NCBI GenBank assembly: GCA_021209625.1
Contig: JAJOHZ010000004.1
Span: forward strand, 1 to 44,590
Origin: Erysipelotrichaceae bacterium
GTDB taxonomy: Bacteria; Bacillota_I; Bacilli_A; Erysipelotrichales; Erysipelotrichaceae
Length of the DNA: 44,590 bases
Direction: 5' to 3'
Position 1 is the stretch's first letter. The number at the start of each line of letters is the position of its first letter. The notes under the pieces were generated by a model. That model was given only the letters and a program-made list of their open reading frames with translations, was not told where the DNA came from and did no database searches. Positions 1 to 44,590 of the stretch are shown piece after piece. The translations under genes were made by a program, and so were the position numbers.

Positions 1-130
1 CGCCAGCCAGGAACGTCAGGACTAACAGAAACGAGCTATGGACCAAGCGACGGGAATCTCGAACAGTCATTGCTGAAACCCCTATCGGGTTACTGATAGA
101 GAATCGCTTTTTTGAGGCTTGGCGGTTCAT
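1..130 (-). CDS. Partial ORF, possible lipoprotein or membrane protein N-terminus
   Basis: An ATG at 130 on the minus strand opens a frame that runs without a stop off the left edge (about 43 codons seen). The peptide begins MNRQASKKRF and ends in a hydrophobic stretch LLVLTFLAG, which resembles a lipoprotein signal just before a lipobox Cys, but the Cys lies outside the window. It starts 38 bases after the stop of the next minus-strand gene, with an attC-like sequence in the gap, so it could be an integron cassette gene. No family was recognised. Confidence 0.35.
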   Translation of the reverse strand, partial: MNRQASKKRFSISNPIGVSAMTVRDSRRLVHSSFLLVLTFLAG

Positions 131-141
131 GAGAGTACAAA

Positions 142-621
<480 letters not shown>

Positions 622-623
622 GC

Positions 624-709
624 ACCACTACCAGCGAGGGGCGGGCATCGATCATGGTTTTGGTGTTTTATTTACGGGAAAACATCGAAACAGGGCGGCT
701 GGTAGTGGT
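624..709. repeat. 12-bp inverted repeat with 62-base spacer
   Basis: ACCACTACCAGC (624-635) and its exact reverse complement GCTGGTAGTGGT (698-709). Outside the arms the flanks still match partly (CATG...). It lies directly upstream of the minus-strand membrane-protein gene. Its role is unknown; it could be a remnant recombination site or a hairpin. Confidence 0.55.
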
Positions 710-828
710 TGTCATGACGCGGCTAGTTGAACGAAGCCGCTTCGCGGCGGGGGGGGTCGGAGGTTGGTCCCTTCTTTCCTCGTTCCTTGAGATTTTGTTG
801 ATTCATTCCTGCCTCCACTCAGCCATTT

Positions 829-873
829 GAGTTCATCGGGGCGCCGGGTGGTCCGGTCGCCCGTCATGAACTC
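829..873. repeat. Imperfect palindrome, candidate left end of the IS91-type element
   Basis: GAGTTCAT (829-836) and ATGAACTC (866-873) are perfect 8-bp arms; the interior CGGGGCG / CGCCCG can extend the stem. It lies just upstream of the recombinase-transposase pair, where an IS91-family terminus would be expected. The opposite end is missing because the transposase is truncated, so this assignment cannot be confirmed. Confidence 0.35.
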
Positions 874-908
874 GATCTTATAACTTAATTATTTCAGTAT
901 GAATATAA

Positions 909-1787
909 AAAAAGTCTGTTTTTTCGTCTCTCAGCCGCTTTGCTGACGACCTGAGTCTCCTGTCCTTTTCCGACAGAACCCGCGAGGCTTATTATAACAA
1001 TATCCGTCAGCTCAGCGAATATTTTGAGGCCGATCCCGCAGTCCTTTCTCCCGACCAGATTCGGCAGTATTTCATTTTTCTCAAGGAGGAAAAGAAACTG
1101 GCCCGTCAGACCGCCACTCAGGCCATTTGTGCTGTCAAACTCTTCTGGGAAAAATCCCTTCATCGCACCTGGCCATTGGAGTTGTCCATTGCCAGAGCCG
1201 ATGCCCGGTTCAAACTCCCCGTCATTCTCACTGCCCGGGAAGTCCGCCATATTCTCAGTCTGGTTGAGGGCATGGGACACTATACAGCTCTTTTAACCAT
1301 ATATTCCTGCGGTCTCAGATTGGGCGAAGGTCTGAACATCGAGGTGGAGGATATTTGTGATGATCGTATGGAGATCACCATCCGCTGCGGAAAGGGCAGC
1401 AAAGACCGGCGTGTTCCCATGCCCCGGAATACCCTCCTCAAACTCCGGGAGTATTGGAAAACTCACAGGAATAAAATACTGGTTTTTCCTGCCCGCGGGA
1501 GGGGTGGGATTCATGCCCCGGTGTCCAGAGTGCCGATGAGTCATTCAAGTATTCAGCTGGCTTTTAGAAAAGCTCTCAAAAAATCGGGTATTACGAAGTC
1601 GGCTCATATACATACACTCCGGCACTCCTATGCCACACATCTTCTGGAACAGGGTGAAAATCTCAGACAGCTTCAGCTGAACCTGGGGCATTCCTCACCC
1701 AATGCCACGGTTATATATACACATCTGACCAATCTGTCCAACTCACAGCATCATAAACGGCTGAACCGCTTCATGGGCGATCTCTGA
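909..1787 (+). CDS. Tyrosine recombinase/integrase of the IS91-type element
   Basis: The ORF track begins at the ATG at 1176, but the same frame is open from 909 and encodes an N-terminal SAM-like core-binding domain (FSDRTREAYYNNIRQL, then LSPDQIRQYFIFL), so the real protein is ~290 aa. Catalytic residues are present: Arg in CGLRLGE, Lys in GKGSKDRRVP, HTLRHSYATH, LGHSS and the nucleophile Tyr in VIYTHL. No standard start codon lies in this frame upstream of 1176. An ATG at 899 is in another frame and joins it only by losing one A of the A7 run at 907-913. The start is therefore unresolved: slippage, a rare start codon or a base error. Confidence 0.8.
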   Translation, partial: KKSVFSSLSRFADDLSLLSFSDRTREAYYNNIRQLSEYFEADPAVLSPDQIRQYFIFLKEEKKLARQTATQAICAVKLFWEKSLHRTWPLELSIARADARFKLPVILTAREVRHILSLVEGMGHYTALLTIYSCGLRLGEGLNIEVEDICDDRMEITIRCGKGSKDRRVPMPRNTLLKLREYWKTHRNKILVFPARGRGGIHAPVSRVPMSHSSIQLAFRKALKKSGITKSAHIHTLRHSYATHLLEQGENLRQLQLNLGHSSPNATVIYTHLTNLSNSQHHKRLNRFMGDL

Positions 1788-1899
1788 ACCGGATGCTCCC
1801 ATCCGGCCGGATCCGTCCGGGGACTGCAGGGACAGCCTGACTTTCCATCAGGCACTGACCCGCTATGCCCCGAAGTACCTGGAGACATTCGCTAAAACC

Positions 1900-2436
1900 A
1901 TGCCCGTCCGACACAGCATGGTTCTGCGGAAAGTTCTTCAATGCCGCACCCCAGCCATGGGTGGCAGTCTCTTCGTGTGCCCGGATTGTGGCAATCACCA
2001 CTATGCTTGTCATTCCTGCAATGACCGTCATTGTCCGCAATGTGGCACTCAGGACGGTGAGAAGTGGCTGGAGAAAAACCGCCGCGATCTGCTCCTGCCT
2101 GTCCCATGGTATCTTGTGACCTTCACTCTGCCGGATGCACTGCGCCAGTGGATACGGAAAAATCAGAAGGTCGGGATAAAGCTTCTGTTCAAATGCTCCA
2201 GTCGGGCCCAGCAGGATCTGGCGTCGAACCCGAAACACTTCGGTGGTCAGTTGGGCATGATTGGTTTTCTTCATACTTGGTCGCGCAAGCTGATATACCA
2301 TCCCCATATACACTACCTGATCCCGGCCGGGGCATTGAGCCGTGATGACAGCCATTGGGTGCCATTCCGATATCAGAACTTTCTTCTTCCAGTCAAAGCG
2401 CTGGGGAAAAGGTTCCCTCCTTCTATGATGCTTTAA
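1900..2436 (+). pseudogene. IS91-family HUH transposase, 3'-truncated
   Basis: The N-terminal zinc-binding region is clear (CPDCGNHH, CHSCNDRHCPQC) and is followed by the HUH motif in HPHIHYLIPAG, the metal site of Y1/Y2 rolling-circle transposases. The frame is open well upstream of the ATG (FHQALTRYAPKYLETF, typical of the family), back to the recombinase stop, so translation probably starts earlier, perhaps by coupling. After VKALGKRF the homology ends and a few unrelated codons lead to a stop at 2436. The catalytic Tyr region is missing. Family copies are ~370-420 aa; about 170 are seen after the ATG. Confidence 0.8.
2405..2436. other. Junction between foreign DNA and Bacillota DNA
   Basis: At ~2413 the transposase reading frame loses family resemblance and the DUF438/hemerythrin frame becomes recognisable (VPSFYDALMSFKDD). 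Base composition and codon use change at the same place. No inverted repeat, direct repeat or origin-end sequence typical of IS insertion is visible. Confidence 0.7.
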
Positions 2437-3281
2437 TGAGTTTTAAAGACGATGTCAAACTCGCTTTTGATGTGAATGTCTTAAGAAAACATGTTTCAAG
2501 TTTTCAATCAACGTTTGAAGCGATAGTGAAACACTATGAAGATAAAGAAAACATCTTGTTTCCTATGCTTGAGAAACGTGGTGATTTCATTATCCCTAAA
2601 GTCATGTGGGGTGTTGATAATAAAATACGCAAAAGCATTAAAGAAAGTCTTCAATTATCACAGGAGGATGTTGCATTCAAGAAGTTGCAAACTCAATGTG
2701 GTAAAACCATTCAACTCATTGAAGACATGATTAGCAAAGAAAACAATGTGTTGTTCCCTATGTTATTAGAAAAGCTAAATCAAGCTGACTTGAAAGTCAT
2801 TGCGCAAGCTCGTGAACAACACACACCAGATACAACTTATGAATCCGTTAATGAACCTAACACTGAAATCAGGGATGAAGCCTTAAACATGAGCATGGGA
2901 TACTTAACCCATGAACAAGTGAACGCTATTTTCAATACAGTACCTTTCGATATGACTTTTGTGAATGCTGAAAATAAAGTGACTTTTGTGACACAAGGTA
3001 AAGAGCGAATCTTTGAGCGTCCAATCTCTGTCATTAATCGCAGTGTAGACATGTGTCATCCTCCACAAAGTGTGGATATTGTGATGGGAATCGTAGATGA
3101 TTTGAGAAGTGGACGAAAAGATCATGAAGACTTTTGGATTAACTTTCGAGGAAAACGTGTTCATATCCGCTACTATGCCATCAGAAATGAAGAAAATGAG
3201 TACCTAGGAACCTTAGAAGTCACTCAGGATATCAGTGAAATTCAACATTTAGAAGGTGAAAAACGTTTAGTTAACGTATGA
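2413..3281 (+). CDS. DUF438 / hemerythrin-like / PAS protein, N-terminally truncated
   Basis: The visible part has a hemerythrin-like helical bundle with HYEDKENILFPMLEKRG and PKVMWGVDNKIRK, matching the DUF438 family, then a PAS domain (FNTVPFDMTFVNAENKVTFVT ... VHIRYYAIRNEENEYLGTLEVTQDI). Full family members carry an additional ~90-residue DUF438 N-terminal domain that is absent here; the frame instead runs back into transposase DNA at ~2413. An in-frame ATG at 2436 is the first native Met but would not restore the domain. Members are thought to sense redox, O2 or NO through the iron or heme site. It overlaps the next gene by 4 bases (ATGA). Confidence 0.75.
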
Positions 3282-3655
3282 GACACCCCATAAGTTTCTT
3301 TCTAGGTTTTCTCTTCTTTATCTTAGGTTCCATAGGCATACTCCTTCCCTTACTACCAACGACCCCTTTCTATCTGGCCAGTGTAGGGTGTTTCATGAAA
3401 TCTTCCCCTTCCTTTGCGTCACGCATCATGAAAAACCCTACATTTGGTCCTATGATCAGTGACTATCAACACCATCGTTGTGTTAGACCTCATATCAAGA
3501 AGAAGGCCATCCTTGTTTTATGGCTTAGTCTCTTAATGAGTGTTATTATTGCACCGTTGATACTGGTTAAAATAAGCCTTGTGTTCATAGGCTTAGGGTG
3601 CACATTCATGATTCAAAAACTTAATGAAAACCCGCAAACATTCACATCAAAGTGA
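3278..3655 (+). CDS. DUF454 (YbaN-like) inner membrane protein
   Basis: A 125-aa protein with the DUF454 signature: N-terminal TM with LGSIGILLPLLPTTPFYLAS, a short amphipathic region (FASRIMKNPTFGPMISDYQ) and two C-terminal TM segments (ILVLWLSLLMSVII, LVFIGLGCTFMI). The family function is not established. Its ATG overlaps the stop of the DUF438-PAS gene, so the pair is translationally coupled, and a strong terminator follows. Confidence 0.8.
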   Translation: MRHPISFFLGFLFFILGSIGILLPLLPTTPFYLASVGCFMKSSPSFASRIMKNPTFGPMISDYQHHRCVRPHIKKKAILVLWLSLLMSVIIAPLILVKISLVFIGLGCTFMIQKLNENPQTFTSK

Positions 3656-3664
3656 ATGTTTTTT
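3638..3664 (+). terminator. Rho-independent terminator after DUF454
   Basis: ACATTCAC (3638-3645) pairs with GTGAATGT (3652-3659), followed by a T6 run. It overlaps the stop codon of the DUF454 gene. Confidence 0.85.
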
Positions 3665-3666
3665 AT

Positions 3667-3682
3667 GCGACAATATCCGACT
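3667..3682 (+). promoter_or_regulatory. 16-bp motif shared with the glycerol-gene upstream region
   Basis: GCGACAATATCCGACT occurs here, ~100 bases upstream of dhaK, and again identically at 8292-8307 upstream of the minus-strand glycerol transporter/glpK genes. A shared operator for glycerol/dihydroxyacetone genes is the simplest reading. Confidence 0.5.
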
Positions 3683-3726
3683 GTACATTCAATTCTTTTG
3701 CATAAAGACTGCTTTTAGGACTACAA

Positions 3727-3740
3727 TGAAAGCGTATACA
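3727..3740 (+). promoter_or_regulatory. cre-like catabolite repression site
   Basis: TGAAAGCGTATACA matches the Bacillota CcpA consensus TGWAAGCGYTWNCA with one mismatch. It sits ~40 bases upstream of the dhaK start, as expected for CcpA control of an alternative carbon pathway. Confidence 0.55.
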
Positions 3741-3779
3741 CATCTGTGTATCATGTTCTGTTGATCAAAAGGAGGAACC

Positions 3780-4771
3780 ATGAAAAAGATTCTGAACAGA
3801 CCAGAAGACGTCGAGAAGAAATGATTAATGGCCTAGTTGCCACTCACGAAGATATCGTGCACCGCGTCAGTGACACTCGTGTTGTCGCTCGTAACTACGA
3901 AGGAAAAGGTAAAGTAGGTCTAGTTTCTGGGGGTGGAAGTGGACACGAACCATCTCATGCAGGTTTTGTAGGTAAAGGTATGTTAAGTGCTGCCGTCTGT
4001 GGTGATGTATTCACCTCTCCAACCGTTGATCAAGTGTATGAAGGAATTAAAGCAGCAGACAAAGGCGCTGGTGTATTCTTAGTTATTAAGAACTATACTG
4101 GTGACGTCATTAACTTCACCATGGCGAAAGAAATGGCTGAAGAAATGGACAACATTAAAGTAGACTTCGTTATCACTAATGATGACATCGCCGTTGAAGG
4201 TTCTACATGGACTGAAGGACGTCGTGGTGTTGCAGGTACAGTGCTTGTCCATAAGATTCTTGGCGCATTGGCAGAAAATGGGGCAAGCCTTGAAGAAGTC
4301 AAAGCTGAAAGCGAAAAACTCATTAAAGAAATGGCTACTCTTGGCTTAGCTTTAACTCCAGCGATTGTTCCTCAAGCAGGCAAACCTGGATTTGAATTAG
4401 GCGAAGATGAAATTGAATTTGGTCTTGGTATCCATGGTGAACCAGGCTATCGTCGTGCAAAACTACAACCTTCTAAAGTAATGGCAAAAGAATTCATTGA
4501 TAAGATTGTTGCAGAACTCAAACTTACTGCTGGTGAAAAAGTGGTTGCGTTTGTGAATGGTTTAGGTGGTACACCACTTATGGAACAATATGTCTTCATG
4601 AATGATGTATTGAATATCCTAAAAGAACACAAAATTGATGTGACTCGTAAACTCATTGGTAATAAAATGACTTCCATTGAAATGCAAGGCATCTCATTAA
4701 CCTTATTACGTGTTAAAGATCCTCGCTGGGTTGAATATCTTGATCAAGATGTGAAAGTGGCGGCTTGGTAA
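3780..4771 (+). pseudogene. dhaK: Dihydroxyacetone kinase subunit DhaK, apparent frameshift near codon 12
   Basis: DhaK binds dihydroxyacetone through a covalent hemiaminal with a His (seen in LGIHGEPGYRR). The GGGSGHEPSHAGFVGKGML phosphate/substrate loop and TWTEGRRGVAGT are present. The natural start is ATG 3780 behind AAAGGAGG, giving MKKILNRPEDVEKK and then a stop; the rest of the protein (EEMINGLVATHED) is in another frame. Adding one base near GTCGAGAAGAAATG (about 3808-3822) restores a standard ~330-aa DhaK. The track's start at 3746 (MYHVLLIKRR) is therefore an artefact. It could be a base error, a mutation, or internal initiation at ATG 3821. It is followed one base later by dhaL. 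Confidence 0.85.
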
Positions 4772-4772
4772 A

Positions 4773-5363
4773 ATGATGACTCCACTCGCATTTACCCAAT
4801 GGTTTGAAGTGTGGTCAAAAGACATTCAGACGCATAAAGAATACATGAGTGATCTTGATAATGCGATTGGTGATGGTGATCATGGATTCAATATGGCGAA
4901 GGGCGTCAATGCATATCAAGAAACCCGTCAAGCCAAACAAGAATTATCAATCAGTGAAGAGTGTAAACTCATTGGTATGACCTTACTTAGCAAAGTCGGA
5001 GGAGCTTCTGGACCACTGTATGGTTCAGCATTCCTTGCGATGGCCAAAGTGTTTGGTGATGCTCAAGAGATTTCTTATGACCAACTTGTCACTGCGCTTC
5101 AAGCTGGAGTAGATTCCATCATGATGCGTGGTAAAGCTATCCGACATGAGAAGACCATGATTGATGTATGGATGCCTGTCATCGAAGCCTTGAAACGAAA
5201 TGAACTCAATGAATCTCTTGTAGATCGTTACGTGAAAGACACAGCACCACTTAAAGCAACCAAAGGACGAGCAGCCTACTTAGGTGATCGCTCCATTGGT
5301 CACATTGATCCAGGCTCATTCTCTTCTGGATTACTCTTTAAAGCCTTACTCAAAGTCCTATAA
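4773..5363 (+). CDS. dhaL: Dihydroxyacetone kinase ADP-binding subunit DhaL
   Basis: A 196-aa protein of normal DhaL length. DNAIGDGDHGFNMAKG holds the Asp residues that bind Mg-ADP, and SKVGGASGPLYGSAFL is the second nucleotide loop. In PTS-dependent systems DhaL carries ADP as a cofactor that DhaM rephosphorylates, and the phosphate goes to dihydroxyacetone on DhaK. The ATG lies one base after the dhaK stop, so the two are coupled. DhaM is encoded just downstream on the opposite strand. Confidence 0.93.
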   Translation: MMTPLAFTQWFEVWSKDIQTHKEYMSDLDNAIGDGDHGFNMAKGVNAYQETRQAKQELSISEECKLIGMTLLSKVGGASGPLYGSAFLAMAKVFGDAQEISYDQLVTALQAGVDSIMMRGKAIRHEKTMIDVWMPVIEALKRNELNESLVDRYVKDTAPLKATKGRAAYLGDRSIGHIDPGSFSSGLLFKALLKVL

Positions 5364-5368
5364 TAAAC

Positions 5369-5397
5369 AAAAGCAATCATTCATCATGATTGCTTTT
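5369..5397. terminator. Bidirectional terminator between dhaL and dhaM
   Basis: AAAAGCAATCAT (5369-5380) and ATGATTGCTTTT (5386-5397) form a 12-bp perfect stem with loop TCATC, with A/T runs on both sides. It serves convergent dhaKL (+) and dhaM (-) and overlaps the dhaM stop. Confidence 0.85.
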
Positions 5398-5772
5398 AAG
5401 TTTGCCTACTTCTCTTACTATCGCTTCGTGACTTGGATCAACTAAGGTTTGCACAGCAGCCACAAAGGCGCCTTCAACGATAGGTGCATCCAGATAGAAG
5501 CATTTTTCTTTTAAGGAATCATCAATCATGTCTAACACCATTTCAATGCTCATGATAGAGCTACCAATATCACCAAACAAATAGATTCGCTCACTTGCTT
5601 GATGCTCTTCGATCAATGATTGAATGAGTAATGGATCTGTTCCAATTTCTTTATCATGGGTTCCCCCTGCTGCTACCACGCTCACGTTAGTGCTTGGAAC
5701 CATTTGAGTCACCAAATCAACAATACCTTCACTGATTTTATAACTATGCGATACAACAATAAGTGTTATCAT
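5377..5772 (-). CDS. dhaM: DhaM, EIIA-like phosphoryl donor of dihydroxyacetone kinase
   Basis: 131 aa, the length of the short, single-domain Gram-positive DhaM (EIIA-Man-like fold). The phospho-acceptor His is in VSHSYKISEG near residue 9, and GGT plus FGDIGSSIMS match the family. It would take phosphate from HPr and pass it to DhaL-ADP. Unusually it is not in the dhaKL operon but convergent with it, downstream of glpK and separated from it by a terminator, with its own RBS (AAGGAGG). Confidence 0.88.
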   Translation of the reverse strand: MITLIVVSHSYKISEGIVDLVTQMVPSTNVSVVAAGGTHDKEIGTDPLLIQSLIEEHQASERIYLFGDIGSSIMSIEMVLDMIDDSLKEKCFYLDAPIVEGAFVAAVQTLVDPSHEAIVREVGKLKSNHDE

Positions 5773-5798
5773 ATATCCTCCTTGTGTTCACTTGAATT

Positions 5799-5831
5799 AA
5801 AAAACGTAGGAGCAAGCTCCATACGTTTTTT
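5799..5831. terminator. Terminator between glpK and dhaM
   Basis: AAAAAACGTAGGAGC pairs with GCTCCATACGTTTTTT (one small bulge, loop AA). Oriented as a terminator for glpK on the minus strand, it makes dhaM expression dependent on read-through or its own promoter. Confidence 0.75.
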
Positions 5832-5851
5832 CATCCAAGATGAGGGAAATA

Positions 5852-7363
<1,512 letters not shown>

Positions 7364-7371
7364 TTATGTTT

Positions 7372-7392
7372 TTGTGACCATGGTAGTCACAA
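7372..7392. repeat. Small hairpin upstream of glpK
   Basis: TTGTGAC (7372-7378) and GTCACAA (7386-7392) form a 7-bp stem in the 55-base gap before glpK. It has no T-run on the glpK strand, so it is more likely an RNA-processing or stability element, or an operator, than a terminator. Confidence 0.4.
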
Positions 7393-7403
7393 TAATTCCT
7401 CGA

Positions 7404-7745
7404 TTAGAATAAATAGAATGATAAGAATAATCCGCCTAATACGCCACCAACTAAAGCAGCAACTAAATTAGGAACAGCTTTAGAGAAGCTTCCACCACGA
7501 ACAACAGAAGCAACAAGAAGACCAGATGCAGCTGCAAACGCCATATCGACCCATGCACCATCTGCAGATTGAGTAATCATACCAGTACCATGGTTAAGAG
7601 CCCAAGTAGTACCAACGATGAACGCAGCAGCCATCCAACCACCAAACGTTCCAAAATTATCAACTAGTTTTCCCCAAAGTAAACGGATTAAGAATGGGAA
7701 GATTGCTGCGCCAACTACGGTCGCAATTGCTTGTTGAATTGTCAT
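7404..7745 (-). CDS. Predicted glycerol transporter subunit (Lin0368-type small membrane protein)
   Basis: 113 aa with about three to four TM helices. It shares layout and motifs with its neighbour: FGTFGGWMAAAFIVGTTWALNHGTGMI here versus FGIIGGWFAAFAIIGPMWFLNHFVGLI there, followed by a conserved VDMA. Pairs of this kind sit next to dha/glpK genes in Listeria and relatives and are annotated by homology as Lin0367/Lin0368 putative glycerol transporter subunits; no biochemistry is known to me. Its ATG is five bases past the stop of the upstream partner, and the RBS overlaps that stop. No GlpF is seen nearby, which fits an uptake role. Confidence 0.7.
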   Translation of the reverse strand: MTIQQAIATVVGAAIFPFLIRLLWGKLVDNFGTFGGWMAAAFIVGTTWALNHGTGMITQSADGAWVDMAFAAASGLLVASVVRGGSFSKAVPNLVAALVGGVLGGLFLSFYLF

Positions 7746-7750
7746 AATTC

Positions 7751-8110
7751 TTAGCCCTCCATGCTTTCTTCGACTTTAGCGGCAAGGAATCCCCCGATAA
7801 TGCCTCCTAAAATCACTAAACCTAATGTTGGTAATGTAGCGATAAGTGGATCAACTGAACCTGCACCGAATACATCGCGCATAACCCCAGCAACACCAAT
7901 ACCAGCTGCCATATCAACGAAACCTGAATCTGATTCGTGTGGAATCAATCCAACGAAATGGTTTAAGAACCACATTGGACCGATGATTGCAAATGCTGCA
8001 AACCATCCACCGATAATTCCAAACGACTCTAAAGACGCCATTGGACCCCATACAGACATAACGAACATACCTGCGATGGCGTATCCTAGAACACTTCTAA
8101 GAAACTTCAT
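7751..8110 (-). CDS. Predicted glycerol transporter subunit (Lin0367-type small membrane protein)
   Basis: About 119 aa from the chosen start ATG 8110 (MKFLRSVLGY), which has AGAGG nine bases upstream; the track's longer start at 8131 would place a charged MERKEVI before it. Four hydrophobic segments are visible, with the paralogous motif GGWFAAFAIIGPMWFLNH and a conserved SGFVDMAAG. It is the first gene of the minus-strand run that continues through its paralogue and glpK, and likely forms a hetero-oligomeric facilitator with the paralogue. Confidence 0.7.
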   Translation of the reverse strand: MKFLRSVLGYAIAGMFVMSVWGPMASLESFGIIGGWFAAFAIIGPMWFLNHFVGLIPHESDSGFVDMAAGIGVAGVMRDVFGAGSVDPLIATLPTLGLVILGGIIGGFLAAKVEESMEG

Positions 8111-8260
8111 AATAACCTCTTTCCTTTCCATAGCTTTCGCTATCTATGTTGACTTGTTGTAAGAGCTGCACAATGGATGAGGTTGTGAAACTCAAACTTC
8201 AAAGTTCAATCCTTGTGAATATTTTGGGTATCTAACATGTCCCCACGTTTAATTTTAAAT

Positions 8261-8274
8261 TAAAAGCGCTTACA
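8261..8274 (-). promoter_or_regulatory. cre-like site upstream of the glycerol transporter-glpK genes
   Basis: TAAAAGCGCTTACA matches the CcpA consensus TGWAAGCGYTWNCA with one mismatch. It is ~150 bases upstream of the first transporter gene. Confidence 0.55.
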
Positions 8275-8291
8275 TTGATACCCTTTGAGGA

Positions 8292-8350
8292 GCGACAATA
8301 TCCGACTAGCTGTGAAAGATTGATGAAACTCAGCTAAAGGATACTGTCGC
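8292..8350. promoter_or_regulatory. Long interrupted palindrome containing the shared GCGACAATATCC motif
   Basis: Arms are GCGACA/TGTCGC, TATCC/GGATA and TAGCTG/CAGCTA, in register, giving ~17 paired bases around an 18-base loop. The left arm is identical over 16 bp to the motif upstream of dhaK; the right arm is an inverted copy with one change (GCGACAGTATCC). It lies between spo0A-like (ends 8376) and the glycerol transporter genes. It could be an operator pair or a structured leader. Confidence 0.5.
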
Positions 8351-8375
8351 GAGGGAAATACGGCTCACTCTGACA

Positions 8376-9176
8376 CTAGGAGTGAGAACGATACATGTCT
8401 TCTTTTATTTTTTCTAATATCATACCAATGTACTCAGAATTGGATGGTTTACGGTGTGGATCCTTGTAATTCATGGATGTCAAGAACGCTGTTAAACGAG
8501 CATTATTTTGCTCATACGCCAGTGTTAAACTATGACGCATGGCTTTATCCACATTTCCACTGCTTGTTTTGCATACTTCTGCCACATAAGGATAAATTGA
8601 TTTTGTGATTGAAAATACTTCAATGGACTCATTGAGAATATGCTCTATAGCAAGTCTAAAATACTGATATCCAAAGGTGTGAGATGGTAACCCACTGTCC
8701 ATTAAATGCTTACTAACATGGGTTTGAAGGGTCGGATGTTGATTGACTTCATTATCTCGCTCGAAAGTTAATATACGTAAGCGCTCAATTAAGATTTGGG
8801 AAGTAAATGGTTTGAATAACACAAATTTAGCTCCCCAATTCAAAGCTTGTTCAATGACATTTTCATCTTGAATTTCGGATAAAACGATCACTTTGGTGTT
8901 GTTTAATAGTTTGTCAAAATAGGCTTGTTTAAGAAATCCTAATCCATCACATTTTGGCATAAATAAATCTAATAAGATGATATCAACGTGTTGACGTTTA
9001 AGAATGGCTAATGCTTCATAACCATCTTTTGCTTTTGCTGTAACTTTAAAGTCTGCTACAGAATCAAGCATTTCACTTAATTTCTTCAAACCAAAATGAC
9101 TATCATCTACCACCATGACGTGCTTGATTTCTTTACCCATCGCAACGACTTCTTTTGAACGAGCTTGTACTGACAT
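8376..9176 (-). CDS. spo0A: Spo0A-family response regulator
   Basis: An N-terminal receiver domain has an intact phospho-acceptor site: the acidic pair in VVDDS, the acceptor Asp in DIILLDLFMPKCDG, Ser in VIVLSE and Lys in VLFKPF. The C-terminal Spo0A DNA-binding domain is clear (HLMDSGLPSHTFGYQYFRLAIEHIL, SITKSIYPYVAEVC, AMRHSL, RKPSNSEYIGMI). Length 266 aa equals Spo0A; an internal ATG at 9140 (MGKEIKHVMVVDDS) may be the true start, giving 254. The track start shares TAATG with the preceding gene's stop, so it ends the glp oxidation operon. It is unclear whether this is the master sporulation regulator or a metabolic paralogue. Confidence 0.88.
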   Translation of the reverse strand: MSVQARSKEVVAMGKEIKHVMVVDDSHFGLKKLSEMLDSVADFKVTAKAKDGYEALAILKRQHVDIILLDLFMPKCDGLGFLKQAYFDKLLNNTKVIVLSEIQDENVIEQALNWGAKFVLFKPFTSQILIERLRILTFERDNEVNQHPTLQTHVSKHLMDSGLPSHTFGYQYFRLAIEHILNESIEVFSITKSIYPYVAEVCKTSSGNVDKAMRHSLTLAYEQNNARLTAFLTSMNYKDPHRKPSNSEYIGMILEKIKEDMYRSHS

Positions 9177-9547
9177 TAATGAACACGCTCCATACTTCTT
9201 GAGGCAATGATATCCACATCAAGTCCACATACATTCTTAATAATCACTTCATTCATAGCAACAGGGGCAACCACTTCAACGTGTGCCAATGCTTTCATGA
9301 CTTCAAACATCTTCCCTTTAGGAATATCTGAAGAGGTAATCACAGGTAAGCGATCATACAATGCTCCCGAGATTTTCACAGTACTTGTTAACATGCGTGT
9401 AGGATTAGTCAATTCTTTACGAGCATAGACATCTCCACGATTACAAGAATTTCCTGTGACATTCAGAACTTGTCCTGCATCATCTAAATCAACTTCAAGA
9501 TGACAACTCATTGGACATACAATACATATCATTTCATGTTTCTTCAT
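9176..9547 (-). CDS. DUF1667 protein, third subunit of the anaerobic glycerol-3-P oxidation operon
   Basis: The start is ATG 9547 (MKKHEMICIVCPMSCHLEV), which overlaps the stop of the oxidoreductase (ATGA); the track's start at 9589 reads through that gene. Cys clusters CIVCPMSC and CNRGDVYA suggest metal or Fe-S binding. The gene order G3P dehydrogenase, FAD oxidoreductase, DUF1667 is standard in clostridia-type bacteria, and the protein probably helps transfer electrons from G3P oxidation. The precise acceptor is unknown. Confidence 0.8.
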   Translation of the reverse strand: MKKHEMICIVCPMSCHLEVDLDDAGQVLNVTGNSCNRGDVYARKELTNPTRMLTSTVKISGALYDRLPVITSSDIPKGKMFEVMKALAHVEVVAPVAMNEVIIKNVCGLDVDIIASRSMERVH

Positions 9548-10803
9548 GCGACGTCCTCCACAACTTCGATACTTAAGGATTGTTGACATAAAGCCACATC
9601 AGAGGCTTTAAGGATCACTTTCTCCATTTCAGCTGGAGCTAAGTGTTTTTTCTTAATCACACGTAAAACTTCATCATCTTTTTTAATGACTAGTTCCACA
9701 TTCTTATATTGCTTGCGCACTCTAAACATTAATTCAATCGTTTTATCTAAGTTAACAGGATGAATCATTTGAGGAACAATGTATCCAATCCCTTCTTTAG
9801 CAACTGTATGAATCACATTTCCTGTGTTGAGTTGATCATTAATGTATTTAGCTGCTGCAATTCCTGTCTTACGACCTTCTTCGGCCACAAAATCCACTAA
9901 ATCATGAACATGAAGAACATTACCACAAGCAAACACACCTTCAAGTGATGTTTGATAGGATTCATCCACTTTAGGACCACGTGTTTTTGGATCCATTTCA
10001 ATGTTGGCTTCTTCACTGAGTGCATTTTCAGGAATGAGACCAATCGAGAATAACACGGTATCCACATCAAAGGTTTTTTCCGTACCAACGATCGGTTGCA
10101 TTCTATCATCAACTTGCGCAATGGTAACCCCACTCACTCGATCCAATCCATCAATCTTAGTAATGGTATGGCTTAAGAAAAGTGGAATATCAAAATCTTC
10201 AAGACATTGTTTGATGTTACGAGGTAGTCCATTTGAATATGGCATGATTTCTGCCACACCCTTCACTTCAGCTCCTTCAAGGGTTAAGCGACGAGCCATG
10301 ATTAATCCAATGTCACCACTACCTAGAATGAAGATTTTCTTCCCTACCATGAACCCTTCCATGTTAAGGTAGCGTTGTGCAGTCCCTGCACTCCAAACAC
10401 CAGATGGGCGATAACCTGGAACAGCGATTGCTCCACGGGTACGTTCACGACAACCCATAGCTAAAATGATTGCCCCAGCTTTAATTAAGACATATCCTTC
10501 ATCTGGACTGACGTATTCAATGGTTTTATTGTCATTCATGTGAATGACCATAGCATTTAATTTATAAGTAATGTATTTTTGATGAACTAAGTTGACAAAA
10601 CGTTCTGCAAATCCTGGACCAGATAGTTCTTCTTTAAAAGTATGAACACCAAATCCATTATGAATGCATTGTTGGAGGATTCCTCCTAGTTCTTTATCTC
10701 TTTCAAGGATTAAAATGTCTCTAACCCCATTATCATAAGCACTAACGGCAGCAGCTAGTCCTGCACTTCCACCGCCAATGATGACTAAATCAAAGTGTTT
10801 CAT
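9544..10803 (-). CDS. NAD(P)/FAD-dependent oxidoreductase (GlpB-like role)
   Basis: 419 aa with an N-terminal FAD dinucleotide fold (LVIIGGGSAGLAAAVSAYDNG), a second NAD-type fold (KKIFILGSGDIGLIMARRL) and a late FAD motif (GVFACGNVLHVHDLVDFVAEEG). The C-terminus contains a conserved lysine-rich segment rather than the BFD cluster. It overlaps the dehydrogenase upstream and the DUF1667 gene downstream by 4 bases each. The likely role is passing electrons from the G3P dehydrogenase flavin to NAD or another carrier. Confidence 0.85.
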   Translation of the reverse strand: MKHFDLVIIGGGSAGLAAAVSAYDNGVRDILILERDKELGGILQQCIHNGFGVHTFKEELSGPGFAERFVNLVHQKYITYKLNAMVIHMNDNKTIEYVSPDEGYVLIKAGAIILAMGCRERTRGAIAVPGYRPSGVWSAGTAQRYLNMEGFMVGKKIFILGSGDIGLIMARRLTLEGAEVKGVAEIMPYSNGLPRNIKQCLEDFDIPLFLSHTITKIDGLDRVSGVTIAQVDDRMQPIVGTEKTFDVDTVLFSIGLIPENALSEEANIEMDPKTRGPKVDESYQTSLEGVFACGNVLHVHDLVDFVAEEGRKTGIAAAKYINDQLNTGNVIHTVAKEGIGYIVPQMIHPVNLDKTIELMFRVRKQYKNVELVIKKDDEVLRVIKKKHLAPAEMEKVILKASDVALCQQSLSIEVVEDVA

Positions 10804-12240
10804 GCAAGGTTCTCCTTTGTTTCTCCAACAAGTATCGTAGATTCATCCGAATCAAGTAAAACCTGGGTCGGTTTAATCTTGAGTTCGCGTGCTAAAATTG
10901 CAATGACACGTGGTTCACAGAAACCACCTTGGCATCGACCTGCACCTGCTCTTACACGACGTTTAACTGCTTTAACAGTTCGTGCACCCGCATTACGATG
11001 GATCACATCCACAATTTCACCTTCACTGACAAGTTCACAACGACAAATCATTTGACCAAACTTCGCATCTTTTTCATACATGTTTTGTTTTTCTTCAACA
11101 CTCATGCGGTTAAGAATAATCCAAGGACGACGAGGTGTTCTTGGTTCACTCTTTGGTTTAAGAGGAATCAACTCTGAAAGAATATTGGTCACATACTCAG
11201 CAATCGCTGGAGCAGAGGCAAGTCCTGGAGAATCAACACCAATTAAGTTAATGAAGTTTTTAACATCATTTGCTTCTTCAATCACAAAATCATAATCCAA
11301 ATGTGATGGACGAAGTCCTACATAAGTACGAATGATCGTGTGCATAGGAATATTTTTTAACTGTTTTAGCAACTTGCTCTTTCACATAAGCCAATGCATC
11401 CGCTGTGTTGTCTTTACCTTCTTTATCAGAAATGATGTCAGAGTTAGGACCAATTAAAATATTGTCATGGATGGTAGGAACAACTAAAACTCCTTTTCCT
11501 TTTTCAGATGGAAGTGGATAAATGGTTCTTGATACCACTGGTTTCACTGCACGGTCCAGTACATAGTATTCACCACGACGTGGTGTAATCTTGTAATGAG
11601 TTTGCTTAGACACCATGGCATAAATCTCATCAGAATAAACCCCTGCCGCATTAATGATGACTTTGGTTTGGAAGACAGCTTTTGGAGTTGTCACATCAAA
11701 ATAACCATCCTTACGATCAATATTAACTACTTTATGATTGAGGAATAGATGTAATCCATGATTAATGGCATCTTCAACAGCAGCAATGGTCACTTCCCAA
11801 GGAGAAACAATCCCTGTAGATGGTAAATCCAATGCTTCTACAACGGCATCACTCAAATTAGGCTCTAATGCAATAGCTTCCTCACGATTGATAAGTCGAC
11901 TTGGAACACCTCTTTCTTGCGCTTGATCATATAACTCTTTAAGTTTACTGCGCTCTTCATCATTCACGGCGACAACAAAAGCACCATTACGGATAAAGTC
12001 CACTTTCAATTCTTCACATAATCCTTCCCACAACTCATTACCGCGAACATTAAGTTTCGCTTTAAGTGTGCCTGTTTTTGGATCATGTCCAGAGTGGATA
12101 ATGGCACTGTTAGCAGCAGTGGCTTCATTAGCTACATCATTATCTTTTTCTAGCAACGCAACCTTAAGATCAAACTTAGATAAGCGTTGTGCTAATAGTC
12201 CACCATTAATCCCTGCGCCGATAATCACTACATCATACAT
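10800..12240 (-). pseudogene. glpA: Glycerol-3-phosphate dehydrogenase GlpA-like, one apparent frameshift
   Basis: The N-terminal half (track 11290-12240) has the FAD motif VVIIGAGINGGLLAQRLS and NSAIIHSGHDPKTGTLKAKLNV. The C-terminal half (track 10800-11372) has GVDSPGLASAPAIAEYV and a BFD-type [2Fe-2S] domain (ICRCELVSEGEI ... GRCQGGFCEPRV). Together they make a normal ~480-aa enzyme oxidising glycerol 3-phosphate to DHAP. The frames meet at A6 (plus-strand T6 at 11353-11358); removing one A restores KTVKNIPMHTIIRTYVGL. It is first of the operon with the FAD oxidoreductase, DUF1667 and spo0A genes. The RBS is AAGGAGG before ATG 12240. Confidence 0.88.
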
Positions 12241-12256
12241 GCGTGGTCCTCCTTAA

Positions 12257-12301
12257 ATAAAAAACACCAAAATAGAATCTGTGAAATTGCTACTCTGGTG
12301 T
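12257..12301 (-). promoter_or_regulatory. Leader terminator upstream of glpA, likely GlpP antitermination site
   Basis: On the minus strand ACACCAgAgTAG...CTATtTTGGTGT forms a hairpin followed by T6, ending ~15 bases before the glpA start. A terminator inside the 5' leader of a G3P dehydrogenase gene is exactly what B. subtilis GlpP relieves in the presence of G3P, and a glpP homologue lies just upstream. Confidence 0.65.
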
Positions 12302-12376
12302 CTCTTGTGTGTCTATTAACTTGTAACTACATTATAACGTATGACATATGTTCATGCAATGTCTTTTTTTCACATA

Positions 12377-12390
12377 TTTAAGCGTTTACA
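12377..12390 (-). promoter_or_regulatory. cre-like site upstream of the glpA operon
   Basis: TTTAAGCGTTTACA matches the CcpA consensus with one mismatch (second base). It is ~137 bases upstream of the glpA start. Confidence 0.5.
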
Positions 12391-12433
12391 TCGTCACATT
12401 TGTCACAAATAAAGACATTTTGTGACAAATTAT

Positions 12434-13034
12434 CTATTCGTGCATGGATTCGCATAAACACAAATCACTGACCGTAAATGCCATGCATCCTGCTTCAAGT
12501 CCTTGTAGTATGTCTTCTTTTGTTTTTAACAATCCCCCACCAATGAGTGGCATACTAATCTTAGATTTGATGTAAGGAATAATCTTGTAGGCAATGGCAG
12601 GCATCACTTCCACAATATCAGGTTGTGATTTTTGCAGTGTTTCTATGCCTCGCTCAATGGATTTACTGTCGATTAAAAACATGCGTTGAATCGCGATTTT
12701 TTTATTCTTCTTTGTGGTTTCAATGATTCGAGTCTTACTTGAAATCACTCCATCGGCTCTTAAACGCTGACATAAAAACTCAGCACCATGTTCATCACTG
12801 GAGATCCCATGTACCATATCAATATGTACCAATGCTAACTTATTATTATCGTGCAGTGTTTTAATCATATGTTCAAGCAATGAAATATGAATGTCTTGAA
12901 GAATACACACGATTAAATCTGACTCAATGAATTTCTCAAGTCGTTTCATGCTAGGGACAACAGGAACACAGATTTGTTTTTTTTAAGATGTCGATCATAG
13001 GTTGAATCTCTTTCATGTTGTCAACATTATACAT
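12434..13034 (-). pseudogene. glpP: GlpP glycerol-operon antiterminator, frameshifted at A8
   Basis: The track shows only residues after the shift (12434-12949). In another frame, ATG 13034 behind GGAAG encodes MYNVDNMKEIQPMIDILKK, and removing one A from the A8 run (plus-strand T8, 12977-12984) continues smoothly into QICVPVVPSMKRLEKF, giving ~200 aa like known GlpP. Family motifs are VHIDMVHGISSDEHGAEFL, IEVMPAI-type DIVEVMPAIAYKII, and PLIGGGLLKTKEDILQGLEAGC. GlpP binds G3P and antiterminates glp leader RNA. It follows the second dehydrogenase by 16 bases. Confidence 0.82.
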
Positions 13035-13050
13035 GATTTTCTTCCTTTCA

Positions 13051-14141
13051 TTAACGTCGATTTGCTAAAGCAGGCAAAATCATCGTGGTGGTAACATCCT
13101 TTGCAATCGCTGGTGCACTTGCAATGCCTGGAGATTCTATGCCTGCTAACGTAAAGAAGTTAGGAACATGAGGATGTTCTTGAATAATGAAATCATCTTG
13201 ATTGACTCGAGGTCTGAAACCAACAAAGCGTTCCACTTCTTTTTCATAAGGAATATTAGAAAGCAGATGATTCATTTTCACTTTTCATGTCTTCGATTGC
13301 TTCATCTTGAATGGGTTGAGGAATAAACGACTCAACATCCACCGCATTTGGACCAACTAAGCTTCTTCCACTGATGGTAGGTACATATAAAACACCTTTG
13401 CCTAAAGGAGACGGAACTGGATATATGATGCGTGAAGAAACTAATGGAAGATCTTCAGATAGGACAAGGTATTCTCCTTTTCGGTATTCAAGATTAAAGG
13501 ATGGTTCACCTAACAATGCTTCAATCTTATCCGCATACAACCCTGCACAATTAACCACCACTTTAGTTTGGTAAATACCACGATTGGTAGCAACTTCAAA
13601 ATGATCTCCTCTTGATTGAATAGAAACAATGCTTTCTTCAAAATGGGCCATACCCCCTTGTTCTACCCCTTTATTAACTGCTTGTGAAGCTAAGTGGGTT
13701 GGATCCACAATGGCTGTGGTTGGCATGTCCAATACTGCAATCACATTAGGATTAAGGTTTGGCTCTAACATCATAGCTTCATGCACACTGTAACGAACAA
13801 CTGGTATCGATCGCTCTTTAGACTCGTTGTTCTAAAACATCCAAATGCTTACATTCTTCTTCATTTTTTGCTACCACAAAAGCCCCTATACGTTTGAATG
13901 GTGTTTCTAATTCTTTCGCATAGTCTTCATACATGGCTTGTCCCATAAGATTATACTTAGCTTTAAGGGTATTAGAGAGTGGATCGACCCCGCTATGGAC
14001 TATGGCACTATTGTGCCCACTGACTTCTAAACCAGGCTTATGATTCTTCTCAAATAGATGGACGTTTCTACTCTGTTTAGTACATTCATAAAAAACAGTG
14101 CTGCCAATGATACCAGCACCGATCACGATAATATCGATCAT
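13051..14141 (-). pseudogene. Second G3P-dehydrogenase/LhgO-like FAD oxidase, two apparent frameshifts
   Basis: Three track pieces (13818-14258, 13256-13786, 13051-13281) tile one FAD-dependent oxidoreductase of ~363 aa. The start is ATG 14141 (MIDIIVIGAGIIGSTVFYEC) behind GGAGG. Motifs include NSAIVHSGVDPLSNTLKAKYNL, MLEPNLNPNVIAVLDMPTTAIVDP and AGIESPGIASAPAIAKDV. Unlike the first copy it lacks the BFD cluster domain, so it resembles the short GlpO/LhgO type. One shift is near 13818-13835 and one at an A4 run (13282-13285). Two shifts make real decay plausible, though base errors explain it equally well. It is cotranscribed with glpP. Confidence 0.8.
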
Positions 14142-14238
14142 GATTGATCCTCCTTCCAATGACAAAAAACGCTTCAGAAGGGTTTTCTCTTGCTCTCTAC
14201 CCAAGATTAACTTTGATTTCATTGTACATGAGGATGAA

Positions 14239-14252
14239 TGTAAGCGCAACCA
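14239..14252 (-). promoter_or_regulatory. cre-like site upstream of the second dehydrogenase-glpP unit
   Basis: TGTAAGCGCAACCA matches the CcpA consensus TGWAAGCGYTWNCA with one mismatch, ~100 bases before the ATG at 14141. Confidence 0.5.
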
Positions 14253-14299
14253 AACCACTCAAACTTGTGAAAGAAATTAAAAGGTTCACGTTTTATAAT

Positions 14300-14329
14300 T
14301 AAAAAAGTAATCCAAGGATTACTTTTTAA
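14300..14329. terminator. Terminator downstream of mscL
   Basis: TAAAAAAGTAATCC and GGATTACTTTTTA form a nearly perfect hairpin with loop AA; T-rich tail on the minus strand. It includes the mscL stop codon. Confidence 0.8.
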
Positions 14330-14711
14330 GTGAAGCTGCAATGTCTCTGAGAAGTAAAACTTCCTCTGTTGGTTGAGGAGGAGCACTTGGTGCTACTGCT
14401 TCCTTCTTCTTTAATGAGTTCATCATCTTAATAATCAAGAATAAGACTAAACCAACAAGTACAAAATCGATGATGCTTTGTAAGAATGACCCAAGTAAGA
14501 CAGCTACTTCAGGGGTAGTTTCATTGCCTTCAACTAGCACATATTTTACTGTTGATAAATCCACTTGGCCCATCACTAATCCAAGTAAAGGCATAATCAC
14601 ATCATTAACAAGTGATCCCACAATGCGACCCATGGCACCCCCAATAATCACCCCAACCGCTAAATCAAAGACGTTTCCTCTTAGAATAAATGCTTTGAAT
14701 TCTTTAATCAT
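14319..14711 (-). CDS. mscL: Large-conductance mechanosensitive channel MscL
   Basis: The start is ATG 14711 (MIKEFKAFILRGNVFDLAVGVIIGGAMGRIVGSLVNDVIMPLLG), with GGAGAAG ten bases upstream; the track's 21-residue extension is not part of the family. TM1 is the DLAVGVIIGGAMGRIV segment, TM2 is FVLVGLVLFLIIKMMN, and a C-terminal charged helix (EEVLLLRDIAASL) follows. Length ~130 aa is typical. It acts as a pentameric pressure-release pore in the membrane. It stands as a single gene between terminators. Confidence 0.95.
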   Translation of the reverse strand: MIKEFKAFILRGNVFDLAVGVIIGGAMGRIVGSLVNDVIMPLLGLVMGQVDLSTVKYVLVEGNETTPEVAVLLGSFLQSIIDFVLVGLVLFLIIKMMNSLKKKEAVAPSAPPQPTEEVLLLRDIAASLKK

Positions 14712-14752
14712 AGGTTTCTTCTCCTTATTTACTACTATTATACCATGTCCAA

Positions 14753-14778
14753 TAAAAAATGGAGTTTCCTCCATTTTA
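14753..14778. terminator. Terminator downstream of the first NCS2 permease
   Basis: ATGGAG-tttc-CTCCAT with A6 on the left (T6 on the minus strand) lies ~10 bases past the permease stop. Confidence 0.7.
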
Positions 14779-14784
14779 TTTCAA

Positions 14785-16302
14785 TTAAGCTGTAACTTGT
14801 TCTTCTTTAGGATCCTTAAGATAGTTCATCACCACAAACACTAAAGCCATCACCAAATAGCCTAATGCAACTTCAGGAGCAGCACCTACTTTGATTTCTA
14901 CCGCATGGACAAATCCAAAGAAGGCTAAACCACCTGTGATGAGTGAATACACGGCTGCTCTCATGAATTTGCGATCAATGACGTAAATCGCAATGGAACA
15001 GATAAGCATACCCACTAAGATATCTCCACCTGCTAGACGTTCCCATCCCAACAGTGGAACCCCACTCGCTTCTAAGGCAGCATAATCTTTCACTGCACCT
15101 AAAGCTCCAATGGTTGAATTGATCTTTAAGACCACAAATCCCGCAATGAGTGGAAGGAAGGATAAAGCAACGGCAGGCATATGACGTTTCTCAGTAACCG
15201 AGAAAGCTTGAGCAGTAATAACCATACCGATATACACTAAGATAGGAAGCAATGCAACAAGTGGTATTACACTTAGAATCAATTGCATTAAACCAGTAAA
15301 GGCTAAGACCAAGACCGCAACACCAGTCACCCATGAGTAACCAATACGTGCGCCTGTGCTCTTCCATCCTGGGTGTCCAATATAAATGATGGTAGGGAAT
15401 GGTGAACCTAACACCGCACCAATCATAGTTAATACACCAGGAATCAACATAGCACGAGTGATATTGTAATGCTCTCCCGCCGCAGCTGCAGATTCTAGGT
15501 TGTCTAAGGACTCTAAGAAATCATAAATCGCAAGTGGAATGGCAGCCGGTAAGAATGGAGCAATGGTCGCAAACCCTGAAACCATTAAATCACCAAAGAA
15601 ACCAGGGAAAGCTAATCCAAAACTTGAAATGGAATCACTCACACTTTGTGGATTCATGTATCCCGTTAACCATGCAAGGATAGTTCCCACTAAAATCGCA
15701 AATGCACCAGCAGGAATTTGAAATGGCATTTTCTTAAGGGCTAACCAACCCACTAAGATGATCGCAAATGAGAGTAAACCAATGTAAGGCGTTGTAAAGA
15801 CAGAACCAATTGGATTCATCGCGATGTAAGTGATCGCAAGTCCGGCTAAGGAACCTAACATCGCACTGCGAGGAATATACTTATTAATCCAAGGTCCAAT
15901 CACCGCCCCAATGGTCATGATGATCCCTTGAACCATGTTCCAGGCTAAACCAGTTCCTAACGCAACCATCCAATCTTGAGTTGCACCATATACCACCGCA
16001 ATCACCCCAAAGGCTACCGCAAAGTAGTGAGGAACACTGAGGCCATATGGCATAGCAGTGACTTCCATGTTGTTGGTTTTAATCGATAAACGTTTGGCTT
16101 GAATCGCAAGTAGGATACCACCAAACCCTACGATCACCGCTGTGGCAGGAACCACATTGCCAAACACGATATTGTTTGGCATACCAATCACTAGCAGCAA
16201 TCCAATTGCGGCTAAGAAATTGGTTAAGACGTTAGAAAATAATCCGAAGAAACCATTAAGGTCTCCCTTGACCCACCACTTTGCTCCTAATTTATAGTTC
16301 AT
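14785..16302 (-). CDS. NCS2/AzgA-like permease, copy 1
   Basis: 505 aa with ~12-14 TM helices, in the xanthine/uracil permease superfamily and closest in layout to AzgA-type (GHPGWKSTGARIGYSW; LESLDNLESAAAAGEHYN near TM8). It begins with the conserved WWVKGDLNGFFGLFSNVLTNF. The second copy, 16972-18477, shares the same start, the GHPGW..AGARIGYS and SAAAAG.EYN motifs and the same length. Substrates of this subgroup are not established; the neighbourhood suggests a purine-ring breakdown product or other ureide/amide. It follows the amidohydrolase gene by 13 bases. Confidence 0.8.
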   Translation of the reverse strand: MNYKLGAKWWVKGDLNGFFGLFSNVLTNFLAAIGLLLVIGMPNNIVFGNVVPATAVIVGFGGILLAIQAKRLSIKTNNMEVTAMPYGLSVPHYFAVAFGVIAVVYGATQDWMVALGTGLAWNMVQGIIMTIGAVIGPWINKYIPRSAMLGSLAGLAITYIAMNPIGSVFTTPYIGLLSFAIILVGWLALKKMPFQIPAGAFAILVGTILAWLTGYMNPQSVSDSISSFGLAFPGFFGDLMVSGFATIAPFLPAAIPLAIYDFLESLDNLESAAAAGEHYNITRAMLIPGVLTMIGAVLGSPFPTIIYIGHPGWKSTGARIGYSWVTGVAVLVLAFTGLMQLILSVIPLVALLPILVYIGMVITAQAFSVTEKRHMPAVALSFLPLIAGFVVLKINSTIGALGAVKDYAALEASGVPLLGWERLAGGDILVGMLICSIAIYVIDRKFMRAAVYSLITGGLAFFGFVHAVEIKVGAAPEVALGYLVMALVFVVMNYLKDPKEEQVTA

Positions 16303-16315
16303 TGTTCTTTCCTCT

Positions 16316-16975
16316 TTATTTTAATACCTTAAGTAAATGATCTGAGGTGGTGGTCCAACCAAAGATACCACCTTGTTGATTAATCATACGAATCGCTGCT
16401 TCTTGATCTGCTGGATCAAAAGCGGCTGTTCCATCTTCCATCATGAGGCATTCATACCCACGATCATTGGCTTCACGAATGGTGGTATGAACACATACAT
16501 GCGTGGTGACTCCACACACAATTAAGCTTTCAATGCCTTTGTTTTGAAGAATCAGTTCTAAATCAGTTTTGTAAAATGAGCCCTTCCCTGGTTTATCAAT
16601 CACAGGTTCTCCTACTAAAGGTTTGAGTTCTTCCACAATGTCATGACCCACTTCACCACGTATCAGAATACGTCCCATTGGTCCATCTTCTCCAATGGCT
16701 TTAGAACGGCGAAGTTTAGAAGGTGGACAATCACTCATATCAGCACGATGTCCTTCACGAGTATGAATCACAAACATACCTTTGGCTCTTGCGGCTTCCA
16801 AAATCGTTTTCACCGTTGGGATAATGCTCATGGTTGGAGTCACATCATTGCCTAAGGCTTCTCCAAATCCACCACGAGCACAGAAATCACGTTGCATATC
16901 AATGATTAATAAAGCCGTTTTTTCTAAATCAAAATCAAAAGCAAATGGTTTCGCATCTACGACAAATTTTCTCAT
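16316..16975 (-). CDS. Isochorismatase-like cysteine hydrolase, biuret-hydrolase-like
   Basis: A 219-aa amidase of the isochorismatase-like family with the full triad: Asp in LLIIDMQRDFCARGGFG, Lys in DKPGKGSFYKTDLE and Cys in GVTTHVCVHTTIREANDRGYECLMMED. The extra motifs HTREGHRADMSD and GRILIRGEVGHDIVEEL are the ones I associate with biuret hydrolase and related ureide amidohydrolases rather than nicotinamidase. It would release NH3 from a small amide such as a biuret-, oxamate- or N-carbamoyl-type compound; the substrate is an inference. Its ATG overlaps the stop of NCS2 copy 2 (ATGA), so it is coupled to transport. Confidence 0.82.
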   Translation of the reverse strand: MRKFVVDAKPFAFDFDLEKTALLIIDMQRDFCARGGFGEALGNDVTPTMSIIPTVKTILEAARAKGMFVIHTREGHRADMSDCPPSKLRRSKAIGEDGPMGRILIRGEVGHDIVEELKPLVGEPVIDKPGKGSFYKTDLELILQNKGIESLIVCGVTTHVCVHTTIREANDRGYECLMMEDGTAAFDPADQEAAIRMINQQGGIFGWTTTSDHLLKVLK

Positions 16976-18477
16976 CCAAATTTCTCCTTTTTACTTGTTA
17001 CTAGATCATATAAATACAATATCACACCGACACCTAAATACCCTAAACTCATTGAAGGATGCATGTTAAGTCCCACTCCTGCACTGTGAATGATGCCAAA
17101 GAAAGAGAGTATTCCGGCTAAGAATGCCGTGATACTGGCCGCTTTGAAGCGTTGATCAATGATAAAGACGGTTAAGCTACCTAACACCATCCCTACAATG
17201 ATTGCTCCTTGTCCTAACACAAACATGCCTTCATAGTTGAGTCCATTGATGTTAAGGAGTTGATACCCCACATCTAGTGCACTCGTATTGGCACTGCTTA
17301 AAGCAATATCAACCGCATTACGTGTCCAATCCGCTAAGGAAGGAACAATTGCCATCACCACAGCAGGCGCATATTTATGCTCGTTTGCACTGAAAGCTTG
17401 AGAGGTAATGACTAAACCAATGTAGAGAAGAATAGGAAGTACCCCAACGACAGGAATAATGTTCAGTAAAACTGAAATGATTCCGAGTGAAGTGAGCACC
17501 AATACTCCAAATCCTGACGCAACTGAATATCCAATTCTTGCACCTGCTTCTTTCCAACCCGGGTGTCCAATGAAGATTGCGGTCGGAAATGGGCTTCCAA
17601 AGAAACTGCCTAAGATCGACGTTAACCCATCTGCAATCATGGCTTCCTTAGTGTTGTATTCATCTCCTGCAGCTGCAGCACTTTCACAGTTATCAATGGT
17701 TTCTATGAAATTATAGATACCTAATGGAATAGCTGCAATCAAGAATGGGGCTGCGCTACTGAAACCATCCACCCATCTCATGAATGAAGGAACTGGAAGT
17801 GAAAACGCTAATCCATCAAATGAGGCTATCAAGACATCCAGTTGCATGACTCCGGTGCTCCATCCTAAGATGACAGCCACAAGAATCGCAACCAGTCCTG
17901 TAGGAACATTGAAGGGCATTTTAACTTTTCCAATGAATCCCAATAAGACAATCGCAAGTGAAACCAGCCCAATGTAAGGTAAGGCAAAGATACTGAAGGC
18001 GGGATTAAGCGCAATGAAGGTTAAGGACACCCCAGCTAAGGATCCCAACATGGCTGCTCTTGGAATCCATTGACGCATCTTAGCTCCAATAAGTGATCCA
18101 GCCAATTCAATCACTCCCTCAGCAAGTGACCAAACAAGTCCTGCTGACCATGCTAAAGTAGCGTTACCTGTACTCCAATAAACAGGACCTATGATTAAAA
18201 ATACAATGAGGAACATGTGAGGAACACTGGTTCCTGAAGGAAGCGCTGTCACATCATCACGACCTGTTTTCTTAGCAAGAGCCATGGCCATTTTTGTATA
18301 ATATGCACTAGCTAAGAAAATCGACAATCCAACAGCAGGAAGAATACGACCATACACAAGATCAAAAGGTAAACCAACAACAACCGAGAGCAAACTAGCC
18401 ATGACTAAAAGGTTAGTTAGATTGTTACTAAACAAGCCAAAGAAACCATTCCAGTCACTTTTTACCCAGATTTTCAT
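16972..18477 (-). CDS. NCS2/AzgA-like permease, copy 2
   Basis: About 501 aa from ATG 18477 (MKIWVKSDWNGFFGLFSNNLTNLLV) with TAGGAGGAG just upstream; the track's MIGGD extension lies in the RBS. It is a paralogue of copy 1 with the same helical layout, ENCESAAAAGDEYN-type segment (DNCESAAAAGDEYN) and GHPGWKEAGARIGYS. It is first gene of a three-gene operon (permease, amidohydrolase, permease), divergent from pucR. Two permeases around one hydrolase suggest uptake of two related compounds, or substrate/product exchange. Confidence 0.8.
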   Translation of the reverse strand: MKIWVKSDWNGFFGLFSNNLTNLLVMASLLSVVVGLPFDLVYGRILPAVGLSIFLASAYYTKMAMALAKKTGRDDVTALPSGTSVPHMFLIVFLIIGPVYWSTGNATLAWSAGLVWSLAEGVIELAGSLIGAKMRQWIPRAAMLGSLAGVSLTFIALNPAFSIFALPYIGLVSLAIVLLGFIGKVKMPFNVPTGLVAILVAVILGWSTGVMQLDVLIASFDGLAFSLPVPSFMRWVDGFSSAAPFLIAAIPLGIYNFIETIDNCESAAAAGDEYNTKEAMIADGLTSILGSFFGSPFPTAIFIGHPGWKEAGARIGYSVASGFGVLVLTSLGIISVLLNIIPVVGVLPILLYIGLVITSQAFSANEHKYAPAVVMAIVPSLADWTRNAVDIALSSANTSALDVGYQLLNINGLNYEGMFVLGQGAIIVGMVLGSLTVFIIDQRFKAASITAFLAGILSFFGIIHSAGVGLNMHPSMSLGYLGVGVILYLYDLVTSKKEKFG

Positions 18478-18491
18478 GTCTCCTCCTATCA

Positions 18492-18546
18492 TTTACATGT
18501 AAAGTGTAAAACAATGCGTTATAATTGTATTCAGCAACACTTTACA
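18492..18546. promoter_or_regulatory. Divergent operator region, pucR / permease operon
   Basis: A perfect palindrome TTTACATGTAAA (18492-18503) overlaps TGTAAAGTGT (18498-18507), whose exact reverse complement ACACTTTACA occurs at 18537-18546. The inverted pair brackets the probable promoters between the two divergent genes. PucR is the obvious candidate binder. The core AAAGTGTAA recurs upstream of allH at 25572-25580. Confidence 0.5.
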
Positions 18547-18607
18547 AAACGAAGCGGTTACAATTGTTTTATTTTACAACTAAGCACACAAATATGGGAG
18601 AAAACAC

Positions 18608-20170
18608 ATGGAAATCACATTAAAGCATCTGATTGATCGTAATGTCTTTGAAAAGATTGAAATCCATTCAGGAGCATCACAACTTCATCGAGTGGTTAAG
18701 AGTGTTTCCATTATGGAAACACCCGATTTTGACAAATATATTCTAGAAAAGACTCTGGTCCTTACCACCCTTTACCCCATCAAGAATGATGTGGATCGTT
18801 TTCTTTTACTTTTGGATTCACTGCATGAAAAACAAGCATCAGCATTGATTGTGAAGGTTAAGCGCTACATTGATCGTATTCCCGAAGTGATCATCGAGAA
18901 AGCCAAAGCATTGGAATTTCCCATCATTACCTTAGAGTATGATGCTAATCTTTCATTGTTATTTGATTCCATCATTGCGGAGGTTCATTACGCTCAATAC
19001 AGCACTCATAACTTTAATGCTTTATACACAACCTTACTTCAAGACATTGTACAAAAGCCATCAACTAAAGCACTCATCACAGCTCTCAAATCTATTCCTG
19101 ATATTGAAGTGTTAATCCTTAATCTTTTCAACAACAACATCCATTCCACCTCCGACAACATCCTAAAGGTTTATCAAGATCATCCATTAGCTCAATCTTC
19201 GTACCATATATTGGAAGATAACCTTATTATCAATGAAGTCATTAACTACGATGGAGTTGATGTGTATCGTTTAATGGTCATGACACCTTATGAGCAACGT
19301 CACATCATTTATAACTATATTGAAATCATTAAACTCATGATCATTCTCATTTACCAAAAGAAACAAGAGAATGCTCTCAAACAAAACCAATTCCTTATGG
19401 ACTTTGTCACCAACATGACCTCCAACTATCAATCCAACATGCAAGTGAAAGAAGCAGGAAAGATTTTCAATTGGCACATTACCTTTCCTATCATGCTCAT
19501 GATGATTGACTTGAAAGAAACGATCATTAAGGCGTATCAGCCGATGATCTTATCTCAAATCAAAAATGAAGTGGTGAATGTCTGTCACATTCATGAAAGT
19601 GAATTAAGACTGATTCTTTTGAATCATCATGTGTTAATCATTGCCAACTTGAAACAACCTCTCTTATATAAAACCATGATGGTATCACTTCATGAGTCTC
19701 TTAAAAATCATTTTCAAGATGCCTTTGTGCGTGCTGCTTATTCTACCCCAATTCAAGAAGCTTCTGACATTCCTACCACATACACTTCCTTATTTGAAAC
19801 CCTTAATCACGCCAGCAAAAATCAACTCACGACCACGCTCATTCATGATCATCATGTAAGAATGGTGAATGTATTAAAGAAATTAGATACAAGCATGCTT
19901 TTAGAGTATGCTCGTAGTGTTCTCAAACCTCTCCTTGAATACGAAGAGAAACACGATTTACCTTTAATCAATACCTACTATCATTACATTGAATGTCAAT
20001 TCAATGCCAAAGAAGCAGCTTCTAGACTCTTCATCCATTACAACTCACTTCGTTATCGACTCAATGTGATTGAATCGTGTGGTTATCCCATCTTTAATCA
20101 TCATGAATCTCACTTTGAAGTTTATTTTGCTTTAACGATTTACCTCTACTTCTTCAAACAAAAAGATTGA
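18608..20170 (+). CDS. pucR: PucR-family transcriptional regulator
   Basis: 520 aa. The N-terminal ~120 residues form a PucR/PurC-like ligand domain (HLIDRNVFEKIEIHSGASQLHRVVKSVSIMETPDF). The middle is a weakly conserved GGDEF-like region, and the C-terminus is the PucR helix-turn-helix (FNAKEAASRLFIHYNSLRYRLNVIESCG). The family controls purine and ureide catabolism in Bacillota. It sits between the permease-hydrolase operon (divergent) and the carbamoyltransferase operon, and probably regulates both. RBS GGGAGA before ATG 18608. Confidence 0.9.
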   Translation: MEITLKHLIDRNVFEKIEIHSGASQLHRVVKSVSIMETPDFDKYILEKTLVLTTLYPIKNDVDRFLLLLDSLHEKQASALIVKVKRYIDRIPEVIIEKAKALEFPIITLEYDANLSLLFDSIIAEVHYAQYSTHNFNALYTTLLQDIVQKPSTKALITALKSIPDIEVLILNLFNNNIHSTSDNILKVYQDHPLAQSSYHILEDNLIINEVINYDGVDVYRLMVMTPYEQRHIIYNYIEIIKLMIILIYQKKQENALKQNQFLMDFVTNMTSNYQSNMQVKEAGKIFNWHITFPIMLMMIDLKETIIKAYQPMILSQIKNEVVNVCHIHESELRLILLNHHVLIIANLKQPLLYKTMMVSLHESLKNHFQDAFVRAAYSTPIQEASDIPTTYTSLFETLNHASKNQLTTTLIHDHHVRMVNVLKKLDTSMLLEYARSVLKPLLEYEEKHDLPLINTYYHYIECQFNAKEAASRLFIHYNSLRYRLNVIESCGYPIFNHHESHFEVYFALTIYLYFFKQKD

Positions 20171-20230
20171 TTCATCACTTTACCTCATGAAAAAACATGG
20201 TATAGTAGAGATAACCTTGGGAGGGAAAAC

Positions 20231-20302
20231 ATGTTATTTCTAGAAATCATTTTGTTTATATTTTTAATTTTCTTTAACTATTTTCATTCGTATCGATTAT
20301 GA
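20231..20302 (+). CDS. Tiny ORF, 23-aa hydrophobic peptide
   Basis: ATG 20231 follows GGGAGGG at good spacing. The peptide MLFLEIILFIFLIFFNYFHSYRL is a single membrane span. It overlaps the next tiny ORF by 4 bases (ATGA) and lies between pucR and a terminator. It may be a genuine small membrane protein, or the first half of a ~60-aa protein broken at the A7 run that follows. Too short for the ORF track. Confidence 0.45.
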   Translation: MLFLEIILFIFLIFFNYFHSYRL

Positions 20303-20415
20303 AAAAAAGAGGAAAGAAACGCTTGTTTGGTCACTTCATTCATACCTTCTTCAATAAAGACTTATATGATGAATATGATCAATACAAGGAAAACTCATCA
20401 TCACTATCTGAGTAA
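20299..20415 (+). CDS. Tiny ORF, 38-aa basic/acidic peptide
   Basis: MKKRGKKRLFGHFIHTFFNKDLYDEYDQYKENSSSLSE: a strongly basic N-terminus and an acidic C-terminus. It starts within the stop of the 23-aa ORF and ends just before a terminator. The pairing of a membrane span with a basic cytosolic tail would make sense as one protein, so a single-base indel is a real alternative. Confidence 0.4.
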   Translation: MKKRGKKRLFGHFIHTFFNKDLYDEYDQYKENSSSLSE

Positions 20416-20421
20416 ACAAAC

Positions 20422-20450
20422 AAGCACTGGTTCACACCAGTGCTTACTTT
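20422..20450. terminator. Bidirectional terminator between tiny ORFs and ndk
   Basis: AAGCACTGG (20422-20430), loop TTCACA, CCAGTGCTT (20437-20445), with T-rich flanks. It serves convergent transcripts; on the minus strand it closes the carbamoyltransferase-kinase operon. Confidence 0.8.
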
Positions 20451-20898
20451 TATGCTTCATTAAACCACAAATCACATTCAAACTCAGCTGCCTCAACCGA
20501 ATCTGACGCATGAATAAGATTTCGAATCATCCGAGAAGATGTTTTTGCTAAAGCTAGTGAATCTTCACCATATCGACCTCGAATACTGCTTGGATCAGCC
20601 AAAGAAGGATCAGTAGCTCCAATTTTAGTTCTGATGTGTTGAATAAGTGATTCATCATCACTCTCACATTCTAAGATAATTACTTTTTGATCTTTAAACT
20701 CATTAAGAATCATCTCTTTAAACCCTGGAAGTTAAGTCGTACAATCACTTCATGATAGTGTTTAAGAATTACTTCTTCTTTAACCACCACTTCTTTCATC
20801 TTACTGATAACACAAGGCAATGACTTCAACTCATTTAAAATGACATGTTCTAGTCTTCGCTTCATTGCGTCAGGCTTGATTAACACAAAACTCTTCAT
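20450..20898 (-). pseudogene. ndk: Nucleoside diphosphate kinase, apparent frameshift
   Basis: Two track pieces form one NDPK of ~149 aa. The first (20710-20898) gives MKSFVLIKPDAMKRR and ends FQGLKR; the second (20450-20713) gives IGATDPSLADPSSIRGRYG and the active-site His in NLIHASDSVEAAEFE. A -1 shift at 20710-20713, where TGA overlaps ATG, separates them within the conserved core, so two independent proteins are unlikely. The enzyme exchanges phosphate between NTPs and NDPs. It starts within the carbamate kinase stop (4-base overlap), an unusual partner that fits an energy-yielding operon. Confidence 0.85.
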
Positions 20899-21809
20899 CG
20901 ATCACTCACAATACGGGTACCTGTTTCACCCTTTAATGCTTCTGAAGCTTTATCAAGTAAGGTGATGATGGTGGTTTTATCTTTCGCACCACTCACAAAG
21001 CTTAATGCTGCTTCCACTTTAGGTAACATGGATCCTGGCGCGAAGTGGCCTTCTTGAATAAATTGTTTGGTTTCTTCAATGCTCATGCTAGCTAACCATT
21101 GTTGTTTTGGAGTGCCATAGTAAACGGCTACCTTCTCAACAGCAGTTAAGATAAAGAGCACATCCACATCCAATTCTTTCGCAAGTAAAGCACTTGCACT
21201 GTCCTTATCAATGACCGCTTCTACCCCAACATACCCTTGATCTGTCGCAATGACCGGGATACCACCTCCACCAGCACACACCACCACATGATGTTGGTTG
21301 AGGGCATCTTGAATCGAGGTTAAGTTAGTAATATGTTGTGGCTTTGGAGAAGCCACGACACGTCGATAACCACGTCCTGAATCTTCCACTACAGGAATCC
21401 CTTCTTTAACTAAAGCTGATGCTGTGGCTTCATCCATGAAACCACCTATCGGTTTAGTTGGATGGGTGAAGGCAGGATCCTTTGGATCCACTTCAACCAT
21501 GGTTAACACATAATCAACAGGCACATTAACACCATGCACAGTGAGCGCATGTTGAAGCTTACGGGTCAAGTCAAACCCAATGTACCCTTGACTCATCGCA
21601 ACACTCACATACAAAGGAATATCCAGTTGAGTGTTCATCACTTGATGAATCTTCCCCACTTGTGGTCCATTACCATGAGTAATCAGGACATCATGACCTT
21701 GTTGAATGAGGGATGCAATGATATCTGCACTATGGGTTAATGCACTTTCTTGTTCTTTCAAATCATTTCCTAATGCGTTGCCTCCTAAAGCAATGACAAT
21801 TTTAGCCAT
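20895..21809 (-). CDS. arcC: Carbamate kinase
   Basis: 304 aa, full length. Motifs are IVIALGGNALG, ITHGNGPQVGKI, GRGYRRVVASPKP, VVCAGGGGIPVI, VIDKDSASALLAKEL and FAPGSMLPKVEAALSF. It converts carbamoyl phosphate plus ADP to ATP plus carbamate (NH3 + CO2). Here it overlaps the DUF1116 gene by 8 bases and so belongs to the putative oxamate carbamoyltransferase operon, matching AllK/YbcF in the E. coli allantoin locus, rather than to an arginine deiminase operon (no arcA or arcB here). Confidence 0.95.
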   Translation of the reverse strand: MAKIVIALGGNALGNDLKEQESALTHSADIIASLIQQGHDVLITHGNGPQVGKIHQVMNTQLDIPLYVSVAMSQGYIGFDLTRKLQHALTVHGVNVPVDYVLTMVEVDPKDPAFTHPTKPIGGFMDEATASALVKEGIPVVEDSGRGYRRVVASPKPQHITNLTSIQDALNQHHVVVCAGGGGIPVIATDQGYVGVEAVIDKDSASALLAKELDVDVLFILTAVEKVAVYYGTPKQQWLASMSIEETKQFIQEGHFAPGSMLPKVEAALSFVSGAKDKTTIITLLDKASEALKGETGTRIVSDR

Positions 21810-23208
21810 GTGATTTCTCCTTTAATTGTTGATAAGATGCAAGTAAAGCTTGATTGAAACAAGCCATAGGTGGTGTTACCACACCTGCACCAATTTGGCC
21901 TACCCCAGCTTCTTTATGCGCAATTCCTGTATTAATAATAGGTAAGACATTGCGTTTCACCACTTTGACCACATCAATCCCTGTTGGGGTTCCCATGAAG
22001 TTAAGGGCTGGTAACGCAAAAGATGTATTTTCTCTCATGGTAATATTGAACATGCTGTGAGTGTAATTCATCGCATCATCCACATTACCTCCCACAAACT
22101 GCGTGATGGCAGGCGATGCACCCATCGCAAATCCTCCAATACCACATGTTTCCGTGATGGTAGAATCCCCTAAGTCTAGATTTGCATCTTCATCACTGTA
22201 TCCCGCAAACAATAATCCTTCCACAAAATTGGCAGGAGCAACAAACCATGATTTGACTCCACTTCCACTGACTCGTAATCCAAAGTCAACCCCATTACGC
22301 GCCATGGTGGTCACCAAAGTTGAATAAGGGATACCATGAGCAGCTTCCATGATGGACTTGGTTGCTGGCATGGATAAGTTTAAGAAATAATGATCATTGG
22401 TTTGAATGAAGCGAATGACACGTTCAATTTGATCATGTTTGAATGGTGTTTTAAGTATGCTTGGTACCACTTCTTTAAAGAATAAAGAGGTAGCTGCTTT
22501 GTTACGATTATGACATTCATCCCCCATTTGTAACGCTTGGGCAATCAATGATTTTAAATCAATGCCTTCATCATACATAAAGATAGCTGCTTTCATCACA
22601 GGAAGAAGTTCTTCTTTAATCCAGTTAAGACGATGAATCACACTTTCATCATAAGCACCAAAACGTAGAACTTTACCCAATCCTTCATTCACTGTACAGT
22701 ACGCTTTATTTCCATAGGGCTTGTTTAACACTACATGCACTGGCATGGAAGCAGAAATCACCCCTGCCATTGGACCAACCGCATTATAGTGATGAGCAGG
22801 AGCAAATTCAATCTTACCACTGGATGCCAATGCTTTGGCTTCTTCAACACTGTTGGCTTTCTTTTCAAAAAGAAGTGCCCCAATAATCGCTCCTTGCATC
22901 GGTCCACACATGCGATCCCATGTGATAGGAGGACCAGCATGTAAAATAAGATTGTCATGATATCCTTCAATCATGTCTTTAGCTAATCCCATATCAATCA
23001 GATATGGATGACCTGATAACACAATGTTGACGGCTTTTTCATTCGCAGCTTTAACACGCTCATCATGGGATAACCCATCAATGGCTTCAATTAATGCTTT
23101 GTCTCCTCCCGCAAGTGGAGCCCAATTCACTTGAGTTACCTTTTGATTTTGAAGCTTTAAATCATCATAAAACAAGCGTGTGCCTATGTTTAGAAAATGT
23201 TGACTCAT
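21802..23208 (-). CDS. allG: DUF1116 protein, YlbE/AllG-type carbamoyltransferase subunit
   Basis: 468 aa, the DUF1116 family (E. coli YlbE). Characteristic segments are VNWAPLAGGDKALIEAI, HAGPPITWDRMCGPMQGAIIGALLFE, FAPAHHYNAVGPMAGVISASMPV and TCGIGGFAMGASPAITQFVGG. In E. coli this protein acts with FdrA and YlbF in oxamate carbamoyltransferase activity, converting oxalurate and phosphate to oxamate and carbamoyl phosphate. It is one base after fdrA and overlaps carbamate kinase. It is intact. Confidence 0.88.
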   Translation of the reverse strand: MSQHFLNIGTRLFYDDLKLQNQKVTQVNWAPLAGGDKALIEAIDGLSHDERVKAANEKAVNIVLSGHPYLIDMGLAKDMIEGYHDNLILHAGPPITWDRMCGPMQGAIIGALLFEKKANSVEEAKALASSGKIEFAPAHHYNAVGPMAGVISASMPVHVVLNKPYGNKAYCTVNEGLGKVLRFGAYDESVIHRLNWIKEELLPVMKAAIFMYDEGIDLKSLIAQALQMGDECHNRNKAATSLFFKEVVPSILKTPFKHDQIERVIRFIQTNDHYFLNLSMPATKSIMEAAHGIPYSTLVTTMARNGVDFGLRVSGSGVKSWFVAPANFVEGLLFAGYSDEDANLDLGDSTITETCGIGGFAMGASPAITQFVGGNVDDAMNYTHSMFNITMRENTSFALPALNFMGTPTGIDVVKVVKRNVLPIINTGIAHKEAGVGQIGAGVVTPPMACFNQALLASYQQLKEKSHG

Positions 23209-23209
23209 C

Positions 23210-24727
23210 TTATTTTCCCTCCTTCATAAGGTTGGCAACGCGAGCACAGGCATCTAAGTTGCTTGTTGCTACGTGAACTCCAATGGTCTGTAATGCTTGA
23301 ACACTGGATTGATATCCTTGTTTATCCTTGTCTGTGGCACAGACATAGGCCACCACATCAAATGAGCGATGAGACGCAAGTTTAAACGCTTCTTGAAGTG
23401 TTTCAAGACTTTCTTCAACCGCTTGTGGATGGGCACCATATCCTAAAACAAAGTCAAGCAACAACACACGTGTGCTTTCTTCTTTCGCGGCTTTAAGAAT
23501 CCAATCATTTCTTAACGTTGGTTCAATCATTGGATGTGGACGACCATTAGTAAACTCATCATCACCTAAATCAAGCAGTGTATGGTGTTGTCCACTGATG
23601 TCATGAATCGCATGTTCGTTGTGATGCAGATTGCTTTGAATGAGTCCTAATGGAGCGAGTTGATCTAATGCTTCATAACACAAGGTTCCTCCACAATACA
23701 ATCCCACAAAACGGTTATCTTTAAGCTCTTGTTTCTCTAGATTGAGTGGTTTGAATGGCTCTAAGTTTCCATTAAAGGAAGGTGATAATGACACCGCTTT
23801 ATGAGCTGCTTCACTTAAACTGGACGCATAATGAAGATTGCCTTCATCTTTCATCACTTCTTTATTTCCTAAGAAACACACCACACTTGGTTTATCAATG
23901 CCCTTCAGGGTTTGAATCATAAGTTCTTTCACTTCTTTTGCGGGTGGTTTTGAAACACAGACAATCACTTTGGTGGCTTCATCATGGGCTAAACGACGTA
24001 ACCCTTCTCTCATCATTAAACCTTGAACGGCTAAGGATAAGTCACGACCTCCTGTACCAATCGCATCGGTGATTCCTCCACCTAAGCGGTCAATTTGAAC
24101 CATCACTTCTTGTGAACCCGTTCCACTTGCGGCCACAATGCCAATATCTCCACGTCTCACTTCATTCGCAAAGCAAAGGCCCACTCCACCCAATACCGCT
24201 GTTCCACAATCTGGTCCCATCACAAGCAATTGATGATCAAACGCGTATTGTTTCAAAGCCACTTCTTCTTCAATGCTCATGTTGTCAGAGAAAATCATGA
24301 CATCCATACCTTCTCTTAAAGCTTGCATGGCTTCCTTCGCAACGTATTGTCCAGGAATGGAGAAGATAGCTACAGTGGGCTTAACCCCATCTTCTATCAC
24401 ATCATCAATGGAGGTGTACACTTTCTCTTCATTGGATGAAGAAGAGGACTTACTCCCTCCAGAAAGTTGTTCTTGAATGTGATTAAAAGCTTCTAGAACA
24501 CGCTCTTCACTTTGGGCAATGACTCCAATGATCAAATCATTGACGGAGGTGCTTTCCACTTCAGGAGTGGAAAGACCTACTTGCGCAATAATGGCTTTGT
24601 TCATGTCCGTTGCCATCGCAATGACCACTTCTTGTATGCCTTCTTGTTTCTTCACTTTAGCTGCGAGTGACATTAAACTGACTGAATCAATGTAACGATT
24701 CTTAAATACTTGTGTTGATTGATGCAT
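23210..24727 (-). CDS. fdrA: FdrA family protein (AllF), carbamoyltransferase subunit
   Basis: About 505 aa from ATG 24727 (MHQSTQVFKNRYIDSVSLM), which has AAGGAG nine bases upstream; the track's 30 extra residues come from the end of allH read in another frame. FdrA resembles succinyl-CoA synthetase: a CoA-binding-like fold (MGPDCGTAVLGGVGLCFANEV, GIVAASGTGSQEVMVQIDRLGGG, AIGTGGRDLS) and a ligase-like C-terminal half. A Ser-rich linker (GGSKSSSSSNEE) joins the N-terminal ACT-like part. It is a partner of YlbE and YlbF in oxamate carbamoyltransferase. Confidence 0.9.
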   Translation of the reverse strand: MHQSTQVFKNRYIDSVSLMSLAAKVKKQEGIQEVVIAMATDMNKAIIAQVGLSTPEVESTSVNDLIIGVIAQSEERVLEAFNHIQEQLSGGSKSSSSSNEEKVYTSIDDVIEDGVKPTVAIFSIPGQYVAKEAMQALREGMDVMIFSDNMSIEEEVALKQYAFDHQLLVMGPDCGTAVLGGVGLCFANEVRRGDIGIVAASGTGSQEVMVQIDRLGGGITDAIGTGGRDLSLAVQGLMMREGLRRLAHDEATKVIVCVSKPPAKEVKELMIQTLKGIDKPSVVCFLGNKEVMKDEGNLHYASSLSEAAHKAVSLSPSFNGNLEPFKPLNLEKQELKDNRFVGLYCGGTLCYEALDQLAPLGLIQSNLHHNEHAIHDISGQHHTLLDLGDDEFTNGRPHPMIEPTLRNDWILKAAKEESTRVLLLDFVLGYGAHPQAVEESLETLQEAFKLASHRSFDVVAYVCATDKDKQGYQSSVQALQTIGVHVATSNLDACARVANLMKEGK

Positions 24728-24737
24728 TATTTTCTCC

Positions 24738-25567
24738 TTATTTGTGAGTGTATCCATATACCGCAACCCCAACCATAAAATCAGTGCCTGATGTATGACC
24801 AATCCGTTGACACACATCAGCTTTCTCTTTCACCTTATGAGGTCGACTCAGTGAAAGAATTAAATCTTGGTGAACTTCATTAAATTGTCCTTCAAAGGCT
24901 TGTCTTAACATCATTGACTGACCTGCGTTGTTTGATTCAATAAAGGTTCACAACTATGCCTTAATACTTGAATGAATCCTAAATGATAACAACTCCATGC
25001 CAGTGCTAACATGCCCACTAACACATCATCCCCACTTGGGGTTTGTCCAATACCACATCCAATGAGCTTAGGAAGCAATTGAATGTCATGAGAGCGAATA
25101 TACTCTTTAAGCAAGGTTACCAAGTGTTGAGAAAAGACATCATGAGGGGTTGAAAACAAACGTATGGCCCCGTCATGGTGGGAATGTTGAATTAACCATT
25201 TTGTCAAGGATTGATGACCTAAGCGAATGCTTTCAAGATCAGGATAACATCCAATCACGTGATCCAATAAAACGGTGGAGGCCTGTGATAAATCAACAGA
25301 CAATGAACCCATGTGTAAGGTATGCCCTAAACTGTACACAGGCATTCCTTGGTTGAGTTGAAGGTTTAAGAAGGATTGAAGGTCACACACACACGTTAAA
25401 GGAGCTTTAGGTTTATCTTGACTAACCAAGGTAATCATCCCAAGATCATTACTCAAGTTCAGTGCATGATCATACACACTGTGCACCTTTAAATTCCCAT
25501 GATTAAGATAGGTTTTGAGTTGTTGATCCACCCATAGAGCTTCTACCACATGACCACCACCTTTCAC
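24738..25567 (-). pseudogene. allH: DUF2877 protein (YlbF/AllH type), apparent frameshift
   Basis: The track shows 218 aa ending TTQVSQ (stop 24911-24913). The family continues, and in the -1 frame from 24914 the sequence MMLRQAFEGQFNEVHQDLILSLS ... RIGHTSGTDFMVGVAV completes the domain, with the hallmark GHTSGTD; the joined protein is ~276 aa, like E. coli YlbF. Adding one A (CAA ATG) would align with YlbF without a gap. The core GIGQTPSGDDVLVGMLALAW is intact. The start is uncertain: GTG 25567 lacks a good RBS, and GTG 25549 follows GGTGGTGG. It is first gene of the operon. Confidence 0.85.
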
Positions 25568-25571
25568 ATTA

Positions 25572-25580
25572 AAAGTGTAA
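25572..25580. promoter_or_regulatory. AAAGTGTAA box upstream of allH
   Basis: The same nine bases occur in the pucR/permease operator (18501-18509). It overlaps the short upstream region of the allH operon, where a PucR site would be expected. Short motif, so chance is possible. Confidence 0.3.
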
Positions 25581-25650
25581 CACTCACACTATGAGCCTGT
25601 CTTTATCACTTTTGCATAAGATGAAGCGCTTTCTATTGTGACATTCGCAC

Positions 25651-25677
25651 AATAAAAAAAGAGAGTTACCTCTCTTT
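25651..25677 (-). terminator. Terminator of the mur/PTS operon
   Basis: AAAGAGAG-TTAC-CTCTCTTT is a perfect 8-bp stem; on the minus strand it is followed by T7. It begins at the stop of the EIIA gene. Confidence 0.85.
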
Positions 25678-26126
25678 CATTCATACGTTATCACAACATC
25701 ATCAATGCTCATATCTCGTGCATCATCATGAAGCGTGAGGTTCACTTCCTTTGGTTTGTCTGAAATGACCATCATGGTGTCTGTGCTCAGATGATGGGCT
25801 TGAATCGCTTTGATGTCACATTCAACACACAGTTGATGACGTTTCACCACATCTCCTTCTTTGATGAAGGCCTTGAAATGTTTCCCATTCAGTTTGACTG
25901 TATCAATGCCAATATGAATCAAGATATCCATCCCATCACACTGAATACCAAAGGCATGATTTGTGGGGAAGACCATGGTAACAACCCCATCACATGGGGC
26001 TACAATGCGTCCATCACTTGGAGTAATCGCAATTCCTTCACCAAGCATTCTTTGCGAAAAAACGGGATCACTCACTTCTTTCAAAGGTTTAAGTGTGCCA
26101 TTGACACATGCTGTTAGTGTATTCAT
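25677..26126 (-). CDS. PTS glucose-type EIIA protein
   Basis: 149 aa, EIIA-Glc (Crr) fold. The phospho-acceptor His is in ILIHIGIDTVKLNG and the partner His in PTNHAFGI; IVAPCDGVVTMVFP opens the domain. The upstream EIIBC lacks an EIIA domain, as is usual for MurP, so this protein probably supplies its phosphate. It overlaps mupG by 4 bases and closes the operon. Confidence 0.9.
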   Translation of the reverse strand: MNTLTACVNGTLKPLKEVSDPVFSQRMLGEGIAITPSDGRIVAPCDGVVTMVFPTNHAFGIQCDGMDILIHIGIDTVKLNGKHFKAFIKEGDVVKRHQLCVECDIKAIQAHHLSTDTMMVISDKPKEVNLTLHDDARDMSIDDVVITYE

Positions 26127-27175
26127 TGTTTCTCCTTAATGAGTTTTAGTTTCATGCCAGGAAGACATCGATTAAGTAAATCTAAATCATTCACTTGTCC
26201 AATCACATTGACACGATCATCAGCTTCTAAATCCTTTTTAAGGATCTGTACTTCACCACTGTAACGTAGGTAATTTTCATTATCAAGTGTGATACTTCCA
26301 CGATGACGACTAACGGTATGTTGAGGACTGATTTTTTGTCCCGGCGTAGCATAAAGACGAGATTCCAATAAGCGCAAAACTTGCTTTGGTGAATCACTAC
26401 GAATGGTCATCACAGAAGATAGATCAAGATGAGATGGTGCATTATAAGCGCACTCCACAGTGATGATCCCTTCATTGATAAAGGTAAGGCACGCTTCATT
26501 CGCAACTGAAGAGAGTGTTCCATCCCCTACCACAATGATATCAATGCCTGTACTGATCAGATCAATGCAACCAACAAGAGGAGCTGTATAACGATGGAGT
26601 TCACAGGTTGGTAGTCCTTCATGAATGGGACCACGTTTCATTCCATCTGATGGAATGAAGGCAGCCACAGGTATGTTGTTTTCAATGAAGATACGATTCT
26701 TTTCAATCAGTTGATCCAAATCAAGTCCTGTTTCTGGTCGTGGATAAAAATTATGCATTGCCATCAAAGAGTGCGTGATTAATGATTTGAGTTCAATCAA
26801 TCCTTCCTCATTCATGGATGCATTGACACATAGATCAACGTATTGACCCATCTTAACCATGTCCTCAAAACTAAAACCAAAATCAGTGCGCAACACATCA
26901 AGATGACACTGATTGACAAGTGTTTTAAAGTCATTGACGTTTAACGCTTCTAAGGAGCGAGGTGAAACATCCGCAATGATGCGAAAGCCTATGGTTTTTA
27001 ACTCCTTCAACATGCCCAATGCTTTGGTGCGATAATCAGGTTGTTTGATTTCTTCTTCAATGTGCAGGGAAGTAAAGATAAAACTTCCCTCACTGTAAAG
27101 TGAGGAAAGTTGATCTTTGATGGAATCCCATGTACTGACATACACGGAATACCCTAATGCTTTAGACTTCCGCAA
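26123..27175 (-). CDS. mupG: MupG-type 6-phospho-N-acetylmuramidase (DUF871)
   Basis: 350 aa, DUF871 family: an N-terminal TIM barrel (LGYSVYVSTWDSI, FTSLHIEEE, DVSPRSLEALNV, HNFYPRPETGLD) and a small cyclophilin-like C-terminal domain. The S. aureus homologue MupG hydrolyses MurNAc-6-P-GlcNAc after PTS import. Position fits: it overlaps the EIIBC gene by 14 bases, with murQ and murR upstream. Catalytic acidic residues probably include those in LRTDFG and HEGLPTCELHR. Confidence 0.87.
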   Translation of the reverse strand: MRKSKALGYSVYVSTWDSIKDQLSSLYSEGSFIFTSLHIEEEIKQPDYRTKALGMLKELKTIGFRIIADVSPRSLEALNVNDFKTLVNQCHLDVLRTDFGFSFEDMVKMGQYVDLCVNASMNEEGLIELKSLITHSLMAMHNFYPRPETGLDLDQLIEKNRIFIENNIPVAAFIPSDGMKRGPIHEGLPTCELHRYTAPLVGCIDLISTGIDIIVVGDGTLSSVANEACLTFINEGIITVECAYNAPSHLDLSSVMTIRSDSPKQVLRLLESRLYATPGQKISPQHTVSRHRGSITLDNENYLRYSGEVQILKKDLEADDRVNVIGQVNDLDLLNRCLPGMKLKLIKEKQ

Positions 27176-28586
27176 CGGTTTTATCCTTAATCACGAAGGT
27201 TGTAATGATGAACCCTGCAACATAAGACACCACTAAACCAATAAAGTAATGAATGATGCTTTGTGACTGCATGAGTGGTAAGGCAACCAGTCCTGATGGA
27301 CCCCATGCATTCGCCATGACTTTCATCAGCATGACATACGCTCCACCAAAGCCTGCGCCTAAACCGGCGGTAATGAATGGTGTAAACATGGGTAGTGTTA
27401 CCCCATAAATGAGTGGTTCACCAATGCCTAAGAATCCTGCTGGTAATGCACCTGCAATAACCTTCTGCATACGTTTGTTTCCAGTGCGTTTAGCTTTAAG
27501 ATAAATCGCAATAGCAGCCCCTACTTGACCTGCTCCAGCCATAGCTAAGACCGGGAATAAACTAACGCCTCCCATTTCAGAAAGTTGAATCGCATAGATA
27601 GGGATAAGTCCATGGTGTAATCCTAAGAGCACCATTGGTAAGAATAACGCTGATAAGAGGTATCCACTTAAAATACTGACCGCTGGAATTGGTGAATCAA
27701 TGATGACACTTAATCCACGAACCAAGGCATCAGAGACAAAACCTGTGGCTGGCATAATCACAAAGACAAGTAAAATTGAAACGATGAGCATGGTTACAAA
27801 TGGCGTCACCACTAAATCTAACACATCAGGCACGTTCTTACGAACCCATTTTTCAACTTTTGCTAAGACCCAAACAGCTAAGATAACCCCAATAATCCCA
27901 CCTTTACCTGTCGTTAACACAGAACGTAATGGCGTTTCTTCGTTGAATAATCCAAAGATTTTTGAGATTTCTACGATGTTTGCTCCAATAGAAATTCCCC
28001 CAATCATTCCCCCTAATCCTTCAGTTGCACCAAATTGTTTGGCTGCATTGATCCCTGTGTAAATGGCGAAGTATCCAAGGAAAGCTCCACCAATAAGAGC
28101 AAAGAGTAAACGTGTGGTTAACCAGAAACCAGTGGCTTCTAAGATTCCTTGACCTTGTAAGGTTTGAATGAGTGATGCGAATCCATTGAATAATCCAGCA
28201 GCAATAATCGCTGGAATTAAAGGAATAAAGATTTCCGCAATCGTACGAATCGCAGCTTTGAATGGACTTTGTTTTTGAAGTGTCTTCATTGCGGCTTTGT
28301 TGTCTTCCCATTCTCCTGTTTCAAGAGCAACACGTGGAAGATCAAATTTCTCTACCGCTTCATCTGTAACTTTCTTCGCTTTACCTGGACCTAAAACCAC
28401 TTGTAAGGTTGGACCATCTTCCACTAATCCTAAAACACCTTCTAAACCTTTAAGGTCATCAAGTTGTGCTTTTGATGAATCCTTAAGTGTAACTCTCATG
28501 CGAGTCATACAGTTTGTAATCTTGACCACGTTGTCTTTACCACCGACAAGGTCAATCAGACGAGAAGCAAGCTCTAGATTGTTCAT
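27162..28586 (-). CDS. murP: PTS EIIBC, MurP-like (MurNAc or MurNAc-GlcNAc)
   Basis: About 474 aa from ATG 28586 (MNNLELASRLIDLVGG) behind TAGGAGG; the track adds six residues. The EIIB domain is N-terminal with the phospho-Cys in ITNCMTRMRVTL; the EIIC domain follows from ~residue 105 (RTIAEIFIPLIPAIIAAGLFNG, with GIGEPLIYGVTLP near residue 390). There is no EIIA domain; a separate EIIA is encoded in the same operon. Context with murQ, mupG and murR points to muramic-acid sugars rather than sucrose or trehalose. Confidence 0.88.
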   Translation of the reverse strand: MNNLELASRLIDLVGGKDNVVKITNCMTRMRVTLKDSSKAQLDDLKGLEGVLGLVEDGPTLQVVLGPGKAKKVTDEAVEKFDLPRVALETGEWEDNKAAMKTLQKQSPFKAAIRTIAEIFIPLIPAIIAAGLFNGFASLIQTLQGQGILEATGFWLTTRLLFALIGGAFLGYFAIYTGINAAKQFGATEGLGGMIGGISIGANIVEISKIFGLFNEETPLRSVLTTGKGGIIGVILAVWVLAKVEKWVRKNVPDVLDLVVTPFVTMLIVSILLVFVIMPATGFVSDALVRGLSVIIDSPIPAVSILSGYLLSALFLPMVLLGLHHGLIPIYAIQLSEMGGVSLFPVLAMAGAGQVGAAIAIYLKAKRTGNKRMQKVIAGALPAGFLGIGEPLIYGVTLPMFTPFITAGLGAGFGGAYVMLMKVMANAWGPSGLVALPLMQSQSIIHYFIGLVVSYVAGFIITTFVIKDKTVAEV

Positions 28587-28606
28587 GTTACCTCCTACGC
28601 TCATGA

Positions 28607-29503
28607 CTATTGCTTCACACAGGCACGGATATGGCCTTGTGCTTGTTCAAGCATGGATAATGCTTGAGATTCATCACACTGCATGAGTATCATCGTGATG
28701 GCGACCTTCACTTTCCCATGAGCTAGAGCAAGAGTTGTCTTCGCTTCTTCTTGGGTACAGTTGGTTGCGCTCATAATGATATTCTCTGCGCGTGTAATTA
28801 ATTTTTGATTGGTGGGCATCACATCCACCATTAGGTTTTGGTAGACTTTTCCAAGTCCAACCATGCTGGCGGTTGAAATCATGTTAAGCACCAGCTTTTG
28901 TGATGTTCCCGCTTTTAATCGTGTTGAACCGGTTAAGACTTCAGGTCCACAAACCAGTTCAATCGCAAGATCAACTTCCTTCGCCATTTCAGAATCAGCA
29001 TTGTTCGCAATGGACACGGTTTTACACCCTAAGCTTTTCGCATAGCGCAAGCCATGAATGACATACGGTGTTCGTCCACTTGCGGCAATTCCAATCACAA
29101 TGTCTTTCTCATTCACATGAATGGCTTGCATTTCTTCTTGAGCTAAAGTTGAACTGTCCTCAGCCCCTTCAATGGCTTTCACGAAGGCTTGTTCTCCTCC
29201 TGCCAGTAATCCCACCACGGTGTTGTGATCAACTCCAAAGGTAGGTGGACATTCTGCCGCATCCAATAAACCTAAGCGGCCACTGGTTCCAGCTCCAAGG
29301 TAGATAATACGACCTTGATGTTGGAGGGAGTGTGTGCTCCATTCAATGACTTGAGCTATCTTGGGTAATTCCTTTTCAATGGCTTTAATTACATGATAAT
29401 CTTCTTGATTCATGAGGGTAATAATGTCTAAGGGTGTCATTTGATCCAAATTCATTGAACGTGGGTTGCGTTGTTCTGTGGTAAGCTTGTGTAAGTTAAT
29501 CAT
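28607..29503 (-). CDS. murQ: N-acetylmuramic acid 6-phosphate etherase
   Basis: 298 aa, normal length. Sugar-isomerase-like fold with GAGTSGRLGLLDAAECPPTFG (catalytic Glu within DAAE), GIAASGRTPYVIHGLRYAKSLG and GSTRLKAGTSQKLVLNMIST. It cleaves the lactyl ether of MurNAc-6-P to GlcNAc-6-P and D-lactate, feeding peptidoglycan fragments into glycolysis. It precedes murP by 20 bases and follows murR by 8. Confidence 0.96.
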   Translation of the reverse strand: MINLHKLTTEQRNPRSMNLDQMTPLDIITLMNQEDYHVIKAIEKELPKIAQVIEWSTHSLQHQGRIIYLGAGTSGRLGLLDAAECPPTFGVDHNTVVGLLAGGEQAFVKAIEGAEDSSTLAQEEMQAIHVNEKDIVIGIAASGRTPYVIHGLRYAKSLGCKTVSIANNADSEMAKEVDLAIELVCGPEVLTGSTRLKAGTSQKLVLNMISTASMVGLGKVYQNLMVDVMPTNQKLITRAENIIMSATNCTQEEAKTTLALAHGKVKVAITMILMQCDESQALSMLEQAQGHIRACVKQ

Positions 29504-29511
29504 AAGGACCT

Positions 29512-30360
29512 CTATTCTTGAGTTGATTTATCGATGTGTGTCATCTTAAGTTGTTTAAGACTATCATCAAAGTGTTGATTCACATAAGCAGCATACAGAA
29601 TATCAATGATATTGAGTTGAGCAATGCGTGAAGACATCGCTCCACTGCGAAAGATGAATTCTGTAGCGGAAACTGAAAGATTGTAGTCAGCGAGTTTAGC
29701 TAAAGGATTTTCTTCAAAGCGCGTAATAGCAATGACTTTTGCTCCCTTTTCTTTCGCTGCTTTAATGCATTCAATGACTTCTTTAGTCATACCAGAGTAA
29801 GAAATAGCAATCGCTAAGTCTTCACTGATCATGTTACGTGCTTGAAGAAGTTGAGCATGCCAATCATCGTTGATGATGCATGGTTTATTGATGCGTAGGA
29901 ATTTAAGATAAGCATCTTTGGCAACAAGCAGCGAAGCTCCCATCCCAAACAAGCAAATGCTTCGACTCTGTAACATCAAATCCACACACGCTTTAACTGT
30001 GTTGTCATCCATTAGTTTTGCGGTGTTATCCAAGGACAGAATGTTTTTTGAAGTCACTTTTTCAATGATGTCGTGTAAGCTGTCTTGAAAGGTAATCTCT
30101 TTGCCTTTTTCTTTCAAATCCAGATCCAGTAAAGCCAGTTCATACACTAATGATTGATGAAACTCTTTGTAGCCATCAAACCCTAATTTGCGACATAATC
30201 TCACCACACTGGAAGGAGAGGTGTACGATGCCTTTGCACATTCATGGATGGTCAGACCTACCATGACTTTAGGATCATGAAGGATAAATTCTATGATTCC
30301 TTTTTCAGCTCCACTCGCATGCTTCAGATATTCATTGAGACGAACAATCACATTTTTCAT
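29512..30360 (-). CDS. murR: MurR/RpiR-family regulator
   Basis: 282 aa: N-terminal HTH_6 (FILHDPKVMVGLTIHECAKASYTSPSSVVRLCRKLGFDGYKEF) and C-terminal SIS domain (SICLFGMGASLLVAKDAY, DLAIAISYSGMTKEVIECIKAAKEKGAKVIAIT). It is first gene of the mur operon and probably senses MurNAc-6-P. A perfect 19-bp palindrome lies ~100 bases upstream. Confidence 0.9.
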   Translation of the reverse strand: MKNVIVRLNEYLKHASGAEKGIIEFILHDPKVMVGLTIHECAKASYTSPSSVVRLCRKLGFDGYKEFHQSLVYELALLDLDLKEKGKEITFQDSLHDIIEKVTSKNILSLDNTAKLMDDNTVKACVDLMLQSRSICLFGMGASLLVAKDAYLKFLRINKPCIINDDWHAQLLQARNMISEDLAIAISYSGMTKEVIECIKAAKEKGAKVIAITRFEENPLAKLADYNLSVSATEFIFRSGAMSSRIAQLNIIDILYAAYVNQHFDDSLKQLKMTHIDKSTQE

Positions 30361-30457
30361 CGTTTTCTCCTCTGGCTTGAAAACTGTGCCAATGTAACCG
30401 CTTTACTTAGGACTATTATAGGGTTTTGACACATTTGTTTTCAATATTATTTCTATT

Positions 30458-30476
30458 TATGAAATATTATTTCATA
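30458..30476. promoter_or_regulatory. Perfect 19-bp palindrome, candidate MurR operator
   Basis: TATGAAATA-T-TATTTCATA. The half-element ATATTATTTC is also repeated directly at 30444-30453 and 30464-30473, exactly 20 bases apart. It lies between divergent murR and the HTH-kinase gene, nearer the murR side. Confidence 0.55.
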
Positions 30477-30542
30477 GTTTGACTTAAAAACCAAGATGAT
30501 ACCCTTTTTAATGCTTTAATTTGACATTTTTAAACAAACTCA

Positions 30543-30583
30543 TTGCATCTAAACAAAAGTAGTGTATAATAAGCATATGCTTA
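30543..30583 (+). promoter_or_regulatory. Promoter and palindromic operator of the pseudouridine genes
   Basis: -35 TTGCAT (30543-30548), 16-base spacer, -10 TATAAT (30565-30570). A perfect 14-bp palindrome TAAGCATATGCTTA (30570-30583) abuts the -10, and its half ATAAGCATAT recurs as ATAAGCGTAT 20 bases downstream. Placement over the transcription start suggests repression, plausibly by the HTH domain of the kinase encoded next. Confidence 0.6.
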
Positions 30584-30613
30584 CATAATAAGCGTATATA
30601 AAGAAAGGATCTT

Positions 30614-31693
30614 ATGACACAACGTGAAAAAGAAATCATTGAGATACTCAAGGTTGAACCAACCATCTCACAGGAAGACTTAGCCACTCGTCTTAACATT
30701 ACCCGATCTTCTGTTGCGGTTCATATCACTAACCTTATTAAAAAGGGAATGATTCTTGGCAAGGGATATGTGGTTAAAGATGAACCGTATGTCTTAGTCA
30801 TTGGAGGTTCTAACATTGACATTCAAGGCATTCCTCATTCACCTCTTATTCATCAAGACTCCAACATTGGTCATGTGAATATTTCATTTGGAGGGGTTGG
30901 ACGCAACATTGCGGAAAATTGTGCCCGTCTTAACTGCCCTACGCGTTTGTTGAGTGTGGTGGGATCGGATGTGTATGGTCAAAGCATGTTGGCGCATGCC
31001 AACAGCATTGGTTTATCCATGAGTGATACTTTAGTTTTATCCAACCAAAAAACATCGACCTACCTAAGCATCTTAGATCATGAACATGATTTAGCTTTGG
31101 CCATCAATGCCATGGACACCATGAATGCTTTAACCAAAGACGTAGTTTTAAGTAAACGAAGATTACTTGAGTACGCTCAAGTGATTGTGATTGACACCAA
31201 TGTCAGTGAAGAAGTGATTGAGACCATCTTGATGTGTGCTAAAAACACACCGATTTTTGTGGACACTGTATCCATCACTAAAGCCATTAAGATTAAACCT
31301 TACCTCAATCAAATTCATACCCTAAAACCTAATAAAGCTGAACTGTATGCACTTGTGGATGAATCACAGCATCTCACACTCGAAGAATGTGCATTAAGGT
31401 TACCAGCGCCATATGCCTTCATCTCACTTGGTGCACAGGGGGTGCTCATTAAAGATCATCATACCTTAACACATCTTCCTGCACCACCCATTGAGGTTGT
31501 GAATGCAACCGGAGCAGGCGATGCTTTCATGGCTGGACTTGTGTACGCCTACATGAAAGATCAAACGCCACTTCAAAGCGCAAAACTTGCCATGGCTGCT
31601 TCTCGCATTGCCTTGCGCAGTGAAACCACCATCTCAGACTTAATGAATGAAACCAAATTACACCACACCTTAAAGGAGATAACTCATGCTTAA
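30614..31693 (+). CDS. psuK: HTH-PfkB sugar/nucleoside kinase, pseudouridine kinase-like
   Basis: 359 aa. Residues 1-60 are a winged HTH ([44 protein letters not shown]). Residues 65-355 are a ribokinase-fold kinase ([29 protein letters not shown], and the PfkB signature [18 protein letters not shown] with catalytic Asp). The layout matches E. coli YeiI and related kinases. It is paired with psuG (8-base overlap), so pseudouridine to pseudouridine 5'-phosphate is the likely reaction. The HTH fusion suggests it also regulates its own operon. RBS AAAGGA. Confidence 0.85.
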
Positions 31694-32606
31694 AGAACAT
31701 TTACACATTCATCCAGAAGTAGCCTTAGCCCTTAAAGAAGGCAAACCTGTTGTTGCATTAGAATCCACCATTATTTCTCATGGTATGCCTTATCCACACA
31801 ATGTCGCTATGGCCAAAGAAGTTGAAAACATCATTCGCTCTCATGGGGCTGTTCCTGCCACCATAGCCATTTTGCATGGAAAACTTAAAGTTGGACTCAC
31901 TGATGATGAATTAGAACTGCTTGCGACATCCCATGACATCACCAAAGCTTCACGTCGTGACTTAGCTTTCTTAGTGGCTTCAAAATCACATGGTGCAACC
32001 ACCGTGGCTTCCACCATGATCATTGCTGATCTTGCTGGCATTCGTGTCTTTGCGACCGGAGGTATTGGTGGTGTTCATCGTGGTGCAGAAACCAGTTTTG
32101 ATATTTCTGCTGATTTGATTGAATTATCTCAAACCAATGTTGCGGTCATTTGTGCTGGAGCTAAATCCATCCTTGATATTGGTTTAACCCTTGAATACTT
32201 AGAAACCCATGGTGTTCCTGTGGTTGGATACCAAACCAAAGAACTGCCTGCTTTCTATACATCCAAGAGTGGATTTGGTGTCGATTATCAACTTGATACT
32301 TCCCATGATATTGCCTTAGCTCTTAAAACCAAATGGGATTTAGGACTTCAAGGGGGTGTCATCATCGCTAATCCGATTCCAAAGGCCTATGAAATGGATG
32401 CCGATGTCATCAACAATGCCATTACCACAGCCGTAAAACTGCAAGAAGAAGCAGGCATTAAAGGAAAAGAAAGTACACCATTCCTTTTATCCAAAGTCAA
32501 AGAACTCACGGGTGGAGACAGCTTAGCTTCCAATATTCAACTTGTATACAATAATGCCCACTTAGCAGCTCAGATTGCAGTGGATTACGCCAATTTAAAG
32601 AAATAA
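31686..32606 (+). CDS. psuG: Pseudouridine-5'-phosphate glycosidase
   Basis: 306 aa, normal length. Signature segments are [85 protein letters not shown] and [15 protein letters not shown]. It breaks the C-glycosidic bond of pseudouridine 5'-phosphate to uracil and ribose 5-phosphate. It starts inside the kinase gene and ends at a terminator. Confidence 0.96.
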
Positions 32607-32625
32607 CACGGCTTGTCGTGTTTTT
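32605..32625 (+). terminator. Terminator after psuG
   Basis: AACACG, loop GCTTGT, CGTGTT followed by a T-run; starts at the psuG stop. Confidence 0.75.
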
Positions 32626-32633
32626 CTTTACAA

Positions 32634-32659
32634 TAAAAAAGATCATATCTATGATCTTG
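32634..32659 (-). terminator. Terminator after the DUF6054-like gene
   Basis: GATCAT-atct-ATGATC with A6 on the left (T6 on the minus strand), adjacent to the stop at 32661. Confidence 0.75.
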
Positions 32660-32660
32660 A

Positions 32661-32999
32661 TTAGTATTCTTTATTCCTGATTGTCTTCTTCACCACATCC
32701 ACCAGTTCTTGTTCAGCTCCCCATGAGAAGTTAAACACAGCCCCTTGACTTCCCCCTGCTCCAATCGCAATCACATGGGTGTTACGACCATCTTCAATCA
32801 CGGTTAAGGTCAAACTAGCGCGAGAACTGTTTCTCATGAAATACTTGTCATAGACTTTGGTTGTTACTTTCAATGGTGATGCCACATAAACACTTTCCTC
32901 AACCACTCTCATAGAGATTCCACTGTTTAGAATATCACTTTCTAGTTCAGCTACCAAATAGGGATGATGACCCAAAAGGGTTTGTTCAAATTTAGCCAT
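32661..32999 (-). CDS. Small protein, DUF6054-like
   Basis: 112 aa, soluble. The pattern HPYLVAELESDILNSGISMRVVEES, a mixed beta region and SGA-type GAGGSQGAVFNFSWGAEQELVD resembles DUF6054, a family of unknown function in Bacillota; the family call is from memory. It is a single gene with its own terminator and RBS GGAGGAAG. Confidence 0.6.
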   Translation of the reverse strand: MAKFEQTLLGHHPYLVAELESDILNSGISMRVVEESVYVASPLKVTTKVYDKYFMRNSSRASLTLTVIEDGRNTHVIAIGAGGSQGAVFNFSWGAEQELVDVVKKTIRNKEY

Positions 33000-33209
33000 G
33001 ACTTCCTCCTATTATGAATTAGCATATCATAACGACTCATCAATAAATAGGATAATTTCCTTTACTTATCATTCGTAAACAACAGATGTATCTACAATCA
33101 TCAATGCTCATTATTGCTTTACATTTGTGAAAGTGGTGAATACTAAACAAAGTGCACAGATAAAGTAATAGTTTATGTTAGAATAGGTAAGACACACTTT
33201 GGAGGATTT

Positions 33210-34010
33210 ATGGCCATACTACATACCAATTTCTTGTCTCAAGCGTTAGGAAGACAAGTCACTTTCACCGCAATTATTCCTACGTATTCCGTCGAAGATG
33301 CTTTCAAACAAAAAGAAGACGTTTATGCTCCTAAGAAGTTTAAAACCTTGTGGTTGCTTCATGGTTTCTCAGGAGATGAACATGATTATCTTTATTACAC
33401 CAACGTTGCTTTGTATGCACAGAAGCATCAAATCGCTGTCATCATGCCACCGGCTTGTAATCAAGGCTACAGTGATGATCCAGATGGATCAAAACACTTT
33501 AGTTTCATCACTAAGGAAATGTTAGAAGTGGCTCGTTTTCTGTTTCCCCTAAGCGATCAAAGAGAAGACAATTTCATTGGTGGTTTATCCATGGGGGCAT
33601 TAGGAGCTATGAAGATTTCGTTAGCTTATCCTCACTATTTCAGTAAAGTGTTACTGATGTCAGGATGTGCCATGGAAGTCAGTGGACAATCCCATTCAGT
33701 CAAATGGTTTGGACCTCATGCTCATGCGTATGGTGGACGCATCATGGGAAATGAACTTCGTTACAAAGAAACACTTGAAGACGCTTATTATATGATGAAG
33801 CAAAACAAAGAGAACAATCAACCTCTTCCTGAGTTCTTTATGACCATAGGAAGCTTAGATTATTTACTTGAGCGTTGTCGTTATGCGAAAGAAAAGTTTG
33901 AGTCATTGGATTATCCCCTACGCTATGAGGAAATTGAAGGTTATGGACACAATTGGGATTTCTGGGAATTAAAACTGAAAGAAGCCTTTGAAACCTTTTT
34001 AACTAAGTGA
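33210..34010 (+). CDS. Alpha/beta-hydrolase esterase (tributyrin/EstA-like)
   Basis: 266 aa of the esterase-D/S-formylglutathione-hydrolase-like group. TLWLLHGFSGDEHDYLYYTN forms the oxyanion region, GGLSMGALGAMKISL carries the nucleophile Ser, GSLDYLLERC the probable acid and GYGHNWDFW the His. No signal peptide, so cytosolic. It resembles tributyrin and carbohydrate-ester hydrolases of Gram-positives; the substrate cannot be told. RBS TTGGAGG; single gene with strong terminator. Confidence 0.85.
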   Translation: MAILHTNFLSQALGRQVTFTAIIPTYSVEDAFKQKEDVYAPKKFKTLWLLHGFSGDEHDYLYYTNVALYAQKHQIAVIMPPACNQGYSDDPDGSKHFSFITKEMLEVARFLFPLSDQREDNFIGGLSMGALGAMKISLAYPHYFSKVLLMSGCAMEVSGQSHSVKWFGPHAHAYGGRIMGNELRYKETLEDAYYMMKQNKENNQPLPEFFMTIGSLDYLLERCRYAKEKFESLDYPLRYEEIEGYGHNWDFWELKLKEAFETFLTK

Positions 34011-34030
34011 GTGATTCACTTAGTTTTTTT
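34001..34030 (+). terminator. Terminator after the esterase gene
   Basis: AACTAAGTGA (34001-34010), loop GTGAT, TCACTTAGTT (34016-34025) and a T-run; overlaps the stop codon. Confidence 0.88.
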
Positions 34031-34072
34031 AATGAGCTTGGTATACTGTGATTATAGAAAGAAGGAACAGTT

Positions 34073-34462
34073 ATGTTAGAAACGGTTACGATGACGTCCC
34101 CTCACATTTTTGAAGAAACAACTGATGCATTGAAGACTGCCTTCATGTCCATTGGTTTTGGTACTCTGTGTAGCATTTCCCTTAATGAGCGTTTTGAAGC
34201 AAAAGGCCTTCATTATGATGACAAAATCACCATCTTAGAAGTCTGCAATCCTTTTGAAGCTTTAAGTGCCCTCAACATCGATCCCGACATTGCATATTTC
34301 CTACCGTGTAAAGTCTTAATCAAAGAGGTTAAAGGTGAAGTGAGTGTCACCATGATAAAACCTACCTCCTTCATTACACTCTTAGATCATGATCATCTCA
34401 ATGAGTTTGCGATTAAGATAGAAAAAGCTTTACTCCAAGCCATTGAATCACTTTCAAACTAA
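34073..34462 (+). CDS. DUF302 family protein
   Basis: 129 aa. Segments AFMSIGFGTLCSISLNERFEAKG, KITILEVCNPFEALSALNIDPDIAYFLPCKVLIKEVKGEVSVTMIKP match DUF302, a small alpha/beta family of unknown function. Conserved CNP and PC motifs are present. Single gene between terminators, RBS AAGGA. Confidence 0.85.
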   Translation: MLETVTMTSPHIFEETTDALKTAFMSIGFGTLCSISLNERFEAKGLHYDDKITILEVCNPFEALSALNIDPDIAYFLPCKVLIKEVKGEVSVTMIKPTSFITLLDHDHLNEFAIKIEKALLQAIESLSN

Positions 34463-34465
34463 ACA

Positions 34466-34489
34466 AAACCGAATCATTTGATTCGGTTT
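34466..34489. terminator. Bidirectional terminator
   Basis: AAACCGAATCA / TGATTCGGTTT, an 11-bp perfect stem with a TT loop, between convergent DUF302 (+) and the PH-like gene (-). Confidence 0.8.
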
Positions 34490-34495
34490 GCTTGT

Positions 34496-34972
34496 TTATT
34501 TAACTTTTTTGAACGAATGACGATCCATGTGTTTCATCTTAGGATGTCGCTCTTCCATGAGTGATTCTAAGAAAGTGGTTAGCTGTGTCGCATCATTCAT
34601 ATGATCAAGGTGACACCAATACCGTCCCTTTAATAATGAAGCTTCATTGATTCGAACATAAAGACGTCGACCTCGTGATAACTTCCTTACATTAATGCGA
34701 GTGATGTCCTTAAATTGATACTCATGGGTTCGTTTGAAGGCATGAAATTGAATGGAGGTGTCTGTCAAGGTCACAGAAGTCGGGTGTGAAAGAGCAACCC
34801 CATGATCAAAGAGCAGTACACTACCTAAGATAAACAATGATCCATACCAAGAAACTTGATCACCTGAAATCAATCCAAAGAGTCCATAAAGTGAGGTGAT
34901 GGTATACACCCCCATCGGAGCGATGATGGCTAAATAAGCATGTCCCTTTTTCACATGAAACTGATGCTTCAT
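34496..34972 (-). CDS. Two-TM membrane protein with PH-like C-terminal region
   Basis: 158 aa. Two hydrophobic segments (AYLAIIAPMGVYTITSLYGLFGLI and WYGSLFILGSVLLFDHGVAL) are followed by a beta-rich soluble region (SVTLTDTSIQFHAFKRTHEYQFKDITRINVRKL) that looks like a bacterial PH domain, then a basic tail. Function unknown. It follows the PTS EIIC gene by five bases and is therefore last in that operon, which is unexpected for a PTS operon. Confidence 0.6.
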   Translation of the reverse strand: MKHQFHVKKGHAYLAIIAPMGVYTITSLYGLFGLISGDQVSWYGSLFILGSVLLFDHGVALSHPTSVTLTDTSIQFHAFKRTHEYQFKDITRINVRKLSRGRRLYVRINEASLLKGRYWCHLDHMNDATQLTTFLESLMEERHPKMKHMDRHSFKKVK

Positions 34973-34977
34973 GCAGG

Positions 34978-36309
34978 TTATTTTTCTCCCTTAAGAATGC
35001 GAACGCGGTTAAGGTAAGCCATACCAGCTGCGATAACAGCCAAGACAGCGATACCAACATAACGAAGTTCAAAGAGTTTCACAAATGCCCAGCTTAATGG
35101 TGAAGCACCATCCGCAATGGATGAAATAAGGCTTGCACCTACAGGCATGGTGAATTGTGCGTCAATGGCTGCTTGGGTAAGCAGTGGCGCAATATCAGAA
35201 GCAATCCATAAACCAGACACAACGATGAATAAACCAACGATGAGTGTTCTGAAGAGATCACCTTTAGTGATAGGAACCACAAGCACAAACAAGAATGGTA
35301 ATACGGCTAAGTCAGCGAAAGGTAGGAAGTTGTTTCCAGGTAAAACGACCGCAATAAGCACTGAAAGAGGGACTAAGATAAGTGATACAGCCAATGTGGT
35401 TGGATGTCCAATACCAACAGCCGCATCAAGTCCAATGTAAATCTTCGTGTTTGTTTTAAGACGTTTGTCCACAAACTCACTTGCTGCATCAGAAATAGGA
35501 AGTAGACCTTCCATAAGCAGTCCAGCCATACGAGGGATTAACACTAACGCTGCACCCATAGTGATAGCTAAGTTTAATGCACCACCTAAATCGTATCCAG
35601 CTGCAAATCCAATGATCGCCCCTAATACGGTTCCCACAAGAATAGGTTCACCAAATAAACCAAATCGTTTTTGAATCATTTCCGCATCAATGTTGATCTT
35701 ATTGATACCAGGAATATAATCTAAAATCTTATTGATTACTAAAGCGATAGGAACGAAGGCAACAGATAATCCATGAGGAATGGAAACCCCTTGAAGTCCT
35801 AATTGTTCTTCAACACCTTTAGCAGTCCAGTCAGCTAACACAAGCGTCATAACGGCTTGAATAACGGCTGCTACAACACCAAAGACAAAACTGTCAGTTG
35901 CGAAAGTGACCAAAGCACCAGTAAAGGCATAGTGCCAGAAGTTCCATACGTCAATGTTGATGGTTTGAGTGGTCTTTGTTAAGATCATGACCACGTTAAC
36001 CGCTAACGCAATAGGAATAATGACGGCACCAACACGGGATGCAAACGCGATGGCTGCTGCTGCAGGCCAACCCACGTCGATGACTGTTAAGCTTAAACCA
36101 TAGTTGGAAACCATTTGTTGAACTGCAGGTCCTAAGCTTCCACCTAACATACCAATAACTAGATTGAGTCCAATGAAACCAACACCGACTGTTAAACCAG
36201 CACGTAATGCTTTACCAAAGGACGCTCCCATAATTAAACCAATAAGGGTAATAATGATTGGCATCATGACTGATGCGCCTAATCCGACGATGTAATTAAT
36301 AATGTCCAT
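34978..36309 (-). CDS. gatC: PTS EIIC, galactitol (GatC) family
   Basis: 443 aa, ~12 hydrophobic segments, beginning IINYIVGLGASVMMPIIITLIGLIMGASFGKALRAGLTVGVGFIGLNLV, typical of GatC permeases. WPAAAAIAFASRVGAVIIP and HPTTLAVSLILVPLSVLIAVVLPGNNFLPFADLA are also family marks. It is fed by the separate EIIA and EIIB genes just upstream. No galactitol-1-P dehydrogenase or tagatose enzymes are nearby, so the substrate may be another polyol or pentitol. Confidence 0.9.
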   Translation of the reverse strand: MDIINYIVGLGASVMMPIIITLIGLIMGASFGKALRAGLTVGVGFIGLNLVIGMLGGSLGPAVQQMVSNYGLSLTVIDVGWPAAAAIAFASRVGAVIIPIALAVNVVMILTKTTQTINIDVWNFWHYAFTGALVTFATDSFVFGVVAAVIQAVMTLVLADWTAKGVEEQLGLQGVSIPHGLSVAFVPIALVINKILDYIPGINKINIDAEMIQKRFGLFGEPILVGTVLGAIIGFAAGYDLGGALNLAITMGAALVLIPRMAGLLMEGLLPISDAASEFVDKRLKTNTKIYIGLDAAVGIGHPTTLAVSLILVPLSVLIAVVLPGNNFLPFADLAVLPFLFVLVVPITKGDLFRTLIVGLFIVVSGLWIASDIAPLLTQAAIDAQFTMPVGASLISSIADGASPLSWAFVKLFELRYVGIAVLAVIAAGMAYLNRVRILKGEK

Positions 36310-36324
36310 AGAGTTCTTCTCCTT

Positions 36325-36618
36325 TTATAAGTCAAATCCAAGTGATTCAAAGATGTCTTTAATCACTGGTTCAGTACCACGACCAATGAGGAATGCAATG
36401 CCCATAATGACTTTGACTGGCATCACCTTATTCACCTGCGCTGTGGTGATAATCAAATCATAATTCTTGGCTTTTGATTCCATCTCAGCCACGGTACAAG
36501 TTGATAATTCAACCTTATCCCCGTACCCTCTATCCTTAAAAATCGTTTCTAACTTCTTGGCTACAGCCACCGAGGTTGCTACCCCTGTGCCGCACGCAAC
36601 GAGTATCCGCTTCTTAAT
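36325..36618 (-). CDS. gatB: PTS EIIB, galactitol (GatB) type, with probable AUU start
   Basis: The track begins at GTG 36570 and misses the active-site loop. The frame is open upstream and reads IKKRILVACGTGVATS before VAVAKKLETIFKDRG, giving ~97 aa with the phospho-Cys in VACGTGVATS, the standard GatB start. The only codon at the correct spacing (7 nt) from the perfect AGGAGGTGAT Shine-Dalgarno is ATT at 36616-36618. ATG two bases after AGGAGG is out of frame. So either a rare AUU initiation or a one-base error at the start. EIIA stop is 16 bases upstream. Confidence 0.85.
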   Translation of the reverse strand: MKKRILVACGTGVATSVAVAKKLETIFKDRGYGDKVELSTCTVAEMESKAKNYDLIITTAQVNKVMPVKVIMGIAFLIGRGTEPVIKDIFESLGFDL

Positions 36619-36633
36619 ACCATCACCTCCTAT

Positions 36634-37092
36634 CTAATGGATATGTTCATTCAAAACTGTTAACAGTTCTGATTGGGACCGAATTGATTTTAGCTTCTGA
36701 AGTAAGGCTTCATCTTGAATGACACCCATGAGTTGACTCAAGACATTCACATGAGCATACCCATCCTTCAAAGCTAACATGAAGAGTATTTCGACATCCA
36801 GGGTTTCATTATGATTCCCCATCATCTTAAACTCCACTGCTTTCTTACATACACCCACCGCAATCGCATTCTCATTCACATGGTGTGAATCCGCATGAGG
36901 AATAGCCACATTGACTCCTTCTCCTGGTAGTCCAGTAGCGAAGTTTTTCTCTCGCTCAACCAAGGCTTCAAAGAATGTTTCTTTCACATAACCTTGCTTA
37001 TACAAAGCATCCGCCATGGTTTTAAGTACATCCTCACTGTGTTGGGGAGTGAGATCTAAGAGAATTAGTGATTCATGCAGTAGTGTTGACAT
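36634..37092 (-). CDS. gatA: PTS EIIA, fructose/galactitol (PTS_EIIA_2) type
   Basis: 152 aa. The phospho-His lies in GVNVAIPHADSHHV, preceded by REKNFATGLPGEG; family-typical length and ends. It passes phosphate from HPr to GatB. It begins three bases after the regulator stop, showing that regulator, EIIA, EIIB, EIIC and the PH-like gene form one transcript. Confidence 0.92.
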   Translation of the reverse strand: MSTLLHESLILLDLTPQHSEDVLKTMADALYKQGYVKETFFEALVEREKNFATGLPGEGVNVAIPHADSHHVNENAIAVGVCKKAVEFKMMGNHNETLDVEILFMLALKDGYAHVNVLSQLMGVIQDEALLQKLKSIRSQSELLTVLNEHIH

Positions 37093-37095
37093 AAT

Positions 37096-39051
37096 TTACT
37101 CCTTATTGGTTTGAAGATGGCACAAGTCATCATTGAGCTTCTGTGCCAAAGATAAGCTATCAGTAATCATCAGGTTATGATGCTCCCATGATTCATCTTC
37201 CAGATGATTCATCAGATTATGCATCAATTGAATATGAATCGCTTCATCTTCTTGAGTTGATGCGATAAGCATGAGTTGTTGGATGGATTCATTCATTGCC
37301 CAAATCATGGGTTGAGCTAGTCTCACCCAAAGGGTGACACTTTGATTCACATGCTTGGCTTCCCCATGAGGGATGGCTAAGGTTGAACTAATCAATGTTG
37401 GACCCAACTGCTCACGATTAAGGATGGATTGAAGATAGTCTTCATTCACATAGCCTTCTTGAAGCAGTTGTTCTGCCATCAGATGAAGGAGTTCTTCTTT
37501 ACTGCTCACGTCCACATCAATCCAAACATGATGGGGTAAGAAGCGCATGCCAGGTAGAGGTTGATTCTTCACGTCCACTAAGGAATGCTTAATCATAGAG
37601 ATATCATAATCACTTAAGAGAGGACTGATCACAATGGTCTTAATGGATGATTCAAGTGGAATGGTTGAGATAATCAAATCAATGTCTTTCTCTTTATAAT
37701 AAGAAACATCAAATGAGGCAATCACATCCACAATCTGCAAGTTATTGAAGGTACGCTTCAGTTTTGAAACAATCAGCTGGGAAGTGCCTAAACCACTCGC
37801 ACACATCACCAATGTTCGAATCATGGTCACATTGCGCTCCTTAGCTGCCGCAAAATGCAACACCAGATAAGCAATCTCATTGGGTGGAATATGAATGTGA
37901 TACACTTCATTGAAAAGATGAGAGTGTTGTTCAACAGCACTGTAGATGCTTGAGTAATTAAACTTGATTTCTTCATACAATGGGTTTTGTAAAGATAAAC
38001 CATACATCAAACGATTGATGGTGGGCTTTAAATGAAGTAGTAAACTGTTGAATAAAGCTGCATCATTTTCTAAGAAGAGACCCATGGAAGATTGCACTTT
38101 ACGAATAAAACGTGTGATGGTGTCTTCCAACGCTTGGGTATCCGAAGAGATGGATAACTGTTTAAGTTGGAGTTCTTTGATGCGTTTAGCTCCAAGGAAA
38201 TGCAAACACAAGTAGATGGTTTCAGATGAGGACAAGGTGACATCAAAGTGTCTTTCAATGCGTTGAGCAATCACTTTCGCAATGTCATATTCTTTTTGAC
38301 TGGACAATGCACTAAATAAGTCGTCACTTAAGGTAACATCAAATCCTTGTTTTGCTCGCTGAATCGCAATCGCAATATGAACAATCAAATTCAATGAAGC
38401 TTCTGTTGAGAAGGTGTAACCCAGTTGATGTTGAGCTTCATTCACAATCATCTCAATTTCATTGAAATCCAAGTTAAGCACATCATTGAAACGTTCAATG
38501 AAGATTTGCTTGCTTTTTTGACTACCATCCATGACATACTCAACTAAAGGTTCAAGTGGTCCAAAGTGAGCCATCACTTGACGTTGATGCGTTTCATCCC
38601 CCATGAGTTGTAACCCATGGGTCTTATCAAACACAATCTCACATTGAAAGGCTTTGAGCGATTCATTAAGTGTGGCGATGTCCGCATGGATGGTGGCTCG
38701 TGACACATAATAGTCGAGTTCTAAATCCTTCATGCGTTGTGATGATTTATTAAGCAGCAAGGATTGCAACAAGTGTTGGCGTCGTTGTTCAGGTGTATAC
38801 GTGGAGTGGGGGGAAGGTTGTTTGAGGGTATTGAGTAGTTGTTGTTTATCAAAGAAATCTCCTTCAAGATAAACACCGACTCCGGGTTTACGAACTAATC
38901 TCACATGATGTTGTTCAATGAGGGGTTCAAGAAACACTAAATCATTACGAATGGTTTTCGTTGAAGTCTTACAGTGTTTTGCGATGGTTTCCACGCTCAC
39001 AAAATCATTGGCTTGTAAGATGATTTTAACGACTTCCTCTTTACGATTCAT
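37096..39051 (-). CDS. BglG/MtlR-type PRD transcriptional regulator
   Basis: 651 aa with the whole modular set: N-terminal HTH_11 (FVSVETIAKHCKTSTKTIRNDLVFLE), second HTH/Mga-like (DYYVSRATIHADIATLNESLKAF), two PRDs with His residues (NLIVHIAIAIQRAKQGF; IYLCLHFLGAKR; EIAYLVLHFAAAKER), a GatB-like EIIB domain (VMCASGLGTSQLIVSKLKRTF) and a C-terminal EIIA_2 domain (STLAIPHGEAKHVNQ). Phosphorylation by HPr and by the cognate EII would set activity. It is first in the operon it most likely activates. RBS AAAGGAG. Confidence 0.92.
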   Translation of the reverse strand: MNRKEEVVKIILQANDFVSVETIAKHCKTSTKTIRNDLVFLEPLIEQHHVRLVRKPGVGVYLEGDFFDKQQLLNTLKQPSPHSTYTPEQRRQHLLQSLLLNKSSQRMKDLELDYYVSRATIHADIATLNESLKAFQCEIVFDKTHGLQLMGDETHQRQVMAHFGPLEPLVEYVMDGSQKSKQIFIERFNDVLNLDFNEIEMIVNEAQHQLGYTFSTEASLNLIVHIAIAIQRAKQGFDVTLSDDLFSALSSQKEYDIAKVIAQRIERHFDVTLSSSETIYLCLHFLGAKRIKELQLKQLSISSDTQALEDTITRFIRKVQSSMGLFLENDAALFNSLLLHLKPTINRLMYGLSLQNPLYEEIKFNYSSIYSAVEQHSHLFNEVYHIHIPPNEIAYLVLHFAAAKERNVTMIRTLVMCASGLGTSQLIVSKLKRTFNNLQIVDVIASFDVSYYKEKDIDLIISTIPLESSIKTIVISPLLSDYDISMIKHSLVDVKNQPLPGMRFLPHHVWIDVDVSSKEELLHLMAEQLLQEGYVNEDYLQSILNREQLGPTLISSTLAIPHGEAKHVNQSVTLWVRLAQPMIWAMNESIQQLMLIASTQEDEAIHIQLMHNLMNHLEDESWEHHNLMITDSLSLAQKLNDDLCHLQTNKE

Positions 39052-39166
39052 GGCGCTCCTTTGAATGTACCATCCTTGATCACCTTCATTGTACCAAAGG
39101 TTTCCACAAGTTACCTAATGTGTGTGTCACATTTTTTTCCACATTAAGGATAAAAAGACTAACACC

Positions 39167-39191
39167 AAAAGAAAACGTGTCTTTCGACACG
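39167..39191 (-). terminator. Terminator after the PfpI-family gene
   Basis: CGTGTC-tttc-GACACG; on the minus strand followed by TTTTCTTTT, directly after the stop at 39192. Confidence 0.8.
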
Positions 39192-39704
39192 CTACTTTTG
39201 ATTTAATACTCCAATGATGGCTTTCACATAATACGGTAAATCTGCTGGTCGACGTCCTGAGACTAAATGTCCATCCACCACCACAGGTTGATCTACCCAT
39301 GTGGCTCCCGCATGCATGAGATCATGCTTGATGCCTGGGGTTGAAGTGACCGTTTTTCCTTTAAGGATATCCGCAGATGAACATACCCATCCCGCATGAC
39401 AGATTTGACCAATCACTCGCTGATTGGCTTCCATGAACTTCACAAAATCAAGGACTTGATCAAAGCGACGAAGTTGATCGGGTGCCCACCCTCCAGGAAT
39501 CAATAAGGCATCGTAATTACGAATATCCACTTGATCAAAGGTGAGATCAGGTTGAATGGAAAGTCCATACTTACCATTCACTTTGTTGAGGGTTGCGGCA
39601 GCCACATGGATGGTGTACCCCTCTTCAGTGAGTCTTAAAATCGGATAATGGCATTCTAAATCATCGTAGTCTGCAGAAACAATCGTTAAGATACGTTTAC
39701 TCAT
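39192..39704 (-). CDS. DJ-1/PfpI family protein
   Basis: 170 aa from the second Met (ATG 39704), which has AGGAGG at 7-base spacing; the track's Met at 39710 is too close to it. The nucleophile Cys is in GQICHAGWVCSSADIL, preceded by ALLIPGGWAPDQLR with the Glu/Asp environment (LTEEGYTIHVAAAT). Members are glyoxalase III/deglycase, chaperone or stress proteases; the exact activity cannot be told. It is a stand-alone gene. Confidence 0.9.
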   Translation of the reverse strand: MSKRILTIVSADYDDLECHYPILRLTEEGYTIHVAAATLNKVNGKYGLSIQPDLTFDQVDIRNYDALLIPGGWAPDQLRRFDQVLDFVKFMEANQRVIGQICHAGWVCSSADILKGKTVTSTPGIKHDLMHAGATWVDQPVVVDGHLVSGRRPADLPYYVKAIIGVLNQK

Positions 39705-39841
39705 TGACATACCTCCTTAATGTTATTGTATCATAGCCTAAGTCGTCTCACATGTTAGTGTGCACCTAGACTCGAATATTATCATCTTAAAATGATTCAA
39801 TCTTATCCTTTAGAAAATGGTAAAATAACACTGAGGTTATT

Positions 39842-40723
39842 ATGAACATTCAATTAATCCATTTCCCAATGAAGTATGGTTGTAACACACCTGGAGCTGA
39901 TGAAGCCAGTGAAGCACTGAACTCAAGTCAATGGTGTGACCACCATCAAATTAAAACCCACTCTATTCCCATTACTCAAGTATCAGATTCCACCTTACCC
40001 AATGACAACACCATCATGAATGCTGCCAAGCTTCATCATGATGTGGTTTTATCCATCTTACAAAAAGGGGATTTTCCTTTGTCCTTTGGAGGGGATCACA
40101 CCTGTGGAATTGGGGGATCTTGGGCGGCCATGCAGGCTTATCCAGAGGATGTGACCATTCTTTGGCTCGATGCTCATGCGGATACCCACACTCAACACAC
40201 CTCTCCATCGAAACACATTCATGGGATGCCTTGTGCCATCCTTCAAGGGTGTTGTGATGAACCTCTTAAGATTGATTGTTCTCCCCTACTAACAAAACAC
40301 ATGGTGTATGTGGGACTTAATTCCTATGAAGAGGCAGAAATTAATCATATACACAACCAAGGCATTGCTCATTTAAATGCGACAATGATTCAATCTATTG
40401 GTATCAAGGAAACCCTCAATTGGATACGATCTCACATTAAAACCAAAGCGTTGTATGTTAGTTTTGATTTGGATGTGCTTCATCCTGATGTCTTTTACTC
40501 CGTTAACGTGAACATGGATCAAGCGTATACGACAGGACTTGGACTTCAACTTGATGAGGTTAAAGCCATCCTAACCATGTTAATCAGTGAATATCAGTGT
40601 GTAGGCATGGATGTGGTTGAATACAACCCACGATTGGACACCAACAATCAAGACTTTAATCAGATGATCGCCTTGTTAGATCATATCGTTCACCTTGTGA
40701 AGGAGAAAACACATGAATCGTAA
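39842..40723 (+). CDS. Arginase/agmatinase/formiminoglutamase family protein
   Basis: 293 aa. The binuclear Mn site residues are all present: GGDHT, DAHADTHT and SFDLDVLHP. The family usually has LDP after the last pair; here it is LHP, but that residue is not a metal ligand. Near the C-terminus CVGMDVVEYNPRLD is the conserved Glu/Asn segment. SPSKHIHGMPCA resembles arginase (SGNIHGMP), so arginine to ornithine plus urea is the best guess. It overlaps the MurE-like gene by 11 bases, an unusual link between amino-acid and wall synthesis genes. Confidence 0.88.
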   Translation: MNIQLIHFPMKYGCNTPGADEASEALNSSQWCDHHQIKTHSIPITQVSDSTLPNDNTIMNAAKLHHDVVLSILQKGDFPLSFGGDHTCGIGGSWAAMQAYPEDVTILWLDAHADTHTQHTSPSKHIHGMPCAILQGCCDEPLKIDCSPLLTKHMVYVGLNSYEEAEINHIHNQGIAHLNATMIQSIGIKETLNWIRSHIKTKALYVSFDLDVLHPDVFYSVNVNMDQAYTTGLGLQLDEVKAILTMLISEYQCVGMDVVEYNPRLDTNNQDFNQMIALLDHIVHLVKEKTHES

Positions 40724-42128
40724 CCTTTCTGATTATTTCCCAGATGCTCCATCCATTGAATTCATGGATGTGAAGACCAGTTCCAATGAGATTCAACCTC
40801 ATGATTTGTTTGTCTGTATTCAAGGAGTCAGTGTGGATCGTCATGATTTTCTACCCCAAGCCGCTTTAGCCAATGCGGCAGGAGCCATTGTCTCAAAAGA
40901 TGTCAACACACCTTTACCTGTATATAAAGTGGCAAATCCTAATGAGACCCTGGTAGAACTGGTCAAGAAAGCCTATCCTCATGATCAACTTCGATTAGTG
41001 GGTGTCACAGGGACAGATGGAAAGACAACAATCTCCACAATCTTAGGATCATTTCTTAATCATTTAACTTCTGCGGCCGTCATTGGTACCAATGGGGCTT
41101 TTAGCCCTAATTATGCGGAAGCCACAAAAAACACCACTCCAGCCATTGAACATCTGTATCGCTTACTTCATACCTTCATGATAAAAGGTGACAGTATTGC
41201 GATCATGGAAGCAGGTTCTGAAGGACTTCATTATGGAAGAACACAAGGGCTTGAGTTTGATGTTTCCATCTTCTCTAACCTAACACCGGAACATCTTAAT
41301 ACTCATAAAACGATGGAAAACTATTTTGATGCGAAATCGATGTTGTTTAAACAGACCAAAACAACAGGAACAGCCATCATCAACATTGATGACCCTTATG
41401 GTCAAGCATTTAAAGACTTATGTCGATGCAAGGTCATCACGTATGGACAAAGTGAATCAGCGGATATTCGCTTATCCAACATCATGGTACATCATGATCA
41501 TACTTCTTTTACCATCCATCATCTTGGTAAAACTAAAACACTCACCACCAACTTACTAGGTGAATTCAATGCTTATAATCTAGCCGCAACCTTTGGAGCT
41601 ATTCATGCTTTAGGGTATTCGTATGAATGTGTGTTTACTAAACTGCGTGACCTTAATGTCTCTGGGCGTTTACAACGTGTAGAACTTGGACAACCCTTTA
41701 AAGTATTGGTGGATTATGCTCATACTCCCAATGGTTATCTTTCCTTATTTAAATACATGAAAGCATTAAAAATGAATCGATTAATTGTGGTGGCCGCCAG
41801 TGCTGGCGGACGCGATCATGATAAACGTCCAACCATGGGTAAGATATTAAGTGATGAAGCCGATGTGGTGGTCATTACCAGTGAAGACCCTCGCTTTGAA
41901 GATCCCATGGATATTGCAACCATGATGATGCGTGATGTCACACAAAAGAATGTTCAAGTCATTCTTGATCGTTCTGAAGCCATACATCGTGCCATCCTCA
42001 TGGCAACCCATGATGATTGTATTTTAATCTTAGGTAAAGGGGATGAAAATTATCAAGTCATTAAAGATCAACGTATTCCATTCAATGATATTGATCAAGC
42101 CAAAGCTGCTATTCTTGCTCACCATTAA
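40713..42128 (+). CDS. murE: MurE-like Mur ligase (UDP-MurNAc-tripeptide synthetase)
   Basis: 471 aa with the three Mur ligase domains: an N-terminal UDP-binding domain (VKTSSNEIQPHDLFVCIQG), the ATP-binding domain with P-loop GVTGTDGKTTIST and TTPAIEHL, and a C-terminal domain with GRLQRVELGQPFKVLVDYAHTPNGY and ITSEDPRFEDP. The segment equal to the DNPR (meso-Dap) specificity motif reads EDPR, so the third-residue amino acid is not obvious. The start overlaps the arginase-family gene with an AAGGAG RBS inside it. It may be the main MurE or a second ligase with its own amino acid. Confidence 0.88.
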   Translation: MNRNLSDYFPDAPSIEFMDVKTSSNEIQPHDLFVCIQGVSVDRHDFLPQAALANAAGAIVSKDVNTPLPVYKVANPNETLVELVKKAYPHDQLRLVGVTGTDGKTTISTILGSFLNHLTSAAVIGTNGAFSPNYAEATKNTTPAIEHLYRLLHTFMIKGDSIAIMEAGSEGLHYGRTQGLEFDVSIFSNLTPEHLNTHKTMENYFDAKSMLFKQTKTTGTAIINIDDPYGQAFKDLCRCKVITYGQSESADIRLSNIMVHHDHTSFTIHHLGKTKTLTTNLLGEFNAYNLAATFGAIHALGYSYECVFTKLRDLNVSGRLQRVELGQPFKVLVDYAHTPNGYLSLFKYMKALKMNRLIVVAASAGGRDHDKRPTMGKILSDEADVVVITSEDPRFEDPMDIATMMMRDVTQKNVQVILDRSEAIHRAILMATHDDCILILGKGDENYQVIKDQRIPFNDIDQAKAAILAHH

Positions 42129-42136
42129 TGAAAATC

Positions 42137-42165
42137 AAGAAATGAGTCACTCATTTCTTTTTTTG
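42137..42165 (+). terminator. Terminator after murE-like gene
   Basis: AAGAAATGA, loop GTCAC, TCATTTCTT and T7. Confidence 0.88.
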
Positions 42166-42180
42166 GGCATATAGGTTGAA

Positions 42181-42202
42181 ATTATTTCGAATTCGAAATA
42201 AT
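42181..42202. promoter_or_regulatory. Perfect 22-bp palindrome, MhqR-type operator
   Basis: ATTATTTCGAATTCGAAATAAT. Its core TCGAATTCGA matches the inverted repeat known for B. subtilis MhqR (MarR family). It lies 26 bases before the dioxygenase-like gene of an operon whose second gene is a MarR regulator, so autorepression relieved by quinones or electrophiles is likely. Confidence 0.75.
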
Positions 42203-42228
42203 ATAGGGTTATCTTAAGGAGAACAATT

Positions 42229-43218
42229 ATGAAACAACTGTTAGGAATACACCATGTGACTGCCATCACAAGCAGTGCTGAAAGAAATTATGAATTTTTT
42301 ACTTATGTCTTAGGCATGCGATTGGTCAAGAAAACCATTAATCAAGATGACATTCATACCTACCATCTCTTTTTTGCGGACAATGAAGGTAGTGCAGGAA
42401 CTGACATGACCTTCTTTGATTTCCCTGGCATGAACAAAGGGTTAAAAGGAACCAATGAGATTTCTCGAACTGGATTTAGAGTCCCTAATGACGCCGCTTT
42501 AGAGTATTGGATCAAACGTTTTAATCATTACAAGGTGAAACACGAACCCATTAAAACTTTATTTGATAAAAAAATGATCTTTTTCAGTGACTTTGATGAT
42601 CAAGACTATGCTTTGGTGTCTGATGAACATGATCATGGCATCAAAAGTGGTACACCATGGTTACTTGGACCCGTTCCTAATGAATATGGCATCACAGGAC
42701 TTGGACCTATCTTTTTCAGAGTCAATGATTTAAAACGCATGATTTCTATTCTTGAAGAAGTGATGATGATGCGGTTGGTTGGTAGTGATGATCATTACAC
42801 CCTCATTGAAATGGGAGAGGGTGGCAACGGAGCCAGTGTGATTCTTGATTATCAACCCCTTCTAAGACAAGCATATCAAGGTTTTGGTGCAGTGCATCAT
42901 GTTGCCTTTAGAATAGAAGACAAAGCTCATTTGGATGCTTGGATTGATCGTCTCAACAGTTTTAATGCAGGTCACTCTGGATTTGTGGATCGCTTCTACT
43001 TCAAATCACTGTACACTCGTTTGTATCCTCACATTCTCTTTGAGTTTGCGACAGAAGGCCCTGGTTTCATTGATGATGAAGAAGACATCACGATTTTAGG
43101 AGAAACTTTAGCCTTGCCACCACGTTTTAGATCACAACGTGAACTGATTGAAAAACAAGTGCGTCATTTTGATACGACACGTAGCAACAAATCGTTTGAA
43201 AAAGAATACTATGACTGA
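42229..43218 (+). CDS. mhqO: VOC-family ring-cleaving dioxygenase, MhqO-like
   Basis: 329 aa with tandem vicinal-oxygen-chelate (glyoxalase/dioxygenase) modules. The first begins LLGIHHVTAITSSAERNYEFFTYVLGMRLVKKTINQDD, the second GITGLGPIFFRVNDLKRM; metal-ligand candidates are HH in IHHVT, the His in GAVHHVAFRI and Glu in LFEFATEGPGF. The C-terminal LPPRFRSQRELIE is a mark of the MhqO/YdfO group that degrades quinones or hydroquinones. RBS AAGGAG. It is coupled to the MarR gene. Confidence 0.88.
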   Translation: MKQLLGIHHVTAITSSAERNYEFFTYVLGMRLVKKTINQDDIHTYHLFFADNEGSAGTDMTFFDFPGMNKGLKGTNEISRTGFRVPNDAALEYWIKRFNHYKVKHEPIKTLFDKKMIFFSDFDDQDYALVSDEHDHGIKSGTPWLLGPVPNEYGITGLGPIFFRVNDLKRMISILEEVMMMRLVGSDDHYTLIEMGEGGNGASVILDYQPLLRQAYQGFGAVHHVAFRIEDKAHLDAWIDRLNSFNAGHSGFVDRFYFKSLYTRLYPHILFEFATEGPGFIDDEEDITILGETLALPPRFRSQRELIEKQVRHFDTTRSNKSFEKEYYD

Positions 43219-43621
43219 CTTAAAAACCATCACTATCCTTTTTAGAGCTACCAACACATTAACCCAAGAGATCGCTCATCAAGTGAATGAGTTAGGTCTT
43301 TCACTCTCCTCATTCATGGCATGTGAAGCACTTTATCATAAAGGTCCTTTAAGTGTTGCTCAGCTACAAAGCAAAGTCTTGATTGCCAATTCTTCATTGA
43401 GTTATGTGATTGAACAACTCAAAGAGAAAGGCATCATTGATATCAACCATGACGAAAACGACAAACGCATTCGCCTTTGCTCATTAACACAACGTGGACA
43501 AAATATGATGAGTGCGGTCTATGAGAAGCATGTCTCGGCACAACGGGTAAGACTTGATCGATTAACACCTCATGAGGAAATCCTTCTTCAGCATTTACTG
43601 AAAAAGATTGGATTAGACTGA
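43211..43621 (+). CDS. mhqR: MarR-family regulator, MhqR-like
   Basis: 136 aa from ATG 43211 (MTDLKTITILFRATNTL), which overlaps the mhqO stop by 8 bases; the track's start at 43148 reads out of frame through mhqO. The winged HTH is at about residues 45-105 (GPLSVAQLQSKVLIANSSLSYVIEQLKEKGIIDINHDENDKRIRLCSLTQRG). It probably represses this operon through the 22-bp palindrome at 42181. Confidence 0.9.
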   Translation: MTDLKTITILFRATNTLTQEIAHQVNELGLSLSSFMACEALYHKGPLSVAQLQSKVLIANSSLSYVIEQLKEKGIIDINHDENDKRIRLCSLTQRGQNMMSAVYEKHVSAQRVRLDRLTPHEEILLQHLLKKIGLD

Positions 43622-43646
43622 AGGGAGACTTCCCTTCTATTTTTTA
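43620..43646 (+). terminator. Terminator after mhqR
   Basis: GAAGGGA, loop GACT, TCCCTTC then a T-run; overlaps the stop codon. Confidence 0.85.
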
Positions 43647-43757
43647 AATTAGAATAGAATTCAAACTCATAATCTAGCAAAATAGAATTGTTAAACATTG
43701 GATAGATATCTCACTTTAATGGGTGTATAATGTTCAAATATGTAAGGCAGGTATATC

Positions 43758-44590
43758 ATGGATCAAATTCATCAACTTAAAGATCATAAAATTAGCGCAC
43801 TGATTTGGCGTTTCTCCATTCCCGCAATGGTAGGGATGATCATCAATGCTCTCTACAATATCGTCGATCGCATCTACATTGGTAATGCACCAGATTTAGG
43901 TGCCAATGGATTGGCTGCTTTAACCATTGCTTTCCCAATTATGCTTATTGTCTTAGCCGTAGGGGTTTTGTTTGGAATTGGTGGAGCAACCTTATTTTCC
44001 ATTCGTTTAGGTCAAAACAAACCCAACGATGCGAAAGATGCTTTAGCAACCTCATTTTTCCTTGTGGTGGTTGTAGGACTGATTATCTCTGTTTTAGGAC
44101 TCGTGTTTCTGGATGATATACTTTTAATCTTTGGTGCCTCTGAAGTGATTTTACCTTTTGCGAAAGACTACATGGGAATTATCTTTTTTGGAACAACCTT
44201 TCAAATGATTGCTTTAGCCATGAATAACTTTATTCGTGCTGATGGACGTCCAAAAATGGCCATGATGACCATGCTTTTAGGAGCAGTAACCAACATTATC
44301 TTGGATCCTATTTTCATTTTTGGTTTCAATATGGGGATTGCGGGAGCGGCGTATGCCACCATCATTGCCCAAGCCATTTCAGCATTATGGGTAGCTTCTT
44401 ACTTCCTTCATGGTAAAGCCAATATTCCTTTAAAACTTAAAGAAATCAAACCTCATCCCCTCATTATTCCAACCATTTTGAGTTTAGGTTTACCTGGCTT
44501 TAGTTTACAATTGGCTGCGAGTGTGTTGAATGCTTTCATCAACCGTACTTTGTTTGCGTATGGTGGCGATATTGCGGTTTCTGGCATGGG
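43758..44590 (+). CDS. MATE-family multidrug exporter, cut by window end
   Basis: Not in the ORF track because it runs off the right edge. ATG 43758 (weak AAGGCAGG upstream) opens 277 codons: MDQIHQLKDHKISALIWRFS, then IPAMVGMIINALYNIVDRIYIGNAPDLGANGLAALTIAFP and GGATLFSIRLGQNKPNDAKDAL, the N-terminal MATE signature. Later segments NNFIRADGRPKMAMMTMLLGAVTNIILDPIFIF and GIAGAAYATIIAQAIS are also typical. About seven TM helices are visible of the usual twelve. A drug or toxin antiporter next to the quinone-response pair, though a terminator separates them. Confidence 0.9.
   Translation, partial: MDQIHQLKDHKISALIWRFSIPAMVGMIINALYNIVDRIYIGNAPDLGANGLAALTIAFPIMLIVLAVGVLFGIGGATLFSIRLGQNKPNDAKDALATSFFLVVVVGLIISVLGLVFLDDILLIFGASEVILPFAKDYMGIIFFGTTFQMIALAMNNFIRADGRPKMAMMTMLLGAVTNIILDPIFIFGFNMGIAGAAYATIIAQAISALWVASYFLHGKANIPLKLKEIKPHPLIIPTILSLGLPGFSLQLAASVLNAFINRTLFAYGGDIAVSGM

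Follow-up and report, generated by a model that had tools for sequence, protein, structure and literature searches.

The window, by which we mean the whole stretch of 44,590 nucleotides of Erysipelotrichaceae DNA that was analysed (contig C48 of its assembly, which spans 1.12 Mb and is 60% complete), carries a two-gene unit on its forward strand. The first open reading frame (39842–40723, 293 aa) encodes an arginase-family protein of the arginase subtype, as judged by profile match, and the following one (40713–42128, 471 aa) encodes a second MurE, of the UDP-MurNAc-tripeptide synthetase type. These two same-strand frames share 11 nucleotides (40713–40723), exactly as a sequence-only reading of this DNA had claimed, and a Shine-Dalgarno sequence for the ligase, AAGGAG (40700–40705), lies within the arginase gene, 7 nt upstream of the ligase ATG. 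Because of the overlap and the internal Shine-Dalgarno site, the two genes are probably translationally coupled. An intrinsic terminator-like stem-loop with a 10-bp stem and a T run (42137–42159, forward strand) closes the unit, and the next gene, which is glyoxalase-like and begins at 42229, has its own promoter-like site; both elements come from a scan for consensus matches only, which returned 5 terminators compared with 1.4 in shuffled sequence. Throughout the text, G000 denotes the window's assembly and g1 its genus, which also includes G001 and the congeners G002–G005. Values of dN/dS between the window species and two congeners (G000, G004 and G005) are 0.09 for MurE and 0.10–0.16 for arginase, and both genes are therefore maintained by purifying selection. 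The same gene order is present in 'Erysipelotrichaceae bacterium isolate clean450', whose ligase is 98% identical, and the ligase of 'Erysipelotrichia bacterium CROMO_A_155' is 79% identical.

Several neighbouring features were noted. The glyoxalase-like gene and a MarR-like gene (42229–43621) adjoin the arginase-murE pair in two genera that differ in gene order, the second being represented by G013 (L064:686–2139) and G227 (L227:812–2244). Elsewhere in the window, inspection by eye identified a MurNAc recycling operon-like group (25677–29503) encoding PTS EIIA, a MupG-like DUF871 protein, PTS EIIBC and MurQ, with an RpiR regulator (29512–30360) as part of it and a pseudouridine pair (30614–32606) after it. 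A ureide/purine-type cluster (16316–25567), also assigned by eye, contains two xanthine/uracil-type permeases, an isochorismatase, a PucR-like regulator, a carbamate kinase and YlbE- and FdrA-like proteins. Fragments of a tyrosine integrase and an IS91-like transposase at the contig end (1176–2436), unlike the rest in style, represent either a mobile element or an assembly join.

Score, fold and site residues all place the ligase in the MurE family. It passes the cut-offs of TIGR01085 (murE; 408 bits against 257) and of NF001126 (425 bits against 373), and its AlphaFold model (pLDDT 92) has the three-domain MurE fold, with TM values of 0.84–0.90 to the MurE proteins of S. aureus, E. coli (1e8c), M. 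tuberculosis and T. maritima. The ATP loop GTDGKT, the NTTP motif, the carbamylated-Lys site AKSMLF, the alpha-carboxylate residue R367 and K442/E445 of GKGDE are all intact, equivalents of R389/R383 and Glu468/460 are present in alignments, and the contacts to the UDP-MurNAc-dipeptide (NTTP, Ser169 and Arg176) are kept together with the MurE N-terminal domain. The DNPR motif of meso-Dap-type enzymes is absent; aligned with D413-N414-P415-R416 of E. coli is the sequence E391-D392-P393-R394 (EDPR; 41883–41894, forward strand). In DNPR, residues two and four contact the additional carboxylate of meso-Dap; the side-chain amine of the third amino acid is held, in the MurE enzymes of both E. coli and S. 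aureus, by the Asp at E. coli position 413 and the Glu of GKGxE, and in the S. aureus enzyme this amine is the epsilon-amine of lysine (PMC3829189). The best structural match of the window's MurE is S. aureus MurE with product. This L-Lys enzyme (4c12/4c13) shares the fold, the ATP loop, NTTP, the carbamylated Lys and the GKGxE Glu, but its motif is DNPA, whose Asp occupies the amine-binding position at which the EDPR of the window has Glu. The best sequence match in the PDB (E 3e-70) is the L-/D-Lys adding MurE of Thermotoga maritima (4bub), which likewise has an acidic second position (DDPR) but carries Asp at the first position and Ser at the place of R367.

The partner protein matches PF00491 (5e-46) which, with the MurE cut-offs passed by the second protein, bears out the gene identities given in the sequence-only reading. 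Its best NCBIfam model is arginase TIGR01229 (1.6e-43), ahead of agmatinase and HutG; the score of 149 bits lies below the curated equivalog cut-off of 228, but is still the best among the arginase-superfamily models. The AlphaFold model (pLDDT 94) has a Bacillus arginase as its best solved structural match. In common with RocF (Bacillus caldovelox, 1cev/2cev; Thermus, 2ef4), the protein has the arginase fold, all six Mn ligands (GGDH, 40088–40099; DAHAD, 40169–40183; DLD, 40466–40474), the guanidinium-binding Glu (E260, 40619–40621) and the arginine-contacting loop TSPSxxIHGMP, and Ser137 is also kept. It differs from RocF, besides falling below the TIGR01229 cut-off, in the changes Asn130 to His and Asp183 to Glu and in an insertion of 6 residues after the metal motif.

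We consider it rather probable, judging from sequence, that the pair produces L-ornithine and that this becomes residue 3 of the UDP-MurNAc-tripeptide. The operon would then be a translationally coupled unit for ornithine-type peptidoglycan, in which the arginase-family enzyme would convert L-arginine to L-ornithine and urea, and the second MurE would use ATP to join L-ornithine to UDP-MurNAc-L-Ala-D-Glu; the product, UDP-MurNAc-L-Ala-D-Glu-L-Orn, would give rise to stems with ornithine at position 3. We infer that the choice of amino acid may reflect a match of lengths, as the Glu at E391, one methylene longer than Asp, would reach the ornithine side chain, which is one methylene shorter than that of lysine, and the acidic D392 and E445 would complete the pocket for the terminal amine. 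Arginase activity in the genus, ornithine as the ligase substrate and ornithine in the wall are likewise predicted properties.

The arginase could also point to a different substrate. In the arginase alignment, the Asp183 to Glu change and the 6-residue insertion were found only in the window's genus, and because Asp183 and Asn130 are lost and the insertion gained, the substrate in this genus may have shifted away from arginine. The pair could then be functional with another guanidino compound, the ligase adding the resulting amine-bearing amino acid other than ornithine, a possibility with which the ligase's changes at SSE and HLN would agree. We think this unlikely, since Asp183 is intact in the arginases of relatives with the same ligase clade, His at 130 is shared by arginases of G151, G177 and G229 that are otherwise ordinary, and TSPSxxIHGMP, the guanidinium Glu and R367 of the ligase are all kept.

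The window's ligase is an extra MurE and not the housekeeping copy. Congeners G002–G005 carry another MurE in the block scpA-scpB-rluB-rsmE-X-murE-deoC, in the same place as in Erysipelothrix, and the neighbourhood of the window's ligase is not that of the housekeeping locus. No second MurE was found in G000, where the other Mur ligases are, by eye, MurC, MurF, FolC and a MurT-like protein, and the whole 9-kb housekeeping murE block is absent from the assembly. Because congeners carry the housekeeping murE and the block is missing from an assembly that is 60% complete, the apparent uniqueness of the window's MurE is most likely an assembly artefact. The search for another murE that the sequence-only reading had proposed was thus successful in the congeners but not in G000 itself, and we rejected the notion, prompted by the single MurE of this assembly, that the window's ligase is the housekeeping enzyme.

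Across genera, the housekeeping MurE looks like it is undergoing a graded takeover by ligases with Glu at the E. coli 413 position (Glu-413), because the housekeeping-locus copy (rsmE-mtaB-murE-deoC) of g3, g19, g56 and g67 lacks the ATP loop and NTTP, with its frame still open, and the Glu-413 ligase is intact, whereas both copies are intact in g1 and in G109/G123. The damaged copies (L342, L343, L344, L345, L346, L350 and L351) are full-length frames, apparently pseudo-MurEs, with no stop codons, which retain GKGxE-like C-termini. Other kinds of second MurE are widespread across Erysipelotrichaceae, and a divergent type with EDNSR/DNPR motifs, present in many members (for example L081–L086 and L088), was not found beside arginase in the sampled genomes. 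In the genus Erysipelothrix, MurE (L151, L153, G195/G200/G205) has His at 413 (TEHDNR) and DFGHA for DYAHT; this differs from both of the amine-type patterns and may mean that the third residue there lacks a side-chain amine.

Conservation of the pair, also raised by the sequence-only reading, was confirmed in congeners G003, G004 and G005, where arginase adjoins this ligase; the pair is absent from G002. Among 273 Erysipelotrichaceae genomes searched for adjacency, about 42 of which encode arginase-subtype proteins, arginase lies next to MurE in 13 genomes of 7 genera. The two genes overlap in g1 (four genomes) and g58 (G153), are 45 nt apart in g21 (G025) and are divergent in g9 (G013, G227), g52 (G109, G123), g56 (G150, G151) and g67 (G229). 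In the remaining arginase genomes the gene has another location, often flanked by a Ktr-type potassium transporter gene and glycerol kinase. If adjacency is given a rough probability of 0.003 per genome, 13/41 is implausible, although genomes of one genus share descent and the 13 cases are therefore not independent. A maximum-likelihood tree places the paired MurEs on four separate branches, namely a clade of g1, g52, g56 and g67, the enzymes of G013/G227 beside the g1 housekeeping enzymes, that of G025, and that of G153, a long branch of unsure position. This joining of separate MurE lineages to arginase argues for a functional tie. The MurE of G153 (L229:3333–4856), the sole one found in a genome that is 98% complete, overlaps arginase and has an aberrant C-terminal domain in which DNPR and GKGxE are unrecognisable. 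The pair is not indispensable, as NTTP, the HLN motif and the active-site Lys have all been lost from the paired MurE of congener G003.

The sequence-only reading had taken EDPR as a departure from the DNPR motif linked to meso-Dap. EDPR does stand at the place of DNPR, but we rejected it as a simple signal of DNPR loss, which is uninformative because Erysipelotrichaceae MurEs are usually DDPR even without arginase, the commonest motif being LTEDDPR. What distinguishes the paired MurEs is Glu for Asp at the first motif residue. Among the first 31 family genomes with data, a Glu-413 MurE was present in 10/10 genomes with arginase and 4/21 without, and in out-of-sample genomes, picked by arginase status or handle number before the motif was seen, the figures were 27/30 and 4/30. 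Overall, 37/40 arginase-positive and 8/51 arginase-negative genomes have Glu-413 (Fisher about 1e-13), or 16:2 against 6:32 when distinct genus-state combinations are counted (p = 2e-7); the counts were entered by hand, one table used 50 instead of 51, and the MurE of G153 is not alignable at this position. Predictions made in advance were borne out for the paired MurE of G227 and for the housekeeping MurE of G001, which has its own arginase and reads LTEEDPR, compared with LTEDDPR in G002, which has none. Glu-413 tracks arginase or arginine deiminase within g1, g10 (G190/G014) and g67 (G229/G230), and the contrasts within g3 and g52 agree, with exceptions. An unbiased scan of unpaired MurEs placed column 413 2nd of 485 for correlation with arginase; column 531 (F/Y) correlated slightly better, but was discarded as an unspecific marker since its Tyr is also usual in DNPR enzymes.

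The arginase-negative genomes with Glu-413 are informative: 7/8 encode the deiminase ArcA, all 7 also with ornithine carbamoyltransferase (OTC), compared with ArcA in 4/37 of the other arginase-negative genomes (p = 5e-5). Because seven of these eight exceptions carry ArcA and OTC, Glu-413 follows the ability to convert arginine to ornithine, by whichever of the enzymes this is done. G031 has Glu-413 but neither arginase nor ArcA/OTC was found in it, and G077, G106 and G224 carry arginase yet have Asp-413. No ArcA or OTC was found in congeners G003 and G004, which leaves arginase, of the enzymes searched for, as the one source of ornithine in these two genomes. An external check in Clostridia, in which ArcA is present in 4/4 Glu-413 genomes but in several DNPR genomes too, is only consistent with this pattern. 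Ornithinibacillus is a genus named for ornithine, and its MurE (L174) has Asp-413; Glu-413 is therefore not a universal ornithine mark. The suggestion of the sequence-only reading that the arginase supplies ornithine to a dedicated ligase gains support from the recurrent adjacency and the coupling to Glu-413; ornithine is the presumed substrate, and the Asp183 and Asn130 changes in the window's arginase count against it.

The second MurE could instead be a spare or regulated adder of lysine or meso-Dap, with the arginase serving nitrogen or energy metabolism and both the neighbourhood and Glu-413 reflecting family history. Arginase is a common catabolic enzyme and in most arginase-positive genera lies elsewhere, often by Ktr and glycerol kinase, and the abundance of other second MurE copies in the family would fit such a role. 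Congeners also carry DapF, because of which they probably make Dap or lysine too; the distribution of DapF among the family genomes has no clear pattern. Nevertheless, this explanation seems improbable to us, given that the adjacency arose with four different MurE branches, that Glu-413 follows arginase or arginine deiminase within genera and that residue 413 is the one that contacts the side-chain amine.

As a paralogue beside an amino-acid enzyme, the ligase might also have left wall synthesis and now make a small ornithine- or arginine-derived peptide, much as Mur-type domains serve in cyanophycin synthetase, a distant profile match of this protein. We regard this as very unlikely, as the protein retains the dipeptide contacts NTTP, Ser169 and Arg176 along with the MurE N-terminal domain, and the same clade provides the only intact MurE in sister genera. 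That the operon is a relic being lost from the genus, as the damage at catalytic positions in G003 and the lack of the pair in G002 could suggest, is hardly credible in view of dN/dS values of 0.09–0.16 and a window copy with all catalytic residues intact. Group B cross-linking, with a second ligase acting on the alpha-carboxyl of D-Glu, was set aside because a MurT/GatD-like pair in G000, identified by eye, points to amidated D-Glu.

Ornithine addition by the window's pair, the reading we prefer, has parallels in other bacteria, ornithine walls being known or reported in Thermus, Deinococcus, Treponema, Borrelia, Bifidobacterium and Limosilactobacillus fermentum. In Borrelia, ornithine made from arginine by ArcA and ArgF has been proposed to feed MurE for position 3, although this is a deiminase route and not an arginase-murE operon (PMC8092773). 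Ornithine also occupies position 3 in the walls of Deinococcus/Thermus and of gut spirochetes, which belong to other phyla (PMC6618347, PMC7738495), and in Deinococcus it has been described as an arginine-synthesis intermediate (PMC6618347). Because ornithine walls are known in these groups, and the Borrelia supply route has been proposed (PMC8092773), the chemistry itself is ordinary; the novelty lies in the operon, in its having been assembled repeatedly and in the proposed switch at a single residue. We found no report of an arginase-murE operon, or of wall analysis of Glu-413 species, in the open-access literature searched.

A broader proposition, which we hold to be evenly balanced, is that members of the Erysipelotrichaceae have repeatedly changed their third wall residue to ornithine by one recognisable route, and that Glu-413 is a family marker of ornithine-type walls. 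This route would comprise the gain of arginase, or of a deiminase and OTC, and the replacement of Asp by Glu at the MurE residue that grips the amine; the two genes would often be joined in one locus, and the old housekeeping MurE would decay in several genera. The basis for the choice of the third wall amino acid is only partly understood, and structures of S. aureus MurE revealed no residue fully responsible for the choice of lysine (PMC3829189). Erysipelotrichaceae offer a natural series of Asp and Glu MurEs in one family, with or without an ornithine-making enzyme, which renders specificity testable by a single-residue swap. If the proposition is true, ornithine walls would be predictable from sequence in poorly studied gut and environmental members of the family, which would be relevant to cell-wall hydrolases and to the sensing of wall fragments by the host.
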